Origin: Nostocales cyanobacterium Centralia_MAG_434
Lineage (GTDB): Bacteria > Cyanobacteriota > Cyanobacteriia > Cyanobacteriales > Nostocaceae
Direction: 5' to 3'
Length of the DNA: 46,015 nt
NCBI GenBank assembly: GCA_021324415.1
Contig: JAJPJF010000325.1
Coordinates: 1-46,015 of the forward strand
Positions 1 to 46,015 of this stretch are shown here, piece after piece (the stretch's first letter is position 1; every line of letters starts with the position of its first letter). The position numbers and the translations under genes are program-made. Below the pieces are notes generated by a model that did not search any database, was not told where the DNA came from, and saw nothing but the letters and a program-made list of their open reading frames with translations.

Positions 1-68
1 AGAAGATAAGTTAAACATGACCGGAATCAGCCGATCGGCTGATTCCGGTCATGTTTAACTTATCTTCT
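1..68. repeat. Perfect 68-bp palindrome at the window edge
   Basis: Bases 1-34 are the exact reverse complement of bases 35-68, with GATC at the centre and no loop. The right half is coding sequence of the NACHT gene that follows: the frame reads through Leu-Ile-Pro-Val-Met-Phe-Asn-Leu. The left half is therefore most simply a fold-back copy of that coding sequence. A loop-free palindrome this long is unstable in vivo and is a classic signature of a chimeric contig end. A real inverted junction is the alternative. Confidence 0.9.
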
Positions 69-1664
69 TGGGGAAGTAAGCGGCAAACAATTGCTAATTG
101 GCTAGTCGAGGAACTGAATAGTAAATATAAAGTTTCTAAAAAGCTTGGGAAAACTTGGATCGAAGATCAACAACTGCTGTTACTGCTGGATGGTCTGGAC
201 GAGGTCAAGGCTGAACATCGGGAGGCTTGCGTTCAAGCTATCAACCAATTTATGCAAGAGCACGGGGAAACAGAAATTGTAGTTTGTAGCCGTATCCGAG
301 ACTATGAAGCCCTTTCTATCCGCTTACAATTACGAGGTGCTATATACATTTGTTCATTAACTTCCGAGCAAGTTGATCGATTTTTGAATAAAACTGGTGA
401 ACAACTGGAAGCGGTAAAAATGCTGCTGCAGGAAGATACTGAACTTCAAGAGTTAGCAAAGTCTCCTTTGACACTCAGCATTATGACTTTGGCGTATCAA
501 GGCAAGACTGTAGAAGAACTATCCCAAACAGGTTCACTAGAAGAACGCCGCCAGCACCTATTCAATGCCTATATTGAACGGATGTTGAGGCGCAAGGGTG
601 AGCAGCAATATTCCAAAGTTCAAGTGAAACGTTGGCTGATTTGGCTAGCGCAGAGAATGTCTCAGGAGTCTCAAACAGTATTTCTTATTGAGCGAATGCA
701 GCCTACTTGGTTGGACAATCAAGCTCAAAGAATAGTTTACCGAATTGGAAGTGGGCTATTTGCTGTGTTAGCTATGATCCTGGTTCTTATCCTTAATGGA
801 AAAATGGATTTTGAGCGGGTTGGAGGGCTAATTTTTTTTGGTATTGGAGTGAGTAGAGGAGAGATAAAAACAGTTGAAACCCTTAAATGGTCTTGGCAAA
901 AAGCACTATCTGAGTTTATAAGGATGTTTAAGATTGGTCTGATTGTGGGGCTGATTATAGTGCTGTTTATTATGCTGGCTCTACAGCAATTTAATCTGTT
1001 CGTTTGGTTCATTTCTGCGGTGGTTATTGGGGTGTTTATTGGGTCGATTTTTCTGCCGATGTATGGATTTGTAATTTCAGATATAGAGACAAAAACGGTT
1101 CCAAATCAGGGGATTCAGATCTCTGCAAGGAGATCTATAATTTTGCAGATAGTTGGAGGATTGATTGGAGGACTGATTGGGTCGAGTCAAGGACTTGATG
1201 GGCTATTTACAGGGCTGGCTCTGGGATTGTTTGGAGCGCTAGGTGTTGGATTTTTTTTCGGTGGTTCTGCCAGCATTCAACACTTCACCTTACGTCTTAT
1301 TTTTTACTACAAGGGGTTTATGCCTTGGAACTATGCCCGCTTTCTTGACTATGCGGCCGAACGCATCTTCCTGCAAAAAGTCGGCGGTGGTTACATTTTC
1401 ATTCATCGGATGTTGCTGGAGCATTTTACCCAGATGGAGATGGAGCCAGTAACTATTCCAACAACTCCAAAAGTTTTAGGCGGATTGGGATTATTGGGAG
1501 CAGTAACAGTCTTTATTATTGCTTTCTACAACCTCATTATTTCTGTCTATAATTTCGGATTACCGCAGCAACCATCAACATACTCTAATCCAAATGAATA
1601 TCAACAAGTACCACAGCAACCTCCAACATATTCTAATCCAAATAGATACCAACAAGCCCCCTAA
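51..1664 (+). CDS. NACHT-type STAND NTPase with C-terminal membrane domain, 5'-truncated
   Basis: Only the C-terminal part is present. Counting from the Met at 51, the NACHT Walker B stretch LLLLLDGLDEV lies at about residues 42-52, followed by a sensor-like VVCSR (77-81) and an SPLTLSIM winged-helix-type segment. The Walker A loop is absent, and the open frame continues upstream into the edge palindrome, so 51 is not the true start. From about residue 230 the protein is membrane-embedded, with hydrophobic segments near 232-249, 293-311, 316-342, 363-405 and 475-500. The 363-405 segment is rich in glycine-zipper spacing (GGLIGGLIG). The tail (504-537) is two imperfect copies of a Pro-Gln/Tyr-Ser-Asn-Pro-Asn repeat. 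STAND NTPases act as ligand-triggered switches; many bacterial ones are anti-phage sensors. Whether this one is a defence protein is inference. Confidence 0.85.
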   Translation: MFNLSSWGSKRQTIANWLVEELNSKYKVSKKLGKTWIEDQQLLLLLDGLDEVKAEHREACVQAINQFMQEHGETEIVVCSRIRDYEALSIRLQLRGAIYICSLTSEQVDRFLNKTGEQLEAVKMLLQEDTELQELAKSPLTLSIMTLAYQGKTVEELSQTGSLEERRQHLFNAYIERMLRRKGEQQYSKVQVKRWLIWLAQRMSQESQTVFLIERMQPTWLDNQAQRIVYRIGSGLFAVLAMILVLILNGKMDFERVGGLIFFGIGVSRGEIKTVETLKWSWQKALSEFIRMFKIGLIVGLIIVLFIMLALQQFNLFVWFISAVVIGVFIGSIFLPMYGFVISDIETKTVPNQGIQISARRSIILQIVGGLIGGLIGSSQGLDGLFTGLALGLFGALGVGFFFGGSASIQHFTLRLIFYYKGFMPWNYARFLDYAAERIFLQKVGGGYIFIHRMLLEHFTQMEMEPVTIPTTPKVLGGLGLLGAVTVFIIAFYNLIISVYNFGLPQQPSTYSNPNEYQQVPQQPPTYSNPNRYQQAP

Positions 1665-1725
1665 TAATACAACTATAGCATGAAAACTTCGTTAACTTCC
1701 AGCTAAACAAGTTGACTTGTCTAGC

Positions 1726-1744
1726 AAAAATTTGTCAAATTTTT
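1726..1744. terminator. AT-rich perfect hairpin downstream of the NACHT gene
   Basis: A 9+1+9 perfect inverted repeat (AAAAATTTG T CAAATTTTT) lies about 60 bp after the NACHT stop codon. It ends in a T-run on the + strand. Position and T-run suggest a weak intrinsic terminator, but the stem is entirely A/T except for one G:C pair, so folding energy is low. Confidence 0.35.
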
Positions 1745-1879
1745 AAGCGTTCTCACCCGCTAAAATACGTTTATCGTTGTAATTTAAAATGGATCTCATT
1801 AATGTTCGCGCTTTGTTTTTTGACTCGCCTGAATATCACTACAACATGAAGCTGTGTAGATGCGTTTTTGTAACTTGAA

Positions 1880-2050
1880 GACACTCCACCACCCCCACAG
1901 CCAATAAAGCTGATCGCTGCTCTGCTGTTAACCCAGTCACACCTGTAATGTTCATCTCTTCATAAAGGCGATCTACCTTCAGGGTTTTTATACACTCAAG
2001 AGTTTCCATATCCACAGCTTTACTACATCATTTTGACTTGTATTTGAACT
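1880..2050 (-). pseudogene. Decayed duplicate of the 3' end of the WD40 STAND gene
   Basis: On the minus strand this stretch aligns almost base for base with the 3' end of the WD40 gene (about 2443-2610). Both encode [22 protein letters not shown]-like sequence, followed here by a divergent tail running on to a TAG. This copy has lost one base relative to the intact gene (CATATCCACAG versus CACATCCCACAG), which breaks the frame, and nothing upstream of the last blade is retained. It is a remnant left by duplication or recombination of the neighbouring gene. The small membrane protein gene at 2128 lies between the remnant and the intact copy. Confidence 0.8.
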
Positions 2051-2127
2051 TTGGTCAAAAGTTATATCTTGCATCTGTAAAGATAAATTGCAAACAAGAA
2101 AACACAAAGATTAAAGGTAATAGGGAA

Positions 2128-2349
2128 ATGTCTAACCAAGATAACAAAGAGAAGTCTAAAAAAAGTTTTGCTTGGCTTTATTGGGTGATAGGATTACTTG
2201 TTTTAAAATTTGTTTTTCCTGCGGTTGTAAATATGATGAATAAGCCAAATCAGGAACAATATCAACAAAGACAAATAGAACAGCAACTACAGCAAGAACG
2301 ACGACAACAACTGCAACGAGAACAATATAGATACACAAATACACCATAA
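2128..2349 (+). CDS. Small single-pass membrane protein with Gln-rich tail (hypothetical)
   Basis: This 73-residue protein begins MSNQDNKEKSKKSFAW. It has one hydrophobic helix (about residues 15-37, WLYWVIGLLVLKFVFPAVV) and then a strongly Gln/Arg-rich tail ending RYTNTP. The ATG at 2128 is preferred over the upstream start at 2038 because it has a GGGA purine stretch just before it, and because the upstream extension overlaps the antisense gene remnant. The tail composition (Q, Y, N, P) resembles the tail of the neighbouring NACHT membrane protein. No family was recognised and function is unknown. The simple composition leaves some doubt that it is expressed. Confidence 0.55.
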   Translation: MSNQDNKEKSKKSFAWLYWVIGLLVLKFVFPAVVNMMNKPNQEQYQQRQIEQQLQQERRQQLQREQYRYTNTP

Positions 2350-2433
2350 AAAAGATTCAGGACTTACGGAACTTGCGCAGTGTGATCGCCCCCTCACCAA
2401 ATATCTCTGAGAAGTGATTGCCAACAATAAAAC

Positions 2434-5400
2434 CTACCCCATACCTTCCACCGCCCCCAAAGCCAACAAAGACGATCGCTGAGCCACTGTCAACCCAGTC
2501 ACCCCCGTGATGTTCATCCCTTCATAAAGGCGATCCACCTTCAGGGTTTTTACACACTCAAGAGTTTCCACATCCCACAGCTTTACCACATCAGTTTGAC
2601 TCGTATGAACCAAAATACTACCAACACAATTAAAGCAAATATTGGATAATCCACTACTATGAGTATGCAAGACTCTGACATTAGTAAAATTATTCATATC
2701 CCACAAACGAATTGTTTGGTCAAAACTGGCGGAGGCCAAAGTGTAACCATCTTGACTAAAACAGACTGACCAAACACCAGCCGTATGTCCTTCCAACACT
2801 TTTATGCAAGTAAAGTTACTGGTATCCCAAAGTCGAATTGAGCCATCAAAACTAGCACTTGCGAGCATTTTACCATCCCGACTCCAAGAGACTGACCAGA
2901 TTGCATCAGTGTGACCAGGCAAAGTTGCGATGGATTTACCTTCACCCACATCCCATAACTTAACCAAGTAATCTTCACCACCTGTAGCTAAAATATTGCC
3001 ATCTGGACTAAAGCTCACTGACCAGATGATATTGGTGTGTCCTTCTAATGTTTTTATACATCTATACTTGAGAAGATACCACAACTTTACACTTGCGTCC
3101 TGACTTGCACTAGCCAAGATTTGACCATCAGGACTAAAGCTAACTGATGTTACTGCACTGCTATGACCCTTCATGGTTGTCATACAACGACCAGAAATGA
3201 CATCCCATAGCTTAATGCTTGTGTCATCACTGCCACTTGCTAATATGGAACCATCTGGACTAAAGCTAACTGACCATACCCAACCTGTGTGACCTTGTAA
3301 AATTTTACTAGAGTACCCAGACGCAACATTCCATAGCCAAACTGAACCATCTAAACTACCTGCTGCCAACATACTATCATCACAGTTAAAGCTGACCGAA
3401 AGCGCCCCACTGGAATGACCCTTTAAAGTTCTCTCGTACACACCTTTACTGACATCCCATATACGCACGCTGGAATCTTTACCAACACTCACTAAGATTC
3501 GACCATCTGAATTAAAACTGACTGAGAACACTTGACTAGTATGCCCGTGGAAAATTTTAACGCAAGCACTTTGCTCCACGTTCCACAACCTCACAGTGGA
3601 GTCAAAACTACCCGTAGCTATAGTTTGACCATCTGAACTAAAGCAAACTGACCACACCCAATCTTGATGACCGTGGAATATTTTGATGCAAGTATGTTGA
3701 CTCACATCCCATAACCGAACAGCGCGATCGCCACCTCCACTGGCAAGAGTTTTACCATCTGGACTGAAGCAAACCGAGCATATCCTACCAACATGACCTT
3801 GCAAAGTTTTGATACAGATACCTTGAGTAATATCCCATAAGCGGATTTCGCCATCTAGACTACCACTTGCTAGGGTACAACCATCAGGATTATAAGTGAC
3901 TGAAAATACCTCACTAGTGTGACCGTACAGCACTTTGAGACACTGACCTAAGCAGATATCCCACAATCTAATTGAATTATCACTACTGCTGCTTGCTAAA
4001 ATTTGACTATCCGGACTCCAAGCTACAGACCAAACAACATCTGTGTGTTGATCTAAAATCTTTAAGCAATCCCCCGTTTGTACATCCCACAATTTGACTA
4101 ATTTATCTAGACTACAACTTGCCAGGGTTTGCCCGGAAGGACTAAAGGCAACTGTCCAAACCACACCTTCATGTCCTTGAAATGTCAACAAGTTTTTTCC
4201 ATCCGCCACTTGCCACAAATGAATTTGCCCATCAATATCACCCGTAGCCAACAGTTTTCCATCTGGACTTAAGGCAAGTGCATAATTACTCTTCAAGCTT
4301 GTCGCAAACACAGACTGATCAAAAGTTGTATTTTGGAAGTTCACTCCAGCTAAATTGACATGCTGTAAGTCAGCTTGCCTAATGCTCAAATTTGAGAAAT
4401 CATACCCTTGTAAATTGACTTGCAAATGCGCTAACAAGTTCAGGACGTTCCCCCCAGCATACCCTGCTAATATTGCAGCTTGATGTCTTTGCTGTTTTAT
4501 AACATCCTGCAATAAAACGACAAGCTTTTGTTGACTGCCCAATTCTATTAACAGTTGCTCAAGCAAGGGTTTGACAATGAGTTGCTTTTGTGTGTCCTGG
4601 ATATAGTCTTTGGCTGTTGCTTTGATGAAAGCATGGGTTTGAAACAAGCGTAAACGAACAGACGTTTCTCTTACTAATTCTTGATTAACTTGTTCAACCA
4701 ATCGCTGTGTCGTATATTCCATCACGACTGGTTGCAGAAAGAAATGCTCGCCGCTTTTTTCAATTAATGAGCGTTGCAATAAGGATTTAACAGCTTGCGG
4801 CAATTGACGCTGGGAGGAAGATGTTACTATATCCTCAGTTAACTCCGCAAGGGATACTGGCTCTCGATTAATTGCTAACCAGTACATGACTTCCTCTTCT
4901 ACCGCCGACAAACGCTGAAACTGGCGTTCTAACAAGTCACCGATATCCTCAAAAATTATTGTCCCCTGTTGCATATACTCCAAAATGGGAGCAATCTTAC
5001 CATTGAAAAGCTCTTGGGTTCCGGCTGCTACCATCTTGAGTGCTAAGGGATTACCCCCGTAATGCTCAATGAGTACTTGCCATTCTTGTTCTGTACCCGT
5101 GAATTGTCCTTTTTGCCGAAATAACTGTTGTCCCTCGGTAAAATTTAATCCTCTTAGTTGCAAACATTTAACCTTTGCTCCCTCTCCTTCTAACGGGATC
5201 ATTTCTCTTGGTTTTTCTCTGGAAGTCACCAAGACGCAACTCTTTGATGGGACTTCCCCAACGCGCTTGAGTATTTGCCCATACCCCTCATAATCAGGAC
5301 GACACTGCCCTACTTGATGACTACTTAAAATTGTCTCAAAATTGTCTAAAATCAGCAAACAACGGTGATTTATCAAACATTCCATCAGCTTCGATAGTTT

Positions 5401-6012
5401 TCCATCAAAGCTTTCAGGTATCACCATGTCTTCTCTCAATGACCATAGCAAAAATTGCAGTATGCTAGTTAACTTGTCCTCTACTGGTGGTGCATTTTGC
5501 ATGCTTCGCCACACGACTACCTCAAAGTCAGTTTGAATTTGTCGCCCCAATTTTACTGCTAGAGTGCTTTTGCCAATCCCACCAATCCCCAACAGCCCAA
5601 CTAAACGACACCGTTCTTGTAAAACCCATTGCCGTAACTGCAATAATTCATCACTGCGACCATAAAATACAGATACATCCGGCGCTTCTCCCCAGTCATG
5701 CTGTGGGTTTACTTTTCGAGTTTCTAGTTCTTCACAAGCAGCGGTTGGCTGGGTATAATCATTCTTGGAAAGTTCCAAATTAAAAGCAGCGAAGGCAAAT
5801 TGCAACGAACTCCGATCCACAGGTTCGGCTCTCCCCAGTATTCTAGAGATAGTGTGGATGGCTAAATGAGTGCGATCGCTCAGTTCCTCCAAAGTAAAAT
5901 TGTTGCCACCATTCTCTTCTAACTCGGCTGTAACTTTTGCAGATTGGAGCTTATCCCAGCCTTGAAGGGTGAGTATAACGCCCCGATTGCGTCGTGTTTT
6001 TTGTTGTTTCAT
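2434..6012 (-). CDS. STAND ATPase: HTH, NB-ARC-type NTPase, pentapeptide-like linker and 14 WD40 repeats
   Basis: The protein is 1192 residues from the ATG at 6012. An N-terminal helical, HTH-like region (about 15-85) is followed by the NTPase, with a P-loop [12 protein letters not shown] at about 139-150 and Walker [10 protein letters not shown] at about 218-226. A helical arm follows, then a short pentapeptide-like stretch ([20 protein letters not shown]). The C-terminal half (about 585-1155) carries 14 GH...LWD repeats, enough for two seven-bladed propellers. STAND proteins of this layout oligomerise on ligand binding by the propeller; no effector domain other than the N-terminal helical region is visible. 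I chose ATG 6012 over a TTG at 6030 because AGGTGA sits 5 nt upstream and the decayed 5' duplicate preserves this same ATG. The gene is flanked by degenerate copies of both its ends. Confidence 0.9.
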
Positions 6013-6127
6013 TCGCTTCACCTGAAACAAACTGCAGATTGGAGCTTATCTCAGCCTTGAAGGGTGAGTACTACGCTCCGATTGCGTCATGTTTTTTGCT
6101 GTTTCATTGCGTCATGTAAAACGCAGT
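5938..6127 (-). repeat. Tandem duplication of the WD40 gene 5' end, second copy decayed
   Basis: About 76 bp starting TGCAGATTGGAGC (5938) recur 95 bp further on (from 6033) with about six substitutions. The outer copy also begins ATGAAACAGCAAAAAACA on the minus strand but reaches TGA at codon 7, so it encodes nothing. The 95-bp offset is not a multiple of three. The repeat is a local tandem duplication covering the first ~25 codons and the leader of the STAND gene. Confidence 0.85.
6018..6023 (-). promoter_or_regulatory. Shine-Dalgarno AGGTGA deciding the WD40 gene start
   Basis: On the minus strand AGGTGA lies 5 nt before the ATG at 6012. It falls inside the coding sequence if the alternative TTG start at 6030 is used, which argues against the longer form. 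Confidence 0.6.
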
Positions 6128-6322
6128 AGATATCATCATTAAACGATATTAAGGTACTAAGGTACAGTCACAGAAGCAGTTAGGAAGAGCAAAGTAGCCT
6201 GTACTTAATATGATACAAACGTTGTTTTCAAGGTTGTTGGGCGATAAGCCGGAAGCTTGAGTATAATCACACAAGCTGTTACCAGGGGCGACAATAAGTT
6301 GCGCTGATTTTTCCATTGCTGG

Positions 6323-7825
6323 ATGATAAGCAGTATCAGCAAAAAACCACCCTTTGATATGACACCTGCGACAAATCCTTCAAACAAACCCCCAAAGCTG
6401 CAACGCAATACACTACAAATACGCCATGCGATGATCATGGCAGTCGCTGCGATGTCTCCAGTAGGTTCCATATTTTACAATACCATTCCACAAGCGGGAC
6501 TCGTCGGTGCAGCGATGCCATTGTGCTACATCATTGGTTTTGGGGTAGTTCTGCTGGTTGCTCATCAAATCAACATTATGGCAGCCGAGTTCCCCACGAG
6601 TGGCTCGTTGTATACCTTTGTGACTCAAGGATTAGGAGTGCCCTGGGGCTTCCTCACTGGCTGGTTGAGCTTAACCTTTGGTATCGTGGCTATTCCTGCT
6701 ATCTTTGTAGCAATGAGTGCGAATTTTCAAGAACTGATACCGTACTGGCTGGACATCCACTTAAACTGGATAGTATGGTATTGCTTGTTCACTTTGATCG
6801 TCGGGGCAGTGTGTTATCTCGGCATTCGCTTCTCGCTGCAATTGGATCTGACGCTATTTATGTTTGAACTCGGCGTTTGTCTGTTGCTCGCGCTCATTGT
6901 GCTCATGCAAGCTAGCAAAACCGGACAACTGACGCTCGTACCCTTCACGCTGACGGGATTACCACAGCACAGTAACCTAGTTGGCGGTGTCATTTTGTCT
7001 ATTTTCAGTTTTATCGGGTTTGAATCCGCAACCACATTGGGTGAAGAAGTTCAACAGCCCCGACACTCAATTCCAAAAGCAACTGCGATCGCCTTAGCTT
7101 CTGTCAGTGTATTCTATGTGCTGATGTCGTATGTAGCAACCCTAGGATATGGCACCCATAACATGGCAGCCTTTGCCCAAGATGCTGCCCCCTTGAACAC
7201 GATCGCTCGCCACGTTTGGGGCAATGGGTTTGCCTTATTGATTGATTTTGCAGGAATTATTGCCGGATATACCTGTGCCGTTGCCTTTCTAAATAGTGCT
7301 GCTCGGATTGTCTATGCCATAAGTAGAGAAGAACTATTTCCCCGTTGGTTGGCGCACATTCATCCCAGCTATCGTACACCAACAAATGCCATTCTTGCGT
7401 TAAGCGGTTGTTCTGCATTTGTGGGGTTAGGGTTGGGAATGCTGTGGACACCGATTCAGGCATATACCTTTCTGGGAACAGTCTTAACACTGGCTGCTCT
7501 GGCGATCTATGGATTAGTTAGTTTGGCATGTTTTCGATATTTTTCGACAAAACGCCGCACTCAGTTAGAGCAAAACTCTACGAATCGCTTTGATTGGTTG
7601 CGTCATGCTCTGTTACCTTGGCTCTCAATAATTGCGATTAGTTGTATTTTAATTGGTATCCTTTATCCCCCTCCACCAGCACCGCTTCACTTAGCACCAG
7701 TTGTCGCTTTGATTTGGCTATTGCTGGGCATCGGAGTGCTAAGGTTCCTACAAGTTCACAATCCCGTTGCTGTTCGTCAGGCAAGTAGACTATTTGTAGT
7801 TGATGAAACTGAAACTCTCAGTTAA
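6323..7825 (+). CDS. APC-superfamily amino acid/amine permease
   Basis: The protein is 500 residues from 6323, or 488 from the ATG at 6359 (MTPATNPSNKPPKLQRN); no clear Shine-Dalgarno decides between them. It is an integral membrane transporter with about 12 hydrophobic helices. The first helix region carries the APC signature (AVAAMSPVGSIFY, then PQAGLVGAAMPL), and the sixth has FIGFESATTLGEEVQQPRHSIPKA, the conserved FxGFE...E...PRR/HxIPKA motif. Length and motif order fit amino acid or polyamine uptake at the plasma membrane by H+ or Na+ symport. The substrate cannot be read from sequence. It is a single gene with no obvious operon partner. Confidence 0.9.
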   Translation: MISSISKKPPFDMTPATNPSNKPPKLQRNTLQIRHAMIMAVAAMSPVGSIFYNTIPQAGLVGAAMPLCYIIGFGVVLLVAHQINIMAAEFPTSGSLYTFVTQGLGVPWGFLTGWLSLTFGIVAIPAIFVAMSANFQELIPYWLDIHLNWIVWYCLFTLIVGAVCYLGIRFSLQLDLTLFMFELGVCLLLALIVLMQASKTGQLTLVPFTLTGLPQHSNLVGGVILSIFSFIGFESATTLGEEVQQPRHSIPKATAIALASVSVFYVLMSYVATLGYGTHNMAAFAQDAAPLNTIARHVWGNGFALLIDFAGIIAGYTCAVAFLNSAARIVYAISREELFPRWLAHIHPSYRTPTNAILALSGCSAFVGLGLGMLWTPIQAYTFLGTVLTLAALAIYGLVSLACFRYFSTKRRTQLEQNSTNRFDWLRHALLPWLSIIAISCILIGILYPPPPAPLHLAPVVALIWLLLGIGVLRFLQVHNPVAVRQASRLFVVDETETLS

Positions 7826-7845
7826 GTAAGTAGGTCATCGAGAAT

Positions 7846-7902
7846 AAACGATTATTTGTTAAGGTCGGGCATAAGGCATGGAGCATGGGCAGAAAACAAG
7901 AG
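7846..7902. repeat. Dispersed repeat copy 1 (GGGCATG-containing)
   Basis: This stretch shares a block starting AAACGATTATTTGTTAAGG with a second copy at 13330-13387. Both continue into short GGCATGG-type repeats and end ACAAGAG. Both copies are intergenic. The GGGCATGGGGCATG type of short repeat is common between genes of heterocyst-forming cyanobacteria. Confidence 0.75.
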
Positions 7903-8093
7903 ATTTAAAATTCGTTAACATAGTTGGCTTTATTTCCACCGCCTTACTTAGTTAGACAAAATTAAATTCATTCACACTTCAACATGTCTTATTGGTTTTC
8001 GTTGTGTGGTTCATGTGTAGTAGGATTGGAACGTGAAGTCCTAGCTGAATGCTCACGCATTATCTCTTGACGACCAATCCAGCTTCCATCAAC

Positions 8094-8909
8094 GTGAAAA
8101 CAGACACAATATTCTATCGCCTATTCCAAAGCTTCCCCAGCATTTTTTTTGAACTGATCAACCAACCCCCAGAAACTGCTGATACCTACCAGTTTTCATC
8201 CATCGAAGTCAAACAACTTGCTTTCCGCATTGATGGTGTGTTTCTCCCCAAAAGTAATGCATCTTCTCCCATTTACTTTGTTGAAGTTCAATTCCAACCT
8301 GATAAAAAATTCTACTCTCGCTTCTTTACGGAAATTTTTCTTTACCTGGATAAAACTGAACTGACCAACAATTGGCGTGGAGTTGTGGTTTATCCAAGCA
8401 GTAGTGTTGATATCGCAGAGACTGAACGGTATATTGAATTACTCACATCCGGACGAATTAGGCGTATTTATCTTGATGAATTAGACTCTGCTGCAGAACA
8501 GTCAATTGGTATTGGTACAGTTAAACTAGTTATAGAGCCCGAGTCTAGTGCAGCAGAAAAAGCGAGAAAGTTAATAAACCTCACCAAACAACAAATAACT
8601 GATGAAATTACTCAACGGGAATTTCTTGAATTAATTGAGACAATTATTATCTATAAATTTCCCAAGAAAAGTCGGGAGGAAATAGAAAAAATGTTGGGAT
8701 TAAGTGAGTTAAAGCAAACTAGAGTTTATCAAGAAGCTAAACTAGAAGGCAAACTAGAAGGCAAACTAGAAGGCAAACTAGAAGGCAAACTAGAGGCTGT
8801 CCCGTTTATGTTAAGCTTGGGAGCAACTTTAGAACAAATAGCTGAGGCTTTAGGAATAGACGTTGAGTTAGTGAGGCTAGTAGCTGTCAAACTTAACATG
8901 AATCAGTAA
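8094..8909 (+). CDS. DUF2887 family protein (PD-(D/E)XK / Rpn nuclease-like)
   Basis: The protein is 271 residues from a GTG at 8094 (MKTDTIFYRLFQSFPSIFFE). Family members usually begin MKTDxxFYxxF, so the ATG at 8049, which adds 15 residues, is less likely; neither start has a good ribosome site. The core contains FRIDGVFLPK followed by YFVEVQFQPD, matching the D...ExQ pattern of PD-(D/E)XK nuclease folds. The family resembles Rpn recombination-promoting nucleases and is expanded in cyanobacteria. A run of (KLEG)n encoded by exact 12-bp repeats links the fold to a helical C-terminus (SLGATLEQIAEALG). The biological role is unknown; a recombination or mobile-element link is inferred from the family. 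Confidence 0.85.
   Translation: MKTDTIFYRLFQSFPSIFFELINQPPETADTYQFSSIEVKQLAFRIDGVFLPKSNASSPIYFVEVQFQPDKKFYSRFFTEIFLYLDKTELTNNWRGVVVYPSSSVDIAETERYIELLTSGRIRRIYLDELDSAAEQSIGIGTVKLVIEPESSAAEKARKLINLTKQQITDEITQREFLELIETIIIYKFPKKSREEIEKMLGLSELKQTRVYQEAKLEGKLEGKLEGKLEGKLEAVPFMLSLGATLEQIAEALGIDVELVRLVAVKLNMNQ
8739..8795 (+). repeat. In-frame 12-bp tandem repeat (AAACTAGAAGGC, 4 exact units plus a partial)
   Basis: Four exact 12-bp units (8739-8786) and a fifth altered unit lie inside the DUF2887 gene and encode Lys-Leu-Glu-Gly repeats. The 12-bp period keeps the frame, so slippage would change linker length without truncating the protein. Confidence 0.95.
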
Positions 8910-8950
8910 GCAAGCGATGCATCAAACACTAACGAGGGAGCAGCTTTAAA

Positions 8951-9115
8951 ATAAGTCTTCTATGGAGTCATCAGCTAGGTTTGTATTTGGGAATTCATCA
9001 GGGACTACTACGCTTTTTTACACCACTTGGGCAGCTTGTACCAACACCTGAAGAAACCGCAGAACGGTTGGCAGCAAAGCTACGCGAGTTAAATATTGAT
9101 CCAGATACAATTTAA
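8951..9115 (+). pseudogene. 3' fragment of a Uma2-family endonuclease gene
   Basis: One frame reads WSHQLGLYLGIHQGLLRF, then PTPEETAERLAAKLRELN and IDPDTI before TAA at 9113. This matches the C-terminal end of Uma2-type PD-(D/E)XK proteins, which typically end ERLAxKLRELGIDP. The catalytic core is missing and the frame is closed by a stop at 8930, so only about 55 codons of the original remain. Confidence 0.7.
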
Positions 9116-9118
9116 TAG

Positions 9119-9313
9119 TCGAAGCAAATCCTCCTCAAGTTGGAGAAAGTTGCACGCTCTTTTGGTTACACTTCTCTCATCCTGGAGACAGGTATGCGCC
9201 AACCTGAGGCAATTGCACTGTACGAGAAAGCAGGCTTTAAGCACTGTGAGTGTTGGGGTAAATATACCAACAACACTTGGAGTATATGTTATCGCAAGGA
9301 ATTAAAAGACTAA
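9119..9313 (+). pseudogene. 3' fragment of a GNAT N-acetyltransferase gene
   Basis: The frame starting just after TAG 9116 reads ILLKLEKVARSFGYTSLILE, then TGMRQPEAIALYEKAGF, and ends at TAA 9311. This is the C-terminal half of a GNAT fold, with the ALYEKAGF motif. The acetyl-CoA binding loop is gone and no start is available. It directly abuts the Uma2 fragment, so two unrelated gene tails lie back to back. Confidence 0.75.
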
Positions 9314-9399
9314 CATAAAAGCGGGGTATTTTGACAGCATTAAACTGTACAAAATCACCCTGTTGGACAGGAATATGGTAGAACCAAACAGAGGTTGAG

Positions 9400-10386
<987 letters not shown>

Positions 10387-10406
10387 CTTGCATTGATTGC
10401 TCTTTG

Positions 10407-10474
10407 ATGGTGGGACCGTACAACAAATGATTTATAGATGGTTTGAAGTAAATTGTTGTCAAAAGTCCCACCAT
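10407..10474. repeat. Interrupted 68-bp inverted repeat between the AKR and DoxX-like genes
   Basis: The outer arms ATGGTGGGAC (10407) and GTCCCACCAT (10465) are perfect complements. Inside them ACAACAA (10420) and TTGTTGT (10453) also pair, leaving a ~26-nt loop. It could be a transcription terminator without a T-run, or a very short non-coding element of MITE type. Confidence 0.6.
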
Positions 10475-10570
10475 TGACTCTTCTGTTTTTTCCGACTGTT
10501 GACTGAAGACACCGTGAGATTCAGCCAAAGAAACTAAAGAAGTCGGACAAGTAAAAAGTTGAATAAATAT

Positions 10571-11011
10571 ATGAAAAATCTCAAGGAACTCTTTCGTGTC
10601 ATCCTTGCAGTATCTATCATCATAGTTGGAATAACGCATTTTGTCGTTTCAGATCAATACGTTAGAATAGTTCCACCGCAACTTCCCTATCCGTTGGGAT
10701 TAGTTTACCTAAGTGGTTTTTATGAAATTTTAGGTGGTATCGGATTATTAGTCCCGCCTGTTAGTCAAGCTGCTGCATGGGGTCTGATTGCTTTGTTTAT
10801 CGCTGTTTACCCTGCTAACATCAACATGGCAGTCAATCATATTCATATTGACCATATACCCGATTCACCTTGGGTACAAGTTGTCAGACTTCCCTTTCAA
10901 GCGGTTTTTATTGCTTGGGCTTGGTGGTATACAAAAGTAACAGATTTAGATACACAAGCTTCAATCATTCCTAAGTCTCTTATATCTAAGGAAATGCTGG
11001 AGTTAAACTGA
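10571..11011 (+). CDS. DoxX-like small integral membrane protein
   Basis: The protein is 146 residues from the ATG at 10571; a TTG at 10559 in the same frame would add four residues. Four hydrophobic helices are visible: residues ~9-25 (FRVILAVSIIIVGITHF), ~45-64, ~70-90 and ~110-130. Motifs GITHF and YLSGFYEILGGIGLL are typical of DoxX/DUF4267-like four-helix proteins. These act in redox-related membrane processes in some bacteria, but most, including this one, have no assigned role. It precedes the ureidoglycolate lyase-like gene by 65 bp on the same strand, so the two may be co-transcribed. Confidence 0.8.
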   Translation: MKNLKELFRVILAVSIIIVGITHFVVSDQYVRIVPPQLPYPLGLVYLSGFYEILGGIGLLVPPVSQAAAWGLIALFIAVYPANINMAVNHIHIDHIPDSPWVQVVRLPFQAVFIAWAWWYTKVTDLDTQASIIPKSLISKEMLELN

Positions 11012-11076
11012 GTTCATTCTGTGAACTTTTTCTCAAAAGGGTAAAGAGTAAAAATTGAGAGTTTGCGAGATTTCAT

Positions 11077-11568
11077 ATGAGTACATCAAAGACGGTGCAA
11101 CAATTACAAACTAAATTGATTACACCAGCCAATTTTCGTCGATATGGACAAGTGATTTTTCCTAGTAAAGATGGCAAATCCTTTGATGCAGAAGATGCTC
11201 AATTGGTACTTGACAAAGGTATTCCTCGCTTTTACATTATGCAACTGCAAAGCAGAGGACGGAAATTCCATACCATCACTCGTCATGTGCAGTGTACTCA
11301 ATGTCTGGGTTCTCTGGAAGGAAAGGACTGGTTAATAGCAGTGTGCCCTCCTAATGATGTTAATGAACCAGCTATAGAAGATATTGCAGCTTTTCGCATT
11401 CCAGGCAATTGTTTTATCAAGCTAGAAGTCGGTACTTGGCATGCTGGACCGTATTTTGAGCATGAGGTTGTGAATTTTTACAATTTAGAATTGAGTGATA
11501 CGAATGTAGTGGACCATTTCACTCACGATTTTCTTAAAAGTCACAACTTGGAGTTTGAAATGATTTAG
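11077..11568 (+). CDS. Ureidoglycolate lyase (AllA)-like cupin protein
   Basis: The protein is 163 residues, close to the AllA length. It begins with the family pattern LITPANFRRYGQVIFPSKDG. It has a cupin core with HTITRHVQCTQCLGSLEGKDW and the end motif LEVGTWHAGPYF. In the classical pathway AllA splits ureidoglycolate to glyoxylate and urea in the cytosol during purine-ring breakdown. No other allantoin-pathway gene is nearby, so the substrate here is uncertain. The extra cysteines in the HVQCTQC strand are a local feature. Confidence 0.75.
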   Translation: MSTSKTVQQLQTKLITPANFRRYGQVIFPSKDGKSFDAEDAQLVLDKGIPRFYIMQLQSRGRKFHTITRHVQCTQCLGSLEGKDWLIAVCPPNDVNEPAIEDIAAFRIPGNCFIKLEVGTWHAGPYFEHEVVNFYNLELSDTNVVDHFTHDFLKSHNLEFEMI

Positions 11569-11670
11569 CCGAAATACTGCAAGTACTTCATTTGGCAATT
11601 TGGCAACTCATTTAATTCTCGAGAGAGTATTTTGGATATCAAATCAGCTTTAGTTTGACGCTTGACATGA

Positions 11671-11700
11671 AGCCCAGTAATTTACTGGTGCTTTTTTTTT
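11671..11700 (+). terminator. Rho-independent terminator after the AllA-like gene
   Basis: The stem AGCCCAGTAA pairs with TTACTGG-GCT (one bulged T) and is followed by a run of nine T residues. It is about 100 bp after the stop codon and before the convergent lipoprotein gene. Confidence 0.8.
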
Positions 11701-11829
11701 AAGTAGTAAAATGAGTAAATCCCCCACTAATCTTTTAATATACCAGGGATTGTGGGGGAAAATGTTTAAGTCATCGTTAATGTTAATTAAAAAAGAAGTT
11801 GATAGGTATATTGAAATACCTCTTCACTT

Positions 11830-12252
11830 TCAAAGTTTGGAAACACTCGTGATGTTTTTGTTAAGAGAATCTAACGCGGCTAATAGCTTCTGTTTGTTTG
11901 GCGAAGAAGTGTTGAGTCCGCTTTTAATCTCATCAGCTTTATCTTCAATTGCTTTGTAAGAATTAGAAGATTTGGCCTTTACCCCATCTTCAACCTGTGA
12001 CCAGAAACCCTCAAATTTGCCAAATTCTGCTTTGGCTTTGGTAAAGTTTCCAGCGGCAACTGCTGTTTTGGTATTGGTAACAACACTTAGTAAACCTTTA
12101 AAGTTGCCTTTTCCTGGAGATGCTGTTGTCTCCGCAGCAGGGCTAGCTGCAGATGAGGATTGCGGTGTGGAGGATTTTTCTGAGTTGCTGCATCCTACCA
12201 AGACTAGTAGGCTAATTGCAGTTATGATAAACACTTGATTCTGCCGGAACAT
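11830..12252 (-). CDS. Putative lipoprotein, helical, unknown function
   Basis: The protein is 140 residues. It has a signal sequence (FIITAISLLVL) ending in the lipobox LVGC with Cys21, followed by a Ser/Ala/Thr-rich low-complexity linker. An all-helical domain of about 90 residues follows (FKGLLSVVTNTKTAVAAGNF ... DKADEIKSGL). It should be lipid-anchored, exposed to the periplasm. The helical part resembles small cyanobacterial lipoproteins with DUF4363-like or four-helix metal-transport accessory folds, but no firm family is claimed. The gene is convergent with the AllA-like gene and its start at ATG 12252 gives a normal signal peptide. Confidence 0.75.
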   Translation of the reverse strand: MFRQNQVFIITAISLLVLVGCSNSEKSSTPQSSSAASPAAETTASPGKGNFKGLLSVVTNTKTAVAAGNFTKAKAEFGKFEGFWSQVEDGVKAKSSNSYKAIEDKADEIKSGLNTSSPNKQKLLAALDSLNKNITSVSKL

Positions 12253-12358
12253 AATAAACTCCTCAACAAAATTAGTTTTTGTAGCCTATGGTTACTATAG
12301 TCTGCTCGTAGCTTTTGAAAGCTTTAATTTTACAGGAAGTTACCTCTATTCTTTACCT

Positions 12359-13300
12359 TTATAGCTTCTCTACAAGCCCCTGATATAACGATAGAAATGT
12401 GCACTCCCAAACCAAGCGTGGCTGGGCATAACAGAGTAATGCTTTGCGGGCTTGTTCTAATTGATTGATCATGCTAGATTGATGCCATTTCTGCCAGTAG
12501 CATTGTTGGAGATAATCAACTAACCACAACTGTGCTTCTGTATCGATCGCTTGATCAATTTGTTTTGCCAATTCTAAAGCTTCTCGGTAGGAAGAAGGAA
12601 TTTTAGTGACAGTTTTCAGCAACTCAGGAGGAATGACTTGCATTTGCTTGTAGGATGCGATCGCCTCTCCTGGACTACCCGATGCAATATTTAACACTGC
12701 CGAATCATGCAAAATTTCTTCATATCCGGTTTGCGTCAGCACTTGCGCCATACCTGCTACATCTAAACGATAAAAAGGAATTTTTTGACAGCGTGATACC
12801 AATGTTGGTAAGACGGATTCAGGAGAACGTGCAATTAAGACAATAGTCGCCTGGCCTGGTTCTTCCAGCGTTTTCAGCAAAGCGTTGGCTGCGGCTTCTG
12901 CCATTGTTTCAGCTTGTTCGATGACCACCACATTCCTTGGTGCTACCAATGGCAATCGGCTAAGAAACTCAGTAATTTCCCGAATTTGTTCTAGACGAAT
13001 GACAGGTGGTGCTTTGCGCTTGAGTCCCTTCTCGGCTGCTTCTATTGCTGTCAGTCTTTGCCCTTGGTGTTGGTAGGTTGGCTGTACCCACAATAAATCT
13101 GGGTGATTCCCTTGACTCGCAAAATTTTTATGTCCACCAAACAGTAACTCGACAAAGCAACGTGCTGCTAAACTCCTTCCCACACCATCTGGTCCAACAA
13201 ATAGATATGCTGGTGCAACCCGATTTTGTTCTACAGCTTGCGTTAGTAAATCTACTGCTTGTTGTTGTCCTATCAGTGATGTGAACGGGTTATGGCTCAT
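12359..13300 (-). CDS. holB: DNA polymerase III subunit delta' (clamp-loader)
   Basis: The protein is 313 residues and starts FTSLIGQQQAVDLLTQAVEQ, the classical delta'/DnaX N-terminus. The P-loop position reads GPDGVGRSLAA, with Arg in place of the catalytic Lys, in line with delta' being a non-hydrolysing clamp-loader subunit. Further motifs are NHPDLLWV, VVVIEQAETMAEAAANALLK and TLEEP, and the SRC motif at LVSRCQKIPF. With the gamma/tau and delta subunits it loads the beta clamp onto primed DNA. No tmk lies beside it in this window. The start at 13300 agrees with family length. Confidence 0.93.
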   Translation of the reverse strand: MSHNPFTSLIGQQQAVDLLTQAVEQNRVAPAYLFVGPDGVGRSLAARCFVELLFGGHKNFASQGNHPDLLWVQPTYQHQGQRLTAIEAAEKGLKRKAPPVIRLEQIREITEFLSRLPLVAPRNVVVIEQAETMAEAAANALLKTLEEPGQATIVLIARSPESVLPTLVSRCQKIPFYRLDVAGMAQVLTQTGYEEILHDSAVLNIASGSPGEAIASYKQMQVIPPELLKTVTKIPSSYREALELAKQIDQAIDTEAQLWLVDYLQQCYWQKWHQSSMINQLEQARKALLCYAQPRLVWECTFLSLYQGLVEKL

Positions 13301-13329
13301 GAATTTATACTACATAATATTTTGAGAAG

Positions 13330-13387
13330 AAACGATTATTTGTTAAGGTCGGGCATGGGGCATGGGGTATTAGGCTGAGAACAAGAG
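13330..13387. repeat. Dispersed repeat copy 2; gap 13301-13672
   Basis: This is the second copy of the 7846 repeat, including the same 27-bp identical block and GGGCATGGGGCATGGGG, placed just upstream of holB. The remainder of 13388-13672 is AT-rich and holds only an 80-codon TTG-started frame that I do not accept as a gene. Confidence 0.75.
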
Positions 13388-13672
13388 TTTAACATTTTGG
13401 CAATAGAGGTTGACATAAAAAGACAAATACGCATTATAAAAGCAAGTTATCAAAACAAACTCAGTATTGGTACTCACAGAAAGCAGTCATATGAGTTGAA
13501 TAATACTTATAAGCAAAAAATATACTTAAGTGATTACACTGTGAATTTCCATCTATTAAAGTCTGAGGTTCTGTACTATTTCGGAAGATTTTTAATAGAA
13601 AACACACAATTATTGAAGAGAATAAAGCAAATTATTTGACACAAAACTTACTTTTTTTGAGAGCACCTTAAA

Positions 13673-13846
13673 ATGAGTCATTGTCCTTGCTGTAACACTC
13701 TCCTTTTACGACATGTACGTAAGACTGAAGTTTACTGGTTCTGCCGATACTGCTGGCAAGAAATGCCAGTCTTGAATTTCATCCAAGTAACGCTGCAACC
13801 TTCTACAGTCTTGATGCCTGCTGATCTACTGGACGTGACCAAATAG
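13673..13846 (+). CDS. 57-residue zinc-ribbon protein (conserved cyanobacterial type)
   Basis: The frame starts MSHCPCCNTLLLRH and ends at TAG 13844. Two Cys pairs (CPCC at 4-7, and CRYC at 24-27 in VYWFCRYCWQEMP) could form a single Zn ribbon. The pattern HCPCC...YWFCRxCWQEMP resembles small proteins seen in many filamentous cyanobacteria. Function is unknown; a protein- or nucleic-acid-binding role is only inference. The reading frame is short but its composition is clearly coding. It lies upstream of the amidohydrolase pair, separated by a 330-bp gap. Confidence 0.75.
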   Translation: MSHCPCCNTLLLRHVRKTEVYWFCRYCWQEMPVLNFIQVTLQPSTVLMPADLLDVTK

Positions 13847-13883
13847 CACAGAGTGACAAGCGATCGCTCAGATCCATAATCTT

Positions 13884-13939
13884 ATATATGTTTAGCTAAG
13901 CTAATAATTAGATATTCATAACTTTAGCTAAACGTATAT
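13884..13939. promoter_or_regulatory. Inverted repeat upstream of the amidohydrolase pair
   Basis: Arms of 16 bp (ATATATGTTTAGCTAA at 13884 and TTAGCTAAACGTATAT at 13924) pair with one mismatch and a 24-bp spacer. The spacing and AT-rich context look like a dimeric regulator site or a hairpin in a leader. The rest of the gap 13847-14177 shows nothing else I recognise. Confidence 0.45.
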
Positions 13940-14177
13940 TTTATTTACAGGGGTTGTATTTTGCCAGAATGTTATGCAATACTGCTAATAAATCAACGGT
14001 TAGTCGACCAATGAAAGGTATTTTAAAAGTCTGTAACCATTGCAGCACGAGATAAATCTGCAAAATGATATCTGCATTCGATGCCATGTCCTTTGATTTT
14101 GGGCAGTGTTCGCCACCTCATATATATAGGTGTATCTTTCGAATGCCAATGAGTTATACAACCACAGGGAAATAATT

Positions 14178-15662
14178 ATGACTATTGCATTGGAACGTCC
14201 CAAGAAGAAAACACGCTCAGCAGAGATTCGGGAACAACTTGGGTATCCTATCATTGATACTGATGTCCACACCCAGGAATTTCCTCCAGCATTCTTAGAT
14301 TATTTAGAACAGGTTGGTGGAACAGCGATCGCAGAACAGTTCCAAAAGCACTTACCTGGTTCGTCACGTTCTCGCTGGTTCAAGCAGACTTGGGAAGAAC
14401 GCCGGACTTACCGCACGACACGTCCTCCATTTTGGACACGTCCTACCGATAATGCCTTAAATTTAGCCACTATAAGCTTACCCAAGTTGCTACATGAGCG
14501 CTTGCAAGAAGCAGGTACAGACTTTGCGGTTGTGTATCCCAACTTGGCAACTATGGGTCCGCATATTGGCCAAGAACAAATGCGGCGGGCTGTGTGTCGT
14601 GCAGCCAACACCTACCACGCTGAAATTTTCGGTCCCTATTCTGACCGCTTAACACCAATCGCCAGCATTCCCATGCATACACCCGAAGAGGCGATAGAAG
14701 AGTTGGAATATGCGGTGAAAGTTCTGGGATTGAAAGCAATTCAAATTCCGGGTCATATTCGCCGTCCAATTCCTGCCTTTGAGAAGTATGGCGAGGAAGT
14801 CGCGAATGAAGCCATCTGGATTGATACCTTCGGTTTAGATAGCAAATATGACTATGACCCATTCTGGGCGAAGTGTGTAGAACTCAAAGTTGTACCGACA
14901 ACTCACTCCTCTGGCATGGGTTGGATAAATCGGCGCTCGATTTCTAACTACCAGTACAACCACATTGGTCACTTTGCCTCGGCTGGTGAAGCACTTTGTA
15001 AATCACTATTCTTTGGTGGTGTGACCTACCGCTTTCCCACGTTAAAGTTTGCTTTCTTAGAAGGTGGTTCAGCTTGGGGTGCAAGTCTTTATGCTGATTT
15101 GATTTGGCACTGGGAAACCCGCAACAAAGACCACTTGTTAGAAAATAATGATCCCGCCAAAATTGATCGCGAAGCACTACTAGAGTATTACGTTCGGTAC
15201 GGTGGCGAATTAGTACATGGTCGTTTAGAACAACTAGGTAGCGGTCTAGGCTTTCATGCAAACTTGGTATCTCCTATTGACCCAGGCGACCAAGATGAAT
15301 TTGCGTTAGCAGGAGTGAAGAACCCAGAAGATGTGCGTGCACGCTTTTTAAATCACTTCTACTTCGGCACAGAGTCAGATGATACCCGTGTCGCCCATGC
15401 CTTTAACCGCAAAGCCAATCCCTACGGCGATCGCATTAAAGCCTTCTTGGGTTCTGATTCTGGTCACTGGGATGTACCCGATATTACAGCTGTTGCTACT
15501 AACGCCTACTCCCTTGTCGAACGCGGCATTATCAGTGAAGAAGACCTGCACTATTTCCTATCCATCCACCCATTGGAGTTGTATACCAGCCTCAATCGTG
15601 ACTTCTTCAAGGGCACATCTGTGGAAAAAGCGGCAGATGAATATTTGGCAAGTCAACTTTGA
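14178..15662 (+). CDS. Amidohydrolase_2 family metal-dependent hydrolase, copy 1
   Basis: The protein is 494 residues from ATG 14178, which has AGGGA 7 nt upstream; a longer frame from 14130 is less likely because the tandem paralogue also begins MTIALERP. Asp27, Asp29 and His31 in DTDVH match the first metal-ligand strand of amidohydrolase_2 enzymes. Later ligands are probably in IPGHIRRP, VPTTHSSGMGW and FLGSDSGHWDVPD, where the Asp closes the barrel. The family contains decarboxylases (ACMSD, gamma-resorcylate) and hydrolases that bind Zn or Mn in the cytosol. No pathway partner identifies the substrate. It is followed after 106 bp by a close paralogue in the same direction. Confidence 0.88.
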   Translation: MTIALERPKKKTRSAEIREQLGYPIIDTDVHTQEFPPAFLDYLEQVGGTAIAEQFQKHLPGSSRSRWFKQTWEERRTYRTTRPPFWTRPTDNALNLATISLPKLLHERLQEAGTDFAVVYPNLATMGPHIGQEQMRRAVCRAANTYHAEIFGPYSDRLTPIASIPMHTPEEAIEELEYAVKVLGLKAIQIPGHIRRPIPAFEKYGEEVANEAIWIDTFGLDSKYDYDPFWAKCVELKVVPTTHSSGMGWINRRSISNYQYNHIGHFASAGEALCKSLFFGGVTYRFPTLKFAFLEGGSAWGASLYADLIWHWETRNKDHLLENNDPAKIDREALLEYYVRYGGELVHGRLEQLGSGLGFHANLVSPIDPGDQDEFALAGVKNPEDVRARFLNHFYFGTESDDTRVAHAFNRKANPYGDRIKAFLGSDSGHWDVPDITAVATNAYSLVERGIISEEDLHYFLSIHPLELYTSLNRDFFKGTSVEKAADEYLASQL

Positions 15663-15671
15663 GAAAAGTTC

Positions 15672-15720
15672 GTAGTCAGGACTTCAGCCCTCATGTTGTT
15701 GAGGACTCAAGTCCTACTAC
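15672..15720. repeat. Dispersed palindromic repeat between the two amidohydrolases
   Basis: GTAGTCAGGACTT (15672) pairs with AAGTCCT-ACTAC (15709), with an inner CCTCA/TGAGG pairing. Short palindromes of the type GTAGTAGGACTTCAGTCC...GGACTAAAGTCCTACTAC are scattered between genes in many filamentous cyanobacteria. It may act as a terminator or RNA-processing hairpin between the paralogues. Confidence 0.8.
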
Positions 15721-15768
15721 AAAAAAATAATTCAAAATTCATACTTGAAAAAGCAAAGGCAAACTATC

Positions 15769-17256
15769 ATGACGATTGCTTTAGAACGTCCAACCCAAAA
15801 AACCAAGTCTGCTCAAATTCGTGAACAACTGGGTTATCCGGTTATTGATACTGATGTTCATACCCAGGAATTTGAACCAGCTGTCTTAGATTATTTAGAG
15901 CAAGTGGCTGGAACCGCAATTGTTGAACGCTTCAAAGAACATTTACCAGGAGCTTCTCGCTTCAAGTGGTATAGGCAAACTTGGGAAGAACGCTTCGCTT
16001 ATCGCACTAACCGTCCTAACTGGTGGGGTCGTCCAACCAAAAACACTCTAAATTTGGCTACCATCAGCTTACCGAAGTTGCTACACGAACGCTTGCAACA
16101 TGCAGGGACAGACTTTGCCGTCGTGTATCCCAACTTGGCAACTATGGCTCCGAATATCGGTAATGAAGAAATGCGACGGGCTGTGTGCCGAGCAGTTAAT
16201 AATTACCATGCTGATATTTTCCGCCCCTATGCCGACCGCCTCACACCAATTGCTGCAATTCCCATGCATACACCTCAAGAGGCAATTGAAGAGTTGGAAT
16301 ATGCAGTCAAGGTCCTGGGACTGAAAGCTATTCAAATCCCTGGTTATGTCCGCCGTCCTATTCCTGCTTTTGAAAAGTATGGCAAGGAGGTTGCAAACGA
16401 GGTGGTTTGGATTGATAACTTTGGTCTAGACAGTGAGTATGATTACGATCCATTTTGGGCGAAGTGCGTAGAACTCAAAGTTGTACCTACGACTCACGCT
16501 TCTAGTCAGGGTTGGACAACTCAACGCTCAGTTACCAATGCTCAATACAACCACATCAATCACTTTGCTTTTGCTGCCGAAGCACTGTGCAAATCTCTGT
16601 TCTTCGGTGGTGTCACCCGTCGTTTCCCCACACTCAAATTTGCCTTTATGGAAGGTGGTTCAGCTTGGGGTGCAAGTCTTTATGCTGATATCATTTGGCA
16701 TTGGGAAACCCGCAACAAAGAACATTTATTGAAAAGTAACAACCCCGCTAATATTGACCGGGAAGCATTGCTAGAACTATACACCCGTTATGGTGGTGAG
16801 TTAGTAGAAGGTCGTTTAGACAAGCTAGGCAGTGGTCTAGGCTTCCATGCTGATTCTATTGCTCCCCTAGACCCTGGTGAACTCGATGAATTTGCCTTAG
16901 CAGGAATTGAGAAACCAGAAGATGTGCGCGATCGCTTCCTGAATCACTTCTATTTTGGGACAGAATCAGACGATACCCGTGTAGCTCATGCCTTTAACCG
17001 CAAAGCGCTTCCGTTTGGCGATCACGTTAAAGCCTTCTTAGGCTCTGATGCTGGCCACTGGGATGTACCCGATATCACTACTGTCACTGCCAACGCTTAT
17101 TCCTTATTTGAACGGGAAATTATCACAGAAGAAGACTTACGCTACTTCTTGTCAATTCACCCATTAGAACTGTACACAAGCCTCAATCGTGACTTTTTCA
17201 AGGGTACAGCCATTGAGAAAGAGGCAGAGGAATATTTAGCTAGTGTTGGTCGCTAA
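15769..17256 (+). CDS. Amidohydrolase_2 family metal-dependent hydrolase, copy 2
   Basis: The protein is 495 residues from ATG 15769, colinear with copy 1 and highly similar along its full length. The same putative metal sites recur: DTDVH near residue 27, IPGYVRRP, VPTTHASSQGW and FLGSDAGHWDVPD. Differences cluster in the segment after the HLPG motif (FKWYRQTWEERFAYRTNRPN versus SRWFKQTWEERRTYRTTRPP) and around the SSGMGW/SSQGW loop, which could alter substrate preference. Retention of all putative metal ligands in both copies suggests both are active rather than one decaying. The substrate is unknown. Confidence 0.88.
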   Translation: MTIALERPTQKTKSAQIREQLGYPVIDTDVHTQEFEPAVLDYLEQVAGTAIVERFKEHLPGASRFKWYRQTWEERFAYRTNRPNWWGRPTKNTLNLATISLPKLLHERLQHAGTDFAVVYPNLATMAPNIGNEEMRRAVCRAVNNYHADIFRPYADRLTPIAAIPMHTPQEAIEELEYAVKVLGLKAIQIPGYVRRPIPAFEKYGKEVANEVVWIDNFGLDSEYDYDPFWAKCVELKVVPTTHASSQGWTTQRSVTNAQYNHINHFAFAAEALCKSLFFGGVTRRFPTLKFAFMEGGSAWGASLYADIIWHWETRNKEHLLKSNNPANIDREALLELYTRYGGELVEGRLDKLGSGLGFHADSIAPLDPGELDEFALAGIEKPEDVRDRFLNHFYFGTESDDTRVAHAFNRKALPFGDHVKAFLGSDAGHWDVPDITTVTANAYSLFEREIITEEDLRYFLSIHPLELYTSLNRDFFKGTAIEKEAEEYLASVGR

Positions 17257-17314
17257 GCCCTTAATTGAAGAAGGAGCCATACGATTTCACTTAAAGGTTG
17301 ATATGTAGAGAGAC

Positions 17315-17367
17315 AAGGAGGACAAGGGAGCGGATTTGGAGCTTAAGTCTCTGCTTTTGTCCTCCTT
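17315..17367. terminator. Long-armed hairpin between convergent genes
   Basis: AAGGAGGACAA (17315) and TTGTCCTCCTT (17357) are perfect 11-bp arms around a ~31-nt loop. They sit between the ends of the second amidohydrolase and the convergent GNAT gene. It is a plausible bidirectional terminator built from the purine-rich GGAGGACAAGGGAG repeat type, which also appears at the right window edge. Confidence 0.6.
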
Positions 17368-17374
17368 TGCCCCC

Positions 17375-17836
17375 TCAAAGAGAAACGGTATTGGGTGTAG
17401 CAACAAAACCGATTTTGCTACCCTTTTTAAACCCAGCCCTTTCGTAGAACTGATGTGCTTCTTGGCGTTCAGCATTACTAAGGAGCATAACTTTGTAACA
17501 ATTATGACTCCAAGCAAATTGTAAGGCATGATGCATCAAACGTAATCCTACACCTTGACGACGATAATCGATGTGAGTGACCACATTCTCAATCAAACCA
17601 TAAGGACGAGCGCCCCGTGTCAGATTAGGGACAACAACTAAAATACATGAGGCAATGAGGTGTCTATCTAAGTCTGCAACAAAGCACTCAATTTTGGGAT
17701 CGCTTAATATTTGGTTCCATATCTGCTGAACAGATAGCTCATCTGGTAAAGGCACATCCTTTGGGTTCAAATGTTTGTACAGGTTTAGGAGTGCCGACAA
17801 TTCATGCGGTTGGATGCCGCGTATTGAAATATCCAT
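17375..17836 (-). CDS. GNAT family N-acetyltransferase
   Basis: The protein is 153 residues, a complete GNAT fold. The acetyl-CoA pyrophosphate loop is RRQGVGLRL at about residues 92-100, preceded by the ENVVTHIDYR strand and followed by the motif B segment HQFYERAGFKKG. It transfers an acetyl group from acetyl-CoA to an amine; the acceptor, a small molecule or protein N-terminus, is not evident. It is distinct from the GNAT fragment near 9.1-9.3 kb. Start ATG 17836 gives the usual MDISIRGIQP N-terminus. Confidence 0.88.
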   Translation of the reverse strand: MDISIRGIQPHELSALLNLYKHLNPKDVPLPDELSVQQIWNQILSDPKIECFVADLDRHLIASCILVVVPNLTRGARPYGLIENVVTHIDYRRQGVGLRLMHHALQFAWSHNCYKVMLLSNAERQEAHQFYERAGFKKGSKIGFVATPNTVSL

Positions 17837-17898
17837 ATAAGCGATTTATACACCATTTATAGCAAGTTGCTAGAGATAGTACGATTGCTACTATTGAT

Positions 17899-17935
17899 AA
17901 CTCTTCAGATATCGACGAGAAATATCCGAAGAGTT
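17899..17935 (-). terminator. Hairpin after the porin gene
   Basis: AACTCTTCAGATAT (17899) and ATATCCGAAGAGTT (17922) form a 14-bp stem with one mismatch, 38 bp downstream of the porin stop codon on the minus strand. No T-run follows, so it may protect a 3' end rather than terminate transcription. Confidence 0.5.
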
Positions 17936-17972
17936 GCCCGCTATCTAGCCCCAGGAAATTTTGCGAGATTCG

Positions 17973-19811
17973 TTAAAACCGATAAAGAGTACGAATCCAA
18001 GCATATAAGCTACTGGGATTGTCGGCATTGGAATCTGGTGCAGTCACCCAGATCAAACCTGGTGTAATCTCAATATTGTCTCGGACCTTGTATTGATAGA
18101 ATGCCTCGATGTGCAATGAAAGATCCTTGTCTGCTTGTCCCGGACCTGCTCCCAAATTGACATTTTTACTGAGACTGATGAGTCTTGGAGCCATACCAAC
18201 AAATAACCCTCCCAAACTACCCTTGCTAAAGAGATCCGGAAAGGCCAGTCCTACTGCCCAATCCATAGCTTGACCATCTCCATGCCCTAAATAGCGGTGT
18301 GCTGCATAACTCACCCACCCATTGATTGCAAATTTGGGATCAACTTGATAGAACGCTTGTATACCATACAGGTTACCTATAGTTCCTGCTCCTGCTACAG
18401 TGCTGTTTACCAGGTTACTCCCAGCTGCTGGACCGAAGTTAGTTCCACTGAAACCTTGGGTGTTTGGGGGGCTATAGGTATTGACGTAAGTTAAACCCAC
18501 TCGAAAAGTCTTGCTAGGGTTGCTGTAGAGTAACTGTGCCAGAGCTAAATATCTCCCTGAGAATAAGCCGTTATTATTTGTGGGATTGTTACCGTTGGGT
18601 GCACTGTATGCTAGCCCCAATTGGAATTGTTTACCTAATTTCTGGAGTACCGCAATTCCACCACCGCTATCTCCATAGTTATAGACCAGTGCTCGCCGTG
18701 AAAATCGTGAAATCCCATTCGCACCAGTTGCAGAATTAGATTCAAAATATGGGTTTATCGGAACAGAAAAGCCTATCTCATTAGCTCCATCTGATAGAGC
18801 ATAAATATTGACTTGAGTACTTGGAGTAGGTAGAAACCGATAACGGACACCAGTGATTGTAGGCTGATTCGGTGCAAGTGTGATATTGGCATTATCAGCC
18901 GTTCTTCCATCATAAGTTCCTAATAATCCAGCTCTTGTTTGTCCCAATGACTGGATATTGGCACCTCCGAGTGTGAGAGCTAGTGAATCTGTGCCAGTAA
19001 AACTAGAGTTAAACCGTAAAGACAATGAGTCCTGCAATGTAACAACTCGAGGTGCTGGTTTCTTAGTGAGGACGTTATTGCCCGCTAGAAGTGAGCCAAG
19101 GACAATCTGAACACGACCTGTCAATGTAGTTGTTGTGGAAAATTGATGTTGTTCTAAGTTTGCTGTTTGTACCTCTAGTGCATCTACTCGTCCCCGCAGG
19201 GTTGCTAGTTCTGCCCCAAATTGATTTTCTAGTTTTTGGAGGGTTTCCAAATCTTCTTTTTTGACTAGACCACTTGTTCCAGTGGCAAGCAATTCATTGA
19301 GTCGGTCTAGAGCTGCTTTCAGTCCAGCTGCAAATTCGTAACGGTTTACTGCTCGATTGCCCTTAAATGTCTGATCAGGATAACCTGTAATCACACCGTA
19401 GCGCTCCACCAACGATTGCAATGCTTGGAATGCCCAGTCAGTGGGTTTCACATCTGATAGCTGAGATACAGAATTGACTTGCTCTATAGTTGCATCATCG
19501 TCATCTTGTGGTTGCACCGAAGCGTTGCTTGGGCTACCTGAGGATTTACGCACAGGTGAAGCTAGGTTCGAGACAGGGATGATCTGATCTGCGGGAGAAT
19601 TGTTATCCTCAGGAATAGACGCAAACAACTGCTCAGGAGTAGGAGCGATTTTGCCTCCCTTGTTGGGAGAGAAAAGCGATGTATTGGTAGATACGACAGA
19701 TTCTGGGGTATTCGCCCAGCTAGTGGCTGGACTAAACCCCAGAATCACTAAGATATCTAATAGGGACAATAAGAACAGTACCCATTGGAAATTGCAGCGA
19801 AATTGAAACAT
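17973..19811 (-). CDS. Iron-uptake-type outer-membrane porin (SLH plus OprB/SomA-like barrel)
   Basis: The protein is 612 residues. A signal peptide (FLLSLLDILVILGFSPATSWA) is followed by a low-complexity linker, then an SLH domain at about 110-170 (LSDVKPTDWAFQALQSLVER, GVITGYPDQTFKGNRAVNRY). A coiled coil (LEQHQF region, about 185-225) and a beta-barrel of the carb_OprB type follow, ending in an aromatic residue (TLYRF) as expected for barrel assembly. Cyanobacterial homologues form the main outer-membrane channels, anchored to peptidoglycan by SLH and linked to iron or inorganic ion passage. The 19-bp palindrome about 190 bp upstream is a candidate control site. It is a monocistronic-looking gene with a hairpin behind it. 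Confidence 0.93.
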   Translation of the reverse strand: MFQFRCNFQWVLFLLSLLDILVILGFSPATSWANTPESVVSTNTSLFSPNKGGKIAPTPEQLFASIPEDNNSPADQIIPVSNLASPVRKSSGSPSNASVQPQDDDDATIEQVNSVSQLSDVKPTDWAFQALQSLVERYGVITGYPDQTFKGNRAVNRYEFAAGLKAALDRLNELLATGTSGLVKKEDLETLQKLENQFGAELATLRGRVDALEVQTANLEQHQFSTTTTLTGRVQIVLGSLLAGNNVLTKKPAPRVVTLQDSLSLRFNSSFTGTDSLALTLGGANIQSLGQTRAGLLGTYDGRTADNANITLAPNQPTITGVRYRFLPTPSTQVNIYALSDGANEIGFSVPINPYFESNSATGANGISRFSRRALVYNYGDSGGGIAVLQKLGKQFQLGLAYSAPNGNNPTNNNGLFSGRYLALAQLLYSNPSKTFRVGLTYVNTYSPPNTQGFSGTNFGPAAGSNLVNSTVAGAGTIGNLYGIQAFYQVDPKFAINGWVSYAAHRYLGHGDGQAMDWAVGLAFPDLFSKGSLGGLFVGMAPRLISLSKNVNLGAGPGQADKDLSLHIEAFYQYKVRDNIEITPGLIWVTAPDSNADNPSSLYAWIRTLYRF

Positions 19812-20000
19812 GACTCCTCAACCTTAAACTTGACAAGACAAACAGACGGAAGCATTTCATCCAATACTTCTGTGAAATCTAATCTTTGAGATAAAAAAGT
19901 TAACAACAACTCTGCTTTGCTGACACTTAGAGAGTAAAACTCCCGTTCAAATAACAGCAAATAGTATTCATAGTTTGCTAACTACGGTAAAACCAGTGTA

Positions 20001-20019
20001 TTAACGTATAATACGTTAA
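20001..20019. promoter_or_regulatory. 19-bp perfect palindrome upstream of the porin gene
   Basis: TTAACGTATAATACGTTAA is 9+1+9 self-complementary and contains a TATAAT-like hexamer. It lies in the 286-bp gap 19812-20097, about 190 bp before the porin start, and no gene on the other strand is near enough to use it. It is a candidate operator for a dimeric regulator. It does not match a Fur box or an NtcA site. Confidence 0.55.
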
Positions 20020-20097
20020 ATTATCAAAAATCAAAAGCGATTTTTATTACAATTTTGTTGAATGTGGGTTGAGGAAGGTTGAGTAGTGCTACGAAGA

Positions 20098-20817
20098 TTA
20101 AACTAATTGATAGATATATGCTTTATCTACAAGTGTTGGAACACAATCACTAATGTTTAACTCTGTAGCTATATCGACATCTTGTTCAAATCCTTTCTCA
20201 ATCAATTCAATACCGGAACCACAATGTTTGAGAAGATGTTTTAATTTGGGTTGAGCACTGTGATAAGCAGCGATCGCAACTTGTGCGTCTGGTGATAGGC
20301 TTCCTTGAAGATAGCTGAGAATTGCGCCTGCGCCAATTAAGTCCTCAAATGAAGGACGCAGACTACCATCATCCCATTTCTCGCCGGCTGGTATGACACT
20401 AATGTGCCGTCCATACCTTTTTGCAGCTAAAGCCACTGCTTTGGCGTTTCTCAAACATCCAGCCAATGTTGGAGTTGTTCCAGTTGATAGGCTGATAGAC
20501 GAACCATTGGGCGAGGGAAGCACCAGCCGAGTACCTTGAGGTATTTGGCTCAAGGATATTGGAGAAAGCGAGTAGCCACTACCCCCACGCCTAGAGGCTA
20601 ATTCTGCATTCACAGACTTAGCAAATTCTTGCACAGATTCATTCTTCCAATCACAGGGAAAGACAGTAGCACCTCGACTATTAGCAACTTCAATACAGGT
20701 CGAAAAAGAAAGGATATCTACGATGATAATAACATCACTAATAGGAGCCAATTGCTCAACTCCTTTTCTCCCCCACTCACACCGAATTTCAAAGTTTGAC
20801 TGATCGTAGTAACTCAT
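20098..20817 (-). CDS. comB: 2-phosphosulfolactate phosphatase (ComB) family protein
   Basis: The protein is 239 residues, the family length. The N-terminus VIIIVDILSFSTCIEVANSR matches the ComB pattern VVIDVLRATTT. Further motifs are LPSPNGSSISLS, IPAGEKWDDGSLRPSFEDLI (acidic Mg-binding cluster) and GAGAILSYL. ComB enzymes are Mg-dependent and remove phosphate from 2-phosphosulfolactate in coenzyme M synthesis. Cyanobacteria lack methanogenic CoM metabolism, so the physiological substrate here is uncertain. The symbol denotes family only. Confidence 0.85.
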   Translation of the reverse strand: MSYYDQSNFEIRCEWGRKGVEQLAPISDVIIIVDILSFSTCIEVANSRGATVFPCDWKNESVQEFAKSVNAELASRRGGSGYSLSPISLSQIPQGTRLVLPSPNGSSISLSTGTTPTLAGCLRNAKAVALAAKRYGRHISVIPAGEKWDDGSLRPSFEDLIGAGAILSYLQGSLSPDAQVAIAAYHSAQPKLKHLLKHCGSGIELIEKGFEQDVDIATELNISDCVPTLVDKAYIYQLV

Positions 20818-20882
20818 ACAGTATCAATTCGTAATTTGTATTATCAATCTCCACAGAGGTGATTTGATATTTTCCTGTTGCT

Positions 20883-20999
20883 CTATAAAAGTCGGCTACA
20901 ACCTTCCAAAAGAATTAATGCAATCAATAAACTTGCTGCTGTTAGGATACAGCGGCGACCCATTTGTGTTAAAGGGGCTAAATTATGGTACTCGTTCAT
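20883..20999 (-). CDS. Possible 38-residue small membrane protein
   Basis: An ATG frame at 20999 reads MNEYHNLAPLTQMGRRCILT and then a single hydrophobic helix (AASLLIALILLEGC), ending at TAG 20883. It fills the gap between the dehydrogenase and ComB genes on the same strand. The composition looks like a short single-pass membrane protein or an undersized lipoprotein (LEGC is a poor lipobox). There is no strong ribosome site and no recognised family, so it may be chance. Confidence 0.3.
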   Translation of the reverse strand: MNEYHNLAPLTQMGRRCILTAASLLIALILLEGCSRLL

Positions 21000-21025
21000 A
21001 AGTTAATTTCAAGATTTTCTAACAT

Positions 21026-21988
21026 TTAGTAGCCTGCATTTTTATCCACAACATTACGCAAAGCTTGTCCTTGGAGATATCGTGCCAAATTGTCAAGAAA
21101 CAATGCTACAATTCGCGGACGAAGTTGTGGCGTAAGTGCTGAACAATGAGGTGTCACAAAGACATTATTCAAAGACCACAAGGGACTTTCTGGTGGAAGT
21201 GGTTCAGTTTCGAATGTGTCTAATCCAGCGCCTGCAATCCAGCCCTCCTGCAAAGCAGTTATGAGTGCCGATTCATCCACAATTGCACCACGAGCAATAT
21301 TAATCAGATAAGCACTCGGACGCATCAACCGCAATGCCTCGGCATCAATCAAGCCTTTTGTTTCTGGTGTCAGAGGTGTGGCAACTACGACATAATCAGC
21401 GTCACCTAAGAGTAATCGCCATTCATTGGCATCAACGATTTTGTCAAAATTTGGTAATGGTTCGGGATGTCGGCGACTACCCCAAATTCGCATCCCAAAG
21501 GCTTTAGCACGCACAGCAATTTCTTTACCAATATTTCCGGTTCCTATAATTAATATAGTCTTGTTGTATAACTCTTCTAGTTCTAACCACTTGAACCAGT
21601 ATTTGCTAGTTTGTAGCTCTTGCAGTTTTTGAACTTTCTTGGCATAAAAAAGCATGAAGCTCAACACAAATTCCGCCATAGGAATAGCATGAACTCCTGA
21701 GCCGTTAGTAAGAACTATATCATGTTTCAAAAAAGTGGGTGTGAGGATATGATTCACGCCAGAGCTAGGTGTATGTTGCCAACGAATTTTAGGTGCTGCT
21801 GCTAGGACTTTGTGCAGAGTTGTATTTTTCAGCTTAAATCCGTTGAGATAAACTTCAGCATCACTAGGATCACCATCAAAGTTACCATCACTATCTACAC
21901 GTACGAACGTAATATCTGAGGGTAACTGCGGTTCAATATCATTAACAAGTTCTACAGGTAAGATGAGTTTCATGCTAGAAAATATCAT
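21026..21988 (-). CDS. D-2-hydroxyacid dehydrogenase
   Basis: The protein is 320 residues and belongs to the D-isomer-specific 2-hydroxyacid dehydrogenase family, which is NAD(P)-dependent and cytosolic. The Rossmann loop IIGTGNIGKEIAVRAKAFGM lies in the middle. The catalytic Arg is in NIARGAIVDE, the Glu in the DTFETEPLPPESPLW segment, and the His in VTPHCSA. Substrates of the family include glyoxylate/hydroxypyruvate, phosphoglycerate and lactate; the short length without an ACT domain excludes a standard SerA. The start is either ATG 21988 or ATG 21973 (MKLILPVELV); no ribosome site settles it. Confidence 0.92.
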   Translation of the reverse strand: MIFSSMKLILPVELVNDIEPQLPSDITFVRVDSDGNFDGDPSDAEVYLNGFKLKNTTLHKVLAAAPKIRWQHTPSSGVNHILTPTFLKHDIVLTNGSGVHAIPMAEFVLSFMLFYAKKVQKLQELQTSKYWFKWLELEELYNKTILIIGTGNIGKEIAVRAKAFGMRIWGSRRHPEPLPNFDKIVDANEWRLLLGDADYVVVATPLTPETKGLIDAEALRLMRPSAYLINIARGAIVDESALITALQEGWIAGAGLDTFETEPLPPESPLWSLNNVFVTPHCSALTPQLRPRIVALFLDNLARYLQGQALRNVVDKNAGY

Positions 21989-22139
21989 TAACTTATCTGA
22001 TCGTAGAATCTCTACATCAGCTTTAGTTTTGGATTTTTTTCCAAAAAGTTCTTGTTTTTTGTTTGTCAGTGTGTAAAGCTACTAGCACTAATATACATTA
22101 TTCCTATAAACATTTAGTAGTTTAAACACAAAAATGCAC

Positions 22140-22470
22140 ATTCCCATAGAAATTCAAGACATAAAGTTCATGGGAATGCCTACTATATAGGGATTTGCGA
22201 AAGTATTACACAATTAAGGGTCGGGGATAAGCCCTTCATCTCTCGGTCAAGAAACTTTGGATCGAGTGGGCAAGGTTCGGGCCACTCGCCTCCTAAGCAT
22301 TTCAGAAGATTCGAGGGAAAGTCCTGAGAAGTGTTCATTTGGGGTTAGCTGAGAGTAAATTCCGCAACGGCTTCATTTTTCCTCTTGACCAAAGAGGCAG
22401 TATGTGAGTGTAATGGTGTAGGTAAGTAGTAGAAACGTTTACCTTGCAGGGATATACCCTTCAGTAAAAA
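22140..22470 (+). other. Hairpin-rich untranslated stretch before the acyltransferase gene
   Basis: This is the last two-thirds of the 487-bp gap 21989-22475. It holds several local stems: ATTCCCAT/ATGGGAAT (22140/22170), AAGGG/CCCTT around 22217-22237, CGAGTGG/CCACTCG (22263/22282), CCTCTT/AAGAGG (22381/22392) and AGGTAA/TTACCT (22420/22439). It is more G/C-rich than the AT-rich acyltransferase gene it precedes. I cannot match it to a known riboswitch. It could be a structured 5' leader or an RNA gene; no start-supported ORF is present. The first ~150 bp of the gap is AT-rich with nothing recognised. Confidence 0.4.
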
Positions 22471-22475
22471 AACTG

Positions 22476-23591
22476 ATGACACATTCAATAGAGAACAAAC
22501 CAAGCAACCAGAGGGATATCAGATTTGATATTTTGAAAACTCTTGGTCTACTTTGCATTATTTTTGCTCATGTAGGCCCTGAAGACAATATCTTATTTGA
22601 TATCAGACGTTTTGATGTTATTTTAATGGTCATTGTTTCAGGAACACTATATTACTACTCCGCTAAAAGTAAGAAAATATCTTTTTGGAGTTATCTGCAA
22701 AAGAGGTTACCGCGCCTGATTGCTCCAGTCTGGTTATTTTTGACTTTCTTCTTTTCTTCAGCTTACATCATATTTTTTCTACTTTCTCTACCTTACCCAT
22801 TTTCATCGCAAAAAATCATCGACACATTTACATTATTAAATGGAATTGGTTATGTATGGATTGTTCGTGTATTTACACTAGTTGCTCTTTTTGCAAATTT
22901 ATTACTAAAGTTATATAAATTCTGTAAATCTGAGGCTAGGTTCTTAGCCTTACTAGCTGTTATTTATTTATGTTATGAAATACTATTAGATTTTACTCAA
23001 CACCATAATTTACATTATGCAATAATTTCAAGTTTAGTAAATGATTATTTCTTTTATCTTCTCTCTTATGGATGCTTGTTTGGTCTAGGTATAACGTTAC
23101 CAAAGCTTCAAACAAAAACAATCCTACTCGTTTCTGGCATTTTTTTTATTCTATTTTTAGGATGTGCTGTTTATTATTACCATAGATTAGGGCACTTTGT
23201 TTCTAATGTAGATTTCAAATACCCACCAAGACTATACTATGTTTCTTATGGCATTTTTGCCTCTTTACTGGCTTTCGTAATAGTTAGTAAATTGTATTAT
23301 AAATATAATTTAGGAGATAAAGGTAATATTTTAATTAAGATTATTATCTTTATTAGTTCTTCTACACTATGGATATATTTATGGCATATATTCTTTGTAT
23401 ATTATTGGCAAAACTTGATTATTAAATATTTACCGAATTTTGCTAGTCAGTTTATCTTAGCTTTTTTAGTGGTAACATTAGGTGCGATCGCTGTTACCTA
23501 TGTGCAGAAAGCAGCTATTTCTAGAGTCATTATAAAAACTAGATTTGGTCAGAAAAACTCTGAACTACTTTCTATATTGTTCTTGAAGTAG
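22476..23591 (+). CDS. Membrane acyltransferase (acyltransferase 3 family)
   Basis: The protein is 371 residues with about 10 hydrophobic helices. The diagnostic N-terminus RDIRFDILKTLGLLCIIFAH (catalytic His in the first helix) and DVILMVIVSGTLYYYSAK match OafA/ExoZ-type acyltransferases. These move acetyl or other acyl groups onto sugars of surface polysaccharides across the inner membrane. The coding sequence is markedly AT-rich compared with the genes before it. It is followed after 38 bp by the metallophosphatase gene in the same direction, so the pair may be co-transcribed. The link to the EPS cluster is by position. Confidence 0.85.
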   Translation: MTHSIENKPSNQRDIRFDILKTLGLLCIIFAHVGPEDNILFDIRRFDVILMVIVSGTLYYYSAKSKKISFWSYLQKRLPRLIAPVWLFLTFFFSSAYIIFFLLSLPYPFSSQKIIDTFTLLNGIGYVWIVRVFTLVALFANLLLKLYKFCKSEARFLALLAVIYLCYEILLDFTQHHNLHYAIISSLVNDYFFYLLSYGCLFGLGITLPKLQTKTILLVSGIFFILFLGCAVYYYHRLGHFVSNVDFKYPPRLYYVSYGIFASLLAFVIVSKLYYKYNLGDKGNILIKIIIFISSSTLWIYLWHIFFVYYWQNLIIKYLPNFASQFILAFLVVTLGAIAVTYVQKAAISRVIIKTRFGQKNSELLSILFLK

Positions 23592-23629
23592 GTTTCAACG
23601 TTGGTTTATATCAAACTCATTATTGACTA

Positions 23630-25390
23630 ATGTTCACACGTTTTTTTAACCGGGAAACACTAATAGTCATAGCTACTGTATTTGTGGTGACTATATGCCT
23701 AACACTAGCGTATGGGTATCTGCCTAAACAAAAAGCCATAACACAGACATCTCATCTACTGACTGATCCATTTCTGCAACTACCAACTGCAACATCAGTC
23801 AGGGTTGTTTGGTTTACTGAGTTTGCTGGTTCTAAACACATGGTCAGTTATGGTGAGAATCTCCAGCGCACTGCTTTTGCTAACACAACGAAACTCAGTC
23901 GCCTACGAGAAGATCAGCAATCACGAGTAGGAAAACAAACTCAAGATGGACAAATTTATCAGCATCCTGTTAAGCGAGATATTTGGCGACATGAAGCTGA
24001 AGTTGTTGAGTTAACACCTGGGAAACGTATTCCTTATCGTGTCACAAGTGTGGAAGAAAATAGCAATTTGGTCAGTAGTCAGATTTTCAGTTTAGCACCT
24101 GCACCAATGCCTAGTACACCGCTGAAAATTTTGCTGACATCAGACCATCAATTGAAACCCATGACAGCAGCAAATCTGCAAAAAGTAGTCAAGACTGTTG
24201 GGCAAGTAGATGCAGTTTTTTTCGCTGGTGACCTGGTTGATATTGCTGATCGTGCTAGTGAATGGTTTGATGATAATCGTGGCAATCCTTTCTTTCCGAC
24301 TTTACAAGGTCGTGCCAAGTATGAAATAGAATTTAATAGAATTAAGACGTCTTATATTGGTGGAGAGATTATTCAACACGCTCCGATGTTTACCACTATT
24401 GGGAATCATGAAGTGATGGGGCGGTTTGGGAGAAAAGGTAGTTTAGGTGGTGAATTTAATGATGCAATTCCCCGTGACATTGCTAAAAAGTTGTACGGTG
24501 CGCAATCGCTGAAAAATAATTCTTTTAATACGGATACTTATGAAGAGATATTCACTCTCCCACAAAGTAAAGAGGGTGGAGAAACTTACTATGCAGTGAG
24601 TTTTGGTGATGTGCGTTTAGTGGTACTCTACGCAGCAAATATATGGCGTACACCCAACTTAGATGCCGCAGCGAGGGGTAAATATCAAGAACGGGAAAAA
24701 GATTTGCAATTTCCTGTTGAATGGGGTTATGGACAACATATCTTTGAACCAATTACTCAAGGTAGCCAGCAGTATAATTGGCTAAGAAAAGAATTAAATA
24801 GTCCTGAGTTTAAAAAAGCAAAATACAAAGTGGTGATGCTTCATTATCCCCCCCATTCTCTGGGTGACAATATTGTACCTGCTTACACCGCTCCAGTACA
24901 GAAAATTGAACGTAATACTTTGAATCAAATTAAAGCAGTGCGTTATGAATACCCTCTGGATGCAGATTATATAATTCGGGATGTTGTACCCTTACTAGAG
25001 GTTGCTCATGTGCAGTTAGTCTTTTATGGGCATTCCCATTTGTGGAATCGCTTTTATAGTCAATTGAAGATGCACTTTTTAGAAACGTCTAATGTAGGTA
25101 ATACTTACGGGGCTTTTTTAGGCAAAAAGCAGCGACAAGTTCCAGTTGAGTATCAAGAGAATTATGTTAAGTTTGGCGATCCAAACGAATTAGAGGCAGT
25201 GATACCAACAATTAGCCCATTGAGTAAAGATGGTCAGCAGATACCATATGTTGCAAGTAATGAAATAACTGTTTTCAGTATATTCAACACAGGTACTGGA
25301 ACAATTACTAGTTATCGTTTTGATACACGCAAACCTGACTCAGAAGTCGTCAAGTTTGATGAGTTTCGATTACAAGTGGATGGAAGCTAG
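23630..25390 (+). CDS. Membrane-anchored metallophosphoesterase with N-terminal fibronectin-like domain
   Basis: The protein is 586 residues. An N-terminal hydrophobic helix (LIVIATVFVVTICLTLAYGY) anchors or exports it. A purple-acid-phosphatase-like beta domain at about 50-155 precedes the calcineurin-type core: LLTSDHQ, FFAGDLVDIAD (GDxx), TTIGNHEVMGR (GNHE), VVMLHYPPHS and FYGHSHLWNR (GHxH), all metal-binding motifs in order. The first DxH motif reads DHQ. It likely hydrolyses phosphomono- or diesters in the periplasm or outside the cell. Its stop codon shares CTAG (25387-25390) with that of the convergent sugar transferase gene. Confidence 0.88.
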   Translation: MFTRFFNRETLIVIATVFVVTICLTLAYGYLPKQKAITQTSHLLTDPFLQLPTATSVRVVWFTEFAGSKHMVSYGENLQRTAFANTTKLSRLREDQQSRVGKQTQDGQIYQHPVKRDIWRHEAEVVELTPGKRIPYRVTSVEENSNLVSSQIFSLAPAPMPSTPLKILLTSDHQLKPMTAANLQKVVKTVGQVDAVFFAGDLVDIADRASEWFDDNRGNPFFPTLQGRAKYEIEFNRIKTSYIGGEIIQHAPMFTTIGNHEVMGRFGRKGSLGGEFNDAIPRDIAKKLYGAQSLKNNSFNTDTYEEIFTLPQSKEGGETYYAVSFGDVRLVVLYAANIWRTPNLDAAARGKYQEREKDLQFPVEWGYGQHIFEPITQGSQQYNWLRKELNSPEFKKAKYKVVMLHYPPHSLGDNIVPAYTAPVQKIERNTLNQIKAVRYEYPLDADYIIRDVVPLLEVAHVQLVFYGHSHLWNRFYSQLKMHFLETSNVGNTYGAFLGKKQRQVPVEYQENYVKFGDPNELEAVIPTISPLSKDGQQIPYVASNEITVFSIFNTGTGTITSYRFDTRKPDSEVVKFDEFRLQVDGS

Positions 25391-26814
25391 TAGGCACCAG
25401 TTTTTTGCACAACTGCTTGGAAAGTTTTCAACAAGATTTCTATATCTAGTCCAAGCGACCAATTCTCTATGTAAGCAATATCTAGTTTCACTGCATCTTC
25501 AAAGTTATCAATGTTAGAACGACCAGAAACCTGCCATAATCCCGTAATACCAGGCAGAACCTCTTGACGGATAAAGTGCGCCTTCTCGAATTTCTCTACA
25601 TCTCTGAGTGGAAGAGGACGAGGACCAACAAGGCTCATCTCTCCAAGTAATACGTTAAACAGTTGCGGTAATTCGTCCAAACTATAACGGCGCAGGAATT
25701 TGCCTAAACGTGTGATCCGAGGATCATTTTTCACTTTGAACAAGACACCATCTTTGATCTCATTCTTTGCTTCTAGGCTTGCTTGTAACTTTTCCGCATT
25801 GGCAACCATTGTCCTAAATTTCCACATTTTGAATTTTTTGCAATGTAGACCAATGCGCTCTTGTCTGAAAAAGACGGGACCTGGAGAATCTAGTTTAATC
25901 AGCACTGCGATCGCCAAATAAACTGGTGACAGTATGAATACCAAAATAGTTGCACAACACAGGTCAAAACCCCGCTTTACCCAAAAATCACCACCTGCGA
26001 TGATTGGTGCTGGAATTGTTAGACACGGAACTTGACCAATCATCCAAAATACAGATTTTGGATGACGTACCTCACTTTGCTCTGGAAGTATTCTGAGAGT
26101 AATGCCAGCTGTGTGGAAATGCCAGCAAACATAAAGACGATTCTTAATGGCATTCCAAGAGACAAAAACTTCTACTATTCCTTCGTTACGGAGATATTCC
26201 AACGTTCTCTCTCGGTTATGTCTGTCAAGACAACTAGAGTCGGCAATTCCTTGTACTGTGTAGCAATTTTCTTGTTCTATTAAACTAATATGCTCTTCTT
26301 GATCTTCTTGATTAGAAATGAGAAAAATGGGATAACGAATTGCTCCTCTCTGACGCAGTAGTTTAGTAACCACATCAAATAATAAGCGATCAATAAAGAC
26401 AAAGGTTACAGACAGAACCCAAAATATGAGAAACGTTGAGCGTGAAACATAGTGCTTTGGTTCGTAAAGAAAAGCAATAAGTAAGAGCAAAACTTCTGAC
26501 GTTGAAACTGCTTGAACCAACGCAGGATAATTACGGCGGTGGCTGCCTGCATTATATAAACCCTTTGATACAAGCATGCCAATTTCTACTGTTAGAATCA
26601 GCACTAGAAAAGACGGTTTTTGTGTCCAAGGAGATTCCATAGCAGTTCCATAATGTACTGCCAATTTCCATGCACAAATTAGAGCGATCGTATCTAGAAA
26701 AATAAGTGTTACTATCCGCAGTAACTTGATAGGTAATCCTCTTTGGATTGTTGTGATTTTGGCTGATCTTAAGTCCGGTTTAAAATTTACTACTGATATG
26801 GTTCTGGAAGCCAC
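25387..26814 (-). CDS. Polyprenyl-phosphate sugar-1-phosphate transferase (initiating glycosyltransferase, WbaP/EpsL type)
   Basis: The protein is 475 residues from GTG 26814. I chose this start because AAGGAGG lies about 10 nt upstream; the earlier GTG 26838 would put that ribosome site inside the coding sequence. Four or five N-terminal membrane helices and a Rossmann-like middle region precede the catalytic C-terminus: FDLCCATILVFILSPVYLAI, RQERIGLHCKKFKMWKFRTM, LGKFLRRYSLDELPQLFNV, LVGPRPLP and PGITGLWQVSGRS. These enzymes put the first sugar phosphate on undecaprenyl phosphate at the inner membrane. A 249-bp gap separates it from the GH10 gene, so it probably has its own promoter. Confidence 0.94.
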   Translation of the reverse strand: MASRTISVVNFKPDLRSAKITTIQRGLPIKLLRIVTLIFLDTIALICAWKLAVHYGTAMESPWTQKPSFLVLILTVEIGMLVSKGLYNAGSHRRNYPALVQAVSTSEVLLLLIAFLYEPKHYVSRSTFLIFWVLSVTFVFIDRLLFDVVTKLLRQRGAIRYPIFLISNQEDQEEHISLIEQENCYTVQGIADSSCLDRHNRERTLEYLRNEGIVEVFVSWNAIKNRLYVCWHFHTAGITLRILPEQSEVRHPKSVFWMIGQVPCLTIPAPIIAGGDFWVKRGFDLCCATILVFILSPVYLAIAVLIKLDSPGPVFFRQERIGLHCKKFKMWKFRTMVANAEKLQASLEAKNEIKDGVLFKVKNDPRITRLGKFLRRYSLDELPQLFNVLLGEMSLVGPRPLPLRDVEKFEKAHFIRQEVLPGITGLWQVSGRSNIDNFEDAVKLDIAYIENWSLGLDIEILLKTFQAVVQKTGAY

Positions 26815-26823
26815 AATTCTAAT

Positions 26824-26830
26824 TCCTCCT
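26824..26830 (-). promoter_or_regulatory. Strong Shine-Dalgarno that fixes the sugar transferase start
   Basis: The minus strand reads AAGGAGG just before AATTAGAATTGTG. The GTG at 26814 is the first usable start after it. Confidence 0.6.
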
Positions 26831-27063
26831 TGTTTCACTGTTAACGCACCCTACTTTGGTAGGTAATACTAATTCATGAAATCATGTCACATATGCGGTA
26901 AATACACAGCTGTTTTTCCTGCCAAAGCTATCATTGTGAATAATTTTCTTCTAAATTGGTACAGTTTTCAAACGAGAATAAAGTCCTTAATATTGACCTG
27001 TCTAAGCAAGTGAAATTAAGACCGATTTTAGAACCTTTTAGAAAGTGACTTAATCAGTTAAAA

Positions 27064-28230
27064 CTAACGCCTCGGAGCTTTGTCAAATGCTCTTGCCATA
27101 GCGTTCCATGCCAATTTAGGTTTCAGTTGTGAGTCCAATGGTAAAGGACGTACTGCTGCTTTATCTGAGCGAGGAGCATAGGTTGAGTGCCATGTATAAC
27201 GATCGCTCAGCCCCCAAGTTAAAACCGCAATGACTGCTGGTTCAGCTAGCACAACTGAAAGATAGTCTTCATAGGTAGCAGCGACAATGCGATCGCGAAC
27301 AGTAAAAGCCGCTGGTAATTTTTGGTCTACTACATCTAATTCGGTAATCAGAATTTTTAGACCTAAACTAGCAACATCAGCTAAAAAACGTCTCAGTTTC
27401 TTTGGATTGAAATGAGTTTCATAACCAGTTAAGTGGGACTGGATACCAAGACCATGAATTGGTGTTCCCTTAGATTTTAAACGTTCCAGCAGTTTCAAAA
27501 CAGCAGTTCTTTTGGCTTCGTCTTTAGGATTATCGTACTCAAGCCCATAATCGTTGTAGACCAGTAAGGCTTTAGGATCAGCTTGGGCTGCAACCCGAAA
27601 GGCAAGGTCAATATAATCGGGACCTAAAAACTGTAGCCAAGGAGTATTTTTTAATCCGTCGGCGCGATTGTCGTTTGGTTCTATTGCCTCATTGACCACA
27701 TCCCAAGAATGCATGTGACCAGCATAGTGTTTAGTTACTGTTGTAATATGCTCCACCAAAAATTTTTGGGCATTTTGTTGGTTAACTGTACTGTTAAACC
27801 ATGGAGGCAGAGCTTCATGCCAAACTAAAGTATGTCCTCGGAACAGCATACCGTGGGTATGGGCAAACTTAGCTAACCAATCTGCTTTGGTGAAGTCAAA
27901 TTTATCTGGAGCTGGGCGGAGAATATTCCACTTAAGTTCCCATTCGGGGACTAAAATGCCGCACTGTTGAGCATAGCTCGTTGCCAATTCTGGGTTAGAA
28001 ACCAGAAGATCTTCTCTTGCAGCCGCGCCATAAAGGATTCCTCTAGCAGACGCATGCTTTCTTAGAGTAATGCCACCAAACACTTTAAAAGTTCTTTTCG
28101 GGTTATCGAGCAATTTGATTTGGTCACTTTGGTATTTAGTTTTTGCTGTCGCAATCACCCCTACGCTACTGAGACTGCCTAAACCTAACAACAGAGCATT
28201 TCGCCTACTTATTAATCTTTTATTGAGCAT
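27064..28230 (-). CDS. GH10 endo-beta-1,4-xylanase-like glycoside hydrolase, Tat-type signal
   Basis: The protein is 388 residues. A twin-arginine segment (RLISRRNALLLGLGSLSS) suggests Tat export. The GH10 barrel is complete, with an acid/base Glu181 in WDVVNEAIE, a nucleophile Glu297 in ILITELDV, and the substrate motifs RGHTLVWH (132-138) and QSHLTGY. It cleaves internal beta-1,4 bonds in xylan-like chains in classical members. Here it is inside an EPS locus and overlaps the preceding transferase gene by 11 bp, so translational coupling and a role in trimming or releasing the cell's own polymer are likely inferences. The native substrate is unknown. Confidence 0.93.
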   Translation of the reverse strand: MLNKRLISRRNALLLGLGSLSSVGVIATAKTKYQSDQIKLLDNPKRTFKVFGGITLRKHASARGILYGAAAREDLLVSNPELATSYAQQCGILVPEWELKWNILRPAPDKFDFTKADWLAKFAHTHGMLFRGHTLVWHEALPPWFNSTVNQQNAQKFLVEHITTVTKHYAGHMHSWDVVNEAIEPNDNRADGLKNTPWLQFLGPDYIDLAFRVAAQADPKALLVYNDYGLEYDNPKDEAKRTAVLKLLERLKSKGTPIHGLGIQSHLTGYETHFNPKKLRRFLADVASLGLKILITELDVVDQKLPAAFTVRDRIVAATYEDYLSVVLAEPAVIAVLTWGLSDRYTWHSTYAPRSDKAAVRPLPLDSQLKPKLAWNAMARAFDKAPRR

Positions 28231-28978
28231 TCAAAATTTCCCGTAAGAATAGTCTCGCTACAAACCAAGGCTCTAGTAAGTAACGCCTCCAAAGTCTTGT
28301 TGGCTCGCTCAATAGGCGATACAACCACTCCAAACCTAATCTTCCCATCCAACGGGGTGGGGTGGGAATAGCTCCAGCGACATAATCTATACAGGCTCCA
28401 CTAGTCAAAATAGCGTTGGCATGGATATGCTCTAGGTTGTCTAAAATCCAGTACTCCTGGCGTGGCATACCCATTCCCACCATTAATACATGGGGTTTAT
28501 AAGCATTAATCGTTGCTAAAGTCGCAAGGTTCTCTTGACTACTTTTTTGAATATTGATATACCCATGAGCGGTAGAAATCTGTAACCCTGGGAATTTCAT
28601 TTGCAATCTCTTAGCCCCTTGTTCCGCAACTCCTGGCTTGGACCCAAGGTAAAACACGCGCCAGTTGTTTTGAGCAGCTGTGGACATTAAGGGCCACACC
28701 CAGTCAGCATACGTCACTCGTTGCTCTCGTTTTAGTGGAAAACCGAGTAATTTCCCAAGCAATACCAAAGGCATGCCATCGATATGCACATAGTCTGCCT
28801 TTGCATAGAAGGCTTGCATTTTGGGGTCGTGATGATAAAGGTAAAGACTATGTAAGTTATGATTAGCAACGATCCACTTTTGATTTTGCTTAATCGCTTC
28901 TGCAATTAACGAATTAAGCTCAGGAATAGAAAGCGCATCTAGTTGAACACCAAGGAATTTGTATGGCGATCGCTTCAT
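28220..28978 (-). CDS. WecB/TagA/CpsF family glycosyltransferase
   Basis: The protein is 252 residues, full length for the family (GT26). Key motifs are IVANHNLHS (about 36-44), ADYVHIDGMPLV with the catalytic-type Asp near 67, RVFYLGSKPGVAEQ, ISTAHGY and VGMGMPRQEYW (donor-binding). A C-terminal basic/aromatic tail (LEWLYRLLSEPTRLWRRYLL) attaches these enzymes to the membrane. It adds a HexNAc or ManNAc(A)-type sugar to a lipid-linked intermediate. The start codon follows a 137-bp spacer from the exostosin gene, and its 3' end overlaps the GH10 start. Confidence 0.95.
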   Translation of the reverse strand: MKRSPYKFLGVQLDALSIPELNSLIAEAIKQNQKWIVANHNLHSLYLYHHDPKMQAFYAKADYVHIDGMPLVLLGKLLGFPLKREQRVTYADWVWPLMSTAAQNNWRVFYLGSKPGVAEQGAKRLQMKFPGLQISTAHGYINIQKSSQENLATLATINAYKPHVLMVGMGMPRQEYWILDNLEHIHANAILTSGACIDYVAGAIPTPPRWMGRLGLEWLYRLLSEPTRLWRRYLLEPWFVARLFLREILNAQ

Positions 28979-29115
28979 AATTACCTCTAGAGATAGTTGC
29001 TATATACTCAGACATCAACACTGTAGGTAATGCACCGCTAAACTAGATTTTTTATGACTATCAATAAATTTTATATTGATTTAGAATTACTATAAAATTC
29101 TTTAAATCTACAGAT

Positions 29116-30237
29116 TTATTTAGTATCATTTCTCGCAACTCCTTGGCAAGGAATTAATTGAAAATGTTGCCATAAATTAGCAAAGAATCCTTCATAAGAT
29201 AAATATTCCTTCCAAATCTTACGACATTCATATTGTAGGTCTATAAATTCTTGAGGTGAGAGATTATTGTGAAACTCTACAACTTTTTCAGCAATATATG
29301 GTAAGTCTTTTTTAGAAACCCAAACGCTATATTTTTTCCAGTCAATTTTGAAGTCATAGGGAAGAACGTAATCAGTATCAATAATAATTGGGATACGTCC
29401 ACAGCAAAATATTTCATAGACCCTCAAAGAACTGTTTCCCCAGCCACGGCAGCAAAGATTGTAATCCGTTTCCACTATGTTACGTACATACTCAAGGCGT
29501 AACTTTAGCTTTTCGCCAGGGTCATTAGTACGAGTGAAAAACACCATTTCGTTGCGAGTTGTAAATTTTGATTCAACAAGTGGGCTTTTACTCAGATACT
29601 TCAAAGCTTCATAGCGTAGGTGGTGTCCCTCATGAATGGGAAAGTAAAAACCTCCAGTTGCTTGTATTAATCCTTGACGAATAGTTTCTTTTAGCTTTCT
29701 TGTATAACTATATCGAGTAGCACAACCATTAAAGCCTATCGTTGGCTTTTCTTGCTTCTGTCGGATAGTCAACTTATCGTCCAGATAATGTTGGACTAAA
29801 TCTTCATAGAATGTGGTATGAACAAAATCCTTAGGTTGCCTTCTCTTACCTATGATAGATTGACGAAAAATAAAAGCATCCTGAATGGGAATTTGTTCAT
29901 GAGAAATATCGCCACTATAAAAAATAACAAGTGGTTTGCCAGCTTGCTTTACCATCTGAGCAAATTGAATCCCTAAAACATAAGCTGACTTATTAATCTT
30001 ATCTTTCCAAGAAAAACCTGTAACCTCTACCCAGTCAAAAGGTAAAATTGCAATATCTGCCTCATCTAAGGAAACAATTTCAAACAGAGAATGGCAGATA
30101 TTGGCATAATTAGCCAGCCTTTTCTCCCAAGGAGGGAGATTGTCTTTTATGTCTTCTGGCCAAAAAGGTTGAAGCATTAAAGTAGGACGGCTACCCTGAG
30201 GAATATATTTGATATCTGAAAAGATTTTGATCTTCAT
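29116..30237 (-). CDS. Exostosin-like (GT47) glycosyltransferase
   Basis: The protein is 373 residues. The recognisable core is at the C-terminal half: CCRGWGNSSLRVYEIFCCGR, IPIIIDTDYVLPYDFKIDW, WVSKKDLPYI, the exostosin-type nucleotide-sugar donor region. The N-terminal half (MKIKIFSDIKYIPQGSRPTL, ILPFDWVEVTGFSWKD) fits bacterial exostosin members. In animals and plants this fold builds heparan or xyloglucan-type chains; bacterial members are mostly found in polysaccharide loci and their linkage is unassigned. It is 37 bp after the preceding glycosyltransferase gene and is probably in the same transcript. Confidence 0.82.
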   Translation of the reverse strand: MKIKIFSDIKYIPQGSRPTLMLQPFWPEDIKDNLPPWEKRLANYANICHSLFEIVSLDEADIAILPFDWVEVTGFSWKDKINKSAYVLGIQFAQMVKQAGKPLVIFYSGDISHEQIPIQDAFIFRQSIIGKRRQPKDFVHTTFYEDLVQHYLDDKLTIRQKQEKPTIGFNGCATRYSYTRKLKETIRQGLIQATGGFYFPIHEGHHLRYEALKYLSKSPLVESKFTTRNEMVFFTRTNDPGEKLKLRLEYVRNIVETDYNLCCRGWGNSSLRVYEIFCCGRIPIIIDTDYVLPYDFKIDWKKYSVWVSKKDLPYIAEKVVEFHNNLSPQEFIDLQYECRKIWKEYLSYEGFFANLWQHFQLIPCQGVARNDTK

Positions 30238-30274
30238 GAATCAGTTTATGCTCAGTACAATTAATTTCTTGAGA

Positions 30275-31429
30275 TCAAGTCACTTTTGTCTTTGTAAGAA
30301 TTTGAGCTACCACTTGTGCTTTGGCACTCCAAGAATACTTTTCTTGAATAAGGAGATATGCTGTGTTGACTAATTGTTGATATTGCTCTAAGTTAGAGGC
30401 TGCATCTAAAACTGTATTAGCCATCTCTTCAGGTGAATATCCAGTAACAATAAGATGCTTTTGGTGCTGGAATTCTTCTAGTCCTCTCAAACCCTCAGGT
30501 GTTGATATAACTAACTTTTTAGTTGCGAAAAAGTCTAAGGCTTTATTGCGAGCTCCACCCGCCACAGCTTGTTTAGGAAATGGTAAAAGACCTATATCTG
30601 CATAATTGAGATAATTGACAAAATCTGTTCGCTTTGGGAGAAAACCAATAAACGTAATATTGGATGGTAATTGTTGAGCTATATCGCTGCTATCACGACC
30701 AATCACTACAAATTGTACTTTTTGATAATGACGTGTGAGGCGTTTTGCTACCTCAATAGTCATTGATACAGACATGTCATTACTGGGGAACTGAAAAGTC
30801 TTAGGAGCAACTACTACTACTATCTTGGCTGGTCGTAATGCTTGGTATGGATCTTGATTGGAAGAAGGTTGAGCATATAGTAAGTCTTCAGCCACACCAT
30901 TACCTACACAATGTATGTTGCTTGATTTTCGTCGTGGATACCACTGTGAGATCAGTTGGGGCGTTGACTCACCAGCTGCAATGATAGGATTACCGGAAAA
31001 TATAAGTACTCCTTGAGCAATGTATGTCTTAATAAATTGCAGAAACTCCTTAAAAGGATTGGCAACAGAAGATAAACGGCTCCAGTACTCAAAGGCGGAA
31101 AAGGTATGAAAATCTAACACAAGAGAACAATTCTTCTGTCTTTTAAGTGTTAATGCAATAAGAGCAGCTAGTCCAGGCAAAGTTTCTTGAGCGTACACTA
31201 TATCTGGTTGAAACTCCTCGATACACTTTTGTATTGCCTGAACATATAAACGTAAACTTCGTGACCCAACAGATACAGACTGTGCGTAGTTAACTGCTGA
31301 ACAATTTATACCAATTTGACAAGTGTCAAAATATTTGGCTAAATATTGTCCCAGATAAAAGGGTCTGGTAAAAGCACCGAAGGGTTGATTTGAATCAAGA
31401 GTGGAAACAATAACTAAGCGTTTACTCAT
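30275..31429 (-). CDS. Glycosyltransferase family 4-type
   Basis: The protein is 384 residues from ATG 31429 (MSKRLVIVSTLDSNQPFGAF); a GTG at 31456 would overlap the upstream gene by 8 bp and add nine residues. The GT-B fold is shown by DIVYAQETLPGLAAL, VVAPKTFQFPSND, FVVIGRDSSDIAQQLPSNIT, FIGFLPKRTDFVNYLNYADI and LLPFPKQAVAGGARNKALDF. The expected E-x7-E donor motif is altered here to AGGARNKALDFFATKK. It transfers a sugar from an NDP-sugar to the growing repeat unit at the cytosolic face. Confidence 0.88.
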   Translation of the reverse strand: MSKRLVIVSTLDSNQPFGAFTRPFYLGQYLAKYFDTCQIGINCSAVNYAQSVSVGSRSLRLYVQAIQKCIEEFQPDIVYAQETLPGLAALIALTLKRQKNCSLVLDFHTFSAFEYWSRLSSVANPFKEFLQFIKTYIAQGVLIFSGNPIIAAGESTPQLISQWYPRRKSSNIHCVGNGVAEDLLYAQPSSNQDPYQALRPAKIVVVVAPKTFQFPSNDMSVSMTIEVAKRLTRHYQKVQFVVIGRDSSDIAQQLPSNITFIGFLPKRTDFVNYLNYADIGLLPFPKQAVAGGARNKALDFFATKKLVISTPEGLRGLEEFQHQKHLIVTGYSPEEMANTVLDAASNLEQYQQLVNTAYLLIQEKYSWSAKAQVVAQILTKTKVT

Positions 31430-31448
31430 TAGAGCTTTGTTGTTAAGT

Positions 31449-32315
31449 TTACTCACAAAAAGTAGGAGATGTACTCATATCTCTATAACCAAATACAGCA
31501 CGCAAATAAGGCAATACCCAATAAAAAAACCAGAATGGACCAGAATGTCTCCGGATAAAGACAGTCCATGCTTTTATTGGAAAAGCCTTGGGTTGAAGTG
31601 CTTTCCTCAAACGTTCATAAACCGGAAGGTTGGTATCTACCCAGCTCCCTTGAACAGAATTTTTACGGCAAGTACCTACAAATCCAGCTGCCATCCATAC
31701 CGAACAACCCAACTTGCGTGCTCTTAATCCGTAATCCATATCTCCTAAGCTATGAATGAAAGCAGAATCTAAATTACCAACCTTTTGGGCAACAGAAGAT
31801 GGAATGAGAACACAGTTGCCATACATTGTGTCACATTCTTGAATTTCATCAGTCGGTTGCAAGAATTCATACTTATTGGAGTACCATTTCTTTGAACGTA
31901 CAGCACCACCATAAGTTGCTTTACCTGTTACTAAATCTTGGGTTGAGCCGACAATTATGGAGTCAGAAAAACCTTTCTCTGTAAGGAGATGGTGTGTTGC
32001 AAACAGTTGACTCAGAGCATTGGGATAAAGTATGGTGTCGTCATTTAGCCAAAGATAATAGTGATAATTCTCTTTAAGAGCTTCAGCAAATGCTAGACGC
32101 ATTCCTCCTACCCAGAAAAGGTTACCATTGCCTTTGAGGAGTTTAACTGCCGGATAGTTTTTCTTAACTGCATCTGAGGTGCCATCTGAACTGCCATCAT
32201 CAACTAGGTAAACATCAAAAATGACATTCTGTTGATAAAGTGCTTGCAAACAACTCAAGGTTGTATCTCGTCTGTTATAGCAGGTTATTAGCACTGCTAA
32301 CTTAACACTATTCAT
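31449..32315 (-). CDS. Glycosyltransferase family 2
   Basis: The protein is 288 residues with a classical GT-A core: LAVLITCYNRRDTTLSCLQA, YLVDDGSSDGTSDAV, KLLKGNGNLFWVGGMR, and the DxD-like metal site LWLNDDTILYPNA. Later motifs GAVRSKKWYS and LDSAFIHSLGDMDYGLRA (acceptor/base loop) match rhamnosyltransferase-like GT2 enzymes of surface polysaccharide loci. The acceptor and linkage are unknown. The start MNSVKLAVLITCYN is standard and the gene is 35 bp after the polymerase gene. Confidence 0.93.
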   Translation of the reverse strand: MNSVKLAVLITCYNRRDTTLSCLQALYQQNVIFDVYLVDDGSSDGTSDAVKKNYPAVKLLKGNGNLFWVGGMRLAFAEALKENYHYYLWLNDDTILYPNALSQLFATHHLLTEKGFSDSIIVGSTQDLVTGKATYGGAVRSKKWYSNKYEFLQPTDEIQECDTMYGNCVLIPSSVAQKVGNLDSAFIHSLGDMDYGLRARKLGCSVWMAAGFVGTCRKNSVQGSWVDTNLPVYERLRKALQPKAFPIKAWTVFIRRHSGPFWFFYWVLPYLRAVFGYRDMSTSPTFCE

Positions 32316-32350
32316 TTTGCTTCTCCAAAAACCTATAGCAGTTTACATCA

Positions 32351-33664
32351 TTAAACTGTTACTTCTAAATTGTTGGAATACTGAGTCTGTTGTTGTTTTC
32401 TTCGGAATCGACTCAACTCTAGAGATGACGAAATAGCTATAGATACGTAAGTAATCCAAAATATGGAGTTTGGCTCAAGTATTGTTGGGCTATCACTTAT
32501 ATTAGAGACTACTTTAACTCCAAGAAATACGAACATCCAGAAGTATTCTATACTTCTAGTTGAAAAAACTAGAATCAACACTCTTATTAACAAGAATGAT
32601 AAGTTGAGTATAAATAGTAGTAAACCCAATAATCCAAGCTGTAAGAACAGGTCTAAAAAGCCATTATGAGAAAGACCAGCTTTTTGTTGTTGACCAAATT
32701 CTACGTCTTTGGACCCTTCCTCAGGTGCTCCTAACCAAGTATGGGATATAACATAATCAGCAGCATCTGATGACCAAAACCCATGATATCCATAGCCGAA
32801 AAAGGGTTTTTCTAAACCTTTTTCAATACTGTGTTCCCATATTGGCATACGCCCATTAAATTTGGTATCTTTTCCTAACCCATCAACGAGTATAGTTTTT
32901 AGATTTACTGTGATTCCAACAGCTACAACAGTGCTTAGTAATAATATTATGGTAAGAGAAACAACTCTGTGACCTCGTTGCTTTACAATTTGGTAAAGAG
33001 GTAGCAAGAGTAATGAGAATACAAAAACTATTAAACCTGTTGTACTGTTAGAAAGCTTGAGCAATAAAAGTGCAAATATCATACAAATGCCAGCAATCCA
33101 TCGATTACTGCGTCTATCAAGAAGAGTAATTAGAAACAAGGAAGCTGCAAAACCCATAACACGACCCAACATTTGTTTATGGTCAAAGACTCCCCTCCAA
33201 GAGAGAACACCATTGATCACATGAGTGCCATAAGATGGAATGAGTGTAGCCGCAGCTAGGCTAAGTACCATAATGATAGAAAATACCCACGCCAACAAGC
33301 GCATCTGCTCTTTAGGCGTATATCGCATCGCTAAATACGCCCCAAACAAAGTTGTACGCAACATGCCTTTTACATTTTCTGCCGTGCTCGATACATCTGC
33401 AGACCAGAAAATTGAAGCCGCACAAAAAACAACTAGTAACAGTAAAGATTTATCTTTGGTAGCAACGTAAGCAAAATGCTTCCATCTTCCAATAATTAAT
33501 AAGAATAAAATTGCATAGCTAGCAATATTAAAGATGGTTGGTATGGGACTAGGTAAGACGATACCTTGACCAAAAATAAATAATAATAGAGTCCCAATTA
33601 ATTCTAGAATTGTTATTGCTTGCTGAGATATTGGATGACGCAATTTATGCCTCTTAACTTTCAA
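32351..33664 (-). CDS. O-antigen ligase/polymerase (Wzy/ExoQ-like)
   Basis: The protein is 437 residues with about 11 membrane helices. A large periplasmic loop contains the conserved HNGFLDLFLQLGLLGLLLF motif (Wzy_C/O-antigen ligase signature), preceded by GYGYHGFWSSDAADYV. Such proteins join lipid-linked repeat units in the periplasm. Given the flippase and Wzc homologue in the same cluster, polymerase is more likely than ligase. The gene is 51 bp after the preceding glycosyltransferase gene. Confidence 0.88.
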   Translation of the reverse strand: MKVKRHKLRHPISQQAITILELIGTLLLFIFGQGIVLPSPIPTIFNIASYAILFLLIIGRWKHFAYVATKDKSLLLLVVFCAASIFWSADVSSTAENVKGMLRTTLFGAYLAMRYTPKEQMRLLAWVFSIIMVLSLAAATLIPSYGTHVINGVLSWRGVFDHKQMLGRVMGFAASLFLITLLDRRSNRWIAGICMIFALLLLKLSNSTTGLIVFVFSLLLLPLYQIVKQRGHRVVSLTIILLLSTVVAVGITVNLKTILVDGLGKDTKFNGRMPIWEHSIEKGLEKPFFGYGYHGFWSSDAADYVISHTWLGAPEEGSKDVEFGQQQKAGLSHNGFLDLFLQLGLLGLLLFILNLSFLLIRVLILVFSTRSIEYFWMFVFLGVKVVSNISDSPTILEPNSIFWITYVSIAISSSLELSRFRRKQQQTQYSNNLEVTV

Positions 33665-33715
33665 TAAATTTGATTATGATTTTATAAAAAGAAGATTTTC
33701 AGATTATTTTTTTAT

Positions 33716-34990
33716 TTAAGAAATTTTTTGATTTGAAAAGTAGTTAGTATGAATTTCATTAAAAAGTGTTAAGTAGCGATGGGCTTGGATTTCTAGAGTA
33801 AATTCTTTTTCTGCTTTTTTCCGGGCACAATGGGATAGACTCTGATGTCTGTCTGAATTTTCTAGTACCCAAGCAATTCCTTTTGCTAAATCCTCAACTT
33901 CGTATGGCTTTGCTAAGTAGCCATTTTGTTGATGATCAACTATATCTTTTAAACCAGTGGCATTGAACGCCACCACTGGAGTGCCACATGCTAGAGATTC
34001 GGAGGCAGTCTGTCCAAAGGACTCCTGAAGAGATGGTACAACCATCACATCAGCAGCAGAGTAAGTCAATGCTAATGAGAGATCATCTTGAAGGTACCCA
34101 AGATAATGGGCCTTAAATGCTAAATCCGCACCTTGATTTTCTGGTTGAGCTTGACCGAAAATAACTATATCAAGTTTATCTTTCCAATCAGCTTTACTTA
34201 ACTCTAAAAGAGCAGCTTGCAATAGATGAAATCCCTTTCTCTTGTCGCTTGTTGCCTGTATAGCGCCAAATAAGACGAGTGGCTTGTTATGAGGTAAATT
34301 AAGTACTTCTCTTGCTATGCGTTTATTGATAGGTCTATATTTCTGTATGTCAAGCCCGTGAGGAATGACTTCGATTGGGAAATCATAAAATAGGGAACTA
34401 GAACTGGCAGACTTTGCTAACCACGAGCTAGGTGTAACAATTGTTAAATTTAAATCTTTCCAAGCTTTCGCTTTGCGTTGCCAAATCCAACTAGATAAAT
34501 CGTAGTCTTTGTTGCTGTCAAGTTGAGGACAGCGTCCACACGAAGCTTTGTAGCGATCGCAATCCAAACTACAATGACACCCACCAGTAAATGCCCACAT
34601 ATCATGAAGAGTCCAGATTAAAGGGCGTTTGAGCTTGGCAAGTGTTTCTATTTGCACAAAGGCTGCATTAATCCAATGCAGATTGATAATATCGGGGTTA
34701 ATTCGCGTGACTTCAGAAAGGACTCTATCTGGTACCCATTGAAGAGAAAATGTAGTCCTGGCACGTTGACGATAGAATTTCAGCGGCAAAGCATCAAAAG
34801 TGAGTTTTGAGCGTGCTATGCCTTGAAACAATCTAATCTTGGGAGCATTTACTGTTTTGTCATCACTAAATTTCTCCTGCACCAGCATCTGAGAGTTGAC
34901 ATTGATATTCAGTAATCCCTTATGCAAACGATAGGCAGCCCTTGCTGCACCACCATTAGTGTCAGATGTACTAATGTGCAAAATCTTCAT
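33716..34990 (-). CDS. Glycosyltransferase family 4 (WcaC-like)
   Basis: The protein is 424 residues. It starts MKILHISTSDTNGGAARAAY, a family-typical nucleotide-sugar/acceptor loop, with LHWINAAFVQIETLAKLKRP and IWTLHDMWAFTGGCHCSLDC following. The C-terminal GT-B donor motif Ex7E is visible in VPSLQESFGQTASESLACGT followed by PVVAFNATGLKDIVDH. The Cys-rich segment CHCSLDCDRYKASCGRCP is common in this GT subset and might bind metal. It adds one sugar of the repeat unit in the cytosol. Confidence 0.93.
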   Translation of the reverse strand: MKILHISTSDTNGGAARAAYRLHKGLLNINVNSQMLVQEKFSDDKTVNAPKIRLFQGIARSKLTFDALPLKFYRQRARTTFSLQWVPDRVLSEVTRINPDIINLHWINAAFVQIETLAKLKRPLIWTLHDMWAFTGGCHCSLDCDRYKASCGRCPQLDSNKDYDLSSWIWQRKAKAWKDLNLTIVTPSSWLAKSASSSSLFYDFPIEVIPHGLDIQKYRPINKRIAREVLNLPHNKPLVLFGAIQATSDKRKGFHLLQAALLELSKADWKDKLDIVIFGQAQPENQGADLAFKAHYLGYLQDDLSLALTYSAADVMVVPSLQESFGQTASESLACGTPVVAFNATGLKDIVDHQQNGYLAKPYEVEDLAKGIAWVLENSDRHQSLSHCARKKAEKEFTLEIQAHRYLTLFNEIHTNYFSNQKIS

Positions 34991-35016
34991 GATGGCAAAG
35001 TATACAAAAACTTAGT

Positions 35017-35970
35017 TTACAGTTTCTTTGAGAGAGCTTCTTGATTTTTCTTCACAATTTTCTTGATGTCATTTTTGAGCAACTGTAGATAGGTAGGATT
35101 ATATAAATTCTTTTGCATAATTTTATCGGTTTTATGATCTCGAACTATAAATGGTGGATGCTTTAAAGGAAAATCTACCGCTTCAGTGGGCAAACTTTCA
35201 AAGGGATGTTTTTTATTAGAATTAAAATGAGTCGAGTCTGTTCCGAATCCAATATTAGAAATTAAATTTACATTTGAGATAATACCAAAGCTACTCTGTA
35301 CGAAACAGGCAAAAGTCCACTGATAATCCCAAGTTATACCTAAAGGATTTTCATAAATAGATTGGAAGATCTGACTCCAAAACTTAACTTCTAAAGGATC
35401 GAGGAGAATATCTTTGAGAAAGCCTTCCGATTGAATCTCTTTCCAAAGCTTAATGTATAGATCATAATGCTGCCAAGCACGTTTCCAGCTTGCCCAACCC
35501 CAACAGAGGTTATAGCGTGAGAAGAAGTAACTGTAATTTGTTCGCCTATGCTTTAGTAAAACATTTTGTCCCGAGATAGACGAAATCCGAGTATCATATC
35601 TATATTTCTCTAACAATTCCTCACAAAAGCGAAAAAATGTGGGATGAGGTAAACAATCATCTTCTAAAATAATTGCTTCTTCAACATTACTGAAAACCCA
35701 ATCTAATCCGCTAGATACACGTTTTGCACAGCCTAAATTAGGAGTAGAGTAATTTTTGAGCACCTCACAATCCCAATCAACTCGTTCAATAATCGAACGA
35801 GCAGCTTCACACTTTTCTATTTCTCCAGGAATATGAGCCCGTGGTCCATCTGCAATGACCAAGAGTTTTGGTGGTTTTGCCTGTCGGATTGCTTCAAATA
35901 CCTTTTCAGTAGTATGAGGTCGCTTAAAAATAAAAAAAGCTACTGGAGTTTTTAATTTAAATTCAGACAT
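35017..35970 (-). CDS. Glycosyltransferase, GT2-like (sugar transferase of EPS type)
   Basis: The protein is 317 residues. The start MSEFKLKTPVAFFIFKRPHT, then LLVIADGPRA, NLGCAKRVSSGLDWVF and AIILEDDCLPHPTFFRFCEE show a GT-A fold with an EDD metal site. CWGWASWKRAWQHYD is the acceptor-binding loop typical of these hemolysin-like/GT2 sugar transferases. The C-terminal helix is Lys-rich (NDIKKIVKKNQEALSKKL). The coding sequence is AT-rich. It is 27 bp after the flippase gene. Acceptor and product are unknown. Confidence 0.9.
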   Translation of the reverse strand: MSEFKLKTPVAFFIFKRPHTTEKVFEAIRQAKPPKLLVIADGPRAHIPGEIEKCEAARSIIERVDWDCEVLKNYSTPNLGCAKRVSSGLDWVFSNVEEAIILEDDCLPHPTFFRFCEELLEKYRYDTRISSISGQNVLLKHRRTNYSYFFSRYNLCWGWASWKRAWQHYDLYIKLWKEIQSEGFLKDILLDPLEVKFWSQIFQSIYENPLGITWDYQWTFACFVQSSFGIISNVNLISNIGFGTDSTHFNSNKKHPFESLPTEAVDFPLKHPPFIVRDHKTDKIMQKNLYNPTYLQLLKNDIKKIVKKNQEALSKKL

Positions 35971-35997
35971 TTCAAATAAATGAATAACGACTTGGTT

Positions 35998-37362
35998 TTA
36001 TTTTTTTATTGTATTTTTTAATATTTTTTTGATATAAATAAGTCCTGTATTAAGGTAACTTTCTAGGATTAATGCTTTCGTCTGTTTAATAAAAAATCTT
36101 CTAGATTTGAAGAAAAATGCGCCAGCCAGATATGAAGCGACACACTGAGCTACTAGAGTAGAAATGGCTGAACCTACGCCTCCGTAGGTTTTAATCAAAA
36201 AGTAGTTTAAGACTAAGTTAACAATTGCACCAATTGCTGTTGCTAGAAATGCTAAATGCATCAGATTCTCGGCTGTTGTCCACAAACTTCTAACGAGTCC
36301 ACTTGAGACAAATACTCCAGTCCAAATGTGAATCGATAGGATCAACCCTGCTTCTTGATACCTTTCGCCATAGAGTAAATTGACAATCTGATTAGATAGT
36401 AATGTGACTCCTATGGCAACCGCATAAGATAAGATTGACAAAAAATCAAGAACTTTTTGGAATCGTTCGTAGTACAACCTGGGATTTTCTTGCTTGACTT
36501 TTAAAATTGATGGAAAAACGGAACTAGTGATTGCTGTTGGCACGAAATACCAGAGTTCTGATATCTTGACGGCTGCTGAATAAATTCCCACTGCTTGGTC
36601 ACCAAGCATTTGACCTAGCATGACCTGATCCATCCGCATGAAAATCATGATGACAAAACTTGAAAGGATCAGTGTCCAGCTATCCCGCAGTAATTGCGTT
36701 GCACAACGCCAACTAAACCGCCAAGCTTTCAGCACATATCCTTGGATGCGGTATGCAGCTACCAGCCCCAAAGCAGTGAGCAAAAATTCAGATGAATATG
36801 CCCAAGCAAATAAAATTAATGGAGCTTGTATTTGGATAAGTAAAACTCTGCCGCAGCTAATAAATATCAAGCCTAAGTTCTTAAACAGAACTGCATGTTT
36901 TGACTGAACTTGAGATTGAAACCAAAAATCAATAACGTAGAATGATTCAAAAATCATTCCCCCAGCAACAATCCCCACTAACCATTGGGTTATGGTGTCG
37001 TGAGGACGGAGTAGGACGATAAGCGCGATCGCTGATATTAAAGCTACGACTTGAGCAACCGCCTTAAGGATGAAAGCAGTACCTAAAATTTCATCCTTAG
37101 AAGAGGGTTGATTGACAATATCACGTATAACAATACTGTCGAGTCCCAAGTTCGCGACTGTGTCGAATATGAGGGTAAAAGCGAGCGCATAATTGAAAAG
37201 ACCAAATTGGTCTGGTCCAAGGTAGCGAGCAACCCAAACTCCTACCACCAGTCCTATAGCCATCCGCAGAATTCTATCAGCGAATAACCAAGCTGTATTG
37301 CCCACAATTTTGAGTAAGTTAGGGCTCAACCTTTGGGTTACTGCCGTTAGCTTATTGATCAT
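35998..37362 (-). CDS. Oligosaccharide flippase (Wzx type, MOP superfamily)
   Basis: The protein is 454 residues with about 12-14 hydrophobic helices. The start of the conserved core is FADRILRMAIGLVVGVWVAR, then YLGPDQFGLFNYALAFTLIF, typical of Wzx/RfbX. Later segments GIYSAAVKISELWYFVPTAI, and the C-terminal half with YGGVGSAISTLVAQ, fit the family. It moves lipid-linked repeat units from the cytosolic to the periplasmic face of the inner membrane. The C-terminal tail is Lys-rich. It is followed by the glycosyltransferase gene after 27 bp. Confidence 0.94.
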   Translation of the reverse strand: MINKLTAVTQRLSPNLLKIVGNTAWLFADRILRMAIGLVVGVWVARYLGPDQFGLFNYALAFTLIFDTVANLGLDSIVIRDIVNQPSSKDEILGTAFILKAVAQVVALISAIALIVLLRPHDTITQWLVGIVAGGMIFESFYVIDFWFQSQVQSKHAVLFKNLGLIFISCGRVLLIQIQAPLILFAWAYSSEFLLTALGLVAAYRIQGYVLKAWRFSWRCATQLLRDSWTLILSSFVIMIFMRMDQVMLGQMLGDQAVGIYSAAVKISELWYFVPTAITSSVFPSILKVKQENPRLYYERFQKVLDFLSILSYAVAIGVTLLSNQIVNLLYGERYQEAGLILSIHIWTGVFVSSGLVRSLWTTAENLMHLAFLATAIGAIVNLVLNYFLIKTYGGVGSAISTLVAQCVASYLAGAFFFKSRRFFIKQTKALILESYLNTGLIYIKKILKNTIKK

Positions 37363-37428
37363 TTTGATGTTGTTTGAGGGAAGTCACCCAATTTTTGATA
37401 TCTCTAGTGGTAGATGTTGCTTTTTTGT

Positions 37429-39645
37429 CTATCGTTTTTCTACAACCTTTGAGCGGGACGGTTTTTTAAGTGCAGAATTTTGCAAACCAAAGTCTTGGTC
37501 AAGCTGTTCTGTTGTGTAGTAGAAGTAGCTATCTGGCTCACGCTTAACGTTCACACCGTTAATCACCATTCCTAAAACATTTTGACCTGAATGAGTCAAA
37601 AATTCTTTAGCTGCATTGGCGCTGGTGACACTAACCACCTTTGGACGAACGACTAGTAAGATGCCATCAGCCAATTTACCCAAAACCGAAGCGTCTGCTG
37701 TTCCTGCTAATGGAGGAGTATCAAAAATCACAAAATCATATTCACTAACAAAGGAGGCTAACAAGGTAGCCATTCGCTTGGAATCTAGTAGCGCTATTGG
37801 GTTAGGTGGTAATGTTCCTGACGGAATGACAAATAGGTTAGAGACAACCTCGTGTACAACATTATTAACATTGGCTTCATTCACCAGGACATCACTTAAA
37901 CCTGATTTATTCGTTAGTCCCCAGATATGATGCTGGATTGGACGGCGCATATCTGCATCAACTAACAGTACCTTATGTCCAACTTGAGCCATAGTCATAG
38001 CTAAATTGGCAGAGACTTCAGATTTTCCTTCCTTAGAGACAGAACTTGTAATTGCAATCGCTCTAAGTTTTTTATCTGAATTTAGGAACTTCAAGTTTGC
38101 TTGCAGCATTTGGTATGCGTTACCAAGTGGAAACTGAGGAATATCCCTACCAATCACCTGAGGAATGGGTCGATCTACATCTGAATGAGAACGCCTTTCG
38201 CCTTTTCTACTCAAAGCTGGAATGACTCCAAGTGGGGTGTATTGGAACAGATCCTTAGCTTGTTTTAGAGTCTTAACAGAGCGGTCAATCAGATCTAAAC
38301 TGAGGGCAGTTATGACACCCAGTAATAGACCAAGTACACCTCCACCTGCAACAGTCAATTGCTTTCGAGATCCAGAAGGCTTGTCAGGTTGTAAAGCAGG
38401 GGAAACAATACGAGCATTTCCAATATTTTGGTTTTCTGCGACTTGAACCTCTTGTAGTCTTGTTAAGAGTGCTTCGTAAGTAGTTTGAGATGCTTTTAAC
38501 TTACGCTCAAGCTCCCGTTGAGTCTCTTCTAATTTGGGCAGAATATTTGCTCGTTCTTTATAAAGCTCTCTCTTGTGAGAGAGTGTAGCGATTTGTTTTG
38601 CTAAACCAGAGCGTTCTGCTTCAGAACGGGTAAAATCCTCAATAAGCTTTTGTCTGAGATCGCCAATCTGTAAATTACCCGAACTCACTCGCTGATTACT
38701 GCCAACTGCTTGTTTGATCCGCTGTTGTAGCAAGTTATTGAGCACGATAGCCCTTTCTTGTAGATTAAGAATAGTAGGATGTTGTGGCTGTAACCGAGTT
38801 CGAGCTACGGCAAGCTGACCTTGTACATCTTGAAGTTGCGCTAGTACTTGCTGAATTCCTGGTACTTGACTCAAAGAGGCAAAGGTTGCTGCTTTTTGTG
38901 ATGCGATCGCAGCTTGCTTCTGCAACTTTTGTGACCTAGCAGTTGCATCTACAAGTTGTGCTTGATCCTGAGCGATTTGCTCTTCTAACTTAGAAATTTC
39001 TTGGACTGTTGCCGTTGCTTGTTCTTGCAAGGCAATAATTTTATTATCCTCTTTAAATTTACGCAAGGCTGACTCTGCCGCTTTTACAGATGCTTCAGTT
39101 GCTGGCAGTTGCTCCATAATAAACTTACGAGCAGCAACAGTCTCTGCTCGATTTGCCTCAATATTATTACGGATATACTCTTGCATCACTTTGTTGACAA
39201 CTTTGGCAGCAACCACTGGATTCTCGTCCATATAAGACACTTGCAGAACCTCAGTGCCTTTGGTACCTTCAACCTTAAGTTTTTTGGTAAAATTCCGAAT
39301 TTTTAAGGGTTGGCCTTGATCGTCTCTCAGGTTAAGATCTGTAATGGTTTTCTCAATAACTGGAACAGATCCAACAATTTTTGCTTGAGTATCTGACGGG
39401 CTGTCGTTGATTGCTAAAGACTCTACACGTCCGAGAGGTTCCCCCATACCTGTTAGGGAGGTAGTATGGTTTGTCTTGATTAACAAGCTGCCCTCAGCCT
39501 TATATGTAGGTTTCAATGATAATGCATTTAAGAATGCAACACTAACAACAGCTACAAAAACTCCTACTGCAGGTACCCAATGTCGCTGCAAAACCAGCAG
39601 ATGTTTGTGAAGATCTATTTCTTCAATGTTTCGTGTAGGTTCCAT
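37429..39645 (-). CDS. Wzc-like polysaccharide co-polymerase and tyrosine autokinase
   Basis: The protein is 738 residues from ATG 39645 (MEPTRNIEEIDLHKHLLVLQ). The frame is open much further upstream (to 39900), but that part is an antisense-free overlap of another gene in a second frame. The Wzz domain has a first membrane helix at about 32-48, a long periplasmic coiled coil (about 180-420) and a second helix near residue 440. The BY-kinase domain has Walker A SSVSKEGKS, Walker A' VLLVDADMRRP and Walker B FVIFDTPPLAGT. The tail holds a Tyr cluster (SYFYYTTEQ). It controls polymer length and export through cycles of autophosphorylation. Walker A carries Glu in place of the usual Thr after Ser. 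Confidence 0.95.
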   Translation of the reverse strand: MEPTRNIEEIDLHKHLLVLQRHWVPAVGVFVAVVSVAFLNALSLKPTYKAEGSLLIKTNHTTSLTGMGEPLGRVESLAINDSPSDTQAKIVGSVPVIEKTITDLNLRDDQGQPLKIRNFTKKLKVEGTKGTEVLQVSYMDENPVVAAKVVNKVMQEYIRNNIEANRAETVAARKFIMEQLPATEASVKAAESALRKFKEDNKIIALQEQATATVQEISKLEEQIAQDQAQLVDATARSQKLQKQAAIASQKAATFASLSQVPGIQQVLAQLQDVQGQLAVARTRLQPQHPTILNLQERAIVLNNLLQQRIKQAVGSNQRVSSGNLQIGDLRQKLIEDFTRSEAERSGLAKQIATLSHKRELYKERANILPKLEETQRELERKLKASQTTYEALLTRLQEVQVAENQNIGNARIVSPALQPDKPSGSRKQLTVAGGGVLGLLLGVITALSLDLIDRSVKTLKQAKDLFQYTPLGVIPALSRKGERRSHSDVDRPIPQVIGRDIPQFPLGNAYQMLQANLKFLNSDKKLRAIAITSSVSKEGKSEVSANLAMTMAQVGHKVLLVDADMRRPIQHHIWGLTNKSGLSDVLVNEANVNNVVHEVVSNLFVIPSGTLPPNPIALLDSKRMATLLASFVSEYDFVIFDTPPLAGTADASVLGKLADGILLVVRPKVVSVTSANAAKEFLTHSGQNVLGMVINGVNVKREPDSYFYYTTEQLDQDFGLQNSALKKPSRSKVVEKR

Positions 39646-39697
39646 AGCAGATATTGATCTCGCTAATGCATTTTGTTTTGTTAAGACTGTAATCGGC

Positions 39698-40192
39698 TTA
39701 ATTGTGATACCGGAAATCCTTACTGCCGTTACAGCTAACTCTTCGTGAATTTCTGCGTGTAAACTCACTGACGGAAGGATTTCCCTCAGGGTCAACAACC
39801 CCCATAACCTGTTGCCAAAGTTCCATCGATGCAACAGACACCTTGTATGTGTGTGTCCTCTTTTGGACGTGATACCACTTCGTTTCCCTGCATTGATCAC
39901 ACCAAAAAGCTTCTAACCACTCACCTACTAGAGGTACTGCAGTTTTACTAGCTACCAATATTAAAGCGTTCTGTCGGCCTATTCCTCTTTGCTGAAGTTG
40001 TCCAGCACGATCCGCAAACATTGGATATTTTTGACTCACGCTGTCTAAGTAGCATTCATGAACTGGACAGTAAATAGCCCGCCGCTTTGAACGCTTCCGA
40101 TTTCGGTCACATCGTCTCTGCAATTTGATAGCCTCCTCTGTATAGAATTCAACTAAAGAGAATTGAGTGGAAATACAAGATCGAGTTGGCAA
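39698..40192 (-). CDS. Conserved cyanobacterial cysteine-rich protein, function unknown
   Basis: The protein is 164 residues from TTG 40192 (MPTRSCISTQFSLVEFYTEE). A stop codon in frame just upstream and the recognisable conserved N-terminus leave TTG as the only reasonable start, and no Shine-Dalgarno is obvious. Three putative metal-binding patches are visible: YCPVHECYLDSVS (CxxxxC), FWCDQCRETKWYHV (CxxC) and a basic linker RNRKRSKRRA. The C-terminus ends EGNPSVSEFTRRNSRR. I know this type as a recurring cyanobacterial hypothetical. It is the first gene of the apparent EPS transcript, 52 bp before wzc, so a regulatory or assembly role is possible but unproven. Confidence 0.8.
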   Translation of the reverse strand: MPTRSCISTQFSLVEFYTEEAIKLQRRCDRNRKRSKRRAIYCPVHECYLDSVSQKYPMFADRAGQLQQRGIGRQNALILVASKTAVPLVGEWLEAFWCDQCRETKWYHVQKRTHTYKVSVASMELWQQVMGVVDPEGNPSVSEFTRRNSRRVSCNGSKDFRYHN

Positions 40193-41241
40193 AACTGCAG
40201 GTCATCTCCATTCCGTCTACCTAATAAAGTAAACGCTTAAATCATACTAAAAAACCCTACAACAAAAACATTTAAAGACACCTTCTCTGCAGTTCGACCA
40301 TCTTAAGTTAGTAAAATACTATACAGACGGTTACGCTGGAGGAACTGAGATCAAAATGACCATCGAAGTCCTGCTCCATAAAATTCATAATACCTTATTT
40401 ATTTGAGGACAGTAAAATTACTTGTGTAACTAATGAGTTTTTAATACTTCACTTCCCATGAGAGGGTACATTTACCAAATCTAAGTATTTATTCTTTCAT
40501 TAAGAAAATATAAAATTCCTGTAAACTCAGATTTGAGAAACATAAAATACATCTCAGTTAGTTCCTACTTGATAACAATAAAAGTTCGTTCTTTATTGTA
40601 CAAGTTGTTATCTATAAAACACAGAGACTTCTTGTTGTAGTCAATATTAGTATTTTCTCCTCCAGTTTAGGTATTCATTTCCACACAGTTCAACCTGGAA
40701 TGTTTTTTACGCTCCAGTAATGTTTACAAATATTTTTACTATTCATCAGAATTATTACAGAATTATGCCTAAGTTTTCAAGTTAAGCCTTATCTTAACCA
40801 TTTCTTGATTAACCCTAAGTGTAACGATTGTATCTAGAATGCCATAACATTCGTGTTTGTAGCAGTCGTAGTTTTACTTTTTAGCACATAGAATTTGTGA
40901 CTCCTTAGCAGGATATACGAGCAGTATTGCCCATGAATATACCATGGAAGCCCCTATATCTCAACATAATAGAACGATTTCCTTATGATTTTACTTATGC
41001 TTATTTGAGTAACAAAATTAATACATCAATCAATCAGCCTGACCTTTATCACCAATTATTAAATATAAGTATGATTAATTAAATTACGTATGATATCAAG
41101 CACATACTATGATTTTGATAAATCATCATTACAAAACTTCATTGTTATTAGTAGGTATTTATAAATACAATCAAATTTTACATTAGCTCAGCTATCTGCC
41201 AGGAAATTAATTTCCTGGCTTGTAGTATGGAATTTGCTTTG
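40193..41241. other. 1.05-kb AT-rich intergenic region upstream of the EPS gene run
   Basis: No gene is visible on either strand. It contains an A/T-rich hairpin ACAATAAA/TTTATTGT (40575/40592) that overlaps an alternative stem GATAACAA/TTGTTATC (40571/40605), and a chance-level GTA-N8-TAC at 40311. The region must carry the promoter of the minus-strand EPS run and the aspS terminator. No promoter could be placed with confidence. Confidence 0.5.
41198..41219 (-). terminator. Perfect hairpin 22 bp after the aspS stop
   Basis: GCCAGGAAATT and AATTTCCTGGC are adjacent exact complements, forming an 11-bp loop-free palindrome about 22 bp downstream of the aspS stop on the minus strand. No clear T-run follows on that strand. 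Termination or 3'-end protection of aspS mRNA is the simplest reading. Confidence 0.6.
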
Positions 41242-43032
41242 TCACTGTGATTTTGGCTTGTAAGTTGATGCAACGTGCAAATCTTTCAACTGCTTTGCAT
41301 CTACTCCGGAAGGCGCATCTGTTAACAAACAACGTGCTTGTTGTGTCTTTGGAAAAGCAATGACATCTCGAATTGATTCTTCCCCAGTTAGCAACATCAC
41401 CAATCTATCCAACCCATAAGCGATCCCACCATGAGGTGGAGTACCGTATTCAAATGCCTCCAATAGAAAGCCAAATTTATTATGTGCTTCCTCTGGAGAA
41501 AGTCCGATCGCCTCAAACACCTGCTCTTGAACATCCCGCTGATAAATCCGCAGACTACCGCCACCAACCTCAAAGCCATTAAAAACCAAATCGTATGCTT
41601 GTGCTCTAGCAGTTTTTAAGTCCCCTAAATCTTGAGGATGAGGTGCAGTAAACGGGTGGTGCAGTGCTTCTAAGCGTTGCTCTTCAGCATTCCATTCAAA
41701 CATTGGAAAATCTGTAATCCAAAGTAAATTGATTTTGTCGAGATCAATCAACCCAAACTCTCGCGCAATAACTTGTCGCAAGCGATCTAAAGTTTTGTTA
41801 ACTGTCACATCGTCACCAGCACCAAACAGCAACAAATGACCTGGTTGTGCACCTGTACGCTGTAAAATTTCCTGTTTTTGCTCTGTGGTAAGGTTATCTT
41901 TGATTGCACCGATGGTGTCAATTTCACCATCATCCCTCACTCGAATATAAGCTAACCCTTTCGCACCAACTTCGCTGGCTTCCCTGAATATGTCTCCGCC
42001 TGGTTTGATCCGAACATTAGAAATAACATCATTACCATTGGGAATAGGAAGAATTTTGACGATCCCACCCTTAGTAACAGCTTCTCGAAAGACTTTAAAG
42101 CCACAATCTTTGACTACATCTGAGACATTAACAAGTTCCAAACCATAGCGAGTATCTGGCTTATCACTACCATAACGCTCCATGGCTTCTGCGTAAGTCA
42201 GACGAGGAAAAGGATGTTGTAAGTCAATACCCTTCACTGTCTTGAAGATATGAGCCACTAATTTCTCATTGAGTTCAATAATTTCTTCTTGAGACATGAA
42301 ACTCATTTCCATGTCCAACTGGGTGAATTCAGGTTGTCTGTCAGCGCGTAGATCTTCATCGCGGAAGCAACGAGCTATTTGATAGTATCTATCAAAACCA
42401 GACACCATTAGCAACTGTTTAAATAGCTGAGGTGATTGCGGCAGAGCGAACCATTCACCAGGGTTAACACGACTTGGTAAGATGAAATCCCGTGCTCCTT
42501 CAGGAGTAGAACGGGTTAGCACAGGAGTTTCAATTTCGATGAAACCTTCTACATCTTCTAGGTAACGACGCATAGCCTTGACGATTTGATGACGTAATTG
42601 CAGATTACGCGCCATGCGATCGCGTCGCAGATCCAAATATCGATACTTCAACCGTAAGTCTTCGCGTACTGTCTCAGTATCAGCAGTAGAGACTTGAAAA
42701 GGAAGCTGTTTCCGGACAGTGTTAAGGACTTCAATTTGATCGGCGTATATTTCAACTTCGCCTGTAGGGATGCGAGGATTGAGAGATTCTTCAGGACGAT
42801 GCGTTACTCTACCACTGATTTGGACAACGTATTCATTTCGCAGAGCATTTGCTTGTTCGTAGGAATCTGGCGTGCGTTGGGGATCGCTGACAATTTGGAC
42901 GATTCCAGAGCGATCGCGTAAATCTAAGAAAATCACGCCCCCATGATCACGGCGACGATCTACCCATCCGTACAGGGTCACTGTTTCTCCAATGTTTTCT
43001 TTTCGGAGTTCGCCGCAATAGAGAGTTCGCAT
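41242..43032 (-). CDS. aspS: Aspartyl-tRNA synthetase
   Basis: The protein is 596 residues, bacterial AspRS length, cytosolic class II synthetase. An anticodon-binding OB domain starts [20 protein letters not shown] with [20 protein letters not shown]. The class II motifs are visible: motif 1 near [17 protein letters not shown], motif 2 [20 protein letters not shown], and motif 3 [20 protein letters not shown]. The bacterial insertion domain occupies about 290-420. It may act on tRNA-Asn as well in organisms using Asp-tRNA(Asn), but the sequence does not say so here. The start ATG 43032 is standard. Confidence 0.97.
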
Positions 43033-43124
43033 AGGTGTTAGTTCTAAGTTACGTATACTGGATTAGAGAAAGCAGTAAGTCAATGTCAAAGCTTTCCCAT
43101 TATTATCTAGCATCATCAATAATT

Positions 43125-43280
43125 CTAGTAATTCCGGCTCAAGAAATCTCGTGCCCAAGCTTCGATATGACTTTGATCACAAATAAAGATCCGCAAAGAA
43201 GCATCTAAATATTGCAAAACAACTCGTGATGTCAAATTTGATAGGTATTTTGTATCAAAAAAGACTAAGGTGCTATGCGC
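43125..43280 (-). pseudogene. Possible coding remnant upstream of the GT4 gene
   Basis: A minus-strand frame without a start reads SRVVLQYLDASLRIFICDQS and continues HIEAWARDFLSRNY to TAG at 43127. Its composition is protein-like but no Met or ribosome site precedes it and a stop blocks it at 43283. It is either a decayed gene tail or chance. It overlaps the proposed N-terminal extension of the GT4 gene, which weakens the longer start. Confidence 0.25.
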
Positions 43281-43321
43281 CTAAAAAAGAGGATCAACAG
43301 GACCTACACAAAGCTCAAGCC

Positions 43322-44449
43322 ATGACAAAACTAGAGCCATTTATAGCTATAAATAGCATTGACGGTGATCCACGTGATCCAAGAGCTTGGTCAGGCACTT
43401 CTAGCAATATCTTTAATGCTATTACAAGTTCAGGTGTTAGGGTCATTGGTATAAATTCACAACTTAATAAATACCAAGCACGGTTTTACAAACTTATTCA
43501 CCGACTGTCGGGTCTGGGCACTGATTATATGGGAGGACCTATTTTTCGTGCCCAGAGTGGTAGTATTGCCCAGCGCCAAATCCGAAAACTTGGCTGCACA
43601 AAAGTTCTTCATCTGGGGCAATTGGGTCTTCCCATACCAAATATTGACCCTAAAGTAGATCATTATTTAGTCTGTGACACAACCAAGAATTTGTGGAATA
43701 GATTTAACACTAACCTCCTCAACCGCTGTACTCCAAAAATGCTGCAGATTGTTGAGCAACTTGAGTGGGAATCTTTTGCCCAGATCAAGCACTTTTTTCC
43801 CTTATCTGAGTACGTTCGTGACAATTTGATCAATTACTACAAGATTAACCCAGCTCAGATCACAGTCGTTGGTACGGGTAGAGGTAGACTCCAAGCATTT
43901 ACTGGTGATAAGGACTACAGAAATGGTCATATCCTCTTTGTCGCTAGTGGTCGCTTTGAGGATAAGGGTGGTCTGGTGCTATTGGAAGGGTTCAAGATTG
44001 CGCAAAAGAAAAACCCGTCCCTCAAACTAGTCATTGTTGGTCAAGAAGAATACACACATCTAAACGGATGTATACCTAACTTGACAGTAAAGGGATACAT
44101 ACCTTGGGGAGAAGAACTGCAAAACTTGTTCAACACTTCGGCTCTATTTGCTATGCCATCATTAAATGAACCATGGGGTTTAGTGTACCTAGAGGCTTTA
44201 GCCTGCAAAACCCCAGTTTTGGGATTGAATCGCAACGCCCTCCCACAAATCACACAAGGAGGAAAATACGGGTTTTTACTAGAACAGCCAAGACCAGATG
44301 TAATCGCAGATACATTTCTGCAAGCATTCTCCAATCCACAAAAGCTGAAAGAAATGGGAGATGCAGGTCAGAAGTATTGCCTGGAGACATTTACATGGAA
44401 GAAAGTTGCCAGCAAGATTATTAGTGTCATGCTGGCAACTTCAGAATAA
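43322..44449 (+). CDS. Glycosyltransferase family 4
   Basis: The protein is 375 residues from ATG 43322 (MTKLEPFIAINSIDGDPRDP). The frame is open to a GTG at 43226, adding 32 residues of non-typical sequence; I prefer the shorter form. The GT-B donor-binding C-terminus includes VASGRFEDKGGLVLLEGFKI, KLVIVGQEEYTHLNG, VKGYIPWGEELQNLF and MPSLNEPWGLVYLEALACKT, where E-x7-E is intact. It adds a sugar from an NDP-sugar. It is divergent from aspS and not adjacent to the EPS run, so its link to that pathway is not certain. Confidence 0.9.
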   Translation: MTKLEPFIAINSIDGDPRDPRAWSGTSSNIFNAITSSGVRVIGINSQLNKYQARFYKLIHRLSGLGTDYMGGPIFRAQSGSIAQRQIRKLGCTKVLHLGQLGLPIPNIDPKVDHYLVCDTTKNLWNRFNTNLLNRCTPKMLQIVEQLEWESFAQIKHFFPLSEYVRDNLINYYKINPAQITVVGTGRGRLQAFTGDKDYRNGHILFVASGRFEDKGGLVLLEGFKIAQKKNPSLKLVIVGQEEYTHLNGCIPNLTVKGYIPWGEELQNLFNTSALFAMPSLNEPWGLVYLEALACKTPVLGLNRNALPQITQGGKYGFLLEQPRPDVIADTFLQAFSNPQKLKEMGDAGQKYCLETFTWKKVASKIISVMLATSE

Positions 44450-44456
44450 AACAAAA

Positions 44457-44861
44457 TTAGGAATGAGGACGTGGGGCATTAAAAGCATCCCAAGCAGCTT
44501 TTGCAGCATCTTGAATGCGATCGCCTAGTTCTGACAAGTCTTTCCAAAGCAATTGCCAGTTTTTCTCCGCTTCTTCTTGAAGATTTATCCATGAACGTTC
44601 TAGGCGATCGCGCTCAATCAGTTTATCTCCTTCAATTGCTTCTCGTGCCCGACGCACTGCATTTAAGTAAGTTTCCCGAGTTAGTGTCCCTGCTGATTCT
44701 GCCTCAGCTTGAGCACGTCTTTTCAATGCTTCGATCAATGCCTTGGTTTCATCTTTAACCTCGTTGGTTTCGCCAGCCAACTCAGCTTCCACCACTTCAT
44801 TAGTTTGGGGGCTAACTTCAACAACTACTAAATTGTCTTCATTATTTGTATTATGAGTCAT
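44457..44861 (-). CDS. Charged helical protein of unknown function
   Basis: The protein is 134 residues from ATG 44861 (MTHNTNNEDNLVVVEVS). AAGGAGA lies about 8 nt upstream, so this start is preferred over 44882, which would add seven residues. The N-terminus is acidic and probably disordered; residues ~40-130 form long amphipathic helices rich in Glu, Ala, Arg and Leu (TKALIEALKRRAQAEAESAG ... WDAFNAPRPHS). No membrane segment or signal is visible. The gene ends 7 bp from the convergent GT4 gene and lies after htpX on the same strand. The family was not named from sequence alone. Confidence 0.75.
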   Translation of the reverse strand: MTHNTNNEDNLVVVEVSPQTNEVVEAELAGETNEVKDETKALIEALKRRAQAEAESAGTLTRETYLNAVRRAREAIEGDKLIERDRLERSWINLQEEAEKNWQLLWKDLSELGDRIQDAAKAAWDAFNAPRPHS

Positions 44862-44917
44862 ACCTATTTCTCCTTGATACAAGCTAGAAGTCGCACATTG
44901 TTTAGTGGATCAGTTTT

Positions 44918-45805
44918 TTATCGCCCAACAGGAAACTCAGAGCCTTGATAGGGTAACTGTTGTTCTAATTTCAGCAATGCCTGAATTCGTGCTTCTGTGG
45001 AGGGATGACTAGAGAACAAATTGCTCAAAAACTGCCCAGACAACGAGTTCATAATCAATAGTGGCTCAAAGGCTGGGTTAGCATCTAAAGGCACTTGCCT
45101 TGCTGTTGCGTCTAGTCGTTGCAGCGCACGGGCTAAAGCGCGAGGATTATTAGTCAATCTTGCCGAACCTGCATCAGCAGCAAATTCTCTTGTACGCGAA
45201 ATAGCTAGTTGAATAATTGTTGCCGAAATTGGGGCAAGTATCACCGTCAACAGCACACCTATCGGATTGGGTCCATTGCGGTCATCTCGTGAATAGGGTG
45301 TGTACCAAGCGCTGTAGCTTACAATTTGAGCAAGAAACGAAATTGCACCTGCAATAGTAGCTGCAACTGCTTGTGTCAGTGTGTCACGGTTAATAACGTG
45401 GGTGAGTTCGTGAGCAATCACGCCTTCGAGCTCATCCTCTGGTAGTATATTTAAGATTCCTTCTGTAACAGCAACAGCAGCATGTTCCGGGTCTCGCCCT
45501 GTAGCAAAAGCATTGGCGGCTTGACTAGGAACAATATAGATACCTGGCATAGGCAAGTTTGCCCGTGCACAAAGTCTCTGCACCATTTGATAAAGTCCTG
45601 GTGCTTCTTGCGGTGAAACTGGTCGCGCACGGTAGGCAGCTAGTGCTATCTTATCTGATTGATACCATGAAAATAGGTTTGTTACCGCTGCTAAGATAAT
45701 TCCTATAATCACGCCACTGGTACCGCCAATGACCCAGTAGCTGATAGTAATCAATAGGGCGCTTAATAGCGCCAGTAAAGCAACAGTTCTCAATTGATTT
45801 GTCAT
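44918..45805 (-). CDS. htpX: HtpX-type M48 family membrane zinc metalloprotease
   Basis: The protein is 295 residues. Two N-terminal membrane helices (LALLSALLITISYWVIG and GVIIGIILAAVTNLFSWYQS) and two more around 145-165 and 182-202 give the HtpX topology. The active site HELTH at 132-136 with third ligand Glu207 in SRTREFAADAGSARL is complete. It degrades misfolded or damaged inner-membrane proteins in a quality-control role with FtsH in model bacteria. The start ATG 45805 is standard. The gene for the charged helical protein follows after about 56 bp on the same strand. Confidence 0.93.
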   Translation of the reverse strand: MTNQLRTVALLALLSALLITISYWVIGGTSGVIIGIILAAVTNLFSWYQSDKIALAAYRARPVSPQEAPGLYQMVQRLCARANLPMPGIYIVPSQAANAFATGRDPEHAAVAVTEGILNILPEDELEGVIAHELTHVINRDTLTQAVAATIAGAISFLAQIVSYSAWYTPYSRDDRNGPNPIGVLLTVILAPISATIIQLAISRTREFAADAGSARLTNNPRALARALQRLDATARQVPLDANPAFEPLLIMNSLSGQFLSNLFSSHPSTEARIQALLKLEQQLPYQGSEFPVGR

Positions 45806-45958
45806 ATTCTGCTCTCCCTGTAATGCTGCATGAATATAATTTGTTGCTAATTACAGCATTACTTAAGCCGCATCTTGATTGTATCGACCTAAGCAGAGAT
45901 TCATCAGGTAGAAATTATGCGCCAATTTAGTACGGTTTTCCAAATGACGTACTTATGT

Positions 45959-46015
45959 TAGGTGGACAGGAGGGGACGAGGGGGACAGGGAGGATGAGGG
46001 GGACAGGGAGGACAA
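45959..46015. repeat. Purine-rich tandem repeat at the right window edge
   Basis: GGGGGACAGGGAGGA units repeat with an 18-bp period (about 45979 and 45997) and run into the window end. The purine-rich GGACAGGGAGGACAA type is intergenic in several cyanobacteria. Such simple repeats commonly break assemblies, consistent with this being a contig edge. Confidence 0.8.

Follow-up and report, generated by a model that had tools for sequence, protein, structure and literature searches.

A GH10 glycoside hydrolase encoded in a Wzx/Wzy gene cluster of a Nostocales cyanobacterium probably acts on the exopolysaccharide of its own cluster

The GH10 glycoside hydrolase described here is best read as a Tat-exported, retaining endo-beta-glycosidase that probably acts on the exopolysaccharide (EPS) made by its own Wzx/Wzy cluster, a reading that is drawn from genomic context and published analogues and to which we assign a probability of roughly 0.6. 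The gene lies in a stretch of 46,015 nucleotides from Nostocales cyanobacterium Centralia_MAG_434 (assembly GCA_021324415.1, contig JAJPJF010000325.1, positions 1 to 46,015 of the forward strand), which we refer to as the window. In the pathway that we propose, the initiating transferase would act first, and the other transferases, probably including the WecG/TagA/CpsF enzyme encoded next to the hydrolase, would build the repeat unit, which Wzx would flip and Wzy together with Wzc would polymerize. The folded GH10 enzyme, in the periplasm or outside the cell, would cut the chain at a beta-linked bond that has gluco or xylo configuration and could thereby limit chain length, release chains, or clear stalled polymer. 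As a guess, WecG may itself make the bond that is cut. The enzyme would be a cluster-specific accessory that is dispensable for synthesis.

The earlier note on this DNA had described a GH10 gene overlapping a WecG/TagA/CpsF gene by 11 bp in an EPS setting, and this description holds. Both open reading frames are present (Table 1), with WecG upstream and GH10 downstream; the end of the former overlaps the start of the latter, so that bases 28220 to 28230 are common to both, and the minus-strand genes on either side belong to a Wzx/Wzy cluster. A purine run, GGGAAA, stands directly 5' of the GH10 start. The WecG protein scores 192.5 bits against a Pfam cut-off of 27.4, and its matches to the equivalogs EpsA, TarA, and PRK03692 all fall under their cut-offs. 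Scans for promoters (14 sites, with 15.3 [sd 3.5] in shuffled sequences) and for terminators (7 sites, with 4.9 [sd 2.7]) yielded nothing clear. The start proposed for Wzc in Table 1 is the likelier one: with the listed GTG, the gene overlaps a small upstream open reading frame by about 200 bases, and the ATG comes directly after that frame. Among the cluster genes, we found no outer-membrane exporter; in Synechocystis, the exporter gene for synechan is described as located elsewhere in the genome (PMC8205485).

Table 1. Genes of the EPS cluster in the window
Feature	Position	Strand	Support and remarks
Initiating polyprenyl-phosphate sugar-1-phosphate transferase (WcaJ/WbaP type; PGT)	25387..26838	minus	TIGR03025 406.1 bits, cut-off 295.55
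GH10 glycoside hydrolase	27064..28230	minus	388 aa; Pfam Glyco_hydro_10 E 4.3e-88
WecG/TagA/CpsF (GT26) glycosyltransferase	28220..28978	minus	252 aa; Pfam Glyco_tran_WecG E 6e-57; TIGR00696 128.6 bits, cut-off 69
Exostosin-type (GT47) glycosyltransferase	29116..30237	minus	Pfam 9.2e-11
Group 1 glycosyltransferase (GTa)	30275..31456	minus	Pfam; adjoins GH10 in paralogous cluster
GT2 glycosyltransferase	31449..32315	minus	Pfam
Wzy-type polymerase	32351..33664	minus	Pfam Wzy_C 3.4e-18
GT4 glycosyltransferase	33716..34990	minus	Pfam
Probable glycosyltransferase (GTx)	35017..35970	minus	no Pfam match; function suggested by position; also in related clusters
Wzx-type flippase	35998..37362	minus	Pfam Polysacc_synt 7.1e-26
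Wzc-type co-polymerase / BY-kinase	37429..39900	minus	start probably ATG of MEPTRNIEE, 3' of listed GTG

Two further features adjoin the cluster. On the plus strand, at 22476-25390 and directed toward the cluster, genes for an acyltransferase-3 and for a calcineurin-like or purple-acid-phosphatase-like metallophosphoesterase may serve in EPS modification. Directly upstream of Wzc, at 39698-40192 on the minus strand, a small Cys/His-rich protein is encoded that has CPxHxC and CDxC motifs (seen by eye) and no Pfam match. In Rhizonema (L067) and Scytonema (L079), a protein of this kind is encoded upstream of the GH10 gene. Among 285 cyanobacterial genomes, 48 have matches at E up to 1e-5, although some of the matches contain stops, and the protein thus represents a conserved unnamed family that extends beyond this cluster.

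The GH10 domain is full length (296 bits against a cut-off of 22.1; profile positions 2 to 310 of 311 in Pfam). When aligned with 1xyz, N180-E181 and T296-E297 fall on the catalytic glutamates of strands 4 and 7, so that the catalytic pair, with E181 as acid/base and E297 as nucleophile, is intact. H133, W137, N180, E181, Q264, H266, E297, and W339 are invariant in an alignment of 13 GH10 sequences, and both catalytic glutamates are conserved in all 105 GH10 proteins compared (57 that are linked to EPS clusters and 48 without EPS markers nearby). An AlphaFold model (mean pLDDT 86.2) has its closest PDB match in Thermotoga petrophila Xyn10B with xylobiose (3nj3; TMt, the TM score by target length, 0.91; 32% identity), and the top 20 Foldseek rows are xylanases or the xylanase/cellulase Cex (29-35% identity, TMt 0.84-0.93). 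In keeping with the Tat export named in the earlier note, the N-terminus (MLNKRLISRRNALLLGLGSLSSVGVIA) has by its motif (SRRNALLLGLG) a twin-arginine-type signal, which is followed by a hydrophobic stretch; both were judged by eye. Twin arginines occur within the first 60 residues of the open reading frame in 54 of the 57 cluster-linked GH10 proteins and in 41 of the 48 others, and, because the pattern is permissive and so common in the latter group, the feature is not specific to the cluster-linked enzymes.

The GH10-WecG arrangement is real and recurrent. Of 292 cyanobacterial genomes, 24 have a GH10 match, which exceeds the cut-off in 23 of them, and 271 have WecG. The 31 GH10 stretches considered (30 fetched and the window) cover 32 of the 34 listed matches, the two weakest, G062:C32 and G053, being left out. 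Of these 31 loci, 12 have a WecG gene no more than about 10 kb away, compared with 0.42 expected by chance from WecG copy number and a rounded genome size; the frequency of the pairing in cyanobacteria, which the earlier note had named as a check, is therefore above expectation. For a wider set, we joined the best 80 of 590 relatives from a scan of named genomes to the cyanobacterial set and recorded five markers (WecG, PGT, Wzx, Wzy, and Wzc) within about 10 kb. At least two markers accompany 57 of the 110 GH10 genes in this set, 5 have one, and 48 have none; contig ends limit what could be called at a locus, as does the use of profiles derived from the window proteins and their matches, and the chance estimate above covers WecG alone, not this two-marker count. 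Left out before counting were L086 of Calothrix NIES-3974, which we regarded as the region already represented by L055, the truncated L134, and L064 and L065, which are missing from the aligned set (less than 60 bits or not found with our own profile). By eye, the 57 comprise 38 cyanobacterial genes and, from among the best 80 relatives, 19 from other groups, including Geobacter (L080), Rhizobium (L129 and L130), Methylobacterium, Aureimonas, Phreatobacter, Granulicella (L123), Mariprofundus, and more. With at least two markers at 57 of 110 loci and several groups represented, the placement of GH10 close to Wzx/Wzy genes is widespread; among the papers listed from the open-licence literature, we found none that treats it for cyanobacterial EPS clusters.

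Several loci show other arrangements. Two GH10 genes occur in one EPS cluster at L046:8020-11320, where they flank WecG, and at L156:5192-9142, where they lie on the same side of WecG; duplication or two different cuts could account for this. In L056 and L057, a window-like WecG and transferases are present, but the GH10 is a distant one, encoded on the opposite strand at distances of 257 and 381 bases, possibly a hydrolase replacement. The GH10 protein at L041:9304-11067, with none of the five EPS markers nearby, has three SLH stretches and is probably held at the surface for that reason.

That GH10 genes recur close to Wzx/Wzy-type genes in several phyla argues against an ordinary xylanase that serves to degrade external plant or algal xylan and sits among EPS genes by happenstance, as do the altered E-N-x-x-K motif discussed below and the finding that, in the 20 of 39 window open reading frames scanned with Pfam (all beyond the first 17.9 kb), there is no other glycan-degrading or sugar-binding domain. 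We consider such an enzyme unlikely, even though the nearest solved structures are xylanases or Cex, GH10 proteins without nearby EPS markers are present in Cyanobacteriota too, and an OprB-type "carbohydrate-selective" porin is encoded at 17973-19811 of the window.

The likely substrate of the GH10 enzyme can be approached through the strand-1 motif E-N-x-M/L-K of GH10 xylanases, which we take to line the -2 subsite. In the alignment with 1xyz, this motif corresponds to E96-W97-E98-L99-K100, and the GH10 paralogue of the same genome has E-W-E-L-E at this position; the motif that is conserved in xylan-specific GH10 enzymes is thus absent from the window protein. In the literature, we found no published support for a -2 subsite role of these residues; the Asn44 discussed in the accessible text of PMC5811086 belongs to a GH11 enzyme. 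Because a conserved xylanase feature is missing while the catalytic centre is intact, xylan is not a safe guess. From cluster to cluster, the loop differs (EWELK, EWEFK, GFLK, GFY, and EWDLK, among others, grouped by eye) and the catalytic centre stays constant. The motif Asn is retained in 12 of the 57 cluster-linked enzymes versus 36 of the 48 without EPS markers (Fisher p 2.7e-8 on raw counts; the 5 one-marker enzymes were excluded, and the group without markers holds many Acidobacteria). As a mark of EPS context, loss of the Asn has no significance after correction for relatedness (median p 1), with 16 changes on the tree and 6 supported independent pairs. In that tree, the GH10 nearest to that of the window is L066 of Fischerella sp. 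PCC 9431.

The earlier note had expected beta-1,4-linked xylose or glucose-like segments in the polymer, and the two differ in how well they fare. Everything that points to xylose comes down to the closeness of the fold to xylanases and to the neighbouring GT47-type gene, the product of which matches the C-terminal domain of RXYLT1, a xylosyltransferase, under the threshold (E 0.004). GT47 was found with our own profile in 3 of 111 GH10 loci and is therefore not the general companion of GH10. Given the EWELK sequence and a loop that varies, beta-1,4-linked xylose is a weak inference. A glucose-like beta-1,4 bond is plausible by analogy. GumM, a GT26 enzyme of xanthan synthesis that acts after the initiating transferase, is described as making Glc-beta-1,4-Glc (PMC4443731), which makes a gluco-configured beta-1,4 bond a reasonable candidate here; GumM resembles the window WecG as a member of the WecB family, and the beta-1,4 glucosyl bond is GumM's. 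Promonan, whose cluster contains WecG and GH10, is likewise described with 3- and 4-linked Glc, Gal, and GlcA (PMC11340318), so that a Glc-like beta-1,4 bond may plausibly be the one that is cut.

Next in probability, and also unlikely, is a stricter model in which GH10 synthesis is obligately coupled to that of WecG and GH10 cleaves a polymer with beta-1,4-xylose or glucose segments. For its chemical part, this model can draw on the GumM bond and the sub-threshold RXYLT1 match, while the Trp in place of the xylanase Asn and the rarity of GT47 speak against xylose. Its genetic part draws on overlaps between the two genes in the window (11 bp), Fischerella L066 (8), and Anabaena UHCC 0204 L075 (4), but these make up 3 of the 40 cases in which WecG lies upstream on the same strand, so that the overlap is not conserved across relatives. 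Overlaps counted, the spacing is at most 20 bases in 8 of the 40 and at most 100 in 17, the remainder being farther apart (the GH10 start was taken as the ATG nearest the twin arginines or, if none precedes them, as the frame's first start codon). WecG is on the opposite strand in 7 cases and downstream of GH10 in 5, one of which is a second, paralogous cluster on contig 306 of the window genome that has the order GTa, GH10, WecG, PGT and a gap of 387 bases between GH10 and WecG. Overlaps are also not special within the window cluster, given that GT2 and GTa overlap by 8 bp. Taken with the 3 of 40 and the reversed order in the paralogue, this makes the GH10-WecG overlap a local detail, from which coupled translation in the window may still be surmised.

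Nor does GH10 accompany one type of WecG. A WecG-seeded search (E up to 1e-40) of 148 genomes of the order gave 25 places in 21 genomes, and, of the 24 examined (G388 was left out), 8 window-like WecG genes have GH10 in their fetched flanks, which suggests that GH10 is an accessory. WecG proteins at least 60% identical to that of the window occur at 7 places, and GH10 is near 3 of them (both copies of the window genome and G229) and not near the other 4 (L146-L149). The fixed translational tie proposed by the earlier note is not supported by these counts: the genes overlap in 3 of 40 cases, WecG follows GH10 in 5 others, and 4 of 7 close WecG relatives have no GH10 in their fetched flanks. We also reject the idea that GH10 is obligately paired with one type of WecG, given that GH10 is near 8 of 24 and that, in the aligned sets, 9 other WecG proteins encoded near GH10 are 28-74% identical to the window WecG and 12 other GH10 proteins are 52-62% identical to the window GH10. 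A special co-variation of GH10 and WecG is not borne out either, because WecG correlates by rank with the GH10 pairwise distances no more closely than the other parts of the cluster do, whether over all clusters (WecG 0.49, Wzx 0.49, Wzy 0.59, PGT 0.73, Wzc 0.76) or in cyanobacteria only (0.38, 0.36, 0.23, 0.35, and 0.49, respectively).

The least probable of the alternatives is a GH10 transglycosylase that would transfer EPS chains, once cut, to an acceptor at the surface or link them to one another, thereby anchoring or sizing a capsule; it would fit the retaining mechanism of GH10, which permits transfer, the variation of loops at the donor-side motif in the cluster-linked enzymes, and the probably surface-held relative L041, but deletion of prmN, the GH10 gene of the promonan cluster to which we return below, is described as having no visible effect.

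Action of the window GH10 on its own polymer may be one case of a broader pattern. Tentatively, and at somewhat less than even odds, the EPS-cluster GH10 "xylanases" of cyanobacteria and their relatives elsewhere could be cognate EPS-processing enzymes with a donor-side loop that has been repeatedly reshaped for each repeat unit, such that the loop type could serve to read or predict polymer structure. Should these enzymes indeed cut their own polymers, each would offer a specific reagent, ready to use, with which its polymer could be sequenced, sized, and released, and annotating them as xylanases would be misleading. The chemistry of cyanobacterial exopolysaccharides is rich and poorly resolved, and the GH10 case offers a simple test of the role of a hydrolase inside the Wzx/Wzy pathways of phototrophs.

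PelA and AlgL are, as we propose for the window GH10, EPS-degrading enzymes that are encoded beside EPS synthesis and trim or clear polymer; we take both to belong to enzyme families other than GH10 and to serve synthase-dependent pathways, and EngXCA2 of Xylella fastidiosa is presumably also of another family. The hydrolase activity of PelA is described as leading to low-weight secreted Pel (PMC9894940), and AlgL as clearing alginate from the periplasm (PMC8829089), roles that were shown experimentally there, whereas we infer that of the window GH10. EngXCA2 is described as a beta-1,4-endoglucanase that shortens the bacterium's own EPS (PMC10653819), which resembles our proposal, with the difference that its substrate is known. 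PssW of R. leguminosarum was considered as a hydrolase analogue and set aside: the accessible text of PMC9961541 does not contain the words hydrolase, glycanase, or xylanase, and that of PMC6628131 names no family.

The direct precedent, and at the same time a caution, is the prm cluster of Sphingomonas sp. LM7, which as described contains, like the window, a GH10 enzyme (PrmN) in a Wzx/Wzy cluster with an initiating transferase and a WecG/TagA transferase (PrmH), along with Wzx, Wzy, and Wzz/CapB (PMC11340318). The host is an alphaproteobacterium, PrmN is encoded six genes from WecG, and a second hydrolase, the GH16 enzyme PrmQ, carries the phenotype, its loss leading to rugose colonies; the likeness rests on the published description. 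Deletion of prmN is reported to leave colony morphology and EPS production unaffected (PMC11340318), so that PrmN, the best precedent, is not proven to edit its polymer. The proposal of the earlier note that the hydrolase edits or releases the polymer is thus tempered by that deletion, but it stands as the best reading by context and analogues. Compared with the GH10 xylanases (Thermotoga Xyn10B [3nj3/1vbr], 1xyz, and Cellulomonas Cex), the window enzyme has the same fold, catalytic pair, and other aligned active-site residues, and it differs from them in its altered E-N-x-x-K motif and its genomic setting.
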